DNA of 42,869 nt, taken from IMG/VR virus record IMGVR_UViG_3300037264_008483, positions 1 through 42,869 of that record; one strand, given 5' to 3'. The DNA comes from a virus. The translations under genes were made by a program, and so were the position numbers. Positions 1-42,869 of this stretch are shown here, one piece after another. Positions within the stretch are counted from its first letter, which is position 1. Each line of letters starts with the position of its first letter. A model generated the notes under the pieces. That model made no database searches and was not told the DNA's origin. It saw only the letters and a list, made by a program, of their open reading frames with translations.

Positions 1-17
1 ATCAACCCCTTCGGGGT
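1..17. repeat. 17-bp terminal direct repeat (left copy)
   Basis: The first 17 bases are identical to the last 17 (42853-42869). The core ACCCCTTCGGGGT has dyad symmetry (ACCCC-TTC-GGGGT). The repeat lies just upstream of the small terminase gene if the molecule is circular. It may mark circular closure of the assembly, or it may overlap a cohesive-end site, which in lambda-like phages sits beside the small terminase gene. Confidence 0.85.
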
Positions 18-54
18 CGCAGGTGGGGGGGGGCGGGGAGGACCCCACCCCAAA

Positions 55-822
55 CTAGACGGCACCCAAACCGATCAGCGCCCCCGGCAATCCCGCCGTC
101 AACGCCGCCTGAATCTCTCTTCGCACGTTCAAACCAGCATCGTGGAGTTCGCCAGCGATGGTCTCCAACGACAATTCCCCGTCCTCGAGATCCACAGAAA
201 GCGCGCACGTCACGTCCTGCCTGGACGTCTCCTTCGCCCATTCCTCATACACCGTCACTCGCAACGTCGCCTCATCCGGCAATTCCGCGTCACCCGTCAA
301 ACAGGCCCGCCTGATCGACGTCGCGATCGCCTCCGTAGACTTGCCGACGTTGCGCTCTGCGTCCCCTGCATTGCTGAATTTGAGTGATCGCAACAACCGG
401 ATCAATTCCGGCGATACGCATCCGGCCAGATCGACCCGCAGGAAGCGAATGAAATCCCGTTGATTCCGCGGGGCTGACAACTGGGGGCCGCTGAGAATAC
501 TCCACTGCCGCGTCGGCGTCAGCGGCCAGACGATCATTTCCCTCCTCACGTCTGGATCCAGCACGCCCGTAACCTGCGACTCCGAAATCAGCACCAATGC
601 CTCTTCATGCCCGTATCCGCGCATCATGGCCACGAACGTTTCCAAGTCGTCCGCCCGATGGGCTCGCGGCGCCGGATCGGCCAGCTTCCGTTCCCACGAC
701 CCGTCACCGCCGCGAAAATAATAGACATGGCGCGGTTCGCTTTCCGGATGCCTGATGCCATCAGCCGCCCTGACCAACGCGCCAATTTTCTCAATCGCCT
801 CAGCTCCGAAATCCATTTTCAT
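55..822 (-). CDS. DUF2303/YfdQ-like phage protein
   Basis: The 255-residue product resembles the prophage DUF2303 (YfdQ) family: an acidic N-terminal helix, a central segment with a conserved-looking IVWPLTPTRQW stretch, and a long C-terminal part ending in a hydrophobic tail. The family is widespread in phage early or recombination regions and has no firm function. The ATG at 822 is chosen because AAGGAG lies just upstream; a second ATG six bases downstream (816) has better spacing. Its start overlaps the end of the zinc-ribbon gene by 23 bases, so the two are probably translationally coupled. It is the last gene of the leftward operon; GC-rich sequence follows its stop. The family assignment is from pattern memory only. 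Confidence 0.7.
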   Translation of the reverse strand: MKMDFGAEAIEKIGALVRAADGIRHPESEPRHVYYFRGGDGSWERKLADPAPRAHRADDLETFVAMMRGYGHEEALVLISESQVTGVLDPDVRREMIVWPLTPTRQWSILSGPQLSAPRNQRDFIRFLRVDLAGCVSPELIRLLRSLKFSNAGDAERNVGKSTEAIATSIRRACLTGDAELPDEATLRVTVYEEWAKETSRQDVTCALSVDLEDGELSLETIAGELHDAGLNVRREIQAALTAGLPGALIGLGAV

Positions 823-985
823 GTTCTCCTTGGTGGGACCATCTGCACGCCTCGCAGCGGTCCGGCTTCGATTCATCCAAATACACCGACAAACACCGCG
901 GGCATCGCCAGCACGGCGTCCGCCGCGGCCGCACAATCTGCCCCGGTTTGTGCGGCGGCTTCACCATCGTCCAAGAAGCGATCAC
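800..985 (-). CDS. small zinc-ribbon protein
   Basis: A 61-residue protein (55 if the ATG at 967 is used). It carries two cysteine pairs, CWRCPRC and CEAC, about 16 residues apart, which is the spacing of a zinc ribbon. The N-terminal part is basic and proline-rich. The GTG at 985 overlaps the TGA of the preceding gene in a GTGA arrangement, typical of coupled operon genes. A nucleic-acid-binding or protein-contact role is likely from the zinc ribbon but cannot be specified. Confidence 0.6.
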   Translation of the reverse strand: MIASWTMVKPPHKPGQIVRPRRTPCWRCPRCLSVYLDESKPDRCEACRWSHQGEHENGFRS

Positions 986-1332
986 TCCGCCTTTTCGATC
1001 GCCAGCGTCCCCTGCCGCACGTTGTCCCGCGACAGATCGTTGTACATCAGCCCCTTCCCCTTGGCGGCCATGGAGATCGTCCGGGTCCGCGACACCGGCA
1101 CGTTGGCTTTCAACTCAAATTCCCCCCTGATCTCATCGAGTTGCCCCGTGCCGCCCTGATTGTCCGCCACCGGCGCCAGTTTCATCTTCAGGATGATCTC
1201 CCGCGGCCTGTCCACCCCCGGCCGTTCCCGGCAATCGTCGATCGCCGCCGCCAAATACTGCGAGAAAAGGCGATCCAACACGCCGTTTTCAATCTTGCTC
1301 AGGTCCGCCAGACTCTTCACGTCGATCAGCAT
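982..1332 (-). CDS. conserved early-operon protein of unknown function
   Basis: A 116-residue soluble protein with no membrane segment. It starts with an ATG at 1332 preceded by GAGGCAGGG. An N-terminal helix (about residues 5-35) is followed by a mainly beta C-terminal half containing alternating basic and hydrophobic strands (EIILKMKLAPV, GEFELKANVPV). It precedes the zinc-ribbon and DUF2303-like genes in a tightly overlapped trio, so the three probably act together. I do not recognise the family with certainty. Confidence 0.65.
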   Translation of the reverse strand: MLIDVKSLADLSKIENGVLDRLFSQYLAAAIDDCRERPGVDRPREIILKMKLAPVADNQGGTGQLDEIRGEFELKANVPVSRTRTISMAAKGKGLMYNDLSRDNVRQGTLAIEKAE

Positions 1333-1449
1333 CCCTGCCTCGCTTTCTGCTGCCTATTTGCCTGCTGCCTGTGTTTCCGAGCCGCGAGCCGAGTCGTCGG
1401 GCCGCTCCCGTCACGGCTCCTCGCGGACCTCCCAATAAATCACCTGGGA
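1333..1449. other. gene-junction spacer with low-complexity repeats
   Basis: This gap holds imperfect repeats of GCTGCCT and a degenerate copy of the CCGAGCCGCGA element near 1378. No gene is visible in it. Confidence 0.5.
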
Positions 1450-2079
1450 TCACGGCACGCCGATCACGAATGAATCGAGCACCGCCCCCTCGATCTCGCA
1501 AAATGCGTATCGCGGGGTGAACACGCCGATGCCGAAGTTGCCGAAGAGCGGCATGGTCGCGTCACCCATCTCGAACGTCAGCGAGGCCGTCGGCGCGAAA
1601 ATCCCGCCACGGACCACGAGGCAGGATACCTTGGGGTCCGGGTCGCTCGGCACGAGTTTGCTCCCCGCGAATCCAAAAGCGTTCACGGGGCCCTTCAAAA
1701 AAATCGTGGCCTTGCCGCTGGTGCGAACGACCCGCGTGCCAAACAGGGCGGGCCATTCGGGCTGTGACTCCAAGACCGTCAAGTCCCCGACCAACGTAGC
1801 CGTGACGCCCGGCGGAGCATTGAGCACGATGGCCCCCGCCGGCCCTGCGGGCTGCGACTCAAAGTCCGTGATTGCCCCGATAAACGCCGCCGCCGCAGTG
1901 ACCGAAGCCCCACCGCCGCCGAACGTGTCCTGCAACAGTCTGGCCGGCGAGTCTCCCACCGAGCCCGCCCGCACCACAAACTGCATCGACGGGCGGACCG
2001 CGAGAACCGGCGACGGCTTCGATACCGGCTGGGGGCCGAACTCGAAAGACAAAAACAACGAAATGATCAGCGTCAACAT
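1450..2079 (-). CDS. putative secreted protein, unknown function
   Basis: The 209-residue product begins with a short hydrophobic stretch (MLTLIISLFLSFEFG) that looks like a signal peptide or anchor with no basic n-region. The rest is glycine-, alanine- and valine-rich and beta-type, with segments such as ATIFLKGPVNAFGFAGS. GGAG eight bases upstream supports the ATG at 2079. A strong perfect hairpin (2111-2156) lies upstream. The gene sits among other secreted-type small proteins in the early operon. No family is recognised; it could be a host-derived surface protein. Confidence 0.6.
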   Translation of the reverse strand: MLTLIISLFLSFEFGPQPVSKPSPVLAVRPSMQFVVRAGSVGDSPARLLQDTFGGGGASVTAAAAFIGAITDFESQPAGPAGAIVLNAPPGVTATLVGDLTVLESQPEWPALFGTRVVRTSGKATIFLKGPVNAFGFAGSKLVPSDPDPKVSCLVVRGGIFAPTASLTFEMGDATMPLFGNFGIGVFTPRYAFCEIEGAVLDSFVIGVP

Positions 2080-2110
2080 TTTTGGTCTCCTTTGTTTGGT
2101 TTGTCCTCGC

Positions 2111-2156
2111 CCGCGAGTTGCACCCGACCGCACACGCGGTCGGGTGCAACTCGCGG
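2111..2156. terminator. perfect 21-bp inverted repeat with 4-nt loop
   Basis: Arms of 21 bases (2111-2131 and 2136-2156) are perfectly complementary around the loop ACAC. No U-tract follows on either strand, so it is not a classical intrinsic terminator. It lies between the dockerin-like gene and the gene starting at 2079, and could cause attenuation, stabilise mRNA ends or bind a dimeric regulator. Confidence 0.6.
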
Positions 2157-2166
2157 TGAATTTTGC

Positions 2167-2493
2167 TCATGGCGCCCAGCCCGCCGGGGCGAACCACACC
2201 TGCACCGGGCCCACGCGGTCCAGCGCGGGGGCCTCGACACTGTTGACCAGCTCCACCACCGCCGCCCAATCCACAAGGTCGACGTCATCGTCGCCGTCGA
2301 AGTCGAACGCCCCCAGGCAGTTGGTGTCCACGATGCACACCTCCAGGGTCGGCAGCTCCGGGTGCGAGTGGCATTTGCTGGCCGACGTCCCCGGCCCGGC
2401 CATGCACACGTCAAACGCCGTGACCCGCACGCTCTTGATCATGGGCGTCTGCCCGACCGCAATCTCGCCGATCAACACGGCCAGCCCGAGCAC
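2167..2493 (-). CDS. putative secreted dockerin-like protein
   Basis: The product has about 108 residues from the GTG at 2493; that start is uncertain because no clear ribosome-binding site is visible. It starts with a hydrophobic segment (VLGLAVLIGEIAVGQ). The C-terminal half has an aspartate-rich calcium-loop motif, FDFDGDDDVDLVDWAAVV, resembling the dockerin type I or EF-hand-like domains abundant in secreted planctomycete proteins. Four cysteines (two in CIVDTNC) may form disulfides. The 5' part lies in a duplicated block (2470-2570 and 2910-3002); the second copy keeps only about eight codons of this gene. A host-derived gene is likely. Confidence 0.6.
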   Translation of the reverse strand: MLGLAVLIGEIAVGQTPMIKSVRVTAFDVCMAGPGTSASKCHSHPELPTLEVCIVDTNCLGAFDFDGDDDVDLVDWAAVVELVNSVEAPALDRVGPVQVWFAPAGWAP

Positions 2494-2570
2494 CGCGGTC
2501 TGCCCATTTCGACGTTTCGACGTTTTCACGTTTCGACGTTTCACGTTCGCACCGCCCCGGCCTCGATCTT
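2470..2570. repeat. 101-bp direct repeat, copy A
   Basis: This copy spans the 5' end of the dockerin-like gene, an octamer array and a short coding tail. The near-identical copy B is at 2910-3002 and is exactly eight bases shorter, because it has one octamer unit fewer. Confidence 0.85.
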
Positions 2571-2587
2571 GATGGTCAGAGTCAACG

Positions 2588-2869
2588 TCATGTCGGTGCG
2601 CTCCGTGACGTTGAATGCTGAATGGCGACAGCGTGTTCGGCGTTCAATCGATCCAGGAATTCCACTAGCGATCGCAAGCACGAGTTGTTGAACACGGTGC
2701 CGGTCATCGGCTCGAACGTGTACTGCCGCCATCGGCCCAGCCAGGCGATCCGCCCCAGGGTTGAGTCGTCTCTTGTGACCTTGACGATCCAAACCTCGGT
2801 CTTTCGGGCTACGGAGTCGTATTCCCGGATGGCCCGCATGTAATCACCCAATTCGATCGATGCGCTCAT
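2588..2869 (-). CDS. small conserved phage protein with WLGRWRQY motif
   Basis: A 93-residue protein with a compact alpha/beta look. The central segment includes RIAWLGRWRQYTFEP followed by GTVFNNSCLRSLVEFLDRLN, resembling a small protein recurrent in phage early regions whose function is unknown. The last dozen residues (QHSTSRSAPT) are translated from spacer-like sequence, so the ancestral protein was probably shorter. The ATG at 2869 is the only in-frame start; a GGAG lies 11 bases upstream. It follows the RuvC-like gene across duplicated block B. Confidence 0.6.
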   Translation of the reverse strand: MSASIELGDYMRAIREYDSVARKTEVWIVKVTRDDSTLGRIAWLGRWRQYTFEPMTGTVFNNSCLRSLVEFLDRLNAEHAVAIQHSTSRSAPT

Positions 2870-2909
2870 GGGTTGAGGCTCCAGGTCACCGTGCGCTGGG
2901 GCTTTCGTC

Positions 2910-3002
2910 GATCAACACGGCCAGCCCGAGCACCGCGGTCTGCCCGTTTCGACGTTTCGACGTTTCGGCGTTTCACGTTCGCACCGCCCCGGCCTCGATC
3001 TT
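2910..3002. repeat. 93-bp direct repeat, copy B
   Basis: Near-identical to 2470-2570 but with one 8-bp unit fewer in the internal array. It supplies the last codons of the RuvC-like gene (IEAGAVRT) and a truncated 5' remnant of the dockerin-like gene. Confidence 0.85.
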
Positions 3003-3542
3003 CATCCGTTCGATGGCGAACCGCCCCAGCCCGATGGCGTCGGCCACGTCGGCCCCGCCGTCTTTGGAGATCACTTCGCGATACTGCGGAAACTCCATGG
3101 CCACGGCCATCTGCCGTTTGTTTTTCTGCACGCCGCGGGTCCAGGCGTTCTCTTCCAAGGTCAACACCTCGATCCGCCGGCCCTGACCGCCGATCGGGGC
3201 CCGGGCCGCCGACCACAACGCCCCCACGGCCAGCCCGTAGATCGACAGCCCCGCCCCTCTGCCCAAATGTCGATTGCCCACGTGACCCGAGGGAATCTCG
3301 ATCACGATGTTCCGCGGCATCAGCTCGTGCATCAGCTCGCGCAGATCGACCACCATCTCCGCGATCCGTTCGATTGCCGGGGCCTCGCGCTTGGGGGGCT
3401 GCAAATATCCAGCATCGATCAGCGCGGCGCCGGACGGCGCATCGTGGAACATCTCAAACACCGCGTACCCCGTCCGCGTCGAACTGGGGTCCAGGGCCAA
3501 GAGCTTGACCAGCGTTTCCTCCGGGGCTGTTCGTGTCTTCAT
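2973..3542 (-). CDS. RuvC-like Holliday junction resolvase
   Basis: The 189-residue product has the RNase H-fold pattern of phage RuvC-type endonucleases. The first strand LLALDPSSTRTGYAVFE provides Asp18, the second acidic site is Glu82 in IVIEIPSG, and Asp165 and Asp168 lie in DGGADVADAIGLGRF, as expected for a metal-dependent junction resolvase. It would resolve branched replication or recombination DNA before packaging. The ATG at 3542 overlaps the preceding stop in an ATGA; the upstream TTG is less likely. The final eight residues lie in the duplicated block, so the C-terminus may have been rebuilt by that duplication. The family call is firm; the exact substrate is inferred. Confidence 0.85.
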   Translation of the reverse strand: MKTRTAPEETLVKLLALDPSSTRTGYAVFEMFHDAPSGAALIDAGYLQPPKREAPAIERIAEMVVDLRELMHELMPRNIVIEIPSGHVGNRHLGRGAGLSIYGLAVGALWSAARAPIGGQGRRIEVLTLEENAWTRGVQKNKRQMAVAMEFPQYREVISKDGGADVADAIGLGRFAIERMKIEAGAVRT

Positions 3543-4012
3543 CGTCGTTTCCAAAAGTACGCGAACTTATCGTCGGACCGGGAGGAGAAGTGCTGCTCGT
3601 TGCGTTTCAAATACCCCTTGATTCGGTTTTTCATCGGGGTCCGTTGCGCTTCGACCGCCGGCAGCGGCCACCGGATGCCCTCGTCGTCTTTTAATGCGAG
3701 AAACGCCCCCAGGAATTCGCGCAACACCGGATCGCCGGTCGCTCGGACACACTTTGTCGGCATATTGACCAATCGAATGACCATGAAGGGCACGTTTCCG
3801 GGCGCGATTTCGCGCCCGTCGGGGGCGACAACGGCAGGCGTCCGCCGCGACGCCGCCGCCGCTCCCGTCTTCCGGCCCGCCGGACAGACGTGCCGCTTCA
3901 CGCACCCGGAGCAGCAGCAGAGATCCCCGCAAATCGGGCACGTAATCGCCGACCGCACGGGGACCGAGCCGCCGCACGCGCTGCACGCCCCCATGTCCGC
4001 GCCGCTCACCAT
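3539..4012 (-). CDS. cysteine-rich zinc-finger protein of replication module
   Basis: The product has 157 residues. The N-terminal 45 residues contain nine cysteines (C10, C13, C25, C28, C32-C34, C37, C43) consistent with two small zinc-binding sites. A charged C-terminal half has a basic helix-rich tail (TPMKNRIKGYLKRNEQHF). The ATG at 4012 overlaps the end of the replication gene. Placed between the replication protein and the resolvase, it may act in DNA replication or as a loader-like partner, but this rests only on context. Confidence 0.6.
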   Translation of the reverse strand: MVSGADMGACSACGGSVPVRSAITCPICGDLCCCSGCVKRHVCPAGRKTGAAAASRRTPAVVAPDGREIAPGNVPFMVIRLVNMPTKCVRATGDPVLREFLGAFLALKDDEGIRWPLPAVEAQRTPMKNRIKGYLKRNEQHFSSRSDDKFAYFWKRR

Positions 4013-5016
4013 CCCAATTGCTCCATTTTGCGCCGCCGTCCCTCGTTTTCGTCGGCGATACTGATCACCGCCCGCAGGTCCCGCCGGATCAGGAAGGCGA
4101 ACAGGGCTGCGGGGTTCTGGCCCAGGCGGCCCGCGTGGGCCGCGGCCGCGAAAAACCAATCCACGTCGGCCTCGACGTCGGCCTGGATCAGCCCGCACTC
4201 CGCCGCCCGAGCGAACAGATCGGCGAAACGGTGCCCATCGCCCAGGTCCGCGCTCGCCACGTGAAACCCATCCCACGCCGGCGCCGGCGTGTTTCCATTG
4301 TTTTCAAGCCGCGAGTTTCCGAGCCGCGACCGTAAGGGAGCGGTTGCCCCGTCTCGCGCCCGCGACCGCGTGCGCGCATTGTCTTTAAGACCTGTTATAA
4401 AAACACCACAATCACGAGGACCATGAGATGGTCTATGAGATGGTGGAGTCGCATTTTGCGACTGACCCAGTCGCATTTTGCGACTGACCCAGTCGCACTT
4501 TTCCTCGCCTGCTTGAGTTCGGCGATTTTGGCTTTGCCCTACATCGCCGTCCAGTCCCGGAAACAGGGCCGCCTGGGCCCCGGGTTCGACGGTGTAACGA
4601 ATCAGCCGACCGTCCACGTCGCGCACCAGGCGGGCGTTCTCCCGCGGCACGGCGGCTTGCAGCAGGGCGCCTTGATGCCCCGGCACGCCCCAGGAATTGG
4701 CGATGGTGCGGATCCTGGCCCCGTGCAGGCGGATTTGCCCGCCGCGCCCCAAAAGCACCAGGAACCCCGCCCGGCACAGCTTGGTCACGCTGCGCCAGTA
4801 GGTCGCCTTGTTGACCCCCGCCGCCTCGGCCAACGCAACGCCGCTGCCGAAACACCCAGTCAGCGAGCCGTCTGGGTGCGGCGCATCGCAGCGATCGGCG
4901 ATGGTTTGCAAGATGATCCGGGCCGATTTGGGCATACGCGTCCATGCGTCCGAGCCGGTGATCGACTTCGGAAGATGATTGTGCCAGGCCGTCCGTGGCT
5001 GGGCGTTGCTCTGCAT
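4006..5016 (-). CDS. phage replication initiator-like protein with internal origin
   Basis: The 336-residue product has an N-terminal winged-helix-like region (about residues 28-100; ARIILQTIADRC and AGVNKATYWRSVTKLCRAG) as in phage replication initiators. A low-complexity linker (about 155-255) follows, then a helical C-terminal domain that could contact helicase machinery. The linker is encoded by 22-bp iterons and an AT-rich tract (4379-4500), the arrangement known from lambda O. A host-type repeat (4316-4348) is also translated within the linker. The ATG at 5016 is chosen over an upstream TTG. The replication role is inferred from domain layout, iterons and neighbours. Confidence 0.65.
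   Translation of the reverse strand: MQSNAQPRTAWHNHLPKSITGSDAWTRMPKSARIILQTIADRCDAPHPDGSLTGCFGSGVALAEAAGVNKATYWRSVTKLCRAGFLVLLGRGGQIRLHGARIRTIANSWGVPGHQGALLQAAVPRENARLVRDVDGRLIRYTVEPGAQAALFPGLDGDVGQSQNRRTQAGEEKCDWVSRKMRLGQSQNATPPSHRPSHGPRDCGVFITGLKDNARTRSRARDGATAPLRSRLGNSRLENNGNTPAPAWDGFHVASADLGDGHRFADLFARAAECGLIQADVEADVDWFFAAAAHAGRLGQNPAALFAFLIRRDLRAVISIADENEGRRRKMEQLGW
4316..4348. repeat. CCGAGCC...GCGGTTGCC element inside the replication gene
   Basis: A 33-bp copy of the dispersed element (TTTCCGAGCCGCGACCG, then GGGAGCGGTTGCC). It is read in frame by the replication gene as part of the linker, so the insertion has not broken the gene. Confidence 0.85.
4379..4500. other. candidate replication origin: AT-rich tract plus iterons
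   Basis: Bases 4379-4420 are clearly AT-richer than the surroundings. Next come two copies of ATGAGATGGT (4423-4432 and 4435-4444), then two perfect tandem 22-bp repeats (4447-4468 and 4469-4490) and a partial third. Each 22-bp unit contains the inverted repeat GTCGCATTTTGCGAC. An unwinding tract beside iterons within the initiator gene is the classical lambda-type origin layout. Confidence 0.65.
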
Positions 5017-5038
5017 TCCCTTGCAGTTTTCAAACAAC

Positions 5039-5054
5039 GGGCGGCGCGCCGCCC
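5039..5054. promoter_or_regulatory. 16-bp perfect palindrome upstream of the replication gene
   Basis: GGGCGGCGCGCCGCCC is self-complementary and lies just upstream of the replication gene. A related GACGCGCCGCCC occurs at 5071-5082. It could be an operator or an attenuating hairpin; no partner protein is identified. Confidence 0.35.
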
Positions 5055-5146
5055 CGGTTCCTAACTGAACGACGCGCCGCCCAACCCGGTTCGTCGTGAC
5101 GCGGAACTGAATAGCACCTTCGCGACGCTCATGGTTCCGCCATCCA

Positions 5147-5353
5147 CTATCGCACCGCCTGCAAGCTCCCGTCTGCTAAGGCCGCGAAAGCGTTCTGGTA
5201 CTCGGCAAAATCCTGCAAATCTACCGTCGCACACTCGCCGTTCAGCGGATGCCAGTCGGAAACGAGGGCACACTCCTTATCGCTTTGCACGGTCGGGCCA
5301 CAGAGGGCGGAGGCGAACACGGACCAGAGGATGAGAGTCTCGTGGAGGATCAT
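5147..5353 (-). CDS. small putative secreted protein, dockerin-like tail
   Basis: A 68-residue protein with an N-terminal hydrophobic segment (ETLILWSVFASALCG) that looks like a signal peptide. The mature part has two cysteines and ends in DLQDFAEYQNAFAAL, which resembles the second half of dockerin-type domains (DLxDFAxYQxxF) common in planctomycete secreted proteins. It sits between the replication gene and another secreted protein. The ribosome-binding site is weak. Likely host-derived; function unknown. Confidence 0.5.
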   Translation of the reverse strand: MILHETLILWSVFASALCGPTVQSDKECALVSDWHPLNGECATVDLQDFAEYQNAFAALADGSLQAVR

Positions 5354-5417
5354 GCGAAACCATGTTAAAGAATGGGCCGTCAGATCCGTCCAACGGCCCG
5401 TTTCAGAATGACGGCCG

Positions 5418-6020
5418 CTACTCCATCCAGCCAGTGTCTAGACAGACAGACCACGGCCCGTTGCCGTTGCGGCAGATGCAGATGATCCGCACCTGTACGC
5501 TCTCGCCCTCCTTCTTGAAGGCGAAGCACTCATAGGTCGAACCGACGTCCGCGGTCACACCCTCCGGCGAGCCGCGTAGCTCCATGCTGTCGGCGAAGCC
5601 GCTGGCGTGGAACGCCGCGATGCGATTCCCGACAGCGGACACCGTCGCGTTGACCACCAGATCAAGCCCGCCGGCGCCGTCGCCAGAACCGATCAGCAGC
5701 GTGGCTTCGTCGCCGTTGGACACGACCACGAACAGCTCGTTGATCGTGCCGTCTCCGTTCAGCGCCGTGCTGTACCACGGCGTTCGTGCGAGGCGCGGGG
5801 TCTCGCCGTTGACCAGCGCCTCTGCCACCGCGTGATATTGGCGCAGGGCGCTCAGGCCGCTCTTGCTGCTCGCCCTGGCGCCCGCGTAGAGCCGCTCCGC
5901 TTCCGTGGCCACGGCTCGCTCGGGCGCCTTCCTCTCGCCCGCCCACACAATTGCCGGGAGCACCCAAAGGACCACCACCCCGACGATTAGTGGTCCGATT
6001 CTGCCGATCTTGCGCCTCAT
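5418..6020 (-). CDS. putative secreted protein, unknown function
   Basis: A 200-residue protein with a clear signal peptide: basic start MRRKIGR, hydrophobic core PLIVGVVVLWVLPAIVWA, then a likely cleavage after AWA or WAG. The mature part is beta-rich, with a cysteine cluster near the C-terminus (CICRNGNGPWSVC). AGGAG seven bases before the ATG at 6020 supports the start. It follows the tRNA gene in the same transcript. No known family is recognised; export suggests an envelope or superinfection-related role, which is speculation. Confidence 0.65.
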   Translation of the reverse strand: MRRKIGRIGPLIVGVVVLWVLPAIVWAGERKAPERAVATEAERLYAGARASSKSGLSALRQYHAVAEALVNGETPRLARTPWYSTALNGDGTINELFVVVSNGDEATLLIGSGDGAGGLDLVVNATVSAVGNRIAAFHASGFADSMELRGSPEGVTADVGSTYECFAFKKEGESVQVRIICICRNGNGPWSVCLDTGWME

Positions 6021-6058
6021 TTGCGATCTCCTAAAAAAAAGTTAGACGAATCACAAAT

Positions 6059-6133
6059 TGGCGGGGGCTGGACTCGAACCAGCGACCTTCGGATTATGAG
6101 TCCGACGAGCTATCAAAACTGCTCCACCCCGCT
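6059..6133 (-). tRNA. initiator-type tRNA-Met (anticodon CAT)
   Basis: The minus strand folds into a full cloverleaf: seven-base acceptor AGCGGGG with CCCCGCC, D stem GAGC/GCTC, anticodon stem TCGGA/TCCGA with loop CTCATAA, and T arm GCTGG-TTCGAGT-CCAGC. It carries initiator hallmarks: an unpaired 1-72 position (A1 opposite C72) and A11-U24 in the D stem. The anticodon stem has two of the three usual G-C pairs plus A31-U39. The D loop (AGTTTTGATA) lacks the usual GG. No CCA is encoded. The close match to bacterial tRNA-fMet makes the identity convincing; functionality is less certain because of the D-loop changes. Confidence 0.85.
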
Positions 6134-6140
6134 ACCTTTT

Positions 6141-6165
6141 CCCGAGCCGCGACCGTGTCGGCGAG
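6141..6165. repeat. truncated CCGAGCC element next to the tRNA
   Basis: The left half of the dispersed element (CCGAGCCGCGACCGTGTCGG, then CGAG) lies directly upstream of the tRNA on the minus strand and lacks the AGGGAGCGGTTGCC half. Confidence 0.7.
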
Positions 6166-6169
6166 CCTC

Positions 6170-6460
6170 TCAGTCCGACTCGGGCACGCCGGCCGAGAGG
6201 TTCAGGTTGCCCGGCGTGCTGTCGGAATACGTGACCTTGATGGTCTCCGTCTCGTACCCCTTAGCCTTGACCGTCACCGTGGCCTCGCCGGCGTCCAGGG
6301 GCGTGGTCGCGTAGCACGTGTGCCCGTCGCCCTGCGGCTCAACACCCACCTGGGCCGGATCGCTGCTTTCCCAGGTGAACGGTCCTATGGCGTCGGCACT
6401 GACGCTCAGAGGCACTTTCTCTGCATCCTTCATTACGACCGGTGGTGCTTCGATTGGCAT
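6170..6460 (-). CDS. Ig-like (BIG2-type) phage protein
   Basis: The product has 96 residues. The sequence resembles a bacterial Ig-like domain: PLSVSADAIGPFTWESSDPAQVGV followed by GEATVTVKAKGYETETIKVTY, the typical strand pattern of BIG2-type modules found on phage and cell-surface proteins. AAGGAGAC five bases before the ATG at 6460 fixes the start. Such domains usually decorate virions or adhere to surfaces. It is encoded well away from the tail operon, so it might instead be a host-facing protein. Confidence 0.65.
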   Translation of the reverse strand: MPIEAPPVVMKDAEKVPLSVSADAIGPFTWESSDPAQVGVEPQGDGHTCYATTPLDAGEATVTVKAKGYETETIKVTYSDSTPGNLNLSAGVPESD

Positions 6461-6496
6461 ACAACGTCTCCTTCCATGAAATCCACTGACGTGTAA

Positions 6497-6512
6497 CCCC
6501 AATATGTTGGGG
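6497..6512. promoter_or_regulatory. inverted repeat upstream of the Ig-like gene
   Basis: CCCCAATATGTTGGGG has 6-bp complementary arms around four bases and sits about 40 bases upstream of the Ig-like gene start. It may be a small hairpin or an operator. The surrounding 6461-6600 is less GC-rich and could hold a promoter, but no convincing -35/-10 pair is seen. Confidence 0.3.
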
Positions 6513-6613
6513 CACTCACGCGCACACTCACAGTCAGAAAACAAAAAATCGAACAATCTTCCGATGCGGGAACGGTGCATCATTTTTTCGGGCACCTCTC
6601 AAAAGGGGGCGGT

Positions 6614-6835
6614 CTATTCCTTTCCGGCGGCGGTCGATATCCATCGAGTGCCGTAATGGGCGGCGCCGGCCCGCTCAATCAGCCCGGCGGCGATCGCCCG
6701 TTGAAAGTCGGCCCGCGAGATCACGTCCGTGTCCGGACCGGCGTACAACTGGATCCACGCCGACAGCCCGTCATCCACCAGATACGCCCCCGGCCGACGC
6801 CCCAGCACCTCGACCAGCTCGACCAGGTTCAACAC
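6614..6835 (-). CDS. small protein of leftward operon
   Basis: A 73-residue soluble, helix-rich protein. The C-terminal half (SRADFQRAIAAGLIERAGAAHYGTRWIS) could form a helix-turn-helix-like unit, but the match is weak. It starts with GTG at 6835, only a few bases after the preceding stop (coupled genes). Function unknown. Confidence 0.5.
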   Translation of the reverse strand: MLNLVELVEVLGRRPGAYLVDDGLSAWIQLYAGPDTDVISRADFQRAIAAGLIERAGAAHYGTRWISTAAGKE

Positions 6836-6839
6836 GCCA

Positions 6840-7064
6840 TCACGCCATCAGTTCGTGATCCGCCTTGCCCTCTCGCACCGACGGCGGGGCCTGCAATAAC
6901 AGTGCCTTGTCCAGATCGGCGGTGCTCTTGTGGGCGTCGGCGGCGATGCGATGGACGTAGAACAGGGCCGCCGTGCCGGCCTCCGTTTTCCCGCGCCAGA
7001 CCCGACAGCGCACGCCGTCAAGACTCACGATCTCCGCGGTCGCTTCGATGGTGGCTCGCAACAT
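6840..7064 (-). CDS. small protein of leftward operon
   Basis: A 74-residue protein with a beta-type N-terminus (EIVSLDGVRCRVWRGKTEAG) and a helical C-terminus. The phage-style phrase RVWRGKTEAGTAALFYVHRI suggests a compact domain that I cannot name. The ATG at 7064 lies one base after the TGA of the preceding gene, so translation is likely coupled. Confidence 0.5.
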   Translation of the reverse strand: MLRATIEATAEIVSLDGVRCRVWRGKTEAGTAALFYVHRIAADAHKSTADLDKALLLQAPPSVREGKADHELMA

Positions 7065-7065
7065 T

Positions 7066-7623
7066 TCACGGAGTCCCCAGCACGATCGCCGCGGCCAGCA
7101 GCCCGACTGCTACGATCGTTCCCGCGACGATCCAATCGCCGCAGCAAAGACGGCGGGCGGCGTGTTCGGAAGCGCCGCCCGCCGCGTTGGCGCAGCCCGC
7201 CGTTGGGACTGTCCGGCGAGCAGGAAAGAAGCTCTCATAATCCCCCTGCCCGAAGCGGCAGAGGGGAAACGTCGAAACGGATGTGCCACTGCTCGGTGAG
7301 CAGTGACTTTGCTCTTCGGGCGATTCGTGCAGGTTGTACGCCTCTTTCCGAGCCGTCCTTGACACAACCGTGTCAAGGATGAGGGAGCGGTTGCCTCTTT
7401 GCTCTTCGGGCGACTCGTTCAGGCTGCACGACAATCGACGCCGCGGGCCCGCAGTCATCGCCCGCACCCGTTGGCGCAGCTCCGCCGCCCCGGTCAGCCC
7501 GGCGCGGACCCGCAGGTCGGCGAGCCTTCTCCCGGAGACTTCTGACGCATGGACTCGCGGCCGCCCCGGTGCCACATTGTGGCACCGAGATTGTATGTTA
7601 TGTCGTACTCGATTATCGGACAT
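7066..7623 (-). CDS. putative membrane-anchored protein interrupted by a repeat insertion
   Basis: About 185 residues from the ATG at 7623. The N-terminal half is basic. The middle is translated from a dispersed hairpin element (7345-7397) flanked by two copies of a 34-base segment (7309-7342 and 7399-7432), giving two ESPEEQ motifs. The C-terminus has one membrane helix (WIVAGTIVAVGLLAAAIVLG). It overlaps the preceding repressor-like gene by 11 bases and is coupled to the next. The repeat content suggests a hybrid or decaying gene; perhaps only the C-terminal anchor region is original. Confidence 0.4.
   Translation of the reverse strand: MSDNRVRHNIQSRCHNVAPGRPRVHASEVSGRRLADLRVRAGLTGAAELRQRVRAMTAGPRRRLSCSLNESPEEQRGNRSLILDTVVSRTARKEAYNLHESPEEQSHCSPSSGTSVSTFPLCRFGQGDYESFFPARRTVPTAGCANAAGGASEHAARRLCCGDWIVAGTIVAVGLLAAAIVLGTP
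7345..7397. repeat. CCGAGCC element with 10-bp hairpin core
   Basis: The element contains TCCTTGACAC-AACC-GTGTCAAGGA, a perfect 10-bp stem with a 4-base loop, between the CCGAGCCG and AGGGAGCGGTTGCC ends. It sits in the frame of the membrane-anchored protein. Confidence 0.85.
7598..7621. repeat. 24-bp direct repeat, copy 1
   Basis: Identical to 8292-8315. It contains TCGTACTCGATTATCGGAC with a CGAT-T-ATCG dyad. The two copies bracket the repressor-like gene, the divergent promoters and the first plus-strand gene. Confidence 0.85.
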
Positions 7624-7831
7624 TACTGATCGGCCTTTTGGAACGGGTGGGGCGGCCATTATCGGACTCGATCTTTTGGCCAGTGTCCCTATGAAAACCG
7701 CGTGTTTCGCAGAAAACGTCGAGCAGGACGCTGAACTGGAGTCCGCGCCCGCGTTTTTCGCTCTCGCAGACGGCGTCGAAGACCCGCCGGTCCGGCTCGG
7801 TCACCGAAATTTGAGTTCTGACCTGCTGCAT
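7613..7831 (-). CDS. ribbon-helix-helix repressor candidate (leaderless)
   Basis: A 72-residue protein whose start VRTQISVTEPDRRVFDAV is typical of ribbon-helix-helix proteins: a beta strand, then two helices (about residues 13-27 and 31-42). The C-terminal third is basic. It is transcribed from a sigma70-like promoter whose -10 box lies only nine bases before the ATG, so the mRNA should be nearly leaderless, as for cI of lambda. The back-to-back promoter pair beside it is the natural operator location. A repressor role is inferred from fold and position. Confidence 0.55.
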   Translation of the reverse strand: MQQVRTQISVTEPDRRVFDAVCESEKRGRGLQFSVLLDVFCETRGFHRDTGQKIESDNGRPTRSKRPISNVR

Positions 7832-7840
7832 GTCGGCGGC

Positions 7841-7869
7841 ACTCTAGCATGGCTTTCGGCATCTGTCAA
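7841..7869 (-). promoter_or_regulatory. sigma70-like promoter for the repressor candidate
   Basis: On the minus strand TTGACA (7869-7864) and TAGAGT (7846-7841) are separated by 17 bases. The ATG of the downstream gene lies nine bases beyond the -10 box, predicting a very short or absent leader. Confidence 0.6.
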
Positions 7870-7883
7870 CGACAATCTTGACA
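7864..7883. promoter_or_regulatory. candidate operator between divergent promoters
   Basis: The two -35 boxes form a 20-base inverted repeat, TGTCAA-eight bases-TTGACA. A dimer of ribbon-helix-helix pairs bound here could block both promoters. Confidence 0.4.
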
Positions 7884-7906
7884 ATGTTTTCAGATTCGTG
7901 TAGGAT
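7878..7906 (+). promoter_or_regulatory. sigma70-like promoter for plus-strand genes
   Basis: TTGACA (7878-7883) and TAGGAT (7901-7906) are separated by exactly 17 bases. It is oriented toward the only plus-strand genes. The leader of roughly 125 bases before the first gene contains no other recognised feature. Confidence 0.65.
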
Positions 7907-8042
7907 GTGTCCGAACGGGGCGATTCGTGGAGGCCCATTTTGGCCGTTGGATCCAGCGGGGTGCTGGGGGGCTTACCCGCTTTTTCGGCGAGAATGTCGC
8001 CAGGTAGTTTACAAGGTGACCCCCCGCGATGAAACACAACAG

Positions 8043-8285
8043 ATGGGGGTTGGTAGTGGTGAGGTCCACAGGATGCGGGGCGCGGGAATGGACGAAGAAC
8101 TCTTGGACATTTTGAGGGAGATGCGGGAGCACTACCGCCGGCTGATGGACCCGGACCGGGGAGTATATCGGCGGCGGGCGCCGGGACTGCGCAATCCGCT
8201 CGAGGAGCGGTTCCGCCGGTGGTACACGGCCCTGGATGAGGCGATCAAGACGGTGGAATGCGAGACGGTGGCCAACGTCTCATAA
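8043..8285 (+). CDS. small helical protein under the divergent promoter
   Basis: Between 66 and 80 residues, depending on whether the ATG at 8043, 8073 or 8088 is used. The core (DEELLDILREMREHYRRLMD, then RNPLEERFRRWYTALDEAIK) is strongly helical and charged, consistent with a coiled-coil or small DNA- or protein-binding regulator. It is the first gene after the plus-strand promoter and lies eight bases before the membrane-protein gene. No family is recognised. Confidence 0.55.
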   Translation: MGVGSGEVHRMRGAGMDEELLDILREMREHYRRLMDPDRGVYRRRAPGLRNPLEERFRRWYTALDEAIKTVECETVANVS

Positions 8286-8291
8286 GGTTTA

Positions 8292-8315
8292 TTATGTCGT
8301 ACTCGATTATCGGAC
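8292..8315. repeat. 24-bp direct repeat, copy 2
   Basis: Identical to 7598-7621. This copy covers the start codon and first codons (MSYSIIG) of the membrane-protein gene, so a protein bound here could control its expression. Confidence 0.85.
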
Positions 8316-9157
8316 GGTTGCGTTTACGCCGCCCCCCAATTGCACGTGACGCGCGGCGGCATGGGTCGCCACCATCGTCGAGACGGCGGGCGGTATCGGC
8401 CGCACAAATGATCGCTGGCGCCCTCCTCTGGCTACTGCTCACGATGTTCGCTCTCTACCGCGGCCATGAAGTGGCCCGCCGGAACGCCGCCGAGGCCGTC
8501 GAGGCCCGCAGGCAACTGACGTTCGCGGAAGACCGTGAGATGGCCGCGACTCAGCCTCCAGAACTTCCGCCCAATCCCTACGCCATCGCACAGCCCGATC
8601 TCGCCGATCCGGCATCGCCTGATCTTGATCCGATCTTTCTGTCCGACGCCATCGCCGGCGCCGCGGACGGCGTGCCACGCACGCTCTGCGATGAGGACGA
8701 TTCCTGCCTGAAGTACGTCACGCTCTTGAAGGCCGGAACTATGATCCTCAGCGGCGCCAAGCGCCATCGGGCGGTCACCCAGGCCGTGGCCGTGCGGCTC
8801 TCCGACGCATGGCGAGACGCCTGGGCACGGCAGGGCTTCGAGGATCAGACCACGCACCGCCTCTGGTCAATCGTGCTGACCGCTACGCCCGATGAACGGT
8901 TCGCCGCCGCGGTCTGTCATCGGGCATTGGAAGGGGCCTACAACGTCGCCCGCGACAAAACCCTGCGCGCCGAGATCCGCGATCGGTTCAACGAGCAGGC
9001 CCTACAGCGTTGGACGGATGCGATGAGCGTCCGCCAGCCGCACAATCCATATCCCGACCCCAGTCGGCCGACGCTGAGGGTCCATGATTCATCCTCGACG
9101 CCGGCGCTCGAGCAGATGCCGGAGTGGGATTGGTCCTCAAACCATGGCTCGCCGTGA
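8294..9157 (+). CDS. single-pass membrane protein, unknown function
   Basis: The product has 287 residues. After a basic N-terminus it has one membrane helix (MIAGALLWLLLTMFALYRG, about residues 39-57), then a long soluble region with helical character and two cysteines (LCDEDDSC). The ATG at 8294 is preceded by AAGG; a shorter form could start at 8408. It is one of only two plus-strand genes and runs convergently into the end of the 9137-9895 gene, overlapping it by about 20 bases. It may be a lysogeny-expressed envelope protein such as an exclusion factor, but only its position and membrane anchor suggest this. Confidence 0.65.
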   Translation: MSYSIIGRLRLRRPPIARDARRHGSPPSSRRRAVSAAQMIAGALLWLLLTMFALYRGHEVARRNAAEAVEARRQLTFAEDREMAATQPPELPPNPYAIAQPDLADPASPDLDPIFLSDAIAGAADGVPRTLCDEDDSCLKYVTLLKAGTMILSGAKRHRAVTQAVAVRLSDAWRDAWARQGFEDQTTHRLWSIVLTATPDERFAAAVCHRALEGAYNVARDKTLRAEIRDRFNEQALQRWTDAMSVRQPHNPYPDPSRPTLRVHDSSSTPALEQMPEWDWSSNHGSP

Positions 9158-9895
9158 CGGCGTCCCCCGGCGAATCCGGCGGCTCTCGAACCCCTCGCCG
9201 ATCTTCTCCGCGTACAGCATGGTGTCGCCCAGCAGCGTGGGCTTGTACGCCGGCGTCCCGTCGCACTCCAAAAGGCGTTGCTCCCCCGACCGCAGATCGT
9301 GCTCGATGGTGAAAACGTCCCCGCCGGCGTGGGGCTGCCCGGTGATCAGCAGCACGTCGGGGTCATCCGCCCGATAACTCACCCGATAGATGAATCGCCC
9401 CGGCAGATCGATCTCCCGATCGCCGCCGGGCTCGCGGACGTGGACCCGGTCGCCCGTCACGGCGTGGACCAATCGCTCTCGGTGCTGGAATCCGGCCGAT
9501 GCCGGGAGAACGTACGCCGGCGCCCCCAAGTGCCGCAGATCGGAGCCGTCCATGCGATAGAGCCGAAAGCGAGGATCCCCACAGGCCCCGCCCCCAGCCA
9601 CGAAGGTCACGTGCCAACCGGCCTCGTCCCGCCACCCCGCCGGCGAACACTCGCACACGTCCGCCGCGAACCCGGTGTCCAACGCCCGCACTGCCGCGAT
9701 TGATCCGCCGATCCCGGTTGCCGCGGCCAGCTTCCACACCCGCGAGCCGGACAGCGGATGGAGGTCTCCCCGCCCCGAACGGCAATAGAACAGCACGGGC
9801 GCTGCACGGAGTCCCAGGGCCAGGAATGGCATGTGGGTCATCACCGCCGGATCGCCGTGCAGCACCGAATCCATCTCGTGCCAGAGCATGTTCAT
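9137..9895 (-). CDS. late-operon protein, beta-propeller-like
   Basis: A 252-residue protein rich in beta strands with repeated short blocks (DGSDLRHL, RFIYRVSYRADDPDVLLITG, HDLRSGEQRLLECDG) resembling TolB/WD-like propeller blades. The ATG at 9895 overlaps the preceding stop as ATGA. It is the last gene of the late operon and its end overlaps the convergent membrane-protein gene. It could be a receptor-facing or tail-associated protein. The propeller reading is from sequence rhythm only. Confidence 0.5.
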   Translation of the reverse strand: MNMLWHEMDSVLHGDPAVMTHMPFLALGLRAAPVLFYCRSGRGDLHPLSGSRVWKLAAATGIGGSIAAVRALDTGFAADVCECSPAGWRDEAGWHVTFVAGGGACGDPRFRLYRMDGSDLRHLGAPAYVLPASAGFQHRERLVHAVTGDRVHVREPGGDREIDLPGRFIYRVSYRADDPDVLLITGQPHAGGDVFTIEHDLRSGEQRLLECDGTPAYKPTLLGDTMLYAEKIGEGFESRRIRRGTPSRRAMV

Positions 9896-10356
9896 TTTGG
9901 TAGTGGGGGCAGCCCGGCGGCGCCTTGCGGAAAGTCGGGAGACTCATTCTGGCAGGTCCCGGGCCAGACCACGCGCCCGGCGTTTTGGATGGGGCAGCCG
10001 ATCTGTAACTCCATGAACCCGTCGTAGAGGTATGTGCTCCGAAAAAAATCCGGGAGGCCGACCAAGATACCGTTGATCACGTGCCCCCGGCCGTACCACC
10101 CGTGAGCGAAGTCCGGATAGCACTCGCCCATTTCGATCAGACGCCATCGCGCGGTGCATGGGATGGGCGGCCGGATCACCCCCTGATACGGTCGCAGATC
10201 CCAGAACGGGTTCGCGGCGTTGGTGATCTTGCTGGCCAAGACCAGCGGGTCGCAGACAGCCAGACACGTCGCCCGCCCGCGCGTCTCCAGCCCGGCATTG
10301 GCGAAGGTCTCCAACTCCGAAACCCCGGGGAAGGTCTCCAGCTCCGTACGGGTCAC
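9892..10356 (-). CDS. late-operon structural or accessory protein
   Basis: A 154-residue protein with several cysteines (about six) and aromatic-rich segments (NPFWDLRPYQG, FAHGWYGRGHVING), suggesting a compact secreted or virion-surface domain. Its GTG start at 10356 overlaps the previous stop as GTGA, so it is coupled to the flanking genes. The family is not recognised. Confidence 0.5.
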   Translation of the reverse strand: MTRTELETFPGVSELETFANAGLETRGRATCLAVCDPLVLASKITNAANPFWDLRPYQGVIRPPIPCTARWRLIEMGECYPDFAHGWYGRGHVINGILVGLPDFFRSTYLYDGFMELQIGCPIQNAGRVVWPGTCQNESPDFPQGAAGLPPLPK

Positions 10357-11219
10357 GAGGTTTCATCCAGCCATTGCCGGCCGGCCACGTTGAGGTCCTG
10401 CCAGGGCGATTCCGCCGGCGTGCGCACGATGCAGGTGATCGTCTGCACCCGCCCGTTGAAATCCGCAGAGGCCAGAAAGCCAAAGTCCAGGCCCCCCGCC
10501 CCAGCTCCCGAACAGGTCAGCCGCTCGAGGTACGTGCCGTTGGCCGCTCGAGTCGTGCCCACCGACGAACCCAGGAACACCTGCACGCTGCCAGCCACGT
10601 AACTGCTGACCGTGAAGGTGGCGTCGTACACCGTCCCGGTCACCAAGGCGTCCGTTTCGCGGATCCGCCCGGCCTGCCCGGGCCCGTGAATGCCCACGTC
10701 CCCGGCAAAGGACCAGCCGCTGTTCGGATCGATCGTCCAAAGCCCGCCGGAAAAGACGTGAACAACCGAGTCGTTCACCGCCTCCGTTTTTACGCCGGTC
10801 CCTCCCTCCACCCCGCGGGCCACGATGATCTGACGATCCCGAGGGTTGGGGCTGCTGACGCCGTACGGCGGCGTGACCACCCGGATCAGCTTGGTGTCGG
10901 TCAGATTGCCGGCCGCGTCCAGCAGGGTCAGTTCCGCCCGATCCTGCCCCAAAAAGTTGTAGTGAATCCCGTTCACCTTCAGCCCGTGCCAGGCTGTTTT
11001 CTGGAATTCGTATGGTTTCACGACCCGGATCCGCTTCGACGGAGGCGACCCGAACGGATTGCAGTGCAGATGATCGGCGGCTACGTTCGCCTTGATCGTG
11101 CAGCGAACCAAGCTCACCCCGCCGGTGGGCACCGCCGCCGGCGATGACGACGGCGCCGACAGCGGGACCCGCACGATCTCCGACGCCCGCCGCATGTCCG
11201 GCCGCTCTTTGGTCCTCAT
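10353..11219 (-). CDS. putative minor tail protein
   Basis: The product has 288 residues. The N-terminal half (about 30-160) is beta-rich. The C-terminal half (about 165-280) contains AGDVGIHGPGQAGRI and TYDATFTVSSYVAGSVQVFL-like strands that resemble carbohydrate-binding or jelly-roll modules in phage tail proteins. It follows the large hub-like gene and precedes two coupled small genes. Receptor binding is plausible but not demonstrated by any motif. Confidence 0.5.
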   Translation of the reverse strand: MRTKERPDMRRASEIVRVPLSAPSSSPAAVPTGGVSLVRCTIKANVAADHLHCNPFGSPPSKRIRVVKPYEFQKTAWHGLKVNGIHYNFLGQDRAELTLLDAAGNLTDTKLIRVVTPPYGVSSPNPRDRQIIVARGVEGGTGVKTEAVNDSVVHVFSGGLWTIDPNSGWSFAGDVGIHGPGQAGRIRETDALVTGTVYDATFTVSSYVAGSVQVFLGSSVGTTRAANGTYLERLTCSGAGAGGLDFGFLASADFNGRVQTITCIVRTPAESPWQDLNVAGRQWLDETS

Positions 11220-11238
11220 GGTTGTGCCCTGCCGTTGT

Positions 11239-11268
11239 TTTTCGACGTTTCGACGTTTCGACGTTTCA
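11239..11268. repeat. octamer array at a gene junction
   Basis: Three to four GAAACGTC units (minus-strand sense) start at the stop codon of the large tail-tip gene and precede the start of the next gene. Confidence 0.85.
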
Positions 11269-13275
11269 TCGCGCGAAGCCGGCCCGGATGATCGTCCTGG
11301 GCTCTCTGCCCATCATCCATTCCACCGCCGTGATCGGGGCGTTGATGTCGATCGCGTCGCTGACCCCGGCCTCGACCACCGTCAGGATCCGTCCGATCAG
11401 CCCGCCCGCGGCCTGCAAACCCACGATCTCCACGTCCGCCCGGGCCCGGCTCGAGGCATAGCGGGCGATGGCCCCGGCCATGATCAGATACATCCGAGCG
11501 GCGTCGTTGCGCAGGGTCAACTGGTGCGTGGTCGGGGTCCGCAAAAACTGCCCCTCGTTGTTGACCCCCAACACCGTGTCCGGGGCGGCGAACCACAGCT
11601 CGGCATCGGTGTCGATCACCAGCTCTCCGTCCGAGGGCCGCCAGTGGGGCTCCTCGTAGACCAGCTCCAGCCGATGATCGGTCTCGAAGGCCATGGTCAT
11701 CACCAGATCGTCATACGAGTAGAGGGGCTGCTTCTCCGACACCGCCGCCCCAAAGTGGCCCACGGCCAGCAGGTGATTGGGCGACCCGTTCACCACCAGG
11801 CCCCATTCCTGCTGCATCGCCCGCAGCGCAAAGCCGATCTGGTCGCAGGCCAGGTAATGACCCTCTTCGTCCTTCAGCCAGGCTTGCGGGCCGATGAATT
11901 CGCCCGAGGCCCCGGGATCATTGCGGTCCAGCGGCGGGTCCGTGGTGTAATCGAAGCCCTCGCGAAACGGCAGCCAGGACAGCGTCCGTCGCACCGTGTT
12001 CTGATATTGCGGGTCCGCCGGGGTTTCGGTTGTGAAAAAGTTCCCCTCGTTATCCAGCGCGGGAAACGCCAGGAAGTCGTTGAACTCCCAATCGGCCGGG
12101 GCCCCAAAGAACTGAAAGACGGGGTTGAACCGATCCGCCAATCGGGCCTTGTCGTTGGCCACGCCATCCTCGAGGTCCAGCCCCAGGTACTCATCCTGCA
12201 GCACCTGCGGCCACTTCTTGACCAGACTCCCATCCGCGGCGGACAGCGAACAACAGGCCACCACCCGCCGCCCGACGATGCGAATGCGTTTGTAGCGCTG
12301 ATCGTTGCTGCGGATGATCTTGGTGACCACGTTGCTATCCTGCGTGTCGGCCGCGATGCGGATCTCCTGCCCATTGAACGGGAAACTCACCCCCCCAAAC
12401 GCGGTCTGTTTCGCCGCCAGCGAAAACACCGCCACCTCGAAGCCCTCGCCGACCCCGTCCGCATCGCCCGGGAGGTACGCGATCCGGTAATCGACCCCGA
12501 TGTCCGGGGAGATGATCCGCCCCAGCACCGTCGCGACGCTGTCCCCGACCTCCATATCCACCAGGTCCTTGGCCCCTTGCAGCAGCACCGCCTGCCCGGC
12601 CAGCACCCAGAGCGGGCCCACCGGGTCGTACACCGGATCGGTGGTGTCCGGGTCCTCGATCGTCTCGTCGGCGAAGCGCTCCAGGAGATACGTGGCCATG
12701 TCGAAACGGCTCCACAGCTCCCGGCCCCCGAAGGTGTACGTGCCGTTGGTCGCGGCGACGCTGCGATTCCCCGCCAGGAAGCGATCGTCCTCGCTGTTGA
12801 AGCTCGGCACCCAACCGATCCGGGTGTTTTTCAGCAACGGCGCGATCGGTGGCCACACGCTGTTGCCGATGTTCATCCGCTGCAACAGTCGCAGCGGCTC
12901 CGAGGCCACCCACGTCTGCCGGCCGCTGGGCGTGGTCGAACTCGCCTGAACATCGCGGGCCTCGGCCAAAACGCGCCCGATCCACACGATCTGAGTGAAA
13001 TACAGCCGGACCCGCACCCAGTAGTCCAACAGGTTCAGCGGCGGCGCCGCCGCGATGGGCGACTGATACGGCTGGCTGACCTCCGGCCCGTAACGCCTCT
13101 TGACCTCCAGCTCGCCGATTTGCTGCGACGTGCCCCACGACAGCCGCACGATCTCCAGATCGTCCGCCGTCCGCCAGGGGTCCGACCACAGCCGCTTGAT
13201 CTCCACCCGCGGCACGGCCATGACGTCCACGCCGCTGAACGGCCCCGGCCCCCCGATGATCGTGATTCCAGCCAA
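11266..13275 (-). CDS. large tail-tip or baseplate hub-like protein
   Basis: About 669 residues, the largest product of the distal tail module. The N-terminus describes an oriented beta domain (VPRVEIKRLWSDPWRTADDLEIVRLSWG) like the first hub domain of siphovirus tail-tip proteins, and a long mixed region follows. The TTG at 13275 is preferred because AAGGAGG lies eight bases upstream; an ATG further upstream would fall inside the octamer array. Position after the tape measure and small tail proteins suits a hub or adsorption protein. No enzymatic motif is seen. Confidence 0.55.
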   Translation of the reverse strand: MAGITIIGGPGPFSGVDVMAVPRVEIKRLWSDPWRTADDLEIVRLSWGTSQQIGELEVKRRYGPEVSQPYQSPIAAAPPLNLLDYWVRVRLYFTQIVWIGRVLAEARDVQASSTTPSGRQTWVASEPLRLLQRMNIGNSVWPPIAPLLKNTRIGWVPSFNSEDDRFLAGNRSVAATNGTYTFGGRELWSRFDMATYLLERFADETIEDPDTTDPVYDPVGPLWVLAGQAVLLQGAKDLVDMEVGDSVATVLGRIISPDIGVDYRIAYLPGDADGVGEGFEVAVFSLAAKQTAFGGVSFPFNGQEIRIAADTQDSNVVTKIIRSNDQRYKRIRIVGRRVVACCSLSAADGSLVKKWPQVLQDEYLGLDLEDGVANDKARLADRFNPVFQFFGAPADWEFNDFLAFPALDNEGNFFTTETPADPQYQNTVRRTLSWLPFREGFDYTTDPPLDRNDPGASGEFIGPQAWLKDEEGHYLACDQIGFALRAMQQEWGLVVNGSPNHLLAVGHFGAAVSEKQPLYSYDDLVMTMAFETDHRLELVYEEPHWRPSDGELVIDTDAELWFAAPDTVLGVNNEGQFLRTPTTHQLTLRNDAARMYLIMAGAIARYASSRARADVEIVGLQAAGGLIGRILTVVEAGVSDAIDINAPITAVEWMMGREPRTIIRAGFAR

Positions 13276-13296
13276 AACGCTCGCCTCCTTGCTCGC

Positions 13297-13439
13297 GAAA
13301 CGTCGAAACGTCAAAACGTCAAAACGTCGAAACGTCGAAACGTCGAAACGTCGAAACGTCGAAAGAAAAAACTCGACGGGCGACGGGGGCGCAGCCCCGT
13401 CGCGTCCTTTGTTTTGACGTTTCGACGTTTCGACGTTTG
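13297..13439. repeat. nested inverted octamer arrays with inner hairpin
   Basis: About eight GAAACGTC-type units (13297-13364) face about three and a half inverted units (13411-13439). Between them GCGACGGGG and CCCCGTCGC form a 9-bp inner stem. The transcript between the LamG gene and the hub-like gene could fold into one long two-tier hairpin. Confidence 0.85.
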
Positions 13440-13443
13440 CTGT

Positions 13444-15138
13444 TCATCCTGGTATCGCGTCCGAATCCACCGGCGCCGTCGGCCCCACCGCGTCCGCCGT
13501 GGTCGAAAGGACCGTCGAATCCTCCGAATACACCGTGCCCGCCCGCCGGGCCTGCACCCGCACCTTGATGGTCAGCCCGTGGGCGAAAGGCCCGATGTCC
13601 AGCTCGAGCACTTCCAAAGCCCCCTCGCCCATGGCCTTGGTCGTGGTCGGCGCGCCCGCCGGCGGGTCCACCCCGTTGCTGGTGTAGCCGATGGCCCATT
13701 CCGTGGCCCGCAGGGCGTCGGTCTGAGCGTAACTGGCCGCGATCCGCACCACGCCCCCGGCCCGTTGCTCGAGCCGCACGGCGTACGGCCCGTTGGGCGG
13801 GTTGCCCGTCTCCACCCCGCCGGCGATGTCCAGGCGCAGGGCCGTCTCCCCGTTGGGCCCCACCGGCAGGAAACCGCTGTCGATCAGGCCGTTGAAATAG
13901 CTCAGCGAGAACCAATGGATGCCGTTGCCGAAGAGGTCGCCGGGCGTGAAGGGCAGCGCCGCCGCCGTGGCGAACGGCGTGTCCGTCTCCAAGGGCGGCC
14001 CGGTGATGGAATGATAGGCCCGATATTCGGCCGTGCCGAAGATGTTGAACGAGGTCCGCAGCATCGACCGCCTTCGCACCAGCGCCGGAGTGGCGTTCAC
14101 GCCCTGGCCACTGAGGACCCGGACCCCGCGGCCCCGATCGGCCTTGATCTTGCGCTTTCGTCGTTTCGTCTGACTGCGAATGATCCGGGCGATCTTGGGC
14201 ACCGTGACGATGGGCAGCGCGGCGTTGAAGACCCGCGACCGGCGCCGTTTGCGAACCGGCCGCTCCAGCGGCGAGCGAATCTGTCCAAAAGACATGATCA
14301 GTTCATCTCCATAATCGGCCATCTCCGCTCGACGAAACGGGGCGGCGATGTCCTCGGCCAGGATCAGCACCTCTTCAGCGCCCAGCGCCCGGTTCCACAC
14401 CAGCATCCCGGCGATCCAGATGCCGGACCCTACGTCCAAACCCGTGGCCCGCGAGCCATTGATGACGGTGAACGATTCAGGTTGGGTCGCTACCACGGTC
14501 CCGGCGTTGTCGTCTACTTCGATCGGCAGGCCGTTGATATACAGGGTGGTGTTGGTTTCGCTGATCGGCTCCGCGGTGAGCACCCAGGTCAGGTTGAACC
14601 ACTCATTCAGCGGAACGGGTGTGCCGACAGGCACAACCCACGACGACAGAAGGAAAGGATCGAGACTGCCGGAGTTGCAAGCGTGGACGCTAGGGAAGTC
14701 ACTCGATGGGTTCAGCAGGAAGATCATGCCGCGCACGGTTCCGGCGCTCGGAGGGAACGCCGGAGTGCGCGAGCAGCCCGTGAAAAGCCAAATCGTGACT
14801 GCCCCATCCCAGTAGGCCATGACCGAGAAGGTCATCGGCGGCGAGACCTTCCATTTGCCGGCTATGGGACCAGACTGAAAGTACATCGTCGCGTTGTTGG
14901 CGACCGGCGACGCCGTGTTGGTTCCCCAGGCCCATCCCAGCGGTGAGAATCGAAAGTCTTGATATTGCGGCTGGAAGATCGTGACGGGAAAAATCGGCGA
15001 GACCGGATCGTACGTGTCACTGATCCCGGTCAGGCAGGGCATGATGCCGCCCACCAGCCCGTGCCACAGCCCCGGATACGCCGATTCGCCGCCGGCGCGG
15101 GCGTGCATCCCGTAGGGAATGGGGGGGGCCATAATCAC
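13444..15138 (-). CDS. LamG-domain tail fibre or surface protein
   Basis: The product has 564 residues. The N-terminal half (about residues 85-270) matches a laminin-G/concanavalin-A-like lectin: PPMTFSVMAYWDG, LNEWFNLTWVLT, TLYINGLPIEVDD and AGMLVWNRALGAEEVLIL are the characteristic strands. A basic patch follows (VRKRRRSRV and TKRRKRKIKADRGRG). The C-terminal part is beta-rich and may include a fibronectin-like module. This suits glycan binding on the host. The GTG at 15138 follows the GGGAGCGAAGCGACGC leader seen before many genes. Confidence 0.75.
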   Translation of the reverse strand: MIMAPPIPYGMHARAGGESAYPGLWHGLVGGIMPCLTGISDTYDPVSPIFPVTIFQPQYQDFRFSPLGWAWGTNTASPVANNATMYFQSGPIAGKWKVSPPMTFSVMAYWDGAVTIWLFTGCSRTPAFPPSAGTVRGMIFLLNPSSDFPSVHACNSGSLDPFLLSSWVVPVGTPVPLNEWFNLTWVLTAEPISETNTTLYINGLPIEVDDNAGTVVATQPESFTVINGSRATGLDVGSGIWIAGMLVWNRALGAEEVLILAEDIAAPFRRAEMADYGDELIMSFGQIRSPLERPVRKRRRSRVFNAALPIVTVPKIARIIRSQTKRRKRKIKADRGRGVRVLSGQGVNATPALVRRRSMLRTSFNIFGTAEYRAYHSITGPPLETDTPFATAAALPFTPGDLFGNGIHWFSLSYFNGLIDSGFLPVGPNGETALRLDIAGGVETGNPPNGPYAVRLEQRAGGVVRIAASYAQTDALRATEWAIGYTSNGVDPPAGAPTTTKAMGEGALEVLELDIGPFAHGLTIKVRVQARRAGTVYSEDSTVLSTTADAVGPTAPVDSDAIPG

Positions 15139-15208
15139 GGCGTCGCTTCGCTCCCATTCGCCATTCTTGATTCGACTTCGGCGTGAACGCTCAGTCGAAC
15201 GCCATTTG

Positions 15209-15709
15209 TCATTGCAACTCCGGCGGCTTGGCCGTCAGTCGGATCAGATGGTCCCCGGCGGTGGCCGAGAGGGCCGCCCCGCTGAGATTCCCCACCACCG
15301 GGCTCAGATATCGCGTGGGCACGTAGAGCCAGCCGGAGCAGGTCTGGATGATGCTGGTGGTCGTGCTGCGGACGGCGATGGTCCGCCACGGCAAGATCTG
15401 ATAGAAATCGGTCATGCTGCCCAGGGCGGCGTCCGCAGCCCCCACGTTGGCATCCTCGTCCGCCGGCGTAGTTTCATCCGACCAGAACGACCAGACGAGC
15501 TTGATCAGATTGCCCACCGTGGTGCCGGACTGGACCTTCGTCTCCATGTAGCACCAGTAGCGCTCAGCCCGCGGATACGCCAGCAGATCCCCGCGGGCCC
15601 CGACGCGGCCGGCGTTGTTGGCCAACGACGTCAGCGTGATCCCATAGGTTCCTCCACTGGGCGCCCAGGTGATCGCCGGCTCCGACTGTAGATATGTTTT
15701 CTTAGGCAT
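15209..15709 (-). CDS. putative tail or virion surface protein
   Basis: A 166-residue beta-rich protein, aromatic in the middle (YWCYMETKVQSGT, LIKLVWSFWSDE), resembling a jelly-roll-like structural domain. It starts seven bases after the preceding stop and is followed by the LamG gene, suggesting a surface or fibre-associated role. No known family is recognised. Confidence 0.5.
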   Translation of the reverse strand: MPKKTYLQSEPAITWAPSGGTYGITLTSLANNAGRVGARGDLLAYPRAERYWCYMETKVQSGTTVGNLIKLVWSFWSDETTPADEDANVGAADAALGSMTDFYQILPWRTIAVRSTTTSIIQTCSGWLYVPTRYLSPVVGNLSGAALSATAGDHLIRLTAKPPELQ

Positions 15710-15715
15710 ACCGCG

Positions 15716-16009
15716 TTATCCCAGCGCGAATTTGTCAATCAACCCGTCCACCACCGTTTGCAGATTGGCGTCGGTGACGTTGGGACCGTCGGCCTGAAGC
15801 GGCGCGGAAAACACCACCGCCCAGAGCATGTCCGCGGCCGCGGCCTCCGCGGTCTGCTTGGCCCAGGTCACCCGATTGGTGTGATTGGGCGTAACGATCG
15901 CCTCACTGCGCACCGTCGCCTGGGCCTTGCCCACCGCCACGATGATCCGGGTCTTGATCCCTTGGGTGTTGCCGCTGACGAAATCGTATATCTGTACATA
16001 CGTAGCCAT
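15716..16009 (-). CDS. small virion-associated protein candidate
   Basis: A 97-residue soluble alpha/beta protein with a beta start (MATYVQIYDFV), a charged helix (AKQTAEAAAADMLWAVVFSAP) and a C-terminal helix (ANLQTVVDGLIDKFALG). It carries the GGAGCGGAGCGACGC leader before the ATG at 16009. Placement between two structural groups suggests a virion or assembly role. Confidence 0.5.
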   Translation of the reverse strand: MATYVQIYDFVSGNTQGIKTRIIVAVGKAQATVRSEAIVTPNHTNRVTWAKQTAEAAAADMLWAVVFSAPLQADGPNVTDANLQTVVDGLIDKFALG

Positions 16010-16019
16010 GCGTCGCTCC

Positions 16020-16090
16020 GCTCCGCGAGAGTCGTGAGTGATGAGTGGTGAGTCGTGACACCTTCACTTCGCCACTACTCGCCACCGCCA
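16020..16090. repeat. GAGTGGTGAGTC-type spacer repeats
   Basis: The junction holds short repeats in both senses (GTGAGTGATGAGTGGTGAGT, then ACTACTCGCCACCGCC), another member of the ACTCGCC spacer family. Confidence 0.65.
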
Positions 16091-16096
16091 CTTCTT

Positions 16097-16594
16097 TTAG
16101 AATTCCTCAAAAAACACCGTGCCGCTGATCCGCGTGGCGGTCGCTCCCCGCGGGCAGAACTGAAGATAATTGCCCATGTTGGCGTTGGCCCGGCCTTCCT
16201 CCCGCGAGGGGTCCGCGTTGAATTCGTAGACCGCGCCGTTGCGATCGTTGGAGCCCTCCTGAAACCATGCCTCGGTTTCCAACGAGGTCGGTTCGGTGGT
16301 GACCACCCGTTTGACCACCACCGCCGTGTCCCGCGAGGATGGGTCGCCCTTGGGCACGTTGGCCGCCGAGATCGCCGTGCCCACCAGGGCCACGCCGAGC
16401 GTCAGGTCGGCCTTGCGGTGTATGCGGACCCCGAAGTTGCGATCGCCGGGGGCGTCGTCGCTGGGGTTGAACACCACCTTTTTGATCCGGTGCCGGATCC
16501 CGCCCGACGCCGGGTTCTCCAAGGACACGAGCGTCTTGTAAACATTGTCCGTGGTGCCCGTCGCCTGGTCCTCAAATGGTACGCTGTACTCCAT
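16097..16594 (-). CDS. tail structural protein, paralogue 1
   Basis: A 165-residue beta-rich protein starting MEYSVPFED and containing NVPKGDPSSRDTAVVVKRV in the middle. The next gene upstream (16619-17080) has the same opening (IYNVPFEG) and the matching segment VPKGDSQQRDAPFVVRSGF, so the two are paralogues made by tandem duplication. GGAGG eight bases before the ATG at 16594 fixes the start. The product is likely a tail-tube-associated or decoration protein. Confidence 0.6.
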   Translation of the reverse strand: MEYSVPFEDQATGTTDNVYKTLVSLENPASGGIRHRIKKVVFNPSDDAPGDRNFGVRIHRKADLTLGVALVGTAISAANVPKGDPSSRDTAVVVKRVVTTEPTSLETEAWFQEGSNDRNGAVYEFNADPSREEGRANANMGNYLQFCPRGATATRISGTVFFEEF

Positions 16595-16618
16595 CGCTCA
16601 AACCTCCATGTTTGTGTG

Positions 16619-17080
16619 TCACACTTCCAACGTCAGCACCCCATCGAAGATGGGGGCGAATTCGTCCTCGCTCGCCGCCAGCAGCCGCAGCCCGGCGCCG
16701 GCGTTCAGAATCAGTTCATTGCGCCCGAAGCGCAGCGGCCCCAGCGTCCGCGTCGAGGGCAGGCCGACGCACATGGTCAAGTCCGCCGGGGCCGACAGCG
16801 GCTCCACCCGAAAGCCGCTGCGGACCACAAAGGGCGCGTCTCGTTGCTGACTGTCCCCCTTGGGCACCCACGGCGCCGGGATCTCCCTAGTGGCCGTGCC
16901 GCCCACCCCGCGCCCGATCAGCATCCGCACGTTGTGATCGTTGCTGTCCGCGAATCGGGCGTGCAGGTGCAACTTGCGCAGCCGGAACTCGGCGAGCTCG
17001 ACGAATTCCACCTGAAGCACCGTGCCAAACATGGCCCAGCGGTGCCCCTCCACTCCCTCGAATGGCACGTTGTAAATCAC
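16619..17080 (-). CDS. tail structural protein, paralogue 2
   Basis: The product has 153 residues from GTG 17080, a start chosen because it aligns with the opening of the neighbouring paralogue (VPFE) and follows the GGGAGCGCAGCGAC leader. An upstream start would translate the octamer array. Shared features are the VPFE opening, a middle VPKGDxxxRDxxxVVRxxF segment and a C-terminal beta strand pair. Divergence is high, so the duplication is old. Confidence 0.6.
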   Translation of the reverse strand: MIYNVPFEGVEGHRWAMFGTVLQVEFVELAEFRLRKLHLHARFADSNDHNVRMLIGRGVGGTATREIPAPWVPKGDSQQRDAPFVVRSGFRVEPLSAPADLTMCVGLPSTRTLGPLRFGRNELILNAGAGLRLLAASEDEFAPIFDGVLTLEV

Positions 17081-17096
17081 CAGTCGCTGCGCTCCC

Positions 17097-17190
17097 AAAC
17101 GTCCAAACGTCGAAACGTCGAAACGTCGAAACAAAAACGCCAGGAGCCCGCCCGATTCGTTGTTTCGACGTTTCGACGTTTTGACGTTTT
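17097..17190. repeat. inverted octamer arrays at a gene junction
   Basis: About four units (17097-17132) face about three inverted units (17162-17190), separated by roughly 30 bases. The arms could pair in the transcript between the two genes. Confidence 0.8.
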
Positions 17191-17205
17191 CCCCATTTCC
17201 ACGCC

Positions 17206-17877
17206 CTACCCTCCGTCCCAGCTAAAGTGAATCACGATGGGCACGTCCGGCGTGGGCGGCGGCGTCGGCGCAGCGCTCACCACGATCTTCGTGAAAATCG
17301 AATCTATCGCGTTCACCGCCAGAGTGGCACTCAAGGTGATCGCCGTCTCCTCCGTGATCGGCGTGGTGAACGGGCCGGCGACGTTGTCCCCAATGGAGAT
17401 GTATTGGACTGCCGGATCCACCCAGGCCCGCACTCTGATCAGCGCTTGCGTGCTGATGTTTTTGAAGTAATTTTGCCAGACCTCCGAATACGGCGAGGGG
17501 GTCGTGGCCTCGGACCGTTTGACCCGGCCTTGCCTATGGCGCAATCGGACCGTGGTGCTGCGTTCGCCGACCGGCAGATACGCCGCATACGAGGTCACGA
17601 TCAAATAGTTGTTGAAGTCCTCACCGATGATCTGGTACTGCCCGCCGGCCGATACGTCGACCTCCGGACCGAAATCGATCGAGCCCGGCGCCCGCCAGGA
17701 GAGCAACGCCCCGCCGCGGATGCGGAGATGCCCAATGCCGTCCCCGTTGCGATCGCACGCGTAATTGACCGCGATCCCCGGCAGCGTCCCGCTGCTGAAC
17801 ATGAGCGGTTCGGATACCTGCTCGACTGGCGGCGTGAGGAAACGCAAAGCGTCCGCCCCTTGTCCGACCACCGACAT
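17206..17877 (-). CDS. tail structural protein
   Basis: A 223-residue beta-rich protein. Segments such as GIAVNYACDRNGDGIGHLRIRG and GGQYQIIGEDFNNYLIVTSYA suggest immunoglobulin-like or beta-sandwich folding, with a proline-rich stretch near the C-terminus (AAPTPPPTPDVP). The ATG at 17877 is preceded by GGAGCGAAACGACG, a variant of the shared leader. The position in the distal tail operon points to a virion component; no specific family is assigned. Confidence 0.55.
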   Translation of the reverse strand: MSVVGQGADALRFLTPPVEQVSEPLMFSSGTLPGIAVNYACDRNGDGIGHLRIRGGALLSWRAPGSIDFGPEVDVSAGGQYQIIGEDFNNYLIVTSYAAYLPVGERSTTVRLRHRQGRVKRSEATTPSPYSEVWQNYFKNISTQALIRVRAWVDPAVQYISIGDNVAGPFTTPITEETAITLSATLAVNAIDSIFTKIVVSAAPTPPPTPDVPIVIHFSWDGG

Positions 17878-17897
17878 CGTCGTTTCGCTCCGTTTCT

Positions 17898-18464
17898 TTA
17901 CGCTGGGTTGAAGGTCACTCGGTCCGTTCCCGCGTCGTAGGTCAGATCGAAGTCCGGGGCGTCCGAGGCCGGGAACAGTCCAAACAACGTGAACGAATCG
18001 ATCAGCGTCAAATCGCTGCCCCGATTGCCCGCTCGATCGATGGGAATGATCTTGAACAGATACGCCACATTGGCCGGATCGAGCCGAGGCGTCAAAAACG
18101 AATACGACCATCGGCTCTCATCGTGGGGGATCGCCGCCACGGGAACGCTGTTCATCTCGATCTCGTAGCGGTCCACGTCGGTCGCCAGCGAGCGCACCCA
18201 TTGCAGCAGCAGTCGCCGCGGTATCAGTTTGGGCACCAGACTCGCCGGATCGGCGTCCGGGTCGGTGGTGTCGCCGACGTCGACGCGGGCCTGCTCTTCG
18301 CGGGCCAGACTGAAGGTGTGACTGGCCGATCCGCTCTCCGACTGGGTGCTGTCCACCAGCACGCCGTCGATGAACCAGTGGAAGTACACCACCCCGGCCA
18401 GGTCGCTCTCGACCGTGACCGAGATCACTTCCCCCTGCCGACCCTGTCGTATGCTGGTAATCAT
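17898..18464 (-). CDS. tail protein with Ig/fibronectin-like domains
   Basis: A 188-residue protein with two beta-sandwich-like repeats: GEVISVTVESDLAGVVYFHWFIDG at the N-terminus (PKD/Ig-like) and VDRYEIEMNSVPV followed by YSFLTPRLDPANVAYLFKIIPIDRAGNRG, which has the rhythm of fibronectin type III. The start codon directly follows the octamer array, with no Shine-Dalgarno sequence visible. Probably a surface-exposed tail component. Confidence 0.6.
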   Translation of the reverse strand: MITSIRQGRQGEVISVTVESDLAGVVYFHWFIDGVLVDSTQSESGSASHTFSLAREEQARVDVGDTTDPDADPASLVPKLIPRRLLLQWVRSLATDVDRYEIEMNSVPVAAIPHDESRWSYSFLTPRLDPANVAYLFKIIPIDRAGNRGSDLTLIDSFTLFGLFPASDAPDFDLTYDAGTDRVTFNPA

Positions 18465-18465
18465 T

Positions 18466-18570
18466 AAACGTCAAAACGTCGAAACGTCAAAACGACAAAT
18501 CGCCGAGCGGCCGCTGCGACGCAGTCGCAGCGAATCCCCTTGTTTCGACGTTTTGACGTTTCGACGTTTC
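18466..18570. repeat. nested inverted octamer arrays with inner hairpin
   Basis: Arms of GAAACGTC-type units (18466-18496 and 18542-18570) face each other around an inner stem GCTGCGAC-GCA-GTCGCAGC (8 bp). The upstream gene ends at the start of one arm and the downstream gene begins at the other. Confidence 0.85.
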
Positions 18571-18937
18571 ATTGTCTCTTGAGCACCGCCACCCGCCGCT
18601 CGCCGCGGATGGCGTCGACGATCCCGTAGGCCAGATGGGCGGCGGAAAACCTCGGCTCGCCCATCTCCTGCACCAGCATGTTGGTGTGCGAATCGCCCAG
18701 ATCGTCCACCACGGTCACGATCGTGCCTTGCAGGGCCTCCACCGCCGTGAACCAGGCGGTCACCGTGGCTCTCGTGCCAAAGCGGATCAGCAGCAGCTCC
18801 GTGCCGCGGTTGCCCCGCCCTTGGGTCATAACCCCGGTGCCGTCCAGGCCCAGCACCTCCCAGACCTCGACCCTTTTGCGCAGCCCGCTGGGCCGCCCGC
18901 GCATGATGTCCACCGTGATCCCGCCGATCGCCGCCAT
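18569..18937 (-). CDS. small tail protein
   Basis: A 122-residue protein in the slot after the tape measure gene that usually holds distal tail components. Predicted beta strands (ITVDIMRG, TELLLIRFGTRATVTAW, GTIVTVVDDLG) dominate. The ATG at 18937 carries the GGAGCGGTAGCGACGC leader. A distal tail or tail-completion role is inferred from gene order. Confidence 0.55.
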   Translation of the reverse strand: MAAIGGITVDIMRGRPSGLRKRVEVWEVLGLDGTGVMTQGRGNRGTELLLIRFGTRATVTAWFTAVEALQGTIVTVVDDLGDSHTNMLVQEMGEPRFSAAHLAYGIVDAIRGERRVAVLKRQ

Positions 18938-18953
18938 GCGTCGCTACCGCTCC

Positions 18954-19079
18954 GAAACGTCAAAACGTCGAAACGTCAAAACGTCGAAACGTCGAAACAA
19001 GAACGGCGGCACGAAGTGCCGTCGTGTTGCTTCGTCTTGTTCGTTTTGACGTTTCGACGTTTTGACGTTTCGACGTTTC
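18954..19079. repeat. nested inverted octamer arrays with inner hairpin
   Basis: About five units on each side (18954-18998 and 19042-19079) surround an inner stem (GGCGGCAC-GAA-GTGCCGTC with one wobble). It fills the junction after the tape measure gene. Confidence 0.85.
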
Positions 19080-20612
19080 TCATCTGTCCTTCCCCGCCGG
19101 CACGCCGACCGCCCCGCCGATCATCCTCCGCGTCGCGTCCTTCAGCTCTCGGGCCACCTCCATCAGCGCCGCCGCCGCCCCGGCCATCGAATCATTGATC
19201 CGCGTGCCCTTGCGCGTTCCCGCCGGCGGCGCCGGCGGACCGATTTCTCCGCTCTCTGCCGCCCCCAGTCCGCCTTCCCCAAAGCGAACTTCTTCCATCG
19301 CCTGGCGCAGCCGTCGCCCTCGCGGAACAGATTCGACCGGCGGCTGCATCGCGATGAACAGCATCTCATCTATGATCGTGGACCGGCCCTGTTCGTCGAT
19401 GAGATCGAACATTCCAAAGGGTCCGGTGGTCTCATGGCCCATCTTTCGCAGAGCCATTCCGCGGATCAGCTCGGTAACGCCTTGTCGCTCGGATTTTTCA
19501 GAAGAAGGGCCGAACGCCTTCTCCTGGAGGTGCATCGCCTCCAGGATGGCGCTCTCCCTGGCGAACCGCGCCATCGGCAGCTCCGCCTCGATCCCCGCCC
19601 GCTGGCCGGCGAAAACGTCCCCCGCGGCCCGCCGGGGGATCTCGGCCATGTATTCGCCCATCATCCGCAGATTGTTCCCCGACAGCAGCGTCACCAGGGC
19701 CTTGGTCTCGCGGATCTCCTGCAAGCCCATGGCCCCCAGCTCCTCGGCGGTGTCCACGCCCCTCTCTTTGAGCACCACCGCCTTCTGAAACTGGCTGAGT
19801 CCCGGCCCGGCGCCCATCTTGGCCAGCGACTCGCGGAACTTGTCCGCCGCCTGCGACGACAGGGCGATGCCCGCGGCCTTGGTGTACACGCCCAGCTCTT
19901 CCGTGGGCACGGAGCCGGAGATCACCGTCGACGCGGCGATGCCCGCCATCTTGTCCACCCAAAAGGCCAGGGCCGGCGCCGCCTTGACCAGCGTCTCCGG
20001 CTCTCGGGGAGAGATTTGCCCAGCCACGAACAGGTTCTTGAGCAGCTCCCCCGGAGCCATCCCGAAGGAGGTTCCAAAAACCTCGGCCTCCTGCCCGAAC
20101 TGGATGGGCACCCCCACCTGCGACGCCGCGAATACGTCTGCCGCCCCTTTGAGCGCCGCGGCCAGGTTTCCGCCGCGCGCCGATTGCAAGGTTTGCACCA
20201 CGTTGAAGGCCGCGCCCCGATCGGCGATGCCGTAGCTCACCGCCAATTTGGAGGCCAGTTCCACCGCCTTGGCCCGTTCTCCGCCGGCCTGAATCGAGGC
20301 CAGGGTCACCAGCTCGTTGGCCGCCTTGCGCGTCTCGGCCCCAAACTCTCGGGTATTCTTCAACAGGTTGTCGTATCCTTTGGTCGCCGCCGCCATGATC
20401 GCCGTGAAGGACACAAACCCCGCCGCGTACGAGGCCAGGGATCCGGCCGCCTGACCGAACCCATCCTCCATGGTGGCGCTGGTCTGCTTGGCCTCGCTGC
20501 GGGCGTCGCGCAGCGATTTGTTCAGCTCGTCCACCTTGGACTTCAGTCGGGCGATGCCGCCCAGGGCCTTCAGCTCGTCGGAGGTCATTTCGATGGCAAG
20601 TTGCAGGGCCAC
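19080..20612 (-). CDS. tail tape measure protein
   Basis: The product has 510 residues. An N-terminal coiled-coil (ALGGIARLKSKVDELNKSLRDARSEAKQ, about residues 16-43) and small-residue-rich helices (ASYAAGFVSFTAIMAAATKG) are typical of tape measure proteins, as is its place right after the predicted frameshifted chaperone gene. Its length predicts a rather short tail (roughly 75 nm or less if about 1.5 angstrom per residue). The GTG at 20612 lies just after the frameshift product stop, with GGAG six bases upstream. Confidence 0.75.
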   Translation of the reverse strand: MALQLAIEMTSDELKALGGIARLKSKVDELNKSLRDARSEAKQTSATMEDGFGQAAGSLASYAAGFVSFTAIMAAATKGYDNLLKNTREFGAETRKAANELVTLASIQAGGERAKAVELASKLAVSYGIADRGAAFNVVQTLQSARGGNLAAALKGAADVFAASQVGVPIQFGQEAEVFGTSFGMAPGELLKNLFVAGQISPREPETLVKAAPALAFWVDKMAGIAASTVISGSVPTEELGVYTKAAGIALSSQAADKFRESLAKMGAGPGLSQFQKAVVLKERGVDTAEELGAMGLQEIRETKALVTLLSGNNLRMMGEYMAEIPRRAAGDVFAGQRAGIEAELPMARFARESAILEAMHLQEKAFGPSSEKSERQGVTELIRGMALRKMGHETTGPFGMFDLIDEQGRSTIIDEMLFIAMQPPVESVPRGRRLRQAMEEVRFGEGGLGAAESGEIGPPAPPAGTRKGTRINDSMAGAAAALMEVARELKDATRRMIGGAVGVPAGKDR

Positions 20613-20624
20613 GCTACGCTCCGT

Positions 20625-21598
20625 TTATCGTTTGATGATCACCGGCACCGCGACGATGGGTTCCCTGTCCCGCTCGTGCATTCCCATCGCCGCCGCCGCC
20701 GCGTCGGCCATCGTCGGCCGGTATCCGGGGAGCCTTGCGCTCGCCCAGCTCACGAAGATCAGCCAGCGGGCGTCAAGACAGCGGCCGTTTTTTTTTCCAG
20801 CCACTGGCAGAACGTCGGCCAGTCCACCGCGGCATTGAGCACGTCCGCGGCGGCAGCGCCGTTCAGCAGCCCAAGCATCGCCGTTTCCACCGGGCCGATT
20901 GCGTAATTGGCCGCCAGCACGGCGACCGCCGCGCCCAAGCCGTCGTCAAAGTTCAGCTCCACCCGCCGTTTCGACGTTTCGACGTTCGCCTTTGCAGCTT
21001 CTTCGCTCCCCGCCCGCACCAGCTCATCCCACCAGGCCGCGGCCACCCGCGAAAGTTCGGCGTAGGCCGGCAACACCGCCCCTGGCTTCCAAACGCCGTC
21101 GTCGCCCAGGTCCGCCTGGCGGGGCAGACGCGGGGTCCAGCCCTCAGCCCCGTCGACGCTGACCCAGGCCCGTACCGCCGGGATCCGCCATTCGTTCCCG
21201 TCGCCCAGCTTGACCGCCGTGCCCGGGAGAGCGTCCGCCCGGATCAGGTCCGCCGGACCCGGCGGTTGCCCCTTGACGTGGCCGACCCAGACCGCGGCCG
21301 AATCGTCGCTCGACATTTCCGAGCCGCGATCGTTAGGGAGCGGTTGCGCAAGTAGATTCTCCGGGATCCTCCTCCAGACCTGCTTCTCCGGATAATGCCC
21401 GACGTCGACGCCCGCCGTGCGCCGGGTGTCGCCCACGATCAGGCCGCCGCCGCCGTCCGGGCCGTGCTGACAACAGACTCGCTCCAGGCTGGCCTTTGGC
21501 CCGAAGGCATAATTCAGCCCGCACGCGCGCACAGCGCTGCGCACCGGCTCCACGCCGCTGTCCGTCACCCCCGCGATGTAATAGAGAAATCCGGCCAT
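20625..21598 (-). CDS. predicted -1 frameshift product of the tail assembly chaperone
   Basis: If ribosomes slip back one base on the A9 run (20788-20796), reading continues in the -1 frame for about 54 codons (GRCLDARWLIFVSWASARLP onward) to a stop 13 bases before the tape measure start, giving about 324 residues. The extension is protein-like and conserved spacing matches the G/GT arrangement of lambda and many siphoviruses. No other feature explains this open frame. Confidence 0.65.
20759..21598 (-). CDS. tail assembly chaperone, zero-frame product
   Basis: The product has 279 residues. It lies immediately upstream of the tape measure gene and ends shortly after a slippery A9 run, as expected for the short form of a lambda G-like chaperone. 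Two spacer repeats are translated within it: PLPNDRGSE from a CCGAGCC element (21316-21347) and NVETSKRR from an octamer run (20978-20997). The ATG at 21598 follows an octamer array and an A-rich stretch with no Shine-Dalgarno motif. The C-terminal helix-rich part (AAVAVLAANYAIGPVETAML) leads into the slippery site. Confidence 0.65.
   Translation of the reverse strand: MAGFLYYIAGVTDSGVEPVRSAVRACGLNYAFGPKASLERVCCQHGPDGGGGLIVGDTRRTAGVDVGHYPEKQVWRRIPENLLAQPLPNDRGSEMSSDDSAAVWVGHVKGQPPGPADLIRADALPGTAVKLGDGNEWRIPAVRAWVSVDGAEGWTPRLPRQADLGDDGVWKPGAVLPAYAELSRVAAAWWDELVRAGSEEAAKANVETSKRRVELNFDDGLGAAVAVLAANYAIGPVETAMLGLLNGAAAADVLNAAVDWPTFCQWLEKKTAAVLTPAG
20788..20796 (-). other. slippery A9 run for -1 frameshifting
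   Basis: The minus strand reads G GAA AAA AAA ACG, so A AAA AAA is in the correct phase for tandem slippage of both tRNAs. It lies 29 bases before the zero-frame stop and directly precedes an open -1 frame reaching almost to the tape measure start. Confidence 0.65.
20978..20997. repeat. octamer run inside a coding region
   Basis: Two and a half octamer units are read in frame as NVETSKRR within the tail assembly chaperone gene. Confidence 0.75.
21316..21347. repeat. CCGAGCC element inside a coding region
   Basis: TTTCCGAGCCGCGATCG followed by GGGAGCGGTTGC is read in frame as QPLPNDRGSE in the tail assembly chaperone gene. Confidence 0.8.
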
Positions 21599-21604
21599 TT
21601 TTTG

Positions 21605-21641
21605 TTTTCGACGTTTCGACGTTTTGACGTTTCGACGTTTC
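21605..21641. repeat. octamer array at a gene junction
   Basis: About four and a half units lie between the stop of the tail tube-like gene and the start of the chaperone gene, ending six bases from the start codon. Confidence 0.85.
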
Positions 21642-22601
21642 TTACGCGATCGCCACGGCGGTGCTGACCGCGATCGGCGGTTGCAGACCGTCGAAATGGC
21701 ACTTGATTCGCACCGTGGCCGTCCCCGGGGCATTGCCGCTACCGTCGAACGGCGTCTCGACGTAGGCCAATCCGGCGGCGTTTAATCGCACGTGAACCGC
21801 AGTGCCGTCCGCCACGAACGTCCCGCCGCTGGCCCGTTTGCGGAAGAAAATCCGCGTGTTGGTGTTGGCCGGCGGATTGGGCTGAGTCAGCAGGACGCCA
21901 ATCAGAGGAATCTTCGCGGCGGCCAACAGACTCACGTCCACGCCGGCGATAGTGATCTCGGCCATGATCTCCCGGATGTACGCGAAACGGTCCCAGATCT
22001 CCGACTCGCTGCCCTCGCTGACCGCCTGGACCCCGAAGTTGACGTTCACCGAACGGTGCCCGGTGACGGCGATGGCGTTCAGGAAAATGGGGCCGAGACT
22101 GAAGCGCTCGGTGTCGACGATCCCCGCCGGCAGCGAGACGTTGTCCGCCACCACGATGGGATCGTTGGTGCCGTCGTACGTCAGAATTGTGGTGAGGGTC
22201 AGTTCGGCGTCCTGCTGGTGCTGGCAGGACAGAGACCCCAGCACCACCAGCCCCTTGCTGCCCTTCATCAGACGGTGGACGGCGCCGGCGTCGCGGGTGC
22301 CGCCCTCGGCGACCTTCTGTCCGAAAAGACTGAGTTTGTCCGTCCCGGTCAACACCGTGACGATGTCCAGCCCGGTCAACGGCACGTTGGCCAGCCCGGT
22401 CAAAATGGCCTTGGTCATAAAGTCAAAGACCGGCTTTTGGCTGCGGATCGACGCCCAGCGGTTGTAGACCTCGCCGCTGAGGGCGTCGCCGACGACGTCG
22501 GTGTTGGTGTTGACTCGCTGACTGCCGATGCCTCCCAGCGTCACCGGAGCGGCCTTGCCCAGCCTCACCGCCGAAATGTGGTGCAGATTCGGAACTGACA
22601 T
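21642..22601 (-). CDS. putative major tail (tube) protein
   Basis: A 319-residue beta-rich protein placed directly upstream of the tail assembly chaperone, the usual slot for the major tail protein. N-terminal and C-terminal segments are strand-rich (RLGKAAPVTLGGIGSQ; GTATVRIKCHFDGLQPPIAV), with a central region describing further sandwich-like repeats. GGAGGAGATCGCG before the ATG at 22601 fixes the start. It is larger than many tube proteins, so an added Ig-like domain is possible. The call depends mainly on gene order. Confidence 0.6.
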   Translation of the reverse strand: MSVPNLHHISAVRLGKAAPVTLGGIGSQRVNTNTDVVGDALSGEVYNRWASIRSQKPVFDFMTKAILTGLANVPLTGLDIVTVLTGTDKLSLFGQKVAEGGTRDAGAVHRLMKGSKGLVVLGSLSCQHQQDAELTLTTILTYDGTNDPIVVADNVSLPAGIVDTERFSLGPIFLNAIAVTGHRSVNVNFGVQAVSEGSESEIWDRFAYIREIMAEITIAGVDVSLLAAAKIPLIGVLLTQPNPPANTNTRIFFRKRASGGTFVADGTAVHVRLNAAGLAYVETPFDGSGNAPGTATVRIKCHFDGLQPPIAVSTAVAIA

Positions 22602-22619
22602 CGCGATCTCCTCCGTCAA

Positions 22620-22660
22620 ACCATTCTGAATTCGCTATTCGCTATTCGACATTCTCTGCC
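22620..22660. repeat. ATTCGCT-type spacer repeats
   Basis: GAATTCGCTATTCGCTATTC at this junction belongs to the ATTCGC/ACTCGCC spacer family found at several other gene boundaries. Confidence 0.6.
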
Positions 22661-22662
22661 GT

Positions 22663-23043
22663 TCACGGCGTCGGGTCGTACAGACATTCGACGTACAGCG
22701 TCACCGCCGCCGCCCCGGCGTTGCTCACAAATACCTTGGTGACATCCGCGTCCAACAGCAGCGGGCTGTAGTCGCCCGTGGCCCACACGTAGGGCTCGTC
22801 GGCCTTCAGCGCCAGCGTGTCGTCGGGCGTGCTTGAACTGTTGGTCTTGATGGTCAGATCGCCCGCGGCGTGGATGAACAGGGCCGCGATCTGGCTGATG
22901 TCGATGGGCAGAATGTGCTCGACGTTGACCGCCCCGGCCTCGATCGAGACCTTCAGGGAGGTTCGCGCATCCCCCGAATACGATTTCCGCCCCTCCAGGC
23001 TCACCTGATCGGAGTTAATCCCTCGACTGATCGTTGCATCCAT
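22663..23043 (-). CDS. small virion protein
   Basis: A 126-residue beta-rich protein (SLKVSIEAGAVNVEHILPI, LTIKTNSSS, AAVTLYVECLYDP) resembling small tail or decoration proteins. The ATG at 23043 follows GAGGAGCAACACGC. It lies between the tail completion gene and the tail-tube-like gene. Confidence 0.55.
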   Translation of the reverse strand: MDATISRGINSDQVSLEGRKSYSGDARTSLKVSIEAGAVNVEHILPIDISQIAALFIHAAGDLTIKTNSSSTPDDTLALKADEPYVWATGDYSPLLLDADVTKVFVSNAGAAAVTLYVECLYDPTP

Positions 23044-23063
23044 GCGTGTTGCTCCTCGCCGTT

Positions 23064-23093
23064 CGTTTCGACGTTTCGACGTTTTGACGTTTC
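23064..23093. repeat. octamer array at a gene junction
   Basis: About three and a half units lie between the stop of the HK97-gp10-like gene and the leader of the next gene. Confidence 0.85.
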
Positions 23094-23095
23094 CT

Positions 23096-23605
23096 CTACG
23101 CGATCCTGAGCGTGCGCATCCGCCGATCCACGCCCTCATTCAGCAGCTTGCCCAGTGTGTGCGCAAAGTCCCGCATCACCACTCTCGCCTCCATGTCCGA
23201 CACCCGGGTCACCTCATCGCGCATGTTGATCTCGCTCTTGGGGTTGCGGAAGTTCAATTTGTTGGCGTGGATCACGATCCGGCAGCCCTTGCTGGTGGCC
23301 CGCACGTCGCGGACCCGGGCCAGCGTGCGGCTCTCTCCGCTCCACACCAACGGCAGCGTGTGCCCCTTCTGCCGCAACTTCCGCCCGGTGTAGCTCCTGC
23401 GGAATCCCTTGCTGCCCGGGGCCCCTCGCTCGCCCTTTCGCGGGGCGTAGCCGTATTCACGGGCCCCCGCGTGGGTGAAGTGCTTGGCCATGAACGCCCG
23501 GTGATAGTCCGACCCCACGATGAACCACGTGCGGCGGATCGCGTCGTTGACCTCGCTCCTGCTGAGGCCCTGACTGATGTTCTCTCGAATCGTGAACGCC
23601 AGCAC
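23096..23605 (-). CDS. HK97 gp10-like tail completion protein
   Basis: A 169-residue basic protein. The N-terminal helix (SEVNDAIRRTWFIVGSDYHRAFMAKHFT) followed by a glycine/arginine-rich loop and a C-terminal helix (EARVVMRDFAHTLGKLLNEG) gives the overall look of HK97-gp10/lambda gpZ-type head-tail completion proteins. Position after the connector-type genes supports this. It starts with GTG at 23605. Sequence similarity is loose. Confidence 0.5.
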   Translation of the reverse strand: MLAFTIRENISQGLSRSEVNDAIRRTWFIVGSDYHRAFMAKHFTHAGAREYGYAPRKGERGAPGSKGFRRSYTGRKLRQKGHTLPLVWSGESRTLARVRDVRATSKGCRIVIHANKLNFRNPKSEINMRDEVTRVSDMEARVVMRDFAHTLGKLLNEGVDRRMRTLRIA

Positions 23606-23620
23606 GAGTCACCCGCCCCT

Positions 23621-23657
23621 GTTTCGACGTTTTGACGTTTTGACGTTTCGACGTTTC
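23621..23657. repeat. octamer array at a gene junction
   Basis: About four and a half units begin at the TGA of the upstream gene. Confidence 0.85.
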
Positions 23658-24186
23658 ATCCGCTGGTCCCCCAGGCAATCTCGAGGTCCGCGATCTCGTG
23701 ATCGCCCATCGTCTCCCGTTCTTCCTCGTCGGAGAGCCCAAACCCCGCCAGGGTGAAGCTCTCGATCCGCAGATACGAGTCCACGGCCCCGGCCTGATTG
23801 CTCAGACTTCGCAGCTCCCCCTCGATGGCCCCGATGAGATCGAGGAACCCCGTCAGCCGCGCCGACGGGCTGTTCAGGTCCGCGGCCGGCGTGTTCCGTT
23901 CCAGGGCCAGCCACAGCCGCCCGCTCTCCTCGTACGTTTCCGTCGCCGTCCAGCGCGACACGTAACCGCGCTCGCGCACCGTGCCGACGATGGCGAACGG
24001 CCGCAACCCTTGCAGCTCGTCCAGGGCGTGGGTCGCGTCGTTGTCCGGCGTGGGCAGAGCGTACAGGTGGATCCGGGCCAGGGCCTGCGTACGATCGGTG
24101 GCCCCGACCATGCCGCGAAACGTGGCGCAGTCCGCCAGCGTGATCCGCAGGTTCTCCTCCGCCGCTCTGATCGCCCCAGTCGCCAA
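23656..24186 (-). CDS. putative head-tail or tail terminator protein
   Basis: A 176-residue alpha/beta protein (helix AIRAAEENLRITLADCATF, strands RPFAIVGTVRERGYVSRW, GRLWLALERN) placed where tail terminator (gpU-like) proteins are usually found. The TTG at 24186 is preceded by GGAGTGAAGATC. The C-terminal IADLEIAWG is a typical final strand. Function inferred from gene order. Confidence 0.5.
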   Translation of the reverse strand: MATGAIRAAEENLRITLADCATFRGMVGATDRTQALARIHLYALPTPDNDATHALDELQGLRPFAIVGTVRERGYVSRWTATETYEESGRLWLALERNTPAADLNSPSARLTGFLDLIGAIEGELRSLSNQAGAVDSYLRIESFTLAGFGLSDEEERETMGDHEIADLEIAWGTSG

Positions 24187-24209
24187 AGATCTTCACTCCG
24201 CCCGAAATT

Positions 24210-24713
24210 TCAGGGCACATACGTCTCGTGCCCCAGGACCCAGATCCGATACGGCACCGTCTCCCCCGCCTCCACTTTCAATCTGAGCGCATCGCTCGCG
24301 CCGGCTGCCAGCGGAAATCCGCTGATCAGATTGGCCTTGATGAACGGCGACCCCGGAAAGGCGAATTCGATTTCGTTGGGTTCGTAATCGAAGTTCCACA
24401 GAGTGGACATGTTGCCGCTGATTTGGAGCCGAGGGACCGTGGACAGGTTCTCGATGATCAGCAGCCGGACCACCGCGAGGACCAGGGGGTTTCCGTTCAC
24501 GTCCAGCAGTCCGCCGCCGATGAAGTCGAAGTCGACTTGCCCCGCGACCAGCGTGCCCGCCTGATAGAACACCTGCCCGATGGTCTTGCCGCCGGTCTGG
24601 GGCAGGGCGTAGGCGAACCGTTGCCGGACCGGCGTCACCGGGCGCAACGGTTGATCATCGTCGATGAACCGCCCGACGATCGAGGTCTGAAATGTGCCCT
24701 TGAACAAAGCCAT
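24210..24713 (-). CDS. late-operon structural protein
   Basis: A 167-residue beta-rich protein with sandwich-like strands (VDFDFIGGGLLDVNGNPLVLAVV; PRLQISGNMSTLWNFDYEP). The ATG at 24713 follows GGGAGCGTAGCGACGC. It lies between the lysis-like pair and the tail genes, so a virion decoration or head-tail role is plausible. Confidence 0.5.
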   Translation of the reverse strand: MALFKGTFQTSIVGRFIDDDQPLRPVTPVRQRFAYALPQTGGKTIGQVFYQAGTLVAGQVDFDFIGGGLLDVNGNPLVLAVVRLLIIENLSTVPRLQISGNMSTLWNFDYEPNEIEFAFPGSPFIKANLISGFPLAAGASDALRLKVEAGETVPYRIWVLGHETYVP

Positions 24714-24728
24714 GCGTCGCTACGCTCC

Positions 24729-24741
24729 CAAACGTCGAAAC
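24729..24741. repeat. short octamer remnant
   Basis: AAACGTCGAAACC, one and a half units, precedes the leader of the 24713 gene. It may be a contracted array. Confidence 0.6.
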
Positions 24742-24775
24742 CACGGCAAGGCCATTCTCACTTTCCACAGTTGTT

Positions 24776-24982
24776 TCATGGCGCAATCACGGTGCTGACG
24801 ATTTTGCCCAAGGCCGGGTTGAGCACGCTGGTGATCACCACGACCACGGCGACCAACTTGACCATCTGAATCTTCATCTTTTCCATGTCCGCCCTGAGTC
24901 CGGCGACGTCATCCTTCAAATCCTGGATCTTGGCGCAGAGGACGCCGTACGCATCGAAGCCGTGGGGCGGATTCGGCGCCAT
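24776..24982 (-). CDS. holin-like small membrane protein
   Basis: A 68-residue protein: an N-terminal soluble segment, a coiled-coil (KIQDLKDDVAGLRADMEKMK) and one C-terminal membrane helix (MVKLVAVVVVITSVLNPALG). This topology resembles XhlA-type hemolysin or holin-associated proteins. GGAGG lies just before the ATG at 24982 and the preceding stop abuts it. It pairs with the small lipoprotein gene, as holin and spanin genes do. No endolysin gene is seen nearby. Confidence 0.5.
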   Translation of the reverse strand: MAPNPPHGFDAYGVLCAKIQDLKDDVAGLRADMEKMKIQMVKLVAVVVVITSVLNPALGKIVSTVIAP

Positions 24983-25192
24983 TTACGGTTCCTCCGGGCT
25001 TCGGCCCGTGAGCTCAGCCGAACGGCAGCAACAGTCCAGCACCCGTTGCCGCGAAAGCCTGGCCTCGGCCTTGTAGGCATCCCATTCCGCCCACCATTCG
25101 GTGGGCACTCCCCGCTGCAAACAACCTTGGATCACGGACCCCGAGGCCCCGCCCATCAGCAACAGGACCGCCACGATCCACCAGCTCATCAT
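24983..25192 (-). CDS. small lipoprotein, spanin-like candidate
   Basis: A 69-residue protein starting with a hydrophobic segment (MMSWWIVAVLLLMGGASGS) ending in VIQGC, a plausible lipobox with Cys24. The rest is charged, with CCC near the end (DCCCRSAEL). AAGGAAG upstream supports the ATG at 25192 rather than 25210. Small lipoprotein plus coiled-coil membrane protein side by side suggests an envelope-disrupting module. Confidence 0.5.
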   Translation of the reverse strand: MMSWWIVAVLLLMGGASGSVIQGCLQRGVPTEWWAEWDAYKAEARLSRQRVLDCCCRSAELTGRSPEEP

Positions 25193-25228
25193 TCGAACTT
25201 CCTTCGCCATTCGTGATTCGCTGTTCGC

Positions 25229-25612
25229 CTATCCCACGTATCGGGCCTTGCCCCGCTCGTGGGAATCCTTGCGCACCAATTCAGCGCGGCACGCGGACCC
25301 GGACAGGTGGGTGATCTCCCGCACGTACCAGGTCTCCTCGCCCACTTCGATCTCATCGCCGATCAGAGGCGCTGCCACCCCGCCGCCCGGCGACGCCGGA
25401 TCGGTGGAAAAAAGGGCCGTCCGCACGCTCTCATAAACCAGCCCGCGTTCCGTCTGCCGGCGCAGGGTCTGCACCGGCCCCAGGGACACGGTCATGGTGA
25501 TCCGCACCTCCCCGCCGGTGTTCGGCTGGGCGTAGATCACCGCCTGACCGAACTGCTCGGCGAGCAGCGGCGCCGCCATCTCCGCGGCCATCTGATCGAA
25601 CGCGCTGGCCAT
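25229..25612 (-). CDS. head-tail connector/stopper candidate
   Basis: A 127-residue alpha/beta protein: an N-terminal helix (FDQMAAEMAAPLLAEQFGQ), then strands (VRITMTVSLGPV; DEIEVGEETWYVREITHLSG). This pattern matches small head-tail joining proteins that follow the major capsid gene. No Shine-Dalgarno motif is visible before the ATG at 25612, where the upstream sequence is repeat elements. Confidence 0.55.
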   Translation of the reverse strand: MASAFDQMAAEMAAPLLAEQFGQAVIYAQPNTGGEVRITMTVSLGPVQTLRRQTERGLVYESVRTALFSTDPASPGGGVAAPLIGDEIEVGEETWYVREITHLSGSACRAELVRKDSHERGKARYVG

Positions 25613-25616
25613 TGTC

Positions 25617-25787
25617 TTTTCCGAACCGCGCCCGTTCGAACCGCGCCCTTTCCGAGCCGCGCCTTTTCCGAGCCGCGACCGTCAGGGAGCGGTTGCCTCC
25701 CTAGCCGCGCCTGTTCGAACCGCGCCCTTTCCGAGCCGCGACCGTGTCGGCGAGCTCCCGTCGAGCCGTCAGGGAGCGGTTTGCCTC
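25617..25787. repeat. compound CCGAGCC element array
   Basis: At least five left halves (CCGAGCCGCG and CCGAACCGCG variants) and two GGGAGCGGTTGCC right halves fill most of this 170-base gap between the capsid gene end and the connector gene. The last copy carries the GTGTCGGCGAGCTCCCGTCG variant core. Confidence 0.85.
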
Positions 25788-25859
25788 AAAGCCGCCGGGG
25801 CGGCGCGGATTGGGGCAGCCAACCCGCGACCGCTCCCCGGCAAGCCGATCCAAATCGTC

Positions 25860-26837
25860 CTACGCGGTGACGGCGGTCAAACGGTGACCGGCCTCCTTGT
25901 AGTAGATCAGTTCCTGGGTCTGGTGCCGCACGCGCACGATCTCGCCGCGCACCGGCTCATCGCGGTAGGTCTCGATGGCCCCGCCGATGTCCGCCCCGTC
26001 CTCGTTGTAAAACAGGGTCCGCCCGATGCACGGCTCGCGGATGTCATCGGTGACAGCCACCCGGGCCACCATGGCCTGGGTCTTGTCCCACACGCTGGCG
26101 ATGGTCACCGCCTGGCCTTCGTTGGCCGTGTCCTTGGGCGTACCCGCGATGATGACCATGTCCACGTCAAAGCACTGGGCGAGCTGCTGAGCGGTGATGT
26201 CCCGCGCCCGCACTCGATCGCCGGCCCCTTGAGCGGCCACCCGATCGATCACCTGCTGGCACTGGATCGCGGCCCGGAACGCCTGCCGGTCCAGGATCAC
26301 GGCATTGGGCCACAGCCCGGATGCGTTCCAGACCGCCTGCGCGGCAGCCATGACGTTGGTGATCGGCACTCCGGTGCCGAACGTGGTCCAGGGAATAGCC
26401 ACCGCCGAGGTCTGAGCGCCGGCGAAGGTGGTAGCGTTGAACACCGCCGCCGCCGCCCGGGCCTCCTGGGAGCGCAGCACCATCGATCGGGCCCGCTCCG
26501 TGCCGATCAGCTCGGCGTCGAAGTAATCGCTGTAGATCTGGGCCTCGTTGTCGTCGAGGACCTCTTCGTAGCCGTTCTCCAGACAGGCAAAAGCCTGTTG
26601 CGTGAAGGTGAACCGCCCGCGGGCGTACCCGGAACCAGGCGATCGTTTGGTGTCCGGGGTCTGTAACAGTTGCTTGATGGGGACGATGCCGAAAGTGCCC
26701 GCGGGCTTGGCCACCGATTTGGCCGGCAGCACCCGGGTGGCGATCAGTCCCATCATTTGCGACGCCAGATCCCAGGCCAGCATCGATCCGGCCAACACCG
26801 GCCGGAGCGTGGTCAGGGCAGCAGATGGATGAGCCAT
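25860..26837 (-). CDS. major capsid protein (HK97 fold)
   Basis: A 325-residue protein similar to lambda-gpE-type major capsid proteins: an N-terminal arm (PVLAGSMLAWDLASQMMGLIATRVLP), a central helix region (FDAELIGTERARSMVLRSQEARAAAAV), the spine and A-domain stretch (AAQAVWNASGLWPNAVILDRQAFRAAI), and a C-terminal P/A region (DDIREPCIGRTLFYNEDG). AAGGAGGTTCGAT directly before the ATG at 26837 is the strongest ribosome-binding site in the window, as expected for the most abundant virion protein. Confidence 0.85.
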   Translation of the reverse strand: MAHPSAALTTLRPVLAGSMLAWDLASQMMGLIATRVLPAKSVAKPAGTFGIVPIKQLLQTPDTKRSPGSGYARGRFTFTQQAFACLENGYEEVLDDNEAQIYSDYFDAELIGTERARSMVLRSQEARAAAAVFNATTFAGAQTSAVAIPWTTFGTGVPITNVMAAAQAVWNASGLWPNAVILDRQAFRAAIQCQQVIDRVAAQGAGDRVRARDITAQQLAQCFDVDMVIIAGTPKDTANEGQAVTIASVWDKTQAMVARVAVTDDIREPCIGRTLFYNEDGADIGGAIETYRDEPVRGEIVRVRHQTQELIYYKEAGHRLTAVTA

Positions 26838-26853
26838 ATCGAACCTCCTTGTT

Positions 26854-26873
26854 CAGACGGCTGCCCTCGTCTG
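26854..26873 (-). promoter_or_regulatory. hairpin upstream of the capsid ribosome-binding site
   Basis: CAGACG and CGTCTG pair across an 8-base loop just before the capsid gene start, possibly stabilising the capsid mRNA 5' end. Confidence 0.35.
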
Positions 26874-26924
26874 GTCTTTGTTTTTCGTTTTCGTTGACTT
26901 ACGTTTCGTTTTCCGGCCCGCGAG

Positions 26925-26977
26925 TTTTCCGAGCCGTCCTTGACACAACCGTGTCAAGGATCAGGGAGCGGTTGCCT
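26925..26977. repeat. CCGAGCC element with 10-bp hairpin core
   Basis: A full copy with TCCTTGACAC-AACC-GTGTCAAGGA, located between the second DUF2190-type gene and the capsid gene. Confidence 0.85.
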
Positions 26978-26991
26978 CCTGAACGCGCTGT

Positions 26992-27354
26992 TTAGTACCG
27001 TTGCACTTCGATGATGTCGTTGTTGGCCGCGGCGGCCTCACAACTGACCCCGATGACTGCGCCGCTGGCGGTGGTGCCGATCTTGCCGGCGGCAGCCCCA
27101 TAGACCACCACGCCGATCGCGACCACGCCATCGGCCATCATCTTAGTGGTCCCCTGTTTGTTGCGCAGGATCACCCCGACCACCTCACCGATGGCCCCCG
27201 GCCGACTCATCGAGCCGATCTCAGAGGGTTCGTCCGTGACCCCCACTCCGGCCACCACCAACAGCCCGGCGGTGAGTTTCACCCGCAGGTGCTCGCCGAT
27301 CGCCGTCGCGCCGACGGTGAACTGTCGCGTCGGCGTGTCCACAAAAGTTGCCAT
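26992..27354 (-). CDS. DUF2190-type capsid-associated protein 2
   Basis: A 120-residue protein with the DUF2190 pattern: an N-terminal strand region, LRVKLTAGLLVVAGVGVTDEP, and VVVYGAAAGKIG. DUF2190 proteins sit beside major capsid genes and are thought to decorate or stabilise capsids. AGGAG eight bases upstream supports the ATG at 27354. A paralogue lies upstream (27469-27837), sharing the VYGAAxGK motif. Confidence 0.7.
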   Translation of the reverse strand: MATFVDTPTRQFTVGATAIGEHLRVKLTAGLLVVAGVGVTDEPSEIGSMSRPGAIGEVVGVILRNKQGTTKMMADGVVAIGVVVYGAAAGKIGTTASGAVIGVSCEAAAANNDIIEVQRY

Positions 27355-27401
27355 CCTTTGACTCCTATCTCCGCGGCTTGCAGCACGCGGTTTTGTTCCT
27401 G

Positions 27402-27464
27402 TCGTTTCGACGTTTCGACGTTTCGACGTTTCGACGTTTCGACGTTTCGACGTTTCGACGTTTC
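27402..27464. repeat. longest uninterrupted octamer array (7.6 units)
   Basis: Seven identical GTTTCGAC units plus a partial unit (27404-27464) separate the two DUF2190-type paralogues. It is unpaired: no inverted partner is nearby. Confidence 0.9.
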
Positions 27465-27468
27465 CCGG

Positions 27469-27837
27469 CTACTGCCGGAGCACTGGGATCGGATCCTCGT
27501 CGGCCGCCGAGGCGTCCACGGTCACGCCCAACGGGGCTCCACTGACCGTTTCGCTCACCTTGCCATCGGCGGCGCCGTACACGGCCACGCCGCCGGCGAT
27601 CGCCGCGTCCGCGATCATCATCACCACACCCTGGGCGTTGCGCGGCACCACCGGGATCACGTCGCCATCGACGCCAGACTTGAAGGCCGTGCCCACCTCC
27701 AGGAGTTCGTCATCCGCCCCGACCCCGGCCACCAGGATCTCACCTGTGACGATCTTCACTCGCGACCCGACCGGGACGGTGCCGCCGCAAGTGAAGGCGA
27801 TCACGGTGCCGTCGATAAACTGCGGTTTGTAGGTCAT
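27469..27837 (-). CDS. DUF2190-type capsid-associated protein 1
   Basis: A 122-residue paralogue of the adjacent gene: VKIVTGEILVAGVGADDE, then AVYGAADGKVSETVSGAPLG. GAGGAG eight bases before the ATG at 27837 supports the start. It follows the protease/scaffold gene, matching the decoration slot in lambda-like modules. Two paralogues suggest distinct capsomer positions or a duplicated decoration protein. Confidence 0.7.
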   Translation of the reverse strand: MTYKPQFIDGTVIAFTCGGTVPVGSRVKIVTGEILVAGVGADDELLEVGTAFKSGVDGDVIPVVPRNAQGVVMMIADAAIAGGVAVYGAADGKVSETVSGAPLGVTVDASAADEDPIPVLRQ

Positions 27838-27840
27838 CGT

Positions 27841-27906
27841 TTACGCTCCTCGTCTTTCGCCTCGTTTACGCTCCTCGTCTTTCGCCACTCGCCACTCGCC
27901 ACTCGT
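27841..27906. repeat. tandem 24-bp repeat and CACTCGC array
   Basis: GTTTACGCTCCTCGTCTTTC is present twice in tandem (roughly 27840-27886), followed by CGCCACTCGCCACTCGCCAC. The first copy supplies the GAGGAG site of the adjacent gene. Confidence 0.75.
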
Positions 27907-27908
27907 TG

Positions 27909-28391
27909 CTACGCCACCGCCCGCACCCGCCCGAACTTGGCGTTGTGCGACGCCTCGTAGCGCTCGGCTAACGCCGGATCGCGCTTGGCCACGGCCTTCA
28001 CCGCCTCGTGACGCTTCTTGCCCCGCTTCTCCTCGGCGGCCACGGCCTCCTCGAAGTCGGCCGCGGCGTCACCGCTGTCGCTGCCGGCGCCAGGGCCGCC
28101 AGCCGGCACCGCGGGCACTCCGACGCCCTTCTTGCCCGCCTCCTGGGCCTTGGCCGCGTTCGCCTGGGCCTGTGCGGCTTCCGTCTTGGCCGCGGCGGCA
28201 GCGGCGGCGAGGGCCTTGTTCTGCTCGCGAAGCTCGACCATCCAGCGGTCTTTGGCCTCGGCGAGCGTAAGCCCGCTCTCCTGACACTTCTCCCGAAAAT
28301 CAGCCGTGCTGTCCGGCAGCGCTGCCTTCAGCTCGACGATAGTTGCGGCCTTTTTCTCCGCGGCCGCCGGCGTTTCCGTCGTTGTGCTCAT
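27909..28391 (-). CDS. nested scaffold protein (internal start)
   Basis: An in-frame ATG at codon 305 of the S49 protease gene is preceded by AAAGGAAGTGGCG, an excellent internal ribosome-binding site. The resulting 160-residue product is alanine- and charge-rich and largely helical (RWMVELREQNKALAAAAAAAK), like lambda Nu3, which is made the same way from inside gene C. Confidence 0.75.
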   Translation of the reverse strand: MSTTTETPAAAEKKAATIVELKAALPDSTADFREKCQESGLTLAEAKDRWMVELREQNKALAAAAAAAKTEAAQAQANAAKAQEAGKKGVGVPAVPAGGPGAGSDSGDAAADFEEAVAAEEKRGKKRHEAVKAVAKRDPALAERYEASHNAKFGRVRAVA

Positions 28392-29303
28392 CGCCACTTC
28401 CTTTCCGCGGCGTCCGCCGCTGACTGACTGGCGCAGGTCCGACAGGACCTGATCCAGCGTTCCAATGCGATCGATCAGACCCAACGCCAGGGCTTGCGCC
28501 GCTCCGTGGATCCGGCCGTCGTTGATTTCCGCGACTTTCTCCGGGCTCATCCGCCGCCCGCGGCCGACTGCCGCGGCAAACGGCTCGTTGAGTTCGTCGA
28601 TCACCCGCTGCAAATCCATCAGGTGATCGGCGGTGACCTCCGTGCCCCTCACGCCGACCCCCTTAAACTGCCCGGCCCGCACCACGTGGACCTTGACGCC
28701 CTCCTTGGCCGCCAAGCCGGACCAATCTTCGATCACGGTGTACACGCCGATCGAGCCGACCAGGCTGTTCTTCCCGGCGGTGATGCTGCCGCCCTGCGAG
28801 GCCACGAAATACGCGGCGCTGGCCCCCATGTCCTCGATGAAAACGCTGGTGGGCTTTTTTTGCCCGGCGGCGTCAAAGTCGTCGGCCAGATCCGACGTCC
28901 CGCTGACCGTCCCACCCGGACTGTCGATGCGCAGCACGATGGCCTTCACGTCGTCGTTGGCCACCGCCTGCCGGATCGCCCGCCGCACCCGCGTTGTGCT
29001 GCCCCCCTCGGTGAAACTGCCGCCGAACTTGCTCATCGGCCCCGACAGATGGATCACGGCGATCCCGTCCAGCAGCTCGAACGCCGGGAGCGGGAGGGCC
29101 TTCTCCGCCGCGGCTTTGGCCTGGGCGGTCAGGTGCAGGTGAATCTGCGGGTCCGCGGCCCGGAACCGGGCCAACAGCTCGTTGAACGCCGGCTCATAAA
29201 TGGCCAGGGCCCCGTAGCACTCCGCGAACTGATCCCCATGCGGCACCGGCACCCCGGCGTAGACCAGTGGCGAGTGCCGAGTGGTGAGTGGCGAGTCGCT
29301 CAT
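27909..29303 (-). CDS. S49-family head maturation protease with C-terminal scaffold
   Basis: The product has 464 residues. The protease domain has the SppA/ClpP-like pattern: VLRIDSPGG (oxyanion region, about residues 124-131), catalytic Ser162 in MGASAAY and Lys214 in GQFKGVG. The C-terminal third is a helical alanine-rich scaffold also made separately. It would process the prohead, as lambda gpC does. AGGAGG seven bases before the ATG at 29303 fixes the start, so the first dozen residues (SDSPLTTRHSPL) are encoded by a spacer repeat. The start overlaps the portal stop as ATGA. Confidence 0.9.
   Translation of the reverse strand: MSDSPLTTRHSPLVYAGVPVPHGDQFAECYGALAIYEPAFNELLARFRAADPQIHLHLTAQAKAAAEKALPLPAFELLDGIAVIHLSGPMSKFGGSFTEGGSTTRVRRAIRQAVANDDVKAIVLRIDSPGGTVSGTSDLADDFDAAGQKKPTSVFIEDMGASAAYFVASQGGSITAGKNSLVGSIGVYTVIEDWSGLAAKEGVKVHVVRAGQFKGVGVRGTEVTADHLMDLQRVIDELNEPFAAAVGRGRRMSPEKVAEINDGRIHGAAQALALGLIDRIGTLDQVLSDLRQSVSGGRRGKEVAMSTTTETPAAAEKKAATIVELKAALPDSTADFREKCQESGLTLAEAKDRWMVELREQNKALAAAAAAAKTEAAQAQANAAKAQEAGKKGVGVPAVPAGGPGAGSDSGDAAADFEEAVAAEEKRGKKRHEAVKAVAKRDPALAERYEASHNAKFGRVRAVA
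29263..29298. repeat. translated GAGTGGCGAGT-type repeat
   Basis: CACTCGCC-type repeats at this boundary are in frame in the S49 protease N-terminus and form its residues 2-13. Confidence 0.7.
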
Positions 29304-30901
29304 ATCGAAACCTCCTGGTTCGTTTCAACGTTTGGACGTTTCGACGTTTCGGCGTTTTCGTCGTCGCCTTCCATCTCGCTGCTCTTCTCGCCCCAGTTCC
29401 AGGCGCACAGTTCCCGCCAGGTGACGTCCGTCTTGAGTTCCTGATTGATCTCCTCCGCCGTCTTGATGGCCGCAATCACGAACTCCTTGCGATCGGCGAA
29501 CACCTCGCGCACGTGCGAGCCCCAGTCCAGCGACAGCCGCTCAGCACACCACCGCCGCGGGCTGATGTGGGCCTTTTGCAACTTGAGATCGTCGCCCTGG
29601 GCGTCCTTCAGCGGCTCGATGTACGCCCATCGCGGGGCGTTGAACTTGTGTTTGTAAATGGCCGCGCCAAGCGTGCCGAACTGACCGGCCAACGCCGCGT
29701 CTGCGGCGATCCAGCGCGAAAGCTGCCAGCGGTACACCGGCGTGTACCACTGATCGCGCATGATGCCTTGCAGCTTCCGGAATCCGTACCGGGCCTGATC
29801 GATGGCCCCGCGCCAGCCCGAGAAGTTCGTTTTGCTGGGATCCAGCAGCAGCACGGCCAGCGGGATCCCCAGATTCACCGCGATGATGGACAGCACCAGC
29901 TCGGCGTGCTCCTTGAAGGTCGGCGAGGGCACGTTGGGCGAGGCCAGCGACACGGTTTCGCCGACCCGACCGATCACCTCCATGCCCGGCGAGAGCCCGG
30001 CCACGGTCCGCGTGCTGCCGTCTGTCAGCACCTCCTGCACGGTGAGGCCCCGGCCCTCGGGGGCGGCCATGGGGGCGCCGCCGGCCACGATGTTCCGCAA
30101 AATGGCCACGCAGGAGACCGTCTGCTGCTGGACCAGGGCGGCGAACTGGACGTCGTCGTGCAGACTGATTGGGAAAGTCACCGGCAGAAAGACGCTGATG
30201 CCGCGGCTCTGGCTGATCCGTTTGGGGTTGAACAGGTGCAGGGCCACGAGTTCGCCGGCCTCGTTCCGCCGCTTGATGCGGATCATGTCCGATACCCGTT
30301 CGATCCGCCCGTTGACCCCGATCTCCTTTTTGGTGACCCAGTATTCCAGCGGCTCGGCGGTCAGCTCGTCGATCAGCACGCCGTGGACCACGTTTTTGGC
30401 GGTGTTCTTCGGCGTGCGCAGCCGATGGGCCTCGATGACTTGCAGCTTGCCCTGATCGGTCAAAAGCCCCAGCGCGTCCCCGTCGACCTGCATCGCGCGC
30501 ATCGCCGACCAGGTCAGGGCCTCGAAGGGCATGGCCCCGCGAATGTCGCACTGCCCCGGGTCCATCCGCCAGGCGTCCCAGCGCTCGCTCAGGTCCGCGT
30601 CCAGCTTGTCGTCGCCGGTGTCCGGATCCAGCACCAGCCCCTCTTGCAGCACGTTGTCGCAGACTCGATTGACCGCCTGCCCGACGATCATGTTGGTGAG
30701 ATCGAACTGCCTGGCCCTCTCGATGGCCCGGAAAAAGACCGACTCGGAGGCGTAGTGCCAGTCAGCCCCCGAACCGGCGGCGTTCACTCCCCGCAGCCGC
30801 GGCAAAAACCGGCTGTCCTCGCCCAGCGGATAGGCCGATTTGATCCGGCTGAAGGTCTCCGGAACGGTCTCGCCGCTGTAGATTTCCCCGATTCCCCGCA
30901 C
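29300..30901 (-). CDS. lambda-family portal protein
   Basis: A 533-residue protein clearly of the lambda gpB portal type: an N-terminal region with SRFLPRLRGVN, then MIVGQAVNRVCDNVL and RWDAWRMDPGQCDIRG, the central GISVFLPVTFPISLHDDVQFAAL and the C-terminal ELVLSIIAVNLGIPLAVLLLDPSKTNFSGWRGA. It would form the dodecameric portal through which DNA enters. The GTG at 30901 follows GGAGCGATAGCGACGC. The last residues (ETSKRPNVETNQEVSI) include a translated octamer array, so the C-terminus is a spacer addition. Confidence 0.9.
   Translation of the reverse strand: MRGIGEIYSGETVPETFSRIKSAYPLGEDSRFLPRLRGVNAAGSGADWHYASESVFFRAIERARQFDLTNMIVGQAVNRVCDNVLQEGLVLDPDTGDDKLDADLSERWDAWRMDPGQCDIRGAMPFEALTWSAMRAMQVDGDALGLLTDQGKLQVIEAHRLRTPKNTAKNVVHGVLIDELTAEPLEYWVTKKEIGVNGRIERVSDMIRIKRRNEAGELVALHLFNPKRISQSRGISVFLPVTFPISLHDDVQFAALVQQQTVSCVAILRNIVAGGAPMAAPEGRGLTVQEVLTDGSTRTVAGLSPGMEVIGRVGETVSLASPNVPSPTFKEHAELVLSIIAVNLGIPLAVLLLDPSKTNFSGWRGAIDQARYGFRKLQGIMRDQWYTPVYRWQLSRWIAADAALAGQFGTLGAAIYKHKFNAPRWAYIEPLKDAQGDDLKLQKAHISPRRWCAERLSLDWGSHVREVFADRKEFVIAAIKTAEEINQELKTDVTWRELCAWNWGEKSSEMEGDDENAETSKRPNVETNQEVSI
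29320..29357. repeat. octamer array translated in the portal C-terminus
   Basis: Four to five diverged octamer units are read in frame as the last portal residues (ETSKRPNVET) before the overlap with the protease gene. Confidence 0.8.
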
Positions 30902-30916
30902 GCGTCGCTATCGCTC

Positions 30917-31038
30917 CAAAACGTCAAAACGTCGAAACGTCGAAACGTCGAAATGAAAGCAGGGGCGCAGGGCCGAATGGGGCGAAGCCCCCGCGTCGTT
31001 GTTTTGACGTTTCGACGTTTTGACGTTTTGACGTTTCA
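30917..31038. repeat. nested inverted octamer arrays with inner hairpin
   Basis: About four and a half units face about four inverted units around an inner GGGGC-GAA-GCCCC stem. It lies between the small head protein gene and the portal gene. Confidence 0.85.
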
Positions 31039-31362
31039 TCCCCTGAAATCCCGCAGATCCACGTGCAGGTATCCGCCCCCACCGGCCCCGGCGACCACCG
31101 GCGTTCCGCCGTTGGTGCTCAGCCAGGCCTCGGCCTTGTCCAGCTCCTTCTGAATCAACGTCAGGTCCAGCTCGATCTCCTCCCCCTGCCCGGAGGCCCC
31201 GCCGGCCCGGGCCCGTTTGGGCCGCCGCCGCAGGATGATCCGGCAGGCCGTGGCGAACGCCTTGCACTTGGGAATGGAGCCGTCCTCGGCGTACGACGCG
31301 TTGTCGTCGTACGAATCGAGGACCTGCTGCAAGGTGCTGGCCGATGAAAGCGTGCTCGCCAT
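31036..31362 (-). CDS. small head-module protein
   Basis: A 108-residue protein, helix-rich with basic stretches (CRIILRRRPKRARAGG) and a C-terminal glycine-rich tail. Its place just before the portal gene is the gpW/head-joining slot of lambda-like modules, but the similarity is not strong enough to call gpW. Likely a head-associated or joining protein. Confidence 0.5.
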   Translation of the reverse strand: MASTLSSASTLQQVLDSYDDNASYAEDGSIPKCKAFATACRIILRRRPKRARAGGASGQGEEIELDLTLIQKELDKAEAWLSTNGGTPVVAGAGGGGYLHVDLRDFRG

Positions 31363-31439
31363 GCGCGTACGGATGCTGTCAGGTAGTCAACGGTTGTAAA
31401 GGAAGAATTTCAGGAAAGGTGGGAAGGTTGTGGGGTGCG

Positions 31440-31650
31440 TTTTTTCCGAGCCGCGTTTTTTCCGAGCCGCGACCGTCAGGGAGCGGTTGCCTCGATCAAC
31501 GCCGGGAGTTTTTCGGAGCCGCCGCCTTTCCGAGCCGCGACCGTCAGGGAGCGGTTGCCTCGATCAACGCCGGGAGTTTTCCGAGCCGCGCCTTTCCGAG
31601 CCGTCCTTGACACAACCGTGTCAAGGATCAGGGAGCGGTTGCCTCGATCA
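31440..31650. repeat. three tandem CCGAGCC elements
   Basis: Three complete copies, the last with a TCCTTGACAC hairpin core, fill the junction. The first two are separated by CGATCAACGCCGGGAG, itself repeated. The last copy provides the stop and final codons (EATAP) of the ASCH-domain gene. Confidence 0.85.
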
Positions 31651-32122
31651 CGCCGGGAAGTTCAACCAACCGCCGCTCCGCCGCAATCGCCTCATTCACT
31701 CGCTGGGCCGCCGGCTCCGGCAGCGTCCAGATCCCCATGTAACCGATCAGCGGGATGGGCTCGGGCAATCGTACCACCGCCGAAAACACCCAACAGCACG
31801 GCCCCTCGACGTACGGGTCCGCGGCCAGCCACCCGAATCGGTCCGGGGCCAGCGATGCCCATTCGCTCAACCGGTTCCGCTCGAGGGCGATCTCAAAATA
31901 CGCCGCCGCCACCACCGCCCCAAAGGCCATGTCCGGATAGCGCACCTCGTCATCCTTGTGCAGCCAGCCCCGTCCCTTGCTGGCGTGAATGGCCAGCCAG
32001 GTCGGCTCCGAGCGCCAGGCCCAGGTGCGATTCTCCACCCGCTTCTCGCCGATGGCGATCCGATGGGCGTGCGGCTGGCAGATGGTCAAGGCCCGCATAC
32101 AATCGCTCGCGTGATTCGGCAT
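31628..32122 (-). CDS. ASCH-domain protein
   Basis: The product has 164 residues. The N-terminal half matches the ASCH (ASC-1 homology) fold: MRALTICQPHAHRIAIGEKRVENRTW, with the QPxA motif and VENRTW strand, thought to bind RNA or modified nucleic acid. GAGGGC precedes the ATG at 32122; a start at 32098 is possible. The last five residues come from a CCGAGCC element. Such proteins occur in phage accessory regions; a role in sensing host RNA or counter-defence is possible but unproven. Confidence 0.75.
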   Translation of the reverse strand: MPNHASDCMRALTICQPHAHRIAIGEKRVENRTWAWRSEPTWLAIHASKGRGWLHKDDEVRYPDMAFGAVVAAAYFEIALERNRLSEWASLAPDRFGWLAADPYVEGPCCWVFSAVVRLPEPIPLIGYMGIWTLPEPAAQRVNEAIAAERRLVELPGVIEATAP

Positions 32123-32199
32123 CCCTGCCCTCGCTGTAATCGACTGCTCACCTGCAACGGAGAAATCCGCATCGACGATCCCTCCTGCGGCCCCATTCC

Positions 32200-32754
32200 T
32201 CACAGCACGCACGTCTGGGCGTCGTACCCCTTCTTTTTCAGCATTTCGAGCACCGTCCGCTGCTGATCGACGTTGATGCACAGGACCTGCACCCCGTAGC
32301 TCCCCACCTTGACCTGAGCAGGGGTCTGGACGATGGCCGCCGCGGCCGCGGCTTGCCGGTTCAGGCGGGCCTCGAGCTCCAGCAGCTCGAATCCAGTGTC
32401 GGTGACCTGGACCTCCTGCCCGGCCCGTAGCTCGAGCAGCAGGTCGGTCAATCGCGACTCGTCCCAGCGCCCCGCCACCTTGTTCAAGGCCACGTTGAGG
32501 GCCTTTTCTTTGGCCGGCGACACGTCCACCACCGAGACGTCGACGCTCTCGGCCCCGAATTCGTTGACCAGCACCGTCAGCCGCTGATGCCCGCCGACCA
32601 GGTTCCCCGTCCGCTTGTTCCACACCAAAGGGTCCACCAGCCCGAACTCCTCGATCGAGCGCTTGAGCTTGGCGTACTCCGGGTCCCCCGGCGCCAGGGC
32701 CGCCCGCGGGTTGTACGCCGCCGGCTTGACCTGGCTCACCGGCACCCGCAGCAT
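32200..32754 (-). CDS. ParB-like nuclease-domain protein A
   Basis: A 184-residue protein with an N-terminal ParB/sulfiredoxin-type domain: VPVSQVKPAAYNPRAAL, then IEEFGLVDPLVWNKRTGNLVGGHQRL, where VGGHQR is the nucleotide-binding motif. The C-terminal part resembles the linker of phage ParB-type proteins often found with DNA methyltransferases. No Shine-Dalgarno is visible; the ATG follows spacer repeats. It may bind or nick DNA, or modify phage DNA metabolism, together with the methyltransferase encoded upstream. Confidence 0.75.
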   Translation of the reverse strand: MLRVPVSQVKPAAYNPRAALAPGDPEYAKLKRSIEEFGLVDPLVWNKRTGNLVGGHQRLTVLVNEFGAESVDVSVVDVSPAKEKALNVALNKVAGRWDESRLTDLLLELRAGQEVQVTDTGFELLELEARLNRQAAAAAAIVQTPAQVKVGSYGVQVLCINVDQQRTVLEMLKKKGYDAQTCVL

Positions 32755-32819
32755 GGTGATAGCGGTGAGTGCGGAGTGGCGAGTGGCGAGTGGGGAGAGA
32801 GTCGGCCCCGCCGATTTCG

Positions 32820-32902
32820 ACTTTCCGTCCTTGACGCGCGGCGAACGCGCAGCGTTCCGGTCGCTTGCGACCGCCGGCGAAGCCGCGCCTCGTGTCAAGG
32901 AT
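32820..32902. repeat. long variant of the TTGAC hairpin element
   Basis: TCCTTGACGCG and CGTGTCAAGGA form outer arms around a long GC-rich core containing GGTCGCTTGCGACC. It lies in the leader of the ParB-like gene and is a third version of the dispersed element. Confidence 0.65.
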
Positions 32903-32939
32903 CGACTTTTGGACTTTTCGCCTCTTTGCAGCAGACTCT

Positions 32940-33034
32940 TCTTGGCCATCCACACATCTCCCTCACCCCTCGCCCCTCGCCCCTCACCCCTCCCCCCTCG
33001 CCCCTCACCACTCCCCCCTCGCCCCTCACCACTC
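32940..33034. repeat. CACCCCTCGCCCCT array
   Basis: About 75 bases of CCCCTCGCCCCTCACC-type tandem repeats, part of the ACTCGCC spacer family, between the ParB-like gene leader and the small cysteine protein gene. Confidence 0.75.
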
Positions 33035-33244
33035 TCAGCAGCACTCCGGCCCGCCCACGATCGGGCAGCGGCACAGGGTCAACGAATGCCCGGGCAGGAT
33101 GAAATGGATGTCCTTGCTCGCGTGCCACTTCGCCAACCACAGATCGAGAATGATCACGTTGACCCCGTGTTTCAATCGTTCGCCCTTTTTGAGCTCCCGC
33201 AACGTGACCGCGGGGATGTATCGGTCCTCCCGCCATGGGATCAT
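33035..33244 (-). CDS. small cysteine-containing protein
   Basis: A 69-residue protein: hydrophobic strand-like centre (HGVNVIILDLWLAKWHASK) and a C-terminal CRCPIVGGPECC with four cysteines that could bind metal. The ATG at 33244 carries the GGAGCGGAGCGACGCG leader. Unknown family. Confidence 0.5.
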   Translation of the reverse strand: MIPWREDRYIPAVTLRELKKGERLKHGVNVIILDLWLAKWHASKDIHFILPGHSLTLCRCPIVGGPECC

Positions 33245-33266
33245 CGCGTCGCTCCGCTCCGAATCA

Positions 33267-33385
33267 TTTTCCGAGCCGCGACCGTGAGGGAGCGGTTGCC
33301 TCGATCACGCCGGAAGCTTTCCGAGCCGCCGCCTTTCCGAGCCGTCCTTGACACGCACTGTGTCAAGGATGAGGGAGCGGTTGCT
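33267..33385. repeat. CCGAGCC element array with hairpin core
   Basis: Two complete copies, one with TCCTTGACACGCACTGTGTCAAGGA-type core (here 10-bp arms, 4-base loop), between the DNA-binding protein gene and the cysteine protein gene. Confidence 0.85.
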
Positions 33386-33398
33386 GCGACGATCCCTC

Positions 33399-33635
33399 CT
33401 ACCCCTTCCATCGCCCCTCGATGAACGCCTGGATCACGCTCAGCTTCCACCTGGGGCTGCGGCCCATGTACATCGCCGGACGGGGGAACTGCCCGGCGGA
33501 GACGAGTCGTTGCAGCGATCGGACCGGCGTCTCCACCATCCGGCACACCGTGGCCAGTCGGACCAGCCGCTCGCCCTCCGGTAGCGGCGTCTCCACCCGT
33601 CTGCGGCGGCGCTTGGGCTGTTCATCGGGGGTCAT
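33399..33635 (-). CDS. AlpA/MerR-type small DNA-binding protein
   Basis: A 78-residue protein. After a basic N-terminus, ERLVRLATVCRMVETPVRSLQRLVSAGQFPRPAMY matches the winged helix-turn-helix of AlpA or excisionase-like regulators; the FPRP turn is characteristic. It could be an excisionase or a transcriptional activator, but no integrase is present, so a regulatory role is more likely. Confidence 0.7.
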   Translation of the reverse strand: MTPDEQPKRRRRRVETPLPEGERLVRLATVCRMVETPVRSLQRLVSAGQFPRPAMYMGRSPRWKLSVIQAFIEGRWKG

Positions 33636-33651
33636 GTTTCACCACGAAGGC

Positions 33652-33728
33652 ACAAAAAACCCTCGCCTCGCCTTGCCAAGCCAAGCCTCGCCGCGCCATG
33701 CCGCGCCTGGCCACGTTTTTTCTAGGCT
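33652..33728. repeat. GGCGAGGC spacer, copy 1
   Basis: Short GCCTCGCC-type repeats flanked by conserved ends (AAAAAACCCTCGCC and CGTTTTTTCTAGGC). Confidence 0.7.
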
Positions 33729-33731
33729 GCC

Positions 33732-34388
33732 TCATCCAGCGATCAGCAGCTTCTCCAGCATTTCCTGCAGTTTCCGCAGCGCCTCCAGCAACGATTCATC
33801 GTTCTGGTCGATGAGTTCGTTCTCGATCAGCAGGATCACTTGGTTCACGTAAAACCGCTGATTCATCCCTCCCAGCCGCTTGTTGGCTTCCATCTGCCCT
33901 TCGCTCAGCTCCTGCCCGCTCTTATGTTTAATAGTTCGTTTCAGCGGCACCTGCAGGTTGCCGTGCTGGGCCTGCCGGTCGATCCGCAGCTCCCCGATAT
34001 ACTTCGGGTCAACGTGCATCGCCGCCGCCAGTTCAACGTCATCCATCCCCAGTTTTTCCGCCAGAAACGCGCATCGCGTCCGGTCCCATCGGCTCAGGTT
34101 TTGTCCGTGACTGCTTTGCAGCCCGACCGCGTCGGCAAACAGCGCTGCTTCGTTCTTGTACTTCCGCTCCTCGACCTCGACCTCCTCGACATTCTGCCGC
34201 TTGAACATCGTGTACCGATTGAAGCCGTCGACGATGCGCTTGCTCTTCGCGCAGATGACGATGGGCGGGAAAACCACCCCGCTCAGAAACGCCCGTTCCA
34301 TGTCCGCGACATGCATCGGGTCGACCTTGTGCCGCGGATATATCTCATAATCCAGCACCAGCTCCGACAGCTTTCTTCTTCTGTTCAT
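33732..34388 (-). CDS. ParB-like nuclease-domain protein B
   Basis: A 218-residue protein with ParB-type features: MHVADMERAFLSGVVFPPIVIC and RIVDGFNRYTMF (the nucleotide-binding FNR variant of the GxxR motif), then a helical DNA-binding-like part (LGMDDVELAAAMHVDPKYIGELRIDR) and a C-terminal coiled-coil (DESLLEALRKLQEMLEKLL). It is distinct from ParB-like protein A. It may coordinate replication or segregation, or regulate genes. Confidence 0.7.
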   Translation of the reverse strand: MNRRRKLSELVLDYEIYPRHKVDPMHVADMERAFLSGVVFPPIVICAKSKRIVDGFNRYTMFKRQNVEEVEVEERKYKNEAALFADAVGLQSSHGQNLSRWDRTRCAFLAEKLGMDDVELAAAMHVDPKYIGELRIDRQAQHGNLQVPLKRTIKHKSGQELSEGQMEANKRLGGMNQRFYVNQVILLIENELIDQNDESLLEALRKLQEMLEKLLIAG

Positions 34389-34405
34389 CACGTTCTCGCC
34401 TTTCT

Positions 34406-34496
34406 CACAAAAAAACAACCCTCGCCTCGCCTCGCCTCGCCCCGCCCGGCCTTGCCGAGCCATGCCCCGCCTCGCCGCGCCATGTTTTTTCTAGGC
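34406..34496. repeat. GGCGAGGC spacer, copy 2
   Basis: Second copy of the spacer with conserved ends (AAAAAAACAACCCTCGCC and CATGTTTTTTCTAGGC) and a different repeat middle. Confidence 0.75.
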
Positions 34497-35042
34497 CGCA
34501 TCCTCCATTAGTTCCGGTTTGAACAGTCCAAACCAGCCTTTCTTCTCCACGCGGAAGTCCAGCACGCCGATGATCTTGCCCGCCATCTCCAGCCCCTGGG
34601 TCACCTGCGCCACCCCGACCATTTCGGTCAGTTCCAGGGCCAGCACGCAGTTCCATTCCTCGATCCGGGCCCGGGAGCGGATGATGCCTTGTCGCTGCAC
34701 CACGGCTCGCCGAGAATCGATGCTGTATTCGTGCAGCGGATTGCCCTCGGCGTCGAACAGAGGGCAATACTCCTCGATCACGAACACCGAGGCGGCGAAG
34801 ATCATGCTCGCCGCTTTTTTGTTGATCTTCAGCCCCTTGGCCGCGTTCAGCAGCGCCGAGCGAAACGCGATCGTCGGCACGTAAAGTTGACCGCTTGCCA
34901 TTCGATACGCCCCCGCCTCGGCCTCGTCCGCCGGGCTGGGTATCTTCTTGGCTCCGAGCTTCGTGTTCTGCCCGGATCCCATTGCCGCGGCGTTGTGCAT
35001 CAACAGCGGCCCTCCACTTGTGATTTTGTAACGGACGATCAT
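34491..35042 (-). CDS. Cas7/RAMP-resembling phage protein
   Basis: A 183-residue protein. The opening YKITSGGPLLMHN, the YVPTIAFRSALLNAAKG segment and the closing AGKIIGVLDFRVEKKGWFG resemble a phage protein family whose layout recalls Cas7-like RAMP folds (G-rich loop at the end, hydrophobic beta strand at the start). Middle strands contain IDSRRAVVQRQGIIRSRARIEEW. The ATG at 35042 is chosen because AAAGGGCAGC precedes it; upstream codons read through spacer repeats. An RNA-binding or anti-defence role is speculation. Confidence 0.5.
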   Translation of the reverse strand: MIVRYKITSGGPLLMHNAAAMGSGQNTKLGAKKIPSPADEAEAGAYRMASGQLYVPTIAFRSALLNAAKGLKINKKAASMIFAASVFVIEEYCPLFDAEGNPLHEYSIDSRRAVVQRQGIIRSRARIEEWNCVLALELTEMVGVAQVTQGLEMAGKIIGVLDFRVEKKGWFGLFKPELMEDAA

Positions 35043-35060
35043 TTTTGCTGCCCTTTCTGC

Positions 35061-35155
35061 ATAAAAAACAACCCTCGCCACGCCTCGCCTCGCCGCGCCC
35101 TGCCACGCCTTGCCGAGCCGGGCCCCGCCGCGATCTAAGCCTCGCCACGCCAACC
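35061..35155. repeat. GGCGAGGC spacer, copy 3
   Basis: Third copy, with the TAAAAAACAACCCTCGCC end and repeats such as CTCGCCACGCCTCGCC. The remaining 35156-35270 contains no convincing gene. Confidence 0.7.
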
Positions 35156-35269
35156 GCCATGGCAGACTATTTTTTGAAATGCGATGGACATGCGCGGGCT
35201 GCCCACCGCGAGAACGAACACGCCCGGGCACGGCGCCCGGACAATCGCCAGTTCAGTTACACCGCTTCA

Positions 35270-35322
35270 TCGCTCGCCACTCGCCCCTCGCCACTCGCCC
35301 CTCGCCCCTCGCCCCTCAGATG
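35270..35322. repeat. CTCGCCACTCGCC array
   Basis: GCTCGCCACTCGCCCCTCGC and similar tandem units continue up to the end of the small DNA-binding gene, part of the ACTCGCC family. Confidence 0.7.
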
Positions 35323-35600
35323 CCCTCGCCGCTTTCCACGCCCGAGGGGCTGAGTTCGGCCAGACCATAGGCCATCACCCGGGCCGGGCCGCCGGATCGG
35401 CCCACGGAATCGACCCGCAGCTTTCCGGCCTGCACCAGCCCGTCCAGGATTCGCCGCAGACTGGCCCAGGGGATGCGCCGATGGTGCTTCGCTTCATAGC
35501 CCTCCTTGATTTCCCGCACCCTCATCAGCGCCCCGCCGTCCAGCACCTCCATCATCTGCCGGCGCAGCAGCGCCCTTCTCTCAAACAGCGCCGTGGTCAT
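35316..35600 (-). CDS. small winged-helix-like DNA-binding protein
   Basis: A 94-residue basic protein with a possible winged helix (LLRRQMMEVLDGGALMRVREI, then IPWASLRRILDGLVQAGKLRVDSVG). It overlaps the end of the Gp37/Gp68-family gene by 20 bases and is translationally coupled to it. Its last residues come from spacer sequence. A regulator of the accessory cluster is plausible. Confidence 0.55.
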   Translation of the reverse strand: MTTALFERRALLRRQMMEVLDGGALMRVREIKEGYEAKHHRRIPWASLRRILDGLVQAGKLRVDSVGRSGGPARVMAYGLAELSPSGVESGEGI

Positions 35601-36678
35601 CGATCGACGCTCCCGCCGGATATTGTCGAACGCGCAGCCCCTCCGGCCAGGTCTCCGGGTCCCCGCCCTTACCGGGCATGGTCACCCGGTACAATGACTT
35701 CGCTTCGTCGTGAATGACGTGCGACCACCCCATCGGGCGCGAAGTCGCCCATCTCTGATCTTCCGGATCACCGGCGTAGCACGGCACGTCGACAACGTGC
35801 CCCATCTGTTTCACAAAGCACGGCACGCCGCCAATTTTGCACTGCTCGACGATCCCGCGGATCCACGCGAGATTGCACGACCTGGCGCCGGGGCCGCTCT
35901 CTCCGCCGACGATGACCCAATGCAATTGGCCGGTTGCAATCGGCCCTGTCAGGTCCATTGCCCCCAGCAGCGGCTCAGCGCTGAGGAAGCGCACCGCCGC
36001 CGGGCATTGCCGCAGGTGCGGAATCCGCTCATCTGCCGACACCTGGTCCTCGACCGACGTCCCCAGCCAGGCGTTGGTCGGCGGCAAGCGGACGCAGCAA
36101 TACGACGAATCGGTCAGCGGGACGTCATAGTCGAACACGGCGTCACCCAAGCGGTCCGTCGCCGTTTGCAAATCCTCGAATTCCTCCAGCGCCGCACGGA
36201 TCAAGGCGCCGCGATCGTCATCATTCAGATATTCAGCCATGCGCTCCGGCCGTTTGGTGAGCACCTGGAAGGTGTGCTGAGGGCACAGGGCCATTACCGC
36301 GAACACCCGATCGATGAACTCAAAGGGCACGCCCTCGTGAAACAGGTCGCTCATCGAGTTGACGAAGATCCGCCGCGGCTTCTTCCAGCCCAGCGGAATG
36401 CCCAGGGCCTCTGGGACGCCGCGAACCTTCCCGTTGAAGTGATAGCCGCCAACCCCGATCCCGCCGGCGATCGCCTCCGGTTTCTGCTGCACGGTCAGCC
36501 CGACGTAATGTTTCCTCCGGCCTTTGCCCTGATGGACCCTGTGGCTCACGGCCATGGCCTCGAGTCTGCGGGTCATGCCCACCGCGTAGCAGTGATCGCA
36601 CCCCGCGGACACGCGAGAACAACCCACCACCGGGTTCCAGGTGCTCTCGGTCCATTCGATGTTGCTGCCCTGACTCAT
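35581..36678 (-). CDS. Gp37/Gp68-family (DUF5131) cysteine-motif protein
   Basis: A 365-residue protein with the hallmark start SNIEWTESTWNPVVGCSRVSAGCDHCYA: cysteines at 20, 27 and 30 form a CxxxxxxCxxC motif, as in radical-SAM-like phage proteins of the Gp37/Gp68 family (PF07505). Other signatures are PRRIFVNSMSDLFHEGVP and VLTKRPERM. The C-terminal part repeats GGESGPGARSC. The family is often carried by phages and islands; the biochemical reaction is unknown. The ATG at 36678 follows GGAGCGTAGCGACGT. Confidence 0.85.
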   Translation of the reverse strand: MSQGSNIEWTESTWNPVVGCSRVSAGCDHCYAVGMTRRLEAMAVSHRVHQGKGRRKHYVGLTVQQKPEAIAGGIGVGGYHFNGKVRGVPEALGIPLGWKKPRRIFVNSMSDLFHEGVPFEFIDRVFAVMALCPQHTFQVLTKRPERMAEYLNDDDRGALIRAALEEFEDLQTATDRLGDAVFDYDVPLTDSSYCCVRLPPTNAWLGTSVEDQVSADERIPHLRQCPAAVRFLSAEPLLGAMDLTGPIATGQLHWVIVGGESGPGARSCNLAWIRGIVEQCKIGGVPCFVKQMGHVVDVPCYAGDPEDQRWATSRPMGWSHVIHDEAKSLYRVTMPGKGGDPETWPEGLRVRQYPAGASIDDHGAV

Positions 36679-36684
36679 ACGTCG

Positions 36685-36984
36685 CTACGCTCCGAATGCT
36701 GAATGACGAATCAAGAACGCCGAATTGACCCGTTCCCGTTCCCGTTTTGACGTTTCCGCCGCCACCATCCTTGCCGCCCGCAACCACCGATCGTCCAGCA
36801 GCCACAATTCATCGATGCCAACGAATTCTTCTCGACCGTGCTCTCCATTCCAAACGCGCACAACAACGCCGGGCAGCGGAAGAGCTTCGTAATAGGCCTG
36901 AAAAGTAACGGAACCATCGGCGATGTTCGACGCCAACCAACGACCGTGGATCGCCAATCGCCCAAGCCACTCTTCACTCGCCAC
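36685..36984 (-). CDS. small protein with spacer-derived ends
   Basis: About 99 residues. The core (GRLAIHGRWLASNIADGSV and VVVRVWNGEHGREEFVGIDELWLLDDRW) looks like a compact alpha/beta domain. The first residues (ASEEWL) and the last 20 (RVNSAFLIRHSAFGA region) are encoded by spacer-type repeats; the stop is supplied by the GGAGCGTAG leader of the next gene. The GTG at 36984 has GAGGAG at proper spacing. Unknown function. Confidence 0.5.
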   Translation of the reverse strand: MASEEWLGRLAIHGRWLASNIADGSVTFQAYYEALPLPGVVVRVWNGEHGREEFVGIDELWLLDDRWLRAARMVAAETSKRERERVNSAFLIRHSAFGA

Positions 36985-36996
36985 TCGCCCCACTCC

Positions 36997-37374
36997 TCAT
37001 ACCAGCCCCGCCGCGTCCGCGAGCAGCGTGAGCACCCGCTTGATGGCGTGTTCGTAAGTCTGCACCGGGTGCCCGGTGTCGCCGATGGGCTGCCCCAACT
37101 GCCCGTGATAGAGCATGTTGAGGGCCAGCGCCTGCCGGTTGCTCAGGGCCCGGACCTCCGACAGTCGGTCGCGCAGATACACCCCCGCCGGCGGCTCTTT
37201 CAGCGTCACCACGATGGTGTAATCGATCGGCGGCGCGACCGGAGCCGCCGGCTGCGCTTCGGGCTCCGCCGCTTCATCGGCGGGCTCCAAGGCCGGCGCC
37301 GGCGGTTCATACGCCTCCTGCCCGTTCCCGTTCCCGTTCCCGCCCCTTCGTTCTTTTTTGGCCTCCCTGCCCAT
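36997..37374 (-). CDS. low-complexity head-module protein
   Basis: A 125-residue protein (128 from a GTG at 37383). Residues 12-22 are a GNGNGNG run encoded by a CGTTCC hexamer array; next comes an alanine/proline/glutamate-rich linker and a conserved-looking C-terminal domain (TIVVTLKEPPAGVYLRDRLSEVRALSNRQALALNMLYHG). It overlaps the large terminase stop, suggesting coupling. AGGTGAG lies upstream of the ATG. Confidence 0.5.
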   Translation of the reverse strand: MGREAKKERRGGNGNGNGQEAYEPPAPALEPADEAAEPEAQPAAPVAPPIDYTIVVTLKEPPAGVYLRDRLSEVRALSNRQALALNMLYHGQLGQPIGDTGHPVQTYEHAIKRVLTLLADAAGLV

Positions 37375-37379
37375 AAATC

Positions 37380-39374
37380 TCACCTCGCTAAAACGTGAAA
37401 AGGTCGCCCATCCGGCGTGGTCAACTGTTGTTGCGTGGCTTCCTGGCTCCGCGGCTTCGCGACTGCCGCAGCGATTCTCCGCGCCCCGCAGAAATGGGCC
37501 GCTACCAAGGCCCCGTAAACGCAGTCAAACCAGTGATTCGATTTTCGTTCTCTGTGCCACCATCGCACCCATCCCTCCCCCGGCACGAATTCCTCTTTCT
37601 GCACCTCGGCGGTGAAGTGACTGGCGATCGCCGCGTGCTCACCGGGCATGGCCGAGAACAGTGCCAGCGCCCCCGGCTCCTCCGGGTCCGAGACCAGCCG
37701 ATCGTGGACCTGCGACTTCCAGAAATCGGCGTTCATTTCCACGCAGTAGGTGCTGGGCTGATCGTACAGCGAAATGTGATACTGCTCGCCGACGTAGCGG
37801 ACCTGCTTGTTGATCTTGGTGTGCGGCCGGTAGATGCCGGTGCGCTCCTGCCCGCGCCCGTACCCCTTCGTGGGATACCAGCGCCAGGGGCTCTTGGGGT
37901 TGATCTCGGCCGCCATGCAGAATTGGTAGACCCAATCGGTGTTGTAACCCGAATCCACGAACACCACGTCCGGGCTGCGCAGACCGCCCGAAGCCGCCGC
38001 CCAACCGTGTTGGGTAAGATCGTGGAACTCGTGCAGACCCACCCACAAGGCCCGCTGCTCGCCCAGCTCGTGCGTGGCCAGGGCAAAGACCCCGTAGTCG
38101 ATGACCACCGACGTGGCGTCCCTCTTGCTCGCCAAGGCGAGCCAATGGCAGTTCCATTTGTGGACGTCGATCGCCACGGTGAGGTAATCGAATTCCGCGG
38201 GCACCAGCCCCCGCGGCGTCCCCGTGACCCGCTTGACCACGTGCTCGCGGGTGATGGCCGACAGGTTCAGTTGCGTGCCGGCGTAGGGGATGCACCAATC
38301 GAATTGATGCAGCTCCCGGGCCTGATTCTCCTTTTTGCCCTCGTCGGCCTCCTTGGCGTGCCGGTATTCATTGAGGGCCACGGCCTTGGGGCTGACCAAG
38401 CAGTTGTGTACCGCCGTCCAACGAAAGCCCAGCGACCGGGTCCGCGGCAGGTCTCCGATGACTCGATCGCCTTCGATCGACTGGCCCTTGTGGACCAGCA
38501 GGGCCTGTTGGTTGGCCTCGTGCCGCTCATGCTCCGTCCATGCCTTCCCGCAGTGCCAGCAGGCGAATCGAGCGTTCTCCTCCGCCGCGATTTCGTCGAT
38601 CGCCTCCTGCCAGCCGATCAGGAGTTTGCGGTCCTCGTCGGTCCCCTTGGGAATGACCCATTCGCCGCAATGCGGACACTTCAGGGCGATGTGGGCGGCG
38701 CTGCCGCCTTGATAGCTGCTCCAGATCTTGCCATGCTCGGTGGTGACCGTACACTCGCCGAAAATTCGCACCTGCGACAAATCCCAGCCCTTGGTCCGGG
38801 CCACCATCTGCGCAACCTTGTCGGCCTCTTCGGACGCCTCCCCGGCCTTGTCCAGCCCGTCGACCTCGGTGATCACCAGATAGCGAGTGTTGAAGTGGGC
38901 CCGCTGTTTGTCCCCCCCGCCGCCGCCCATGAACTTCAGAAAAGCCCCGTTGCCGAACTTGATCAGATCGGGAATGCCACCCCGGGACCCGCCGCCCTCC
39001 TGGGGAAGAAACTGGGCGAAGCGGGTCCGGGCGATCACCGGCCGGAGGTCGCGCTCCCATTTGTCCTTGGCCATGCTGATGTCCGGCAGCCCGAAAACGC
39101 ACGTCTCGCGCAGCTCGAACAGGATGTAGAGCAGCACGATGATGCAGCAGCTCAGGGTCTTGCTGCTCTGGGTGGGCCCCGTGACCCAGAACTGCCGCCA
39201 GCGCCCGCTGTCCACCTCGTCAAACCACAGGGCCGTGAAGGGCTGCCGATCGCAGCGATAGCGGAGCCCGGCGTACGTGCCGGTGGGGATCACGATCTCC
39301 TGCTCGGCGAACTCCCGCATGGTCCTCACTCGAGGCGGCCGGCACTGGGCCAGCGCCCACCGAGTCTCCTCCAT
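37380..39374 (-). CDS. terL: large terminase subunit (lambda gpA/GpA family)
   Basis: About 664 residues. The ATPase has Walker A GPTQSSKT (about 66-73) and Walker B YLVITEVD (about 165-172). A zinc-ribbon insertion (CPHC at 233-236, CWHC at 272-275) is typical of the GpA family. The nuclease domain supplies Asp403 (VAIDVH) and Asp474 (VVFVDSGYN). It packages and cuts DNA with the small subunit. The ATG at 39374 is preferred; upstream codons would translate a CCGAGCC element. The gap to 39543 holds that element. Confidence 0.9.
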   Translation of the reverse strand: MEETRWALAQCRPPRVRTMREFAEQEIVIPTGTYAGLRYRCDRQPFTALWFDEVDSGRWRQFWVTGPTQSSKTLSCCIIVLLYILFELRETCVFGLPDISMAKDKWERDLRPVIARTRFAQFLPQEGGGSRGGIPDLIKFGNGAFLKFMGGGGGDKQRAHFNTRYLVITEVDGLDKAGEASEEADKVAQMVARTKGWDLSQVRIFGECTVTTEHGKIWSSYQGGSAAHIALKCPHCGEWVIPKGTDEDRKLLIGWQEAIDEIAAEENARFACWHCGKAWTEHERHEANQQALLVHKGQSIEGDRVIGDLPRTRSLGFRWTAVHNCLVSPKAVALNEYRHAKEADEGKKENQARELHQFDWCIPYAGTQLNLSAITREHVVKRVTGTPRGLVPAEFDYLTVAIDVHKWNCHWLALASKRDATSVVIDYGVFALATHELGEQRALWVGLHEFHDLTQHGWAAASGGLRSPDVVFVDSGYNTDWVYQFCMAAEINPKSPWRWYPTKGYGRGQERTGIYRPHTKINKQVRYVGEQYHISLYDQPSTYCVEMNADFWKSQVHDRLVSDPEEPGALALFSAMPGEHAAIASHFTAEVQKEEFVPGEGWVRWWHRERKSNHWFDCVYGALVAAHFCGARRIAAAVAKPRSQEATQQQLTTPDGRPFHVLAR

Positions 39375-39412
39375 CACCCCGCGCCGCTTCCACCCGTCCG
39401 CCTTCCGCCTCT

Positions 39413-39523
39413 CCGCGCCGCGACCGTGCGACTTTTCCGAGCGTTTTTCCGAGCCGCCACTTTCCGAGCCGCGACCGTGTCGGCGAGCTCCCGTCGAGCC
39501 GTGAGGGAGCGGTTGCCTCGATC
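39413..39523. repeat. compound CCGAGCC element before the large terminase gene
   Basis: Several left halves and one right half with the GTGTCGGCGAGCTCCCGTCG variant core lie in the leader between the methyltransferase gene and the large terminase gene. Confidence 0.8.
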
Positions 39524-39543
39524 CACGCCGTTTGGGTGTTTTT

Positions 39544-40524
39544 TCAGTGAGAGCAACCATACAGGGCCAGTTGGTTGTGCGACAATCGTTTGCGGGTCAT
39601 GTCCAGGTACTCCGCTTTCAGCTCGATGCCGATGTACTGCCGCCCGTGCCGGATCGCGACCATGCCCGTGGTGCCGCTTCCGTTGAAACAGTCGAGGACC
39701 ACGCCGCCCTTCGGCGAGCCCGCCAGGATGCACGGCTCGATTTCTGCGCTGCCCGCCGTAGAGGGTTCGATGCCTGGCTTGGTTTGCGGGCCGATGCACG
39801 CACCGCCTGAGACGCCCGCCGCCTTCTCTTTGATCGCCTCGGCGTCGTAGTGATACGTGGCGGACTTCGACAAGAGGAAAACGTAATCGTGGGCCTTAGT
39901 GCAGCGGTCGGTCACGGACTCCGGCATCGGGTTCGGCTTCGACCAGATGATGTCCTGGCGCAGATACCAACCGTCGGCGCGGAGGGCGAAAGCGACAAGC
40001 CACGGAATGCCAACGAGGTCTTTGGGTTTCATCGTCGGGACGTGGCGACTGCCGACGGAATTTGATCCCTTGTTCGTTTCCTGTTTCTGGCCGACCAAGT
40101 CCGTGGTCTTTCTCTGTCCTGGGTGCGCGTTGTAGCTGTCGCCGAGATTCAGCCACAGCGTCCCATCCTCCCGCAGCACGCGGCGCACTTCGCGAAACAC
40201 GCCGACCATCGTGGCGACGTATTCTTCCGGGGTGCGCTCCAGGCCGAGTTGTTTGTCGATGCGGCAAGCGCCGCAATCAAGGCACACGGAAGCATCGACG
40301 CCTGGCCGGACTCCGCTCGCGATGGCCCCTGGGGCTTTGGTGTCTTGCACTTGCCCGCCTACGCGATGTTCACAATTCGCGTCCCCGCCCTCCCACACCC
40401 CCGTCCCGTAATCCCGCAGGCCCCAGTACGGCGGGCTCGTTACACAGCAATGCACGGACTCGTCGGCCAGCCCCGACAGGACCGTCCGTGCGTCACCGTG
40501 GTGCAGCGTCGCGTCCGTCGTCAT
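39544..40524 (-). CDS. beta-class DNA methyltransferase (N6A/N4C)
   Basis: A 326-residue protein. Catalytic motif IV TSPPYW is at 29-34 and the SAM-binding FNGSGTTG lies near 280-287; this IV-before-I order is the beta class, which methylates adenine N6 or cytosine N4. C51, H53, C81 and C84 may bind zinc. The ATG at 40524 overlaps the HerA-like stop as ATGA. It probably protects phage DNA from host restriction. No cognate endonuclease is visible, so it is an orphan enzyme. Confidence 0.85.
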   Translation of the reverse strand: MTTDATLHHGDARTVLSGLADESVHCCVTSPPYWGLRDYGTGVWEGGDANCEHRVGGQVQDTKAPGAIASGVRPGVDASVCLDCGACRIDKQLGLERTPEEYVATMVGVFREVRRVLREDGTLWLNLGDSYNAHPGQRKTTDLVGQKQETNKGSNSVGSRHVPTMKPKDLVGIPWLVAFALRADGWYLRQDIIWSKPNPMPESVTDRCTKAHDYVFLLSKSATYHYDAEAIKEKAAGVSGGACIGPQTKPGIEPSTAGSAEIEPCILAGSPKGGVVLDCFNGSGTTGMVAIRHGRQYIGIELKAEYLDMTRKRLSHNQLALYGCSH

Positions 40525-42182
40525 GCGTCCTCAAACAGCGCGTCAACGGCCTTCACTTCGCCGCGGCCTTCGATCAATTGCAGCGTCCTGAGTTCCGCAA
40601 GGTACGTCCCGAACGTTCCGGTGGTAGGGCTCAGTTTCGCAAGCTGGCCGAGTTCGTCGTATCGCACCGCGTTGGGATACGCCTCGCAGACCACCTGAAA
40701 AATCCTCCCCTTACCGCCGTTGCCGCACTTTCGCAGCCAGTAGGCGCGAAGATCAGCGCCCACCGGAAGCGGATCGTAGTCGCCGAGCGCTTCGCGGCCC
40801 GCGTCGGTGATCGCGACTTCGCCGCGCCCTTCGACGTGGCCGGCAGACCGCATTTCGGCCAGATACGTCCCAAACGTCCCCGTCTGACTCGACAGGCCGG
40901 CCATCGCCCCGAGCGTCGCGTACGACAGCGAGCGGCCCTGCTGGGCCAAGGCAACCAGCATCCGGTACTTGCCGCCCTTGCGGGACATAGCGGCCGGGGC
41001 CTGCCCCGAAGATCGCTCCGCAGGCCGTACGGTCAAACGACCTGGTGGCACGACAGGCCCCGGCCTTTCAAGCTGGACGATCTTTGCCTCGCCGTTCAAC
41101 GCCGCTAGTTCGCCGATCTTGCGGAGCCGTCCGACGTAGCCCTGCGACTGGCGCTCGATGTCTCGCAGCTTCGATTCCCACTCGCGGTCCCGGGCGGCGA
41201 CGGCCCGCTCGACGGCCTTGTCGTCAACGACGGACGGCGCGGACTTCCCAGCGGCGGCCTTCAGCTTCGCGATCTCCGCCCGCAGCAAACGCGGATCGTT
41301 GGCCTCCGCCTCTCTGACCGCCTCGGCCATTGCGGCGCGAACTTCGCCGAGGTCAATCTCGCGTACCGCAGGACCGGCCTTCACGCCGTGCGTCGGCGTT
41401 GAGGAACTGTCGTACGTTTTGATTCGTGGAAACGCCGTCCGTTTAAGATGTCCGCCCTCGGGATACCAGACCCAGCCCTCTCCGCGTTTGAGTTGAGCGA
41501 GTGAGTCCAGGACTTCCTTGCCGAGTTTGGGATCGCCCGCACCGTCGATCCAATCCTCGATCGCGGAGCGATCCTGCGGCGCGAGCACCCGCATTGCAAT
41601 CAGCGTATCAGCGCAGGTCAGCGAATCCTTGTGGAGCTTCGCCGGCCGCTGGGTGATCATCAGCCCGCGAATCCCCAGCGAGCGACCTCCCGACATCAAC
41701 CGATTCCCCGCGTGCAACATCTTCCCCGCCTGCGGATCCGGCGTTTTGCCCTGGGGCATGAAGTGATGGGCCTCGTCGATGACCAGGTGAAGAGGGCTGC
41801 GGATCGTCGTGTACAGCGTCCCCGCGAAGTCGATAAACCACCGGGTGTATTCGCCCACGGTCATGCCCGAGGTGTCGATGACCACGTTGGCCAATTGTTG
41901 GGTTACCAGTCGAGCGACGGCCTGCCCGGAACGCTCCGACAGCGGAATGTCGGCGTGGGCCCCACCGAGCAACACCACGTCATAGCCGCGAGATTTGCCG
42001 TCTGCCCCGAGGCGCAGGCCCCACCAAGCGGCGGTCGGGTCCAGGACGCACACCTGCCGCTTGGCGTCCAGCAGCCGTTCGACGATGCCCTTGGCGGCGT
42101 AGCTCTTGCCCGACCCGGTTTTACCCAGGATGGCAATGTGCTGATCGAGCGCCGCCTGCGGGATGATGTGCAGTCTGGTCAT
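40521..42182 (-). CDS. HerA/FtsK-like ATPase with tandem winged helices
   Basis: A 553-residue protein. Walker A GKTGSGKS is at 20-27 and Walker B LHLVIDEAHH at 131-140, as in the HerA/DUF87 translocase family. A charged central helix (about 270-370) follows, and the C-terminal 150 residues contain two tandem winged-helix repeats, each with TGTFGTYLAE (435-444 and 521-530). It lies between the small and large terminase subunits and overlaps both neighbours as ATGA, so it is co-translated with packaging genes. A DNA-translocating or packaging-assisting motor is a reasonable guess. Confidence 0.85.
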   Translation of the reverse strand: MTRLHIIPQAALDQHIAILGKTGSGKSYAAKGIVERLLDAKRQVCVLDPTAAWWGLRLGADGKSRGYDVVLLGGAHADIPLSERSGQAVARLVTQQLANVVIDTSGMTVGEYTRWFIDFAGTLYTTIRSPLHLVIDEAHHFMPQGKTPDPQAGKMLHAGNRLMSGGRSLGIRGLMITQRPAKLHKDSLTCADTLIAMRVLAPQDRSAIEDWIDGAGDPKLGKEVLDSLAQLKRGEGWVWYPEGGHLKRTAFPRIKTYDSSSTPTHGVKAGPAVREIDLGEVRAAMAEAVREAEANDPRLLRAEIAKLKAAAGKSAPSVVDDKAVERAVAARDREWESKLRDIERQSQGYVGRLRKIGELAALNGEAKIVQLERPGPVVPPGRLTVRPAERSSGQAPAAMSRKGGKYRMLVALAQQGRSLSYATLGAMAGLSSQTGTFGTYLAEMRSAGHVEGRGEVAITDAGREALGDYDPLPVGADLRAYWLRKCGNGGKGRIFQVVCEAYPNAVRYDELGQLAKLSPTTGTFGTYLAELRTLQLIEGRGEVKAVDALFEDA

Positions 42183-42811
42183 GGGGTGCCTTCGTTCGGT
42201 TCGTCCAACGCGGTCAGCCGGGCCTCGTATTGATCCAGGCAGTCGCGAATGATCTCCGCCGCCTCGTTGCCGTGCCGGAGTTGCAGCATCTCGATGCCGC
42301 CGCGAATCAGGGCCGCCAGATCGCTCATCACCTGGTGGACCTCCTTGCGCGGCACCAGGGTCTTTTCCATGTCCAGCCGCTTCAGCCGGGCGATCCTGGT
42401 CTGTTCGCGCCGATACTCCTCCAGGGCCTGGCTGAACGGCCCGCTCAGCGATGCGTCCGCATCGTCCGACGACAGAATCCGGTCGCCCTTGTCCCGCAGC
42501 AGATCGTGCAGCCATCGGGCCAGCTTGCCCAAGTCGATCGTCGCCTCGCCCACCGGGATCCCGTAGCGGATCGCCTGCTGATTGAGCACCTGCACCGCCC
42601 GGCCGGACAGCTCGCACCAGTGCTTCTTCGGGATGCTCGCGTAAAAGCGCCGGCGGTCCGCTTCCTCTCGCTCTTTTTCATAGGCGCGTAGAGCCGACGC
42701 CTCCGCGCGATTGGGCGTCTTCCCCGCCCCTCGCTTCTGCAACGCCAATTTGACCAGGTTCGGGTCCGCGCCCACATTCTCGTTTTCATCCCGGATGCGC
42801 CGTGCGCTCAC
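42179..42811 (-). CDS. terS: small terminase subunit (Nu1-like)
   Basis: A 210-residue protein. The region EYRREQTRIARLKRLDMEKTLVPRKEVHQVMSDL is the typical coiled-coil and hydrophobic signature of Nu1-type small terminases; the N-terminal half (about 15-90) would carry the DNA-binding winged helix, and C-terminal helices follow. It recognises the packaging site and recruits the large subunit. The GTG at 42811 is used; upstream is a G-tract-rich leader containing the terminal repeat region. Confidence 0.8.
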   Translation of the reverse strand: MSARRIRDENENVGADPNLVKLALQKRGAGKTPNRAEASALRAYEKEREEADRRRFYASIPKKHWCELSGRAVQVLNQQAIRYGIPVGEATIDLGKLARWLHDLLRDKGDRILSSDDADASLSGPFSQALEEYRREQTRIARLKRLDMEKTLVPRKEVHQVMSDLAALIRGGIEMLQLRHGNEAAEIIRDCLDQYEARLTALDEPNEGTP

Positions 42812-42852
42812 TCACTCGAAAAACCGCCCCCCCCGCACAAAAATCCCCCCCG

Positions 42853-42869
42853 ATCAACCCCTTCGGGGT
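42853..42869. repeat. 17-bp terminal direct repeat (right copy)
   Basis: Identical to bases 1-17. It lies about 40 bases upstream of the small terminase start, next to two G-tract/T-tract segments (on the minus strand GGGGGGGATTTTTGTG and GGGGGGGGCGGTTTTTCG). Confidence 0.85.

What the first reader, a model, noticed from the sequence alone, without database searches (positions are those of the whole stretch)
6059..6133. Phage-encoded initiator-type tRNA-Met
The cloverleaf has an unpaired 1-72 position (A1 x C72), A11-U24 and a CAT anticodon, the identity marks of initiator tRNA. Phage initiator tRNAs are rare. The anticodon stem keeps only two of the three G-C pairs and the D loop lacks GG, suggesting a specialised or decaying initiator. 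It could bias translation starts, or serve as an integration or reverse-transcription remnant.
Basis: partly seen in the sequence, partly recalled or inferred. Interest (0 to 1): 0.75.

Follow-up and report, generated by a model that had tools for sequence, protein, structure and literature searches.

The report
Phage initiator tRNA with altered stem
This virus of bacteria carries one tRNA gene, built like the tRNA that starts every bacterial protein but altered exactly where some bacterial toxins cut that tRNA, so it may let the virus keep making proteins when the cell destroys its own starter tRNA.

Summary
In detail: a lone tRNA(CAU) at 6059-6133, minus strand, of initiator type. It scores 63.4 bits with an initiator profile and 39.2 with an elongator-CAU profile. 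It has an A1·C72 mismatch, the formylation-aiding pairs G2-C71, C3-G70 and A11-U24, and no encoded CCA. One hallmark is missing: the third anticodon-stem pair is A31-U39, not G31-C39. That is a paired replacement, not decay.

This is a recurrent viral variant. At 31:39, G-C is replaced in 17 of 72 and 19 of 76 initiator-type tRNAs from viral contigs, against 2 of 192 bacterial genomes. The exact A31-U39 form turned up 8 times in genomes of 84,980 species: 4 on phage contigs, 2 beside cellular genes. Pair 30:40, gripped by 16S rRNA, stays G-C in 69 of 72. Position 39 is where VapC toxins cut the initiator (A38|C39).

Best reading: a replacement initiator for infection, probably altered to escape cleavage at the stem-loop boundary. 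Initiator identity is well supported by sequence. Nuclease escape is inference: the host is unknown, nothing was assayed, and neutral drift at 31:39 is a serious rival.

The parts
6059..6133 (-). initiator-type tRNA-Met(CAU), no encoded CCA (position 1 at 6133, A73 at 6059)
6096..6098 (-). anticodon CAU
6101..6101 (-). A31, partner of U39: replaces the initiator's G31
   Evidence: sequence
6093..6093 (-). U39, partner of A31: replaces C39, the base 3' of the VapC cut A38|C39 in enteric tRNAfMet
   Evidence: sequence; cut site from PMC4105405
6133..6133 (-). A1 of the unpaired 1:72 position
6060..6060 (-). C72 of the unpaired 1:72 position
6111..6120 (-). D loop AGUUUUGAUA: G18 kept, G19 replaced by A
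   Evidence: sequence
5418..6020 (-). downstream co-directional gene, 200 aa, no PHROG or Pfam family; its ATG lies 38 bases past the tRNA
6170..6595 (-). upstream co-directional ORF, 141 aa; weak Pfam matches below their curated cut-offs

Best explanation
The phage encodes one working initiator-type tRNA. Shown by sequence: it keeps the marks read by methionyl-tRNA synthetase (CAU), by the formylase (no pair at 1:72, G2-C71, C3-G70, A11-U24) and by the 30S P site (G29-C41 and G30-C40, the two pairs touched by 16S G1338 and A1339). Inferred: host enzymes add CCA, methionine and formyl, and it starts translation of phage mRNAs. Inferred: its closing pair was changed from G31-C39 to A31-U39, a pair found in many elongator CAU tRNAs, because that spot is where initiator-cutting toxins of the VapC kind act (A38|C39); the phage thus holds an initiator that survives when the host destroys its own. 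I put initiator identity at about 0.85 and nuclease escape as the reason for A31-U39 at about 0.4; the score below is for the whole statement.
For: Profile scores 63.4 (initiator) against 39.2 (elongator CAU) bits. Marks of formylation and of the 3GC set as listed in PMC7949028; 16S contacts to 30:40 and 29:41 in PMC11497404. 31:39 is not G-C in 17 of 72 and 19 of 76 viral initiator-type tRNAs against 2 of 192 bacterial genomes, while 30:40 departs from G-C in 3 of 72 and 6 of 76. A31-U39 form: 8 hits in genomes of 84,980 species, 4 on phage contigs. 100 of 111 distinct altered viral tRNAs still pair at 31:39. Records of phages Kikimora, Gurke and Aeromonas G2 have A31-U39; 7 of 17 phage-collection tRNAs differ at 31:39 or 38, 17 of 17 keep G30-C40. 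VapC cuts A38|C39 of tRNAfMet (PMC4105405); a Bosea VapC cuts tRNAfMet and spares elongator tRNAMet (PMC8522696). 21 of 41 elongator-type CAU tRNAs in my loci close with A31-U39. The tRNA is alone in the window, so codon supply by an array is no explanation.
Against: No host is known, so no host nuclease can be named and no host initiator compared. Nothing shows transcription, charging or initiation. G19 is lost and CCA is absent. No sigma-70-like promoter was found nearby. 35 of 111 altered viral tRNAs have a standard pair at 1:72 (44 of 192 among those with G31-C39), so not all in this class look like strict initiators. Altered pairs are varied (C-G, U-G, A-U, U-U), as drift would also give. 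Two of the 8 A31-U39 genome hits lie beside cellular genes. 14 records with a related terminase have no initiator tRNA. PMC10264068 reports that phages generally avoid tRNA-fMet where VapC-LT2 acts.
Confidence: 0.42

Rival explanations
1. A plain extra initiator that raises initiation capacity or replaces host initiator lost for any reason. 31:39 has drifted neutrally because the ribosome does not grip that pair; no nuclease is involved.
For: 16S rRNA touches 30:40 and 29:41, not 31:39 (PMC11497404). Altered viral 31:39 pairs are of many kinds. 29:41 varies as well: A-U in 33 and U-A in 19 of 72 viral tRNAs.
Against: Cells tolerate A29-U41 (29 of 29 tRNA-like genomes) yet keep G31-C39 nearly always, so 31:39 is not free in cells; phages change precisely the pair at the reported cut.
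Confidence: 0.38
2. A hybrid Met tRNA on the way to, or serving in, elongation; the elongator-like closing pair A31-U39 would let it work in both roles.
For: A31-U39 closes 21 of 41 elongator-type CAU tRNAs. Rhizobium phage tRNAs such as B1VFA join an initiator-like acceptor stem to elongator-like D and anticodon arms and score 70.0 elongator against 41.6 initiator.
Against: The window tRNA scores clearly initiator (63.4 against 39.2), lacks a 1:72 pair and has A11-U24.
Confidence: 0.12
3. A decaying host-derived remnant, an attachment site or another relic with no tRNA function.
For: No CCA, G19 lost, no sigma-70-like promoter nearby, no initiator tRNA in 14 records with a related terminase.
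Against: All stems are fully paired apart from 1:72; 31:39 changed on both sides; no integrase family in 30 scanned proteins; no repeated piece of the tRNA in the window; the tRNA sits inside a run of co-directional genes, about 6 kb from the contig end.
Confidence: 0.08

Closest known systems
Bacterial initiator tRNAfMet
   Same: CAU, no 1:72 pair, G2-C71, C3-G70, A11-U24, G29-C41, G30-C40, loop CUCAUAA; 62 of 75 aligned columns identical to the recalled E. coli sequence
   Different: A31-U39 instead of G31-C39; A1·C72 instead of C1·A72; G19 lost; no encoded CCA
tRNA-Met/tRNA-fMet genes of phages (Brevundimonas phages Kikimora and Gurke, Caulobacter phage CcrSC, Stenotrophomonas phage QDWS359)
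   Same: Initiator-type tRNA in a phage; Kikimora and Gurke share A31-U39 and also lack GG in the D loop
   Different: Kikimora and Gurke have a GCGC D stem (C11-G24), and Kikimora passes the initiator test by a smaller margin (49.6 against 33.7 bits); CcrSC and QDWS359 keep G31-C39
Phage tRNAs proposed or shown to replace tRNAs cut by host defence (PMC10264068, passages; PMC11555353, abstract)
   Same: Phage-borne tRNA; in PMC10264068 phage tRNAs differ from the host's near the nuclease site, as here
   Different: Those are elongator tRNAs, PMC10264068 reports avoidance of tRNA-fMet where VapC-LT2 acts, and here no nuclease, host or resistance has been shown

Membership tests
Canonical bacterial initiator tRNAfMet | CAU anticodon in a CUCAUAA loop | tested here: met
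Canonical bacterial initiator tRNAfMet | No Watson-Crick pair at 1:72 | tested here: met
   A1·C72
Canonical bacterial initiator tRNAfMet | Formylation-aiding pairs G2-C71, C3-G70, A11-U24 | tested here: met
   sequence; list of pairs from PMC7949028
Canonical bacterial initiator tRNAfMet | Three consecutive G-C pairs 29:41, 30:40, 31:39 | tested here: not met
   two of three; 31:39 is A-U. Hence called an initiator-type variant, not a canonical member
Canonical bacterial initiator tRNAfMet | Better fit to initiator than to elongator tRNAs | tested here: met
   63.4 against 39.2 bits
Canonical bacterial initiator tRNAfMet | Charged, formylated and used in the P site | not testable with these tools
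   needs bench work
Elongator tRNA-Met or tRNA-Ile2 (CAU) | Pyrimidine 11 with purine 24, paired 1:72, better elongator score | tested here: not met
   A11-U24, A1·C72, 39.2 bits
Nuclease-insensitive phage tRNAs (PMC10264068) | Encoded by the phage itself | tested here: met
   6 kb inside a contig with phage head and packaging genes
Nuclease-insensitive phage tRNAs (PMC10264068) | Changed from the host tRNA at or beside a host nuclease site | tested here: inconclusive
   31:39 is changed against the bacterial norm at the VapC cut, but the host and its nucleases are unknown
Nuclease-insensitive phage tRNAs (PMC10264068) | Resists cleavage and rescues the phage | not testable with these tools
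   needs bench work

The most novel reading that the evidence does not exclude
Many bacterial viruses carry a dedicated initiator tRNA, often as their only tRNA, that keeps the pairs read by the formylase and by 16S rRNA and swaps the one nearly invariant pair the ribosome does not grip, 31:39, so that host toxins which cut or recognise the initiator at its stem-loop boundary cannot disable it. The start of translation would then be a fought-over defence target with its own viral escape class.
Probability: 0.35. Interest if true: 0.78.

Novelty: new variant of a known kind. Interest (0 to 1): 0.55.

Why it matters
Phage tRNAs are usually explained by codon supply or by replacement of cut elongator tRNAs. 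An initiator needs neither codon bias nor an array, and a lone initiator changed at the VapC site would say that phages defend translation initiation itself. It also gives a natural set of initiators with altered 31:39 that can test why cells keep G31-C39 although 16S rRNA does not touch it.

Tried and rejected
Near relatives of the window: none in the phage collection for the first 25 kb; no relatives of the downstream gene or of the major head protein in viral contigs; 14 terminase relatives at 37-56% identity, of which 1 of 14 records has a tRNA, a tRNA-Ala. So conservation of the tRNA within its own phage lineage could not be tested. Exact tRNA in viral contigs: none.

Codon supply by a tRNA array: rejected for this window, since the tRNA is alone. 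Elongator Met or Ile2: rejected by profile scores. Integration site or second copy: no integrase family in the 30 proteins scanned, no repeated 15-mer. Promoter and terminator scans were uninformative.

'A31-U39 is exclusively viral' was considered and dropped: 2 of the 8 genome hits lie beside cellular genes and 2 are unresolved (L136, not scanned for genes; L138/L437, no PHROG family in 5 proteins and no Pfam family in 4). Of the two Pseudomonadota exceptions with C31-G39, G105's contig carries repressor, anti-repressor and replication genes of phage type; G098's surroundings hit PHROG families mostly of unknown function and a thiolase, so it stays unresolved.

Limits of the counts: viral scans stop at 119-120 rows and print 80. 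The counts use the printed 80 in scan order and drop 5 and 8 matches by a tRNA-likeness filter, one of which (L143) is a cut-off but real-looking tRNA. Two of the 90 matching genomes were not listed. Seed genomes (G001, G004, G007), picked because they had A31-U39, are left out of bacterial counts, and I left out matches that are not tRNA-like (one genome wholly, one second match; one genome). In one search only the 5' half of the stem is printed, so 'canonical' there rests on G29-G30-G31. Bacterial counts are per genome, viral counts per tRNA, and related sequences are not independent. Patterns demand loop CUCAUAA and stem GAGC/GCUC, so other initiator forms are missed on both sides. Some viral hits are likely host flanks:'s set, 2 of 46 within 1 kb of a contig end lack GGG/CCC, against 13 of 52 at 5 kb or more. 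The 111 altered tRNAs come partly from a scan that asked for altered 31 and 39, so 111 of 303 is not a frequency.

Full report
What is there. The window is a 42,869-base IMG/VR virus record, classed linear, with likely genes almost all on the minus strand and a tailed-phage set: terminase small and large subunits, lambda-type portal, head maturation protease, major head protein. It has one tRNA, at 6059-6133 minus, between a 141-codon ORF and a 200-codon gene of no known family.

Anatomy. 5' AGCGGGG UG GAGC AGUUUUGAUA GCUC G UCGGA CUCAUAA UCCGA AGGUC GCUGG UUCGAGU CCAGC CCCCGCC A. Positions 1 and 72 are A and C and do not pair; 2:71 to 7:66 do. A11-U24 is present. Of the three G-C pairs typical of initiators (PMC7949028, passages), 29:41 and 30:40 are G-C and 31:39 is A-U. 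CCA is not encoded. G19 is replaced by A.

Initiator or elongator. Profiles built from 200 canonical initiator and 41 elongator-type CAU tRNAs in my loci give the window 63.4 and 39.2 bits; the recalled E. coli fMet gives 75.1 and 35.8, and E. coli elongator Met 16.7 and 59.8. The tRNA is of initiator type. Because the third G-C pair was tested and not met, I call it a variant, not a canonical tRNAfMet.

Is the variant ordinary? In bacteria it is not. In a draw of 150 Pseudomonadota genomes, 90 match an initiator pattern with free 30:40 and 31:39; 88 are listed; apart from the seed, 2 of 87 have a copy that is not G31-C39, both C31-G39, one of them beside a canonical copy. In the same genomes the A29-U41 form adds 29 tRNA-like genomes, all G31-C39. 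In Bacteroidota, 76 tRNA-like genomes besides the seed all show G29-G30-G31. These make the 192. In Actinomycetota, 0 of 148 besides the seed match a pattern demanding altered 31 and 39. In viral contigs, 31:39 is not G-C in 19 of 76 with the pattern and in 17 of 72 with 29:41 also free, while 30:40 departs from G-C in 6 of 76 and 3 of 72. Fisher against 2 of 192 gives 8e-10 and 6e-9; relatedness makes these values too small.

The exact form. A31-U39 with G29-C41 and G30-C40 was found 8 times in genomes of 84,980 species. Four of the 8 are on contigs with terminase, portal or head-tail genes: L135, L137 and L142 (read as L440, L438 and L439), and the Nocardia contig L141 (read as the IMG/VR record L144 of the same length with the same tRNA). 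Two lie beside cellular genes in small MAGs labelled Nanoarchaeota and Parcubacteria. Two are unresolved. In 4 of the 8 genomes, among them those two small MAGs, the A31-U39 copy is the only match to the pattern; this hints that such an initiator can work in a cell, though the MAGs may be incomplete.

Public phage records. Of 17 initiator-type tRNAs read from phage-collection records, chosen by BLAST rank and by hand, 5 have altered 31:39 (Kikimora, Gurke, Aeromonas G2, Phabba, PaMx74), 7 have a change at 31:39 or 38, and 17 of 17 keep G30-C40. Not all 17 are from cultured phages. Phage initiator tRNAs are thus neither rare nor new as such: CcrSC and QDWS359 records already say tRNA-fMet.

How it may work. 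In the ribosome 16S A1339 and G1338 hold 30:40 and 29:41 (PMC11497404, abstract and passages). Phage tRNAs keep 30:40 and let 31:39 go, and 100 of 111 distinct altered tRNAs still pair there, so they look selected to fold and to be gripped. The altered spot is the junction cut by VapC toxins: A38|C39 (PMC4105405, passages; stem-loop boundary in PMC8522696, passages). A Bosea VapC cuts E. coli tRNAfMet and spares elongator tRNAMet; by recall, these two E. coli tRNAs have the same loop, CUCAUAA, and the elongator closes with A31-U39, as do 21 of 41 elongator-type CAU tRNAs here. So a swap of the closing pair to A31-U39 is a plausible way to hide from such a toxin. This last step is inference. 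Neutral drift at an ungripped pair is the main rival; against it, cells tolerate A29-U41 yet keep G31-C39.

Setting. In 10 of 16 chosen viral records with an altered initiator it is the only tRNA found (most were picked after a single tRNA had been seen in the locus, so the fraction is biased). In the window it is also alone. Codon supply therefore does not explain it.

Results against. 35 of 111 altered viral tRNAs have a standard pair at 1:72, so some of the class may not be strict initiators. Some Rhizobium phage CAU tRNAs score as elongators despite an initiator-like acceptor stem. Terminase relatives of this phage lack the tRNA. No promoter was recognised.

Literature. Searches of the held library listed no paper whose title or abstract start describes phage initiator tRNAs with altered 31:39; most subscription papers are not held, and I read passages of eight papers only and the outline of one. 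The closest is PMC10264068 (passages), which proposes tRNase-insensitive phage tRNAs and says phages generally avoided tRNA-fMet where VapC-LT2 acts.

Noticed in passing
L423, L424, L427 (Rhizobium phages B1VFA, V1VFA-S, RHph_X66), about 601-677: Hybrid CAU tRNAs: an initiator-like acceptor stem with C1·A72 joined to elongator-like D and anticodon arms with A31-U39. B1VFA scores 70.0 bits elongator and 41.6 initiator.
   Followed up: partly
L415 (Pseudomonas phage PaMx74), L418 (Erwinia phage pEa_SNUABM_44), L422 (EBPR siphovirus 2): Initiator-type tRNAs with changed anticodon-loop position 38 (C or U instead of A) and U32, at the VapC cut.
   Followed up: partly
L140 (Parcubacteria MAG) and L139 (Nanoarchaeota-labelled MAG): The only initiator-pattern match in each genome has A31-U39 and lies beside cellular genes: possible cellular initiators without the third G-C pair.
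   Followed up: partly
window 32200-32955 and 33732-34463, minus: Two ParB-like proteins about 0.8 kb apart.
   Followed up: no
window 35581-36678, minus: DUF5131 protein (Pfam E 8.9e-82; PHROG of unknown function E 4e-93), not far from a DNA methylase gene at 39544-40524.
   Followed up: no
L319-range record G414 = L089 (389-kb viral record): 45 tRNA matches, among them an initiator-type tRNA with C31-G39.
   Followed up: no

Follow-up and report, generated by a model that had tools for sequence, protein, structure and literature searches.

Phage switches of the cI/cro type have back-to-back promoters at the point where transcription diverges. In P22, the regulators Mnt and Arc are ribbon-helix-helix (RHH) proteins, and an antisense RNA is made from its own promoter and encoded opposite its target. 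Within the P22 ant region, the sar antisense RNA and repressors jointly control the downstream gene (PMC2629481). A further precedent comes from divergent type I toxin-antitoxin loci, in which pairing over 18 to 21 nt suffices and takes place in the 5′ untranslated region (UTR) (PMC4147584). The loci tisB/istR-1, zorO/orzO, dinQ/agrB, and shoB/ohsC have divergent transcripts with ∼18 to 21 nt of perfect complementarity (PMC4147584; PMC3567139).

Here, we compare these systems with a locus for which we favor, at a probability of roughly one in two, a reading as a tailed-phage control region with divergent transcription, comprising promoters, a gene for a small candidate DNA-binding protein, and a rightward operon. 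It resembles cI/cro-type switches in its back-to-back promoters and its small candidate DNA-binding protein at the divergence point, but no integrase, repressor of a known family, or set of repeated operators was seen in this phage record. P22 immunity I (mnt, arc, ant, and sar; the “ant moron”) is similar in its repressor genes and in the principle of an antisense RNA; however, the antisense role here would fall to the 3′ end of a regulator mRNA by way of a repeat. No sequence similarity to P22 was found, and the RHH identity of the 72-amino-acid (aa) protein is weak. Divergent type I loci are alike in having divergent complementary transcripts, one of which encodes a membrane protein (PMC4147584; PMC3567139). 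In contrast, their antitoxins are separate noncoding RNAs that pair in the 5′ UTR and not over the start codon, and their toxins are small peptides, whereas the membrane protein predicted here has 287 aa.

The window, by which we mean the whole stretch of DNA analyzed, is one IMG/VR virus record in full (42,869 bases, 64.5% G+C). Lambda-type head genes for a GpA-type terminase (37380 to 39560), a portal (29300 to 30901), and a maturation protease (27909 to 29303), all on the minus strand, accompany a DNA methyltransferase gene (39544 to 40524) on the same strand; the source is a bacterial virus, a tailed phage. Terminase relatives in IMG/VR share 37 to 56% identity, and two of them sit in bacterial metagenome-assembled genomes, one being that of a Planctomycetaceae bacterium; the relatives reached via the terminase are too distant to carry the divergent locus. 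Three copies of GAGCCGCGACCGTNAGGGAGCGG, a motif repeated in the window, are present in 1 of 119 Planctomycetota genomes, compared to zero occurrences of the reversed control. Given the terminase relatives and this one genome, the host is likely a planctomycete. Profile searches for tyrosine (PF00589) and serine (PF00239) recombinases gave no match anywhere in the record, which may be incomplete, and neither an integrase nor another lysogeny gene that would mark a temperate lysis-lysogeny switch was found in it. The window also holds a tRNA-Met (CAT) gene (6058 to 6134, minus strand) and a RuvC-like candidate (2973 to 3554, minus strand) that falls below the cut-off at an E value of 0.016 and whose match in a relative lies just upstream of the terminase (L002:1538-1798).

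Several families of repeats and hairpins occur elsewhere in the window. The 8-mer GACGTTT(C/T) forms 18 short arrays with between two and eight units each; both orientations occur, and most arrays lie close to the boundaries of genes (at 2511, 2951, 11244, 13297, 13416, 17112, 17167, 18473, 18547, 18954, 19048, 21610, 23070, 23626, 27409, 29335, 30918, and 31006). In none of the relatives compared was a three-unit array found. An interspersed REP-like family, TTTCCGAGCCGCGACCGTNAGGGAGCGGTTGCCTC, is located at 1373, 4315, 6142, 7344, 21316, 25649 to 25760, 26926, 31437 to 31650, 33267 to 33390, and 39446 to 39525, and its core is present in one planctomycete genome. In four copies of this family, a near-perfect hairpin, TCCTTGACAC-AACC-GTGTCAAGGA, replaces CGACCG. 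The element at 7344 to 7396 is flanked on both sides by a 34-bp sequence of 88% identity (7307 to 7430), as if it lay within, or had caused, a duplication. A 16-bp similarity, GGGCGATTCGTG(C/G)AGG, at 7318, 7408, and 7918 was set aside, the third copy being estimated as within chance for a few kilobases. A local duplication of ∼109 bp (2465 to 2573 and 2905 to 3005) contains a GACGTTTC array; the open reading frame (ORF) at 2167 to 2544 has its GTG start (2544, minus strand) within the first copy. A perfect hairpin at 2111 to 2156, with a 21-bp stem and a 4-nt loop, is much longer than any other in the window, and tandem copies of AGTCGCATTTTGCGACTGACCC form interlocking perfect hairpins at 4447 to 4497.

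The promoter pair is located where leftward genes give way to rightward genes. A sequence-only reading of the window had proposed two sigma70-like promoters that point apart, both with TTGACA and a 17-base spacer, and a scan for consensus matches over positions 1 to 40000, by which all promoters were called, bears this out. The leftward promoter, TTGACA-17-TAGAGT (7841 to 7869, minus strand), has an extended −10 TG, and the rightward one is TTGACA-17-TAGGAT (7878 to 7906, plus strand); both match the consensus at 10/12 positions and are the joint best sites in the scanned interval, where all others reach at most 9/12. TTGACA hexamers number 12 in the window on both strands, two of them being these −35 boxes and eight lying inside the four TCCTTGACAC-AACC-GTGTCAAGGA hairpin copies. 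The boxes stand back to back, 8 bp apart, as TGTCAA-N8-TTGACA (7864 to 7883). The inverted repeat to which the earlier reading had drawn attention is thus present, with arms of only 6 bp and no extension, but two divergent TTGACA boxes always produce such an arrangement, which therefore adds nothing in favor of an operator.

The predicted start sites of the two transcripts are ∼79 bp apart. The leftward −10 box ends 9 nt before the ATG at 7831, so the 5′ leader would be ∼2 to 4 nt and the leftward mRNA nearly leaderless, in agreement with the earlier proposal that this transcript begins almost at its start codon. From the promoter and ORF positions, the rightward transcript would have a leader of 160 nt (7913 to 8072, plus strand).

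The leftward ORF (7613 to 7831, minus strand) encodes the 72-aa candidate regulator, which had been put forward as an RHH protein. Its N-terminal motif, VRTQISVTE, resembles VRTQIQLTE and VRTQIYLTE of real RHH members, and a single-sequence structure model of low confidence (pLDDT, 60) places helices at residues 12 to 27 and 33 to 44 after a possible strand. Scored against a profile built from the domains of 30 planctomycete RHH proteins, the ORF obtained a weak 6.4 bits, a value equaled or exceeded by 9 of 5,000 of its own shuffles, and it ranked only fourth among 604 ORFs of the window. The protein matched no curated RHH (CopG/Arc) family profile and had no match in Pfam (E ≤ 1), PHROGs, NCBIfam, or PDB; PF01402 gave no match in the record even at an E value of 10, and Foldseek returned no significant match to the model. 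No homologues were found in IMG/VR, and matches in phage records were at chance level only. At 0.03 bits per codon, the ORF has a weak codon profile, and its last 26 codons have a noncoding-like base composition by position. What survives of the RHH assignment is a weak profile signal and a helix-helix model, and we regard it as possible but weakly supported.

On the rightward side, an ORF of 70 aa (8073 to 8285, plus strand; 65 aa if it starts at 8088) has GAGG eight nt before the ATG at 8073 and a good coding profile, like the phage's own (0.38 bits per codon); no homologues were found in IMG/VR. It is followed by a gene for a predicted single-pass membrane protein of 287 aa (8294 to 9157, plus strand), whose model shows one confident long helix, the confident part of which starts near residue 38 to 39. 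The start at ATG 8294 is plausible from the sequence, with AAGG six nt upstream making a better ribosome site than that of ATG 8408. The latter, which directly precedes the transmembrane helix, is nevertheless a real alternative because the first 38 codons differ from the remainder in positional G+C (0.63/0.71/0.61 versus 0.69/0.51/0.78). Several genes of this phage have a GGAGCG(G)TAGCGACGC-like stretch right before the start codon. No homologues of the membrane protein were found in IMG/VR, in phage records, or in the order of the one genome sharing GAGCCGCGACCGTNAGGGAGCGG, and searches of 294 Planctomycetota genomes gave marginal partial matches only.

The locus is bracketed by two exact copies of a 24-bp direct repeat, TTATGTCGTACTCGATTATCGGAC, at 7598 to 7621 and at 8292 to 8315 (both plus strand), which confirms the earlier observation of perfect repeats at these positions. 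No other site in the window matches at 16/24 or better. The longest exact repeat in simulated third-order Markov genomes (n = 20) was 15 to 19 bp, and in simulated 1.5-kb stretches (n = 500) it was at most 16 bp; because the simulated genomes reach no more than 19 bp, the repeat is not attributable to chance. Its ends are sharp, with alignments of the flanks scoring within the shuffled range, and no exact 22-mer of it was found in IMG/VR. The leftward gene ends within copy 1, where its stop codon (7613 to 7615) lies. Copy 2 spans ATG 8294 and codons 1 to 7 of the membrane-protein gene. The claim that it covers the start of this gene is plausible given the AAGG, but it is tempered by the poorly coding codons 1 to 38 and the alternative ATG.

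Taken alone, the repeats are most likely a relic of local duplication or recombination with no present function, the promoters being a separate matter, and we regard the odds of this as about even. The genome has another two-copy local duplication, the ∼109-bp one at 2465 to 2573 and 2905 to 3005, and many repeat families; related phages likewise contain isolated two-copy repeats of ∼20 bp whose copies lie within 3 kb. Furthermore, the codons adjoining both copies are poorly coding, as expected near a junction. A relic fits less well with 24 bp of perfect identity that ends sharply, without homology beyond, or with the positions of the copies, the first coinciding with a stop codon and the second with a start codon that has a good ribosome site. 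For the locus as a whole, we consider an ordinary divergent control region most likely, its repeats being perhaps no more than a remnant of duplication.

The transcription, binding, and repression that we infer for such a control region would proceed as follows. Two strong promoters with back-to-back −35 boxes would fire leftward and rightward, the leftward one giving a nearly leaderless mRNA for the small candidate DNA-binding protein and the rightward one an mRNA with a 160-nt leader for the 70-aa protein and the membrane protein. The small protein would most likely bind the shared −35 region or its immediate vicinity, thereby repressing one or both promoters. The 24-bp repeats could be left over from an old local duplication, or they could give the leftward mRNA a 3′ end antisense to the membrane-protein mRNA around its start codon.

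The second option follows from a property that the sequence-only reading missed. Because the repeats are direct and the transcription units diverge, the two transcripts are mutually complementary over 24 nt, as the geometry dictates provided that both promoters fire. With that same proviso, the perfect complementarity of these neighboring RNAs is longer than ∼18 nt, and documented systems pair over as little as 18 nt (PMC4147584). The leftward mRNA 3′ end might pair in trans with the initiation region of the membrane-protein mRNA and block translation or trigger cleavage, an idea that we treat as tentative and rather unlikely. In that case, pairing would span −2 to +22 of ATG 8294, and expression of the regulator would silence the membrane protein twice. 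The calculated energy of the 24-nt hybrid is −40 kcal/mol, and opening the repeat site would cost 6.5 kcal/mol in each predicted RNA; ranked against the other sites of each RNA, this cost falls under the 5th percentile for the rightward transcript and within the lowest quarter for the leftward one. By this calculation, pairing is thermodynamically feasible, but the low opening costs are due in part to the low G+C of the repeat (42%), and any such repeat would look alike. Since the stop codon lies inside copy 1, a regulator mRNA reaching ∼15 nt past it would carry nearly all of this copy; a terminating ribosome would, however, cover part of the antisense stretch. Ten nucleotides past copy 1 on the leftward RNA, a perfect 9-bp hairpin with a 3-nt loop (7567 to 7587, minus strand) could mark the 3′ end, but it lacks the U run of a terminator. 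A further point against pairing over the start is that the membrane protein may truly begin at 8408. Overall, we think it improbable that the regulator mRNA doubles as an antisense RNA, with one transcript both encoding a repressor and blocking translation of the opposite operon.

The earlier description of the locus as a genetic switch stands insofar as sequence signals indicate a divergent control region; the looping or excision potential attached to it does not. That the small regulator uses the repeats as operators and loops the DNA across the promoters is very unlikely: the repeats do flank both promoters, at ∼220 bp on the left and ∼385 bp on the right, but no half-site common to the repeat and the promoter region was seen, copy 2 is within coding sequence, and a pair of operators would not need to be identical over as much as 24 bp. 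Slighter still is the chance that they are recombination sites for excising or circularizing the 694-bp interval, as their direct orientation and exact identity would permit and with a joined product that would retain the membrane-gene start, given that the record shows no tyrosine or serine recombinase, that the repeats have no dyad arms flanking a recombinase-type core, that 24 bp is short for general recombination, and that neither a contig with the joined site (searched for in IMG/VR) nor sister contigs with or without the interval were found.

If the antisense reading is false, the locus is an ordinary divergent phage promoter pair beside a duplication relic. If it is true, the locus would be a compact switch built on a dual-function mRNA, from a phage lineage of which hardly any members have been studied, and it would supply a rule by which to search for others: exact direct repeats that flank divergent promoters, one of them lying over a start codon.

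Follow-up and report, generated by a model that had tools for sequence, protein, structure and literature searches.

The hairpins between the genes of this phage probably arise where two independent polar octamer arrays share one junction; the arrays would be intergenic repeats of a Planctomycetota type, and the fold mostly a by-product of their meeting. The stretch of DNA analysed here (the window) is an IMG/VR virus record of 42,869 bases. It carries recognisable tailed-phage genes, all on the minus strand, including a GpA-type terminase (37380-39560), a lambda-family portal (29300-30901), an S49 head protease (27909-29303) and a major head protein (25860-26837), as well as a minus-strand tRNA-Met (6058-6134). 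Gene boundaries were taken from a purpose-written caller that uses amino-acid composition, not from a standard gene caller; it called all window genes minus, consistent with the strand of the tRNA and of the matches to phage proteins. Thus, the junctions are to be read on the minus strand, and all arms, stops and starts below are given in that sense. Located near the GpA terminase are also a DUF5131 protein (PF07505, E 9e-82; 35581-36678), an N6/N4 DNA methylase (PF01555; 39544-40524) and a HerA-like ATPase (40521-42617) with a further match to a terminase PHROG. An Rfam scan of the window returned only the tRNA above the gathering score and no known RNA family at the elements described below.

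The first-pass annotation had described opposing octamer arms around an inner stem at five places, and the arms and the inner stems that it quoted are present at all five, with each element spanning the junction between one gene's stop and the start of the gene that follows. Specifically, in the first element the 5' arm, a sense AAACGTC array (13411-13438), lies 5 nt past the stop of gene 13444-15138, the inner spacer (13365-13410) holds the stem GCGACGGGG/CCCCGTCGC with a fold z of -2.5, and the 3' arm, a sense GACGTTT array (13297-13364), lies 21 nt ahead of a TTG at 13275 with an AAGGAGG present. The second element has a 5' arm (17162-17189) 16 nt past the stop of gene 17206-17877 and a 3' arm (17097-17132) 16 nt ahead of the start at 17080; it had been called the weaker one, and rightly so, as it contains no significant inner stem (z +0.7). 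In the third, the 5' arm (18542-18569) overlaps the stop (TGAAACGTC) of gene 18569-18937, the spacer (18494-18541; z -1.6) forms the stem GCTGCGAC/GTCGCAGC, and the 3' arm (18466-18493) ends one base ahead of the ATG at 18464, the gene caller having chosen a later start for this downstream gene. The fourth begins with a 5' arm (19043-19078) 1 nt past the stop of gene 19080-20612, continues with a GGCAC-TTC-GTGCC stem in its spacer (18999-19042; z -1.8) and ends with a 3' arm (18954-18998) that is 16 nt ahead of the ATG at 18937, the leader being GGAGCGGTAGCGACGC. Finally, the fifth element separates gene 31036-31362, which sits in a head-tail connector-like position, from the portal gene: its 5' arm (31001-31036) overlaps the stop (TGAAACGTC), its spacer (30954-31000; z -1.7) holds GGGGGC/GCCCC stems, and its 3' arm (30918-30953) lies 16 nt ahead of the portal start GTG at 30901, with the leader GGAGCGATAGCGACGC. 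Arm lengths range from 28 to 68 nt across the elements. A search pattern for facing arrays gave five matches in the window, which cover three of the five elements, and zero matches in shuffled sequence.

The unit that makes up these arms is a polar tandem octamer, AAACGTC[G/A]. In gene sense the 5' arm reads (AAACGTC[G/A])n and starts at the upstream stop (at -1, -1, 1, 5 and 16 nt in the five elements), and the 3' arm is the reverse complement, which ends 16, 16, 16 or 21 nt before the start codon or abuts the ATG at 18464. AAACGTC therefore reads outward from coding sequence on both sides. Because both arrays read away from coding sequence, paired arrays always face each other, with a long intercistronic stem-loop as the result.

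Arrays are not limited to hairpins, a point that the first-pass annotation had missed: further junctions contain a single array, mostly at or near the upstream stop, and a hairpin occurs only at junctions holding both. Six junctions have a stop-side array only, located -1 to 5 nt from the stop. These are 21606-21640, which fills its junction from 1 nt past the stop to 7 nt ahead of an ATG; 23621-23656, which overlaps the stop (TGAAACGTC) of gene 23656-24186; 23065-23092, 3 nt past a stop; 27404-27463, the longest single array with 7.5 units, 5 nt past a stop; 11240-11266, which overlaps the stop of gene 11266-13275; and 2946-2971 at the stop of gene 2973-3554, which recurs together with its flanks at 2507-2541. 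One junction has a start-side array only, a short sense GACGTTT array (24730-24741) that lies 16 nt ahead of the ATG at 24713 with the leader GGAGCGTAGCGACGC. Overall, of the ten clearly stop-anchored arrays in the window, nine begin between -1 and +5 nt relative to the stop and the tenth at 16 nt, and on the start side four arrays end 16 nt before the start, one ends at 21 nt and one abuts the ATG. The 16-nt leader, GGAGCG-TAGCGACGC, is a repeated module in its own right. One array (29321-29357), at the portal frame's 3' end, and another (20968-20986), inside a frame, show that the outward rule is not absolute. Array heads favour one phase, with 12 of 19 starting at the first A and 6 more starting two bases earlier, and 18 of the 19 arrays end in AAA, AAAC or AAACG. 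The preferred head phase is not explained by simple slippage and counts against our best explanation. We also considered a special status for the octamer with a G linker, which is stop-free in all six frames, and rejected it as ~46% of octamers are stop-free too. Two further features of the window involve gene junctions and gaps: a junction with its array and ~40 nt of sequence to either side is present in duplicate at 2465-2573 and 2905-3005 with 93% identity, and a perfect inverted repeat of 21 bp, with 4 nt in its loop (CCGCGAGTTGCACCCGACCGC), is located at 2111-2156, in a gap (2080-2166) that folds at z -7.7.

We propose that a first array, (AAACGTC[G/A])n in the sense direction, would start at the stop of the upstream gene and that a second array, its reverse complement, would end just upstream of the ribosome-binding leader of the next gene. 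Both would be drawn from one family of short tandem repeats between genes that is common to the phage and Planctomycetota, and the arrays of this family probably expand, contract and get copied between junctions. They would be tolerated between a stop and a ribosome-binding site because nothing essential is interrupted there.

When folded in the gene-sense (minus) direction against shuffled controls, the five junction RNAs gave energies of -51.8 to -76.6 kcal/mol (z -6.1 to -8.8) that no shuffle equalled. The fold is far from chance, and the two-tier RNA structure predicted earlier is borne out as a two-tier hairpin. Most of its stability comes from the outer arms and not from the inner spacers, and the outer arms pair because both copy one octamer. 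The first-pass annotation had gone further and read the differing inner stems as selection for structure. A two-tier intercistronic RNA fold that is selected for stabilising mRNA or controlling the ratios of structural genes would be in keeping with the strong predicted folds, with junctions that lie within a structural operon and with at least two Planctomycetota loci that have a stop-hairpin-start layout around different inner sequences. However, the G/A linkers are not partner-specific, since linker pairing is 0.87 with an arm's own partner versus 0.89 with the arms of other elements (from few units), and the inner spacers do not stand out from other gaps, with a mean z of -1.32 as compared to -1.23 for other array-free intergenic pieces (Mann-Whitney p 0.16). 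Both of these classes are more structured than coding pieces (mean z +0.1). At many array junctions, moreover, there is just one array and the hairpin is missing, as it also is from the homologous connector/portal junction of relatives. The claim of selection is left unsupported, and we regard a selected fold as unlikely. Taken together, the linker comparison, the ordinary spacers and the bare junction in relatives indicate that the fold most plausibly follows from two arrays facing each other. The GC-rich stems found in four of the five inner spacers count against this explanation. A mild effect of the predicted fold on the messages is plausible; the likeliest would be mild insulation, in which upstream 3' ends are protected and cistrons are kept separate, and the ribosome-binding leader would stay free in most cases.

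The same GC-rich inner stems, one of which is followed by a T-rich sense-strand stretch (GAGTTTTTTC, 13365-13374), are what transcription terminators or attenuators between the structural genes would be expected to show. Several observations argue that this role is very unlikely. Terminator-like sites in the region number 17 versus 15.1 expected from shuffles, which is no excess, most of the sites inside the elements are antisense with only two weak ones on the sense strand, and the outer 3' arm reads GACGTTT and has no U-run. Termination within a one-strand structural operon would also come at considerable cost.

Homologous junctions in other phages provide a second view of the hairpins. The closest syntenic phage records have ~35-57% protein identity, a distance at which recent junction evolution is not traceable. 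The 30918-31036 hairpin of the window lies at the connector/portal junction; at this junction one relative (L009) has a bare TAAATG, another (L064) has TAACGATG, that is TAA-CG-ATG, and a third (L055) has a short gap of ~23 nt. A further relative (L052) has portal and S49 genes with a 4-base overlap, and in L064 the gene pair homologous to 23656/23605 likewise overlaps by 4. The hairpin-free homologous junctions indicate that the hairpin is lineage-specific and dispensable for gene order. Neither compensatory change nor a conserved fold was found in relatives, a comparison of low power given the few units and the distance of these phages. The record that contains both L009 and L010 does have three single arrays, two of which overlap stop codons, and one such stop-overlapping array, in L010, is at a junction homologous to window 23621-23656. 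Other junctions in L010 are filled soon after stops by a different repeat, ATTCGAGTCCCCCACCCCTACAAGGGATGGGGCACCC, which could form a hairpin (1606-1703, 3453-3561, 3907-4129, 5057-5271 and 9062-9110). The facing-array pattern was found in none of the other IMG/VR contigs scanned, and a looser single-array pattern matched ten stretches of viral contigs with no facing pair in those that were read. INPHARED phages gave no DNA-level match, and patterns for the major capsid protein (MCP) and a tail-region protein retrieved no relatives from IMG/VR, where a terminase pattern did find some.

The octamer is shared with Planctomycetota. A scan of GTDB contigs with a 26-mer returned 30 stretches, 29 of them from Planctomycetota and one from Oleiagrimonas. 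The phage has 12 matches to a 20-mer in 43 kb versus 3 to 17 per genome in nine host genomes of 3.5-9.3 Mb (counted in the hosts as overlapping matches). We found no specific report of octamer repeats in Planctomycetes in a literature search. Host arrays are mostly intergenic (49 of 55 distinct arrays), and they obey the polarity seen in the phage: on the AAACGTC side 16 of 41 lie no more than 6 nt from an ORF edge (a stop for 14 of these 16), versus 0 of 44 on the opposite side. Had the arrays been placed uniformly in these gaps, some of which are on short contigs, 1.7 would be expected near an edge, and 20,000 simulations gave 7 at most. Tolerance alone would not account for such strict anchoring to stops in hosts whose gaps run to hundreds of bases; this counts against our explanation and indicates some mechanism or selection for position. 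Facing arrays are also present in several hosts. In one locus (L069) a TAA is fused to four units, followed by a spacer, inverted units and an ATG three bases on, and a second (L070) has a similar, more degenerate stop-array and array-start layout. The strict facing-array pattern matched 0 of 294 Planctomycetota genomes, and a looser one, run on genomes that carry arrays, did find facing arrays, whose arms are more degenerate; the opposite, back-to-back order gave only 4 single-octamer matches and no arrays. Two Thermoguttaceae genomes had many single-octamer matches, which resemble coding noise and were left out of the counts. A facing octamer pair also occurs within a 6.4-kb open frame of a Phycisphaerae genome (L034, 5915-6040). 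Planctomycetota are the likely hosts of the phage.

Dispersed copies at gene junctions with an inverted organisation also recall a mobile palindromic element of the REP, REPIN or MITE type that is inserted as a unit, and REP families are known in Planctomycetes (PMC3733652). REP, BIME and REPIN sequences, including CGTC-tagged REPs, are extragenic palindromes that often form inverted pairs, and the palindromic core of a REP measures 20-40 bp and bears a GTAG or CGTC tag (PMC3733652). In contrast, the octamer unit is not such a palindrome and its pairing comes from two facing tandem arrays. No tagged conserved core of the REP/REPIN type was found in the elements, as the inner spacers differ, look unrelated by eye and share no flanking core. 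The spread in arm length and single arrays as frequent as pairs further make insertion as a unit very improbable. Among the window proteins scanned with Pfam, which covered part of the ORFs, there was no RAYT transposase. We give the least credence to recombination linkers, in which identical junction arrays would serve as short homologies for gene exchange between phages and host prophages, and consider this highly improbable: arrays do occur outside coding frames at many junctions, one junction is duplicated together with its array and an array is present at one homologous junction in a relative, but no exchange event between genomes was found and inverted arms would promote inversions too.

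Two independent polar arrays remain our preferred reading, and outward polarity extends to repeats with other words. Five of six other tandem arrays in the window (6-7-nt units, oriented by the purine-rich strand) point outward from an ORF edge that is no more than 20 nt away, the edge being a stop in four cases and a start in one, and among non-octamer arrays at the host loci six obey the rule and one breaks it, in what are small numbers. GAGTGGC-like heptamer arrays (27882-27905, 32960-33034, 35273-35317, 36951-36989, 32774-32797 and 16029-16058) mostly start at a stop on the sense strand or lie ~20 nt before a start on the antisense strand, and so share the polarity of the octamer. A repeat of the form TTTCCGAGCCG...GAGGGAGCGGTTGC (7339-7397, 26920-26978, 31587-31645 and 33329-33387) has a hairpin (TCCTTGACAC...GTGTCAAGGA) in place of the usual middle CGACCGT, and looks like a second, nested intergenic repeat family.

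A similar architecture is known from GGGAATC heptamer arrays in two Xanthomonas strains and the related repeat GGGGA(T/C)T in Nostoc, the function of which was left open (Rehm et al. 2015; PMC4692102). Those arrays are mostly intergenic, with the sense strand adjoining or overlapping stops and the antisense strand adjoining starts; the two Xanthomonas genomes have 70 and 75 convergent inverted pairs that could form stem-loops, and none of the arrays is on a plasmid (PMC4692102). The phage and host octamer likewise is a short, mostly intergenic tandem unit that is sense after stops and antisense before starts, and its inverted pairs are convergent. Unlike the Xanthomonas heptamers, it has 8 nt, its arrays vary in length and show no preference for four units, it occurs in Planctomycetota and densely in a phage, and several of its pairs enclose a GC-rich inner stem. 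As AAACGTC[G/A] has no G-run, it would not form a quadruplex. Judged from sequence, the octamer arrays share the GGGAATC architecture with a new word and would fall outside the quadruplex family. Mazel et al. in 1990 reportedly described the cyanobacterial STRR, or heptanucleotide repeats, as short tandem units of unknown function (cited in PMC4692102); these resemble the octamer in being short tandem units and differ from it in their words.

Outward polarity, a preferred array head at ORF edges, pairs that are exclusively convergent and a shared polarity among unrelated words (the octamer, the heptamers of this phage and of the hosts, and GGGAATC of Xanthomonas) would all be accounted for if one undescribed process added templated short repeats to 3' ends that arise at gene boundaries, a process that phages undergo or exploit. 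We think such a process quite unlikely, and the same holds for the suggestion that it would be telomerase-like or reverse-transcriptase-based.

Boundary-anchored polar repeats have so far been described for G-quadruplex heptamers. That an octamer without a G-run follows this rule, in a different phylum and in a phage of that phylum, indicates that position and polarity are not set by quadruplex formation. The octamer further suggests that the phage has a Planctomycetota host. With ~20 arrays in 43 kb, the phage offers a compact setting for studying the origin of such arrays and any effects that they may have on expression.
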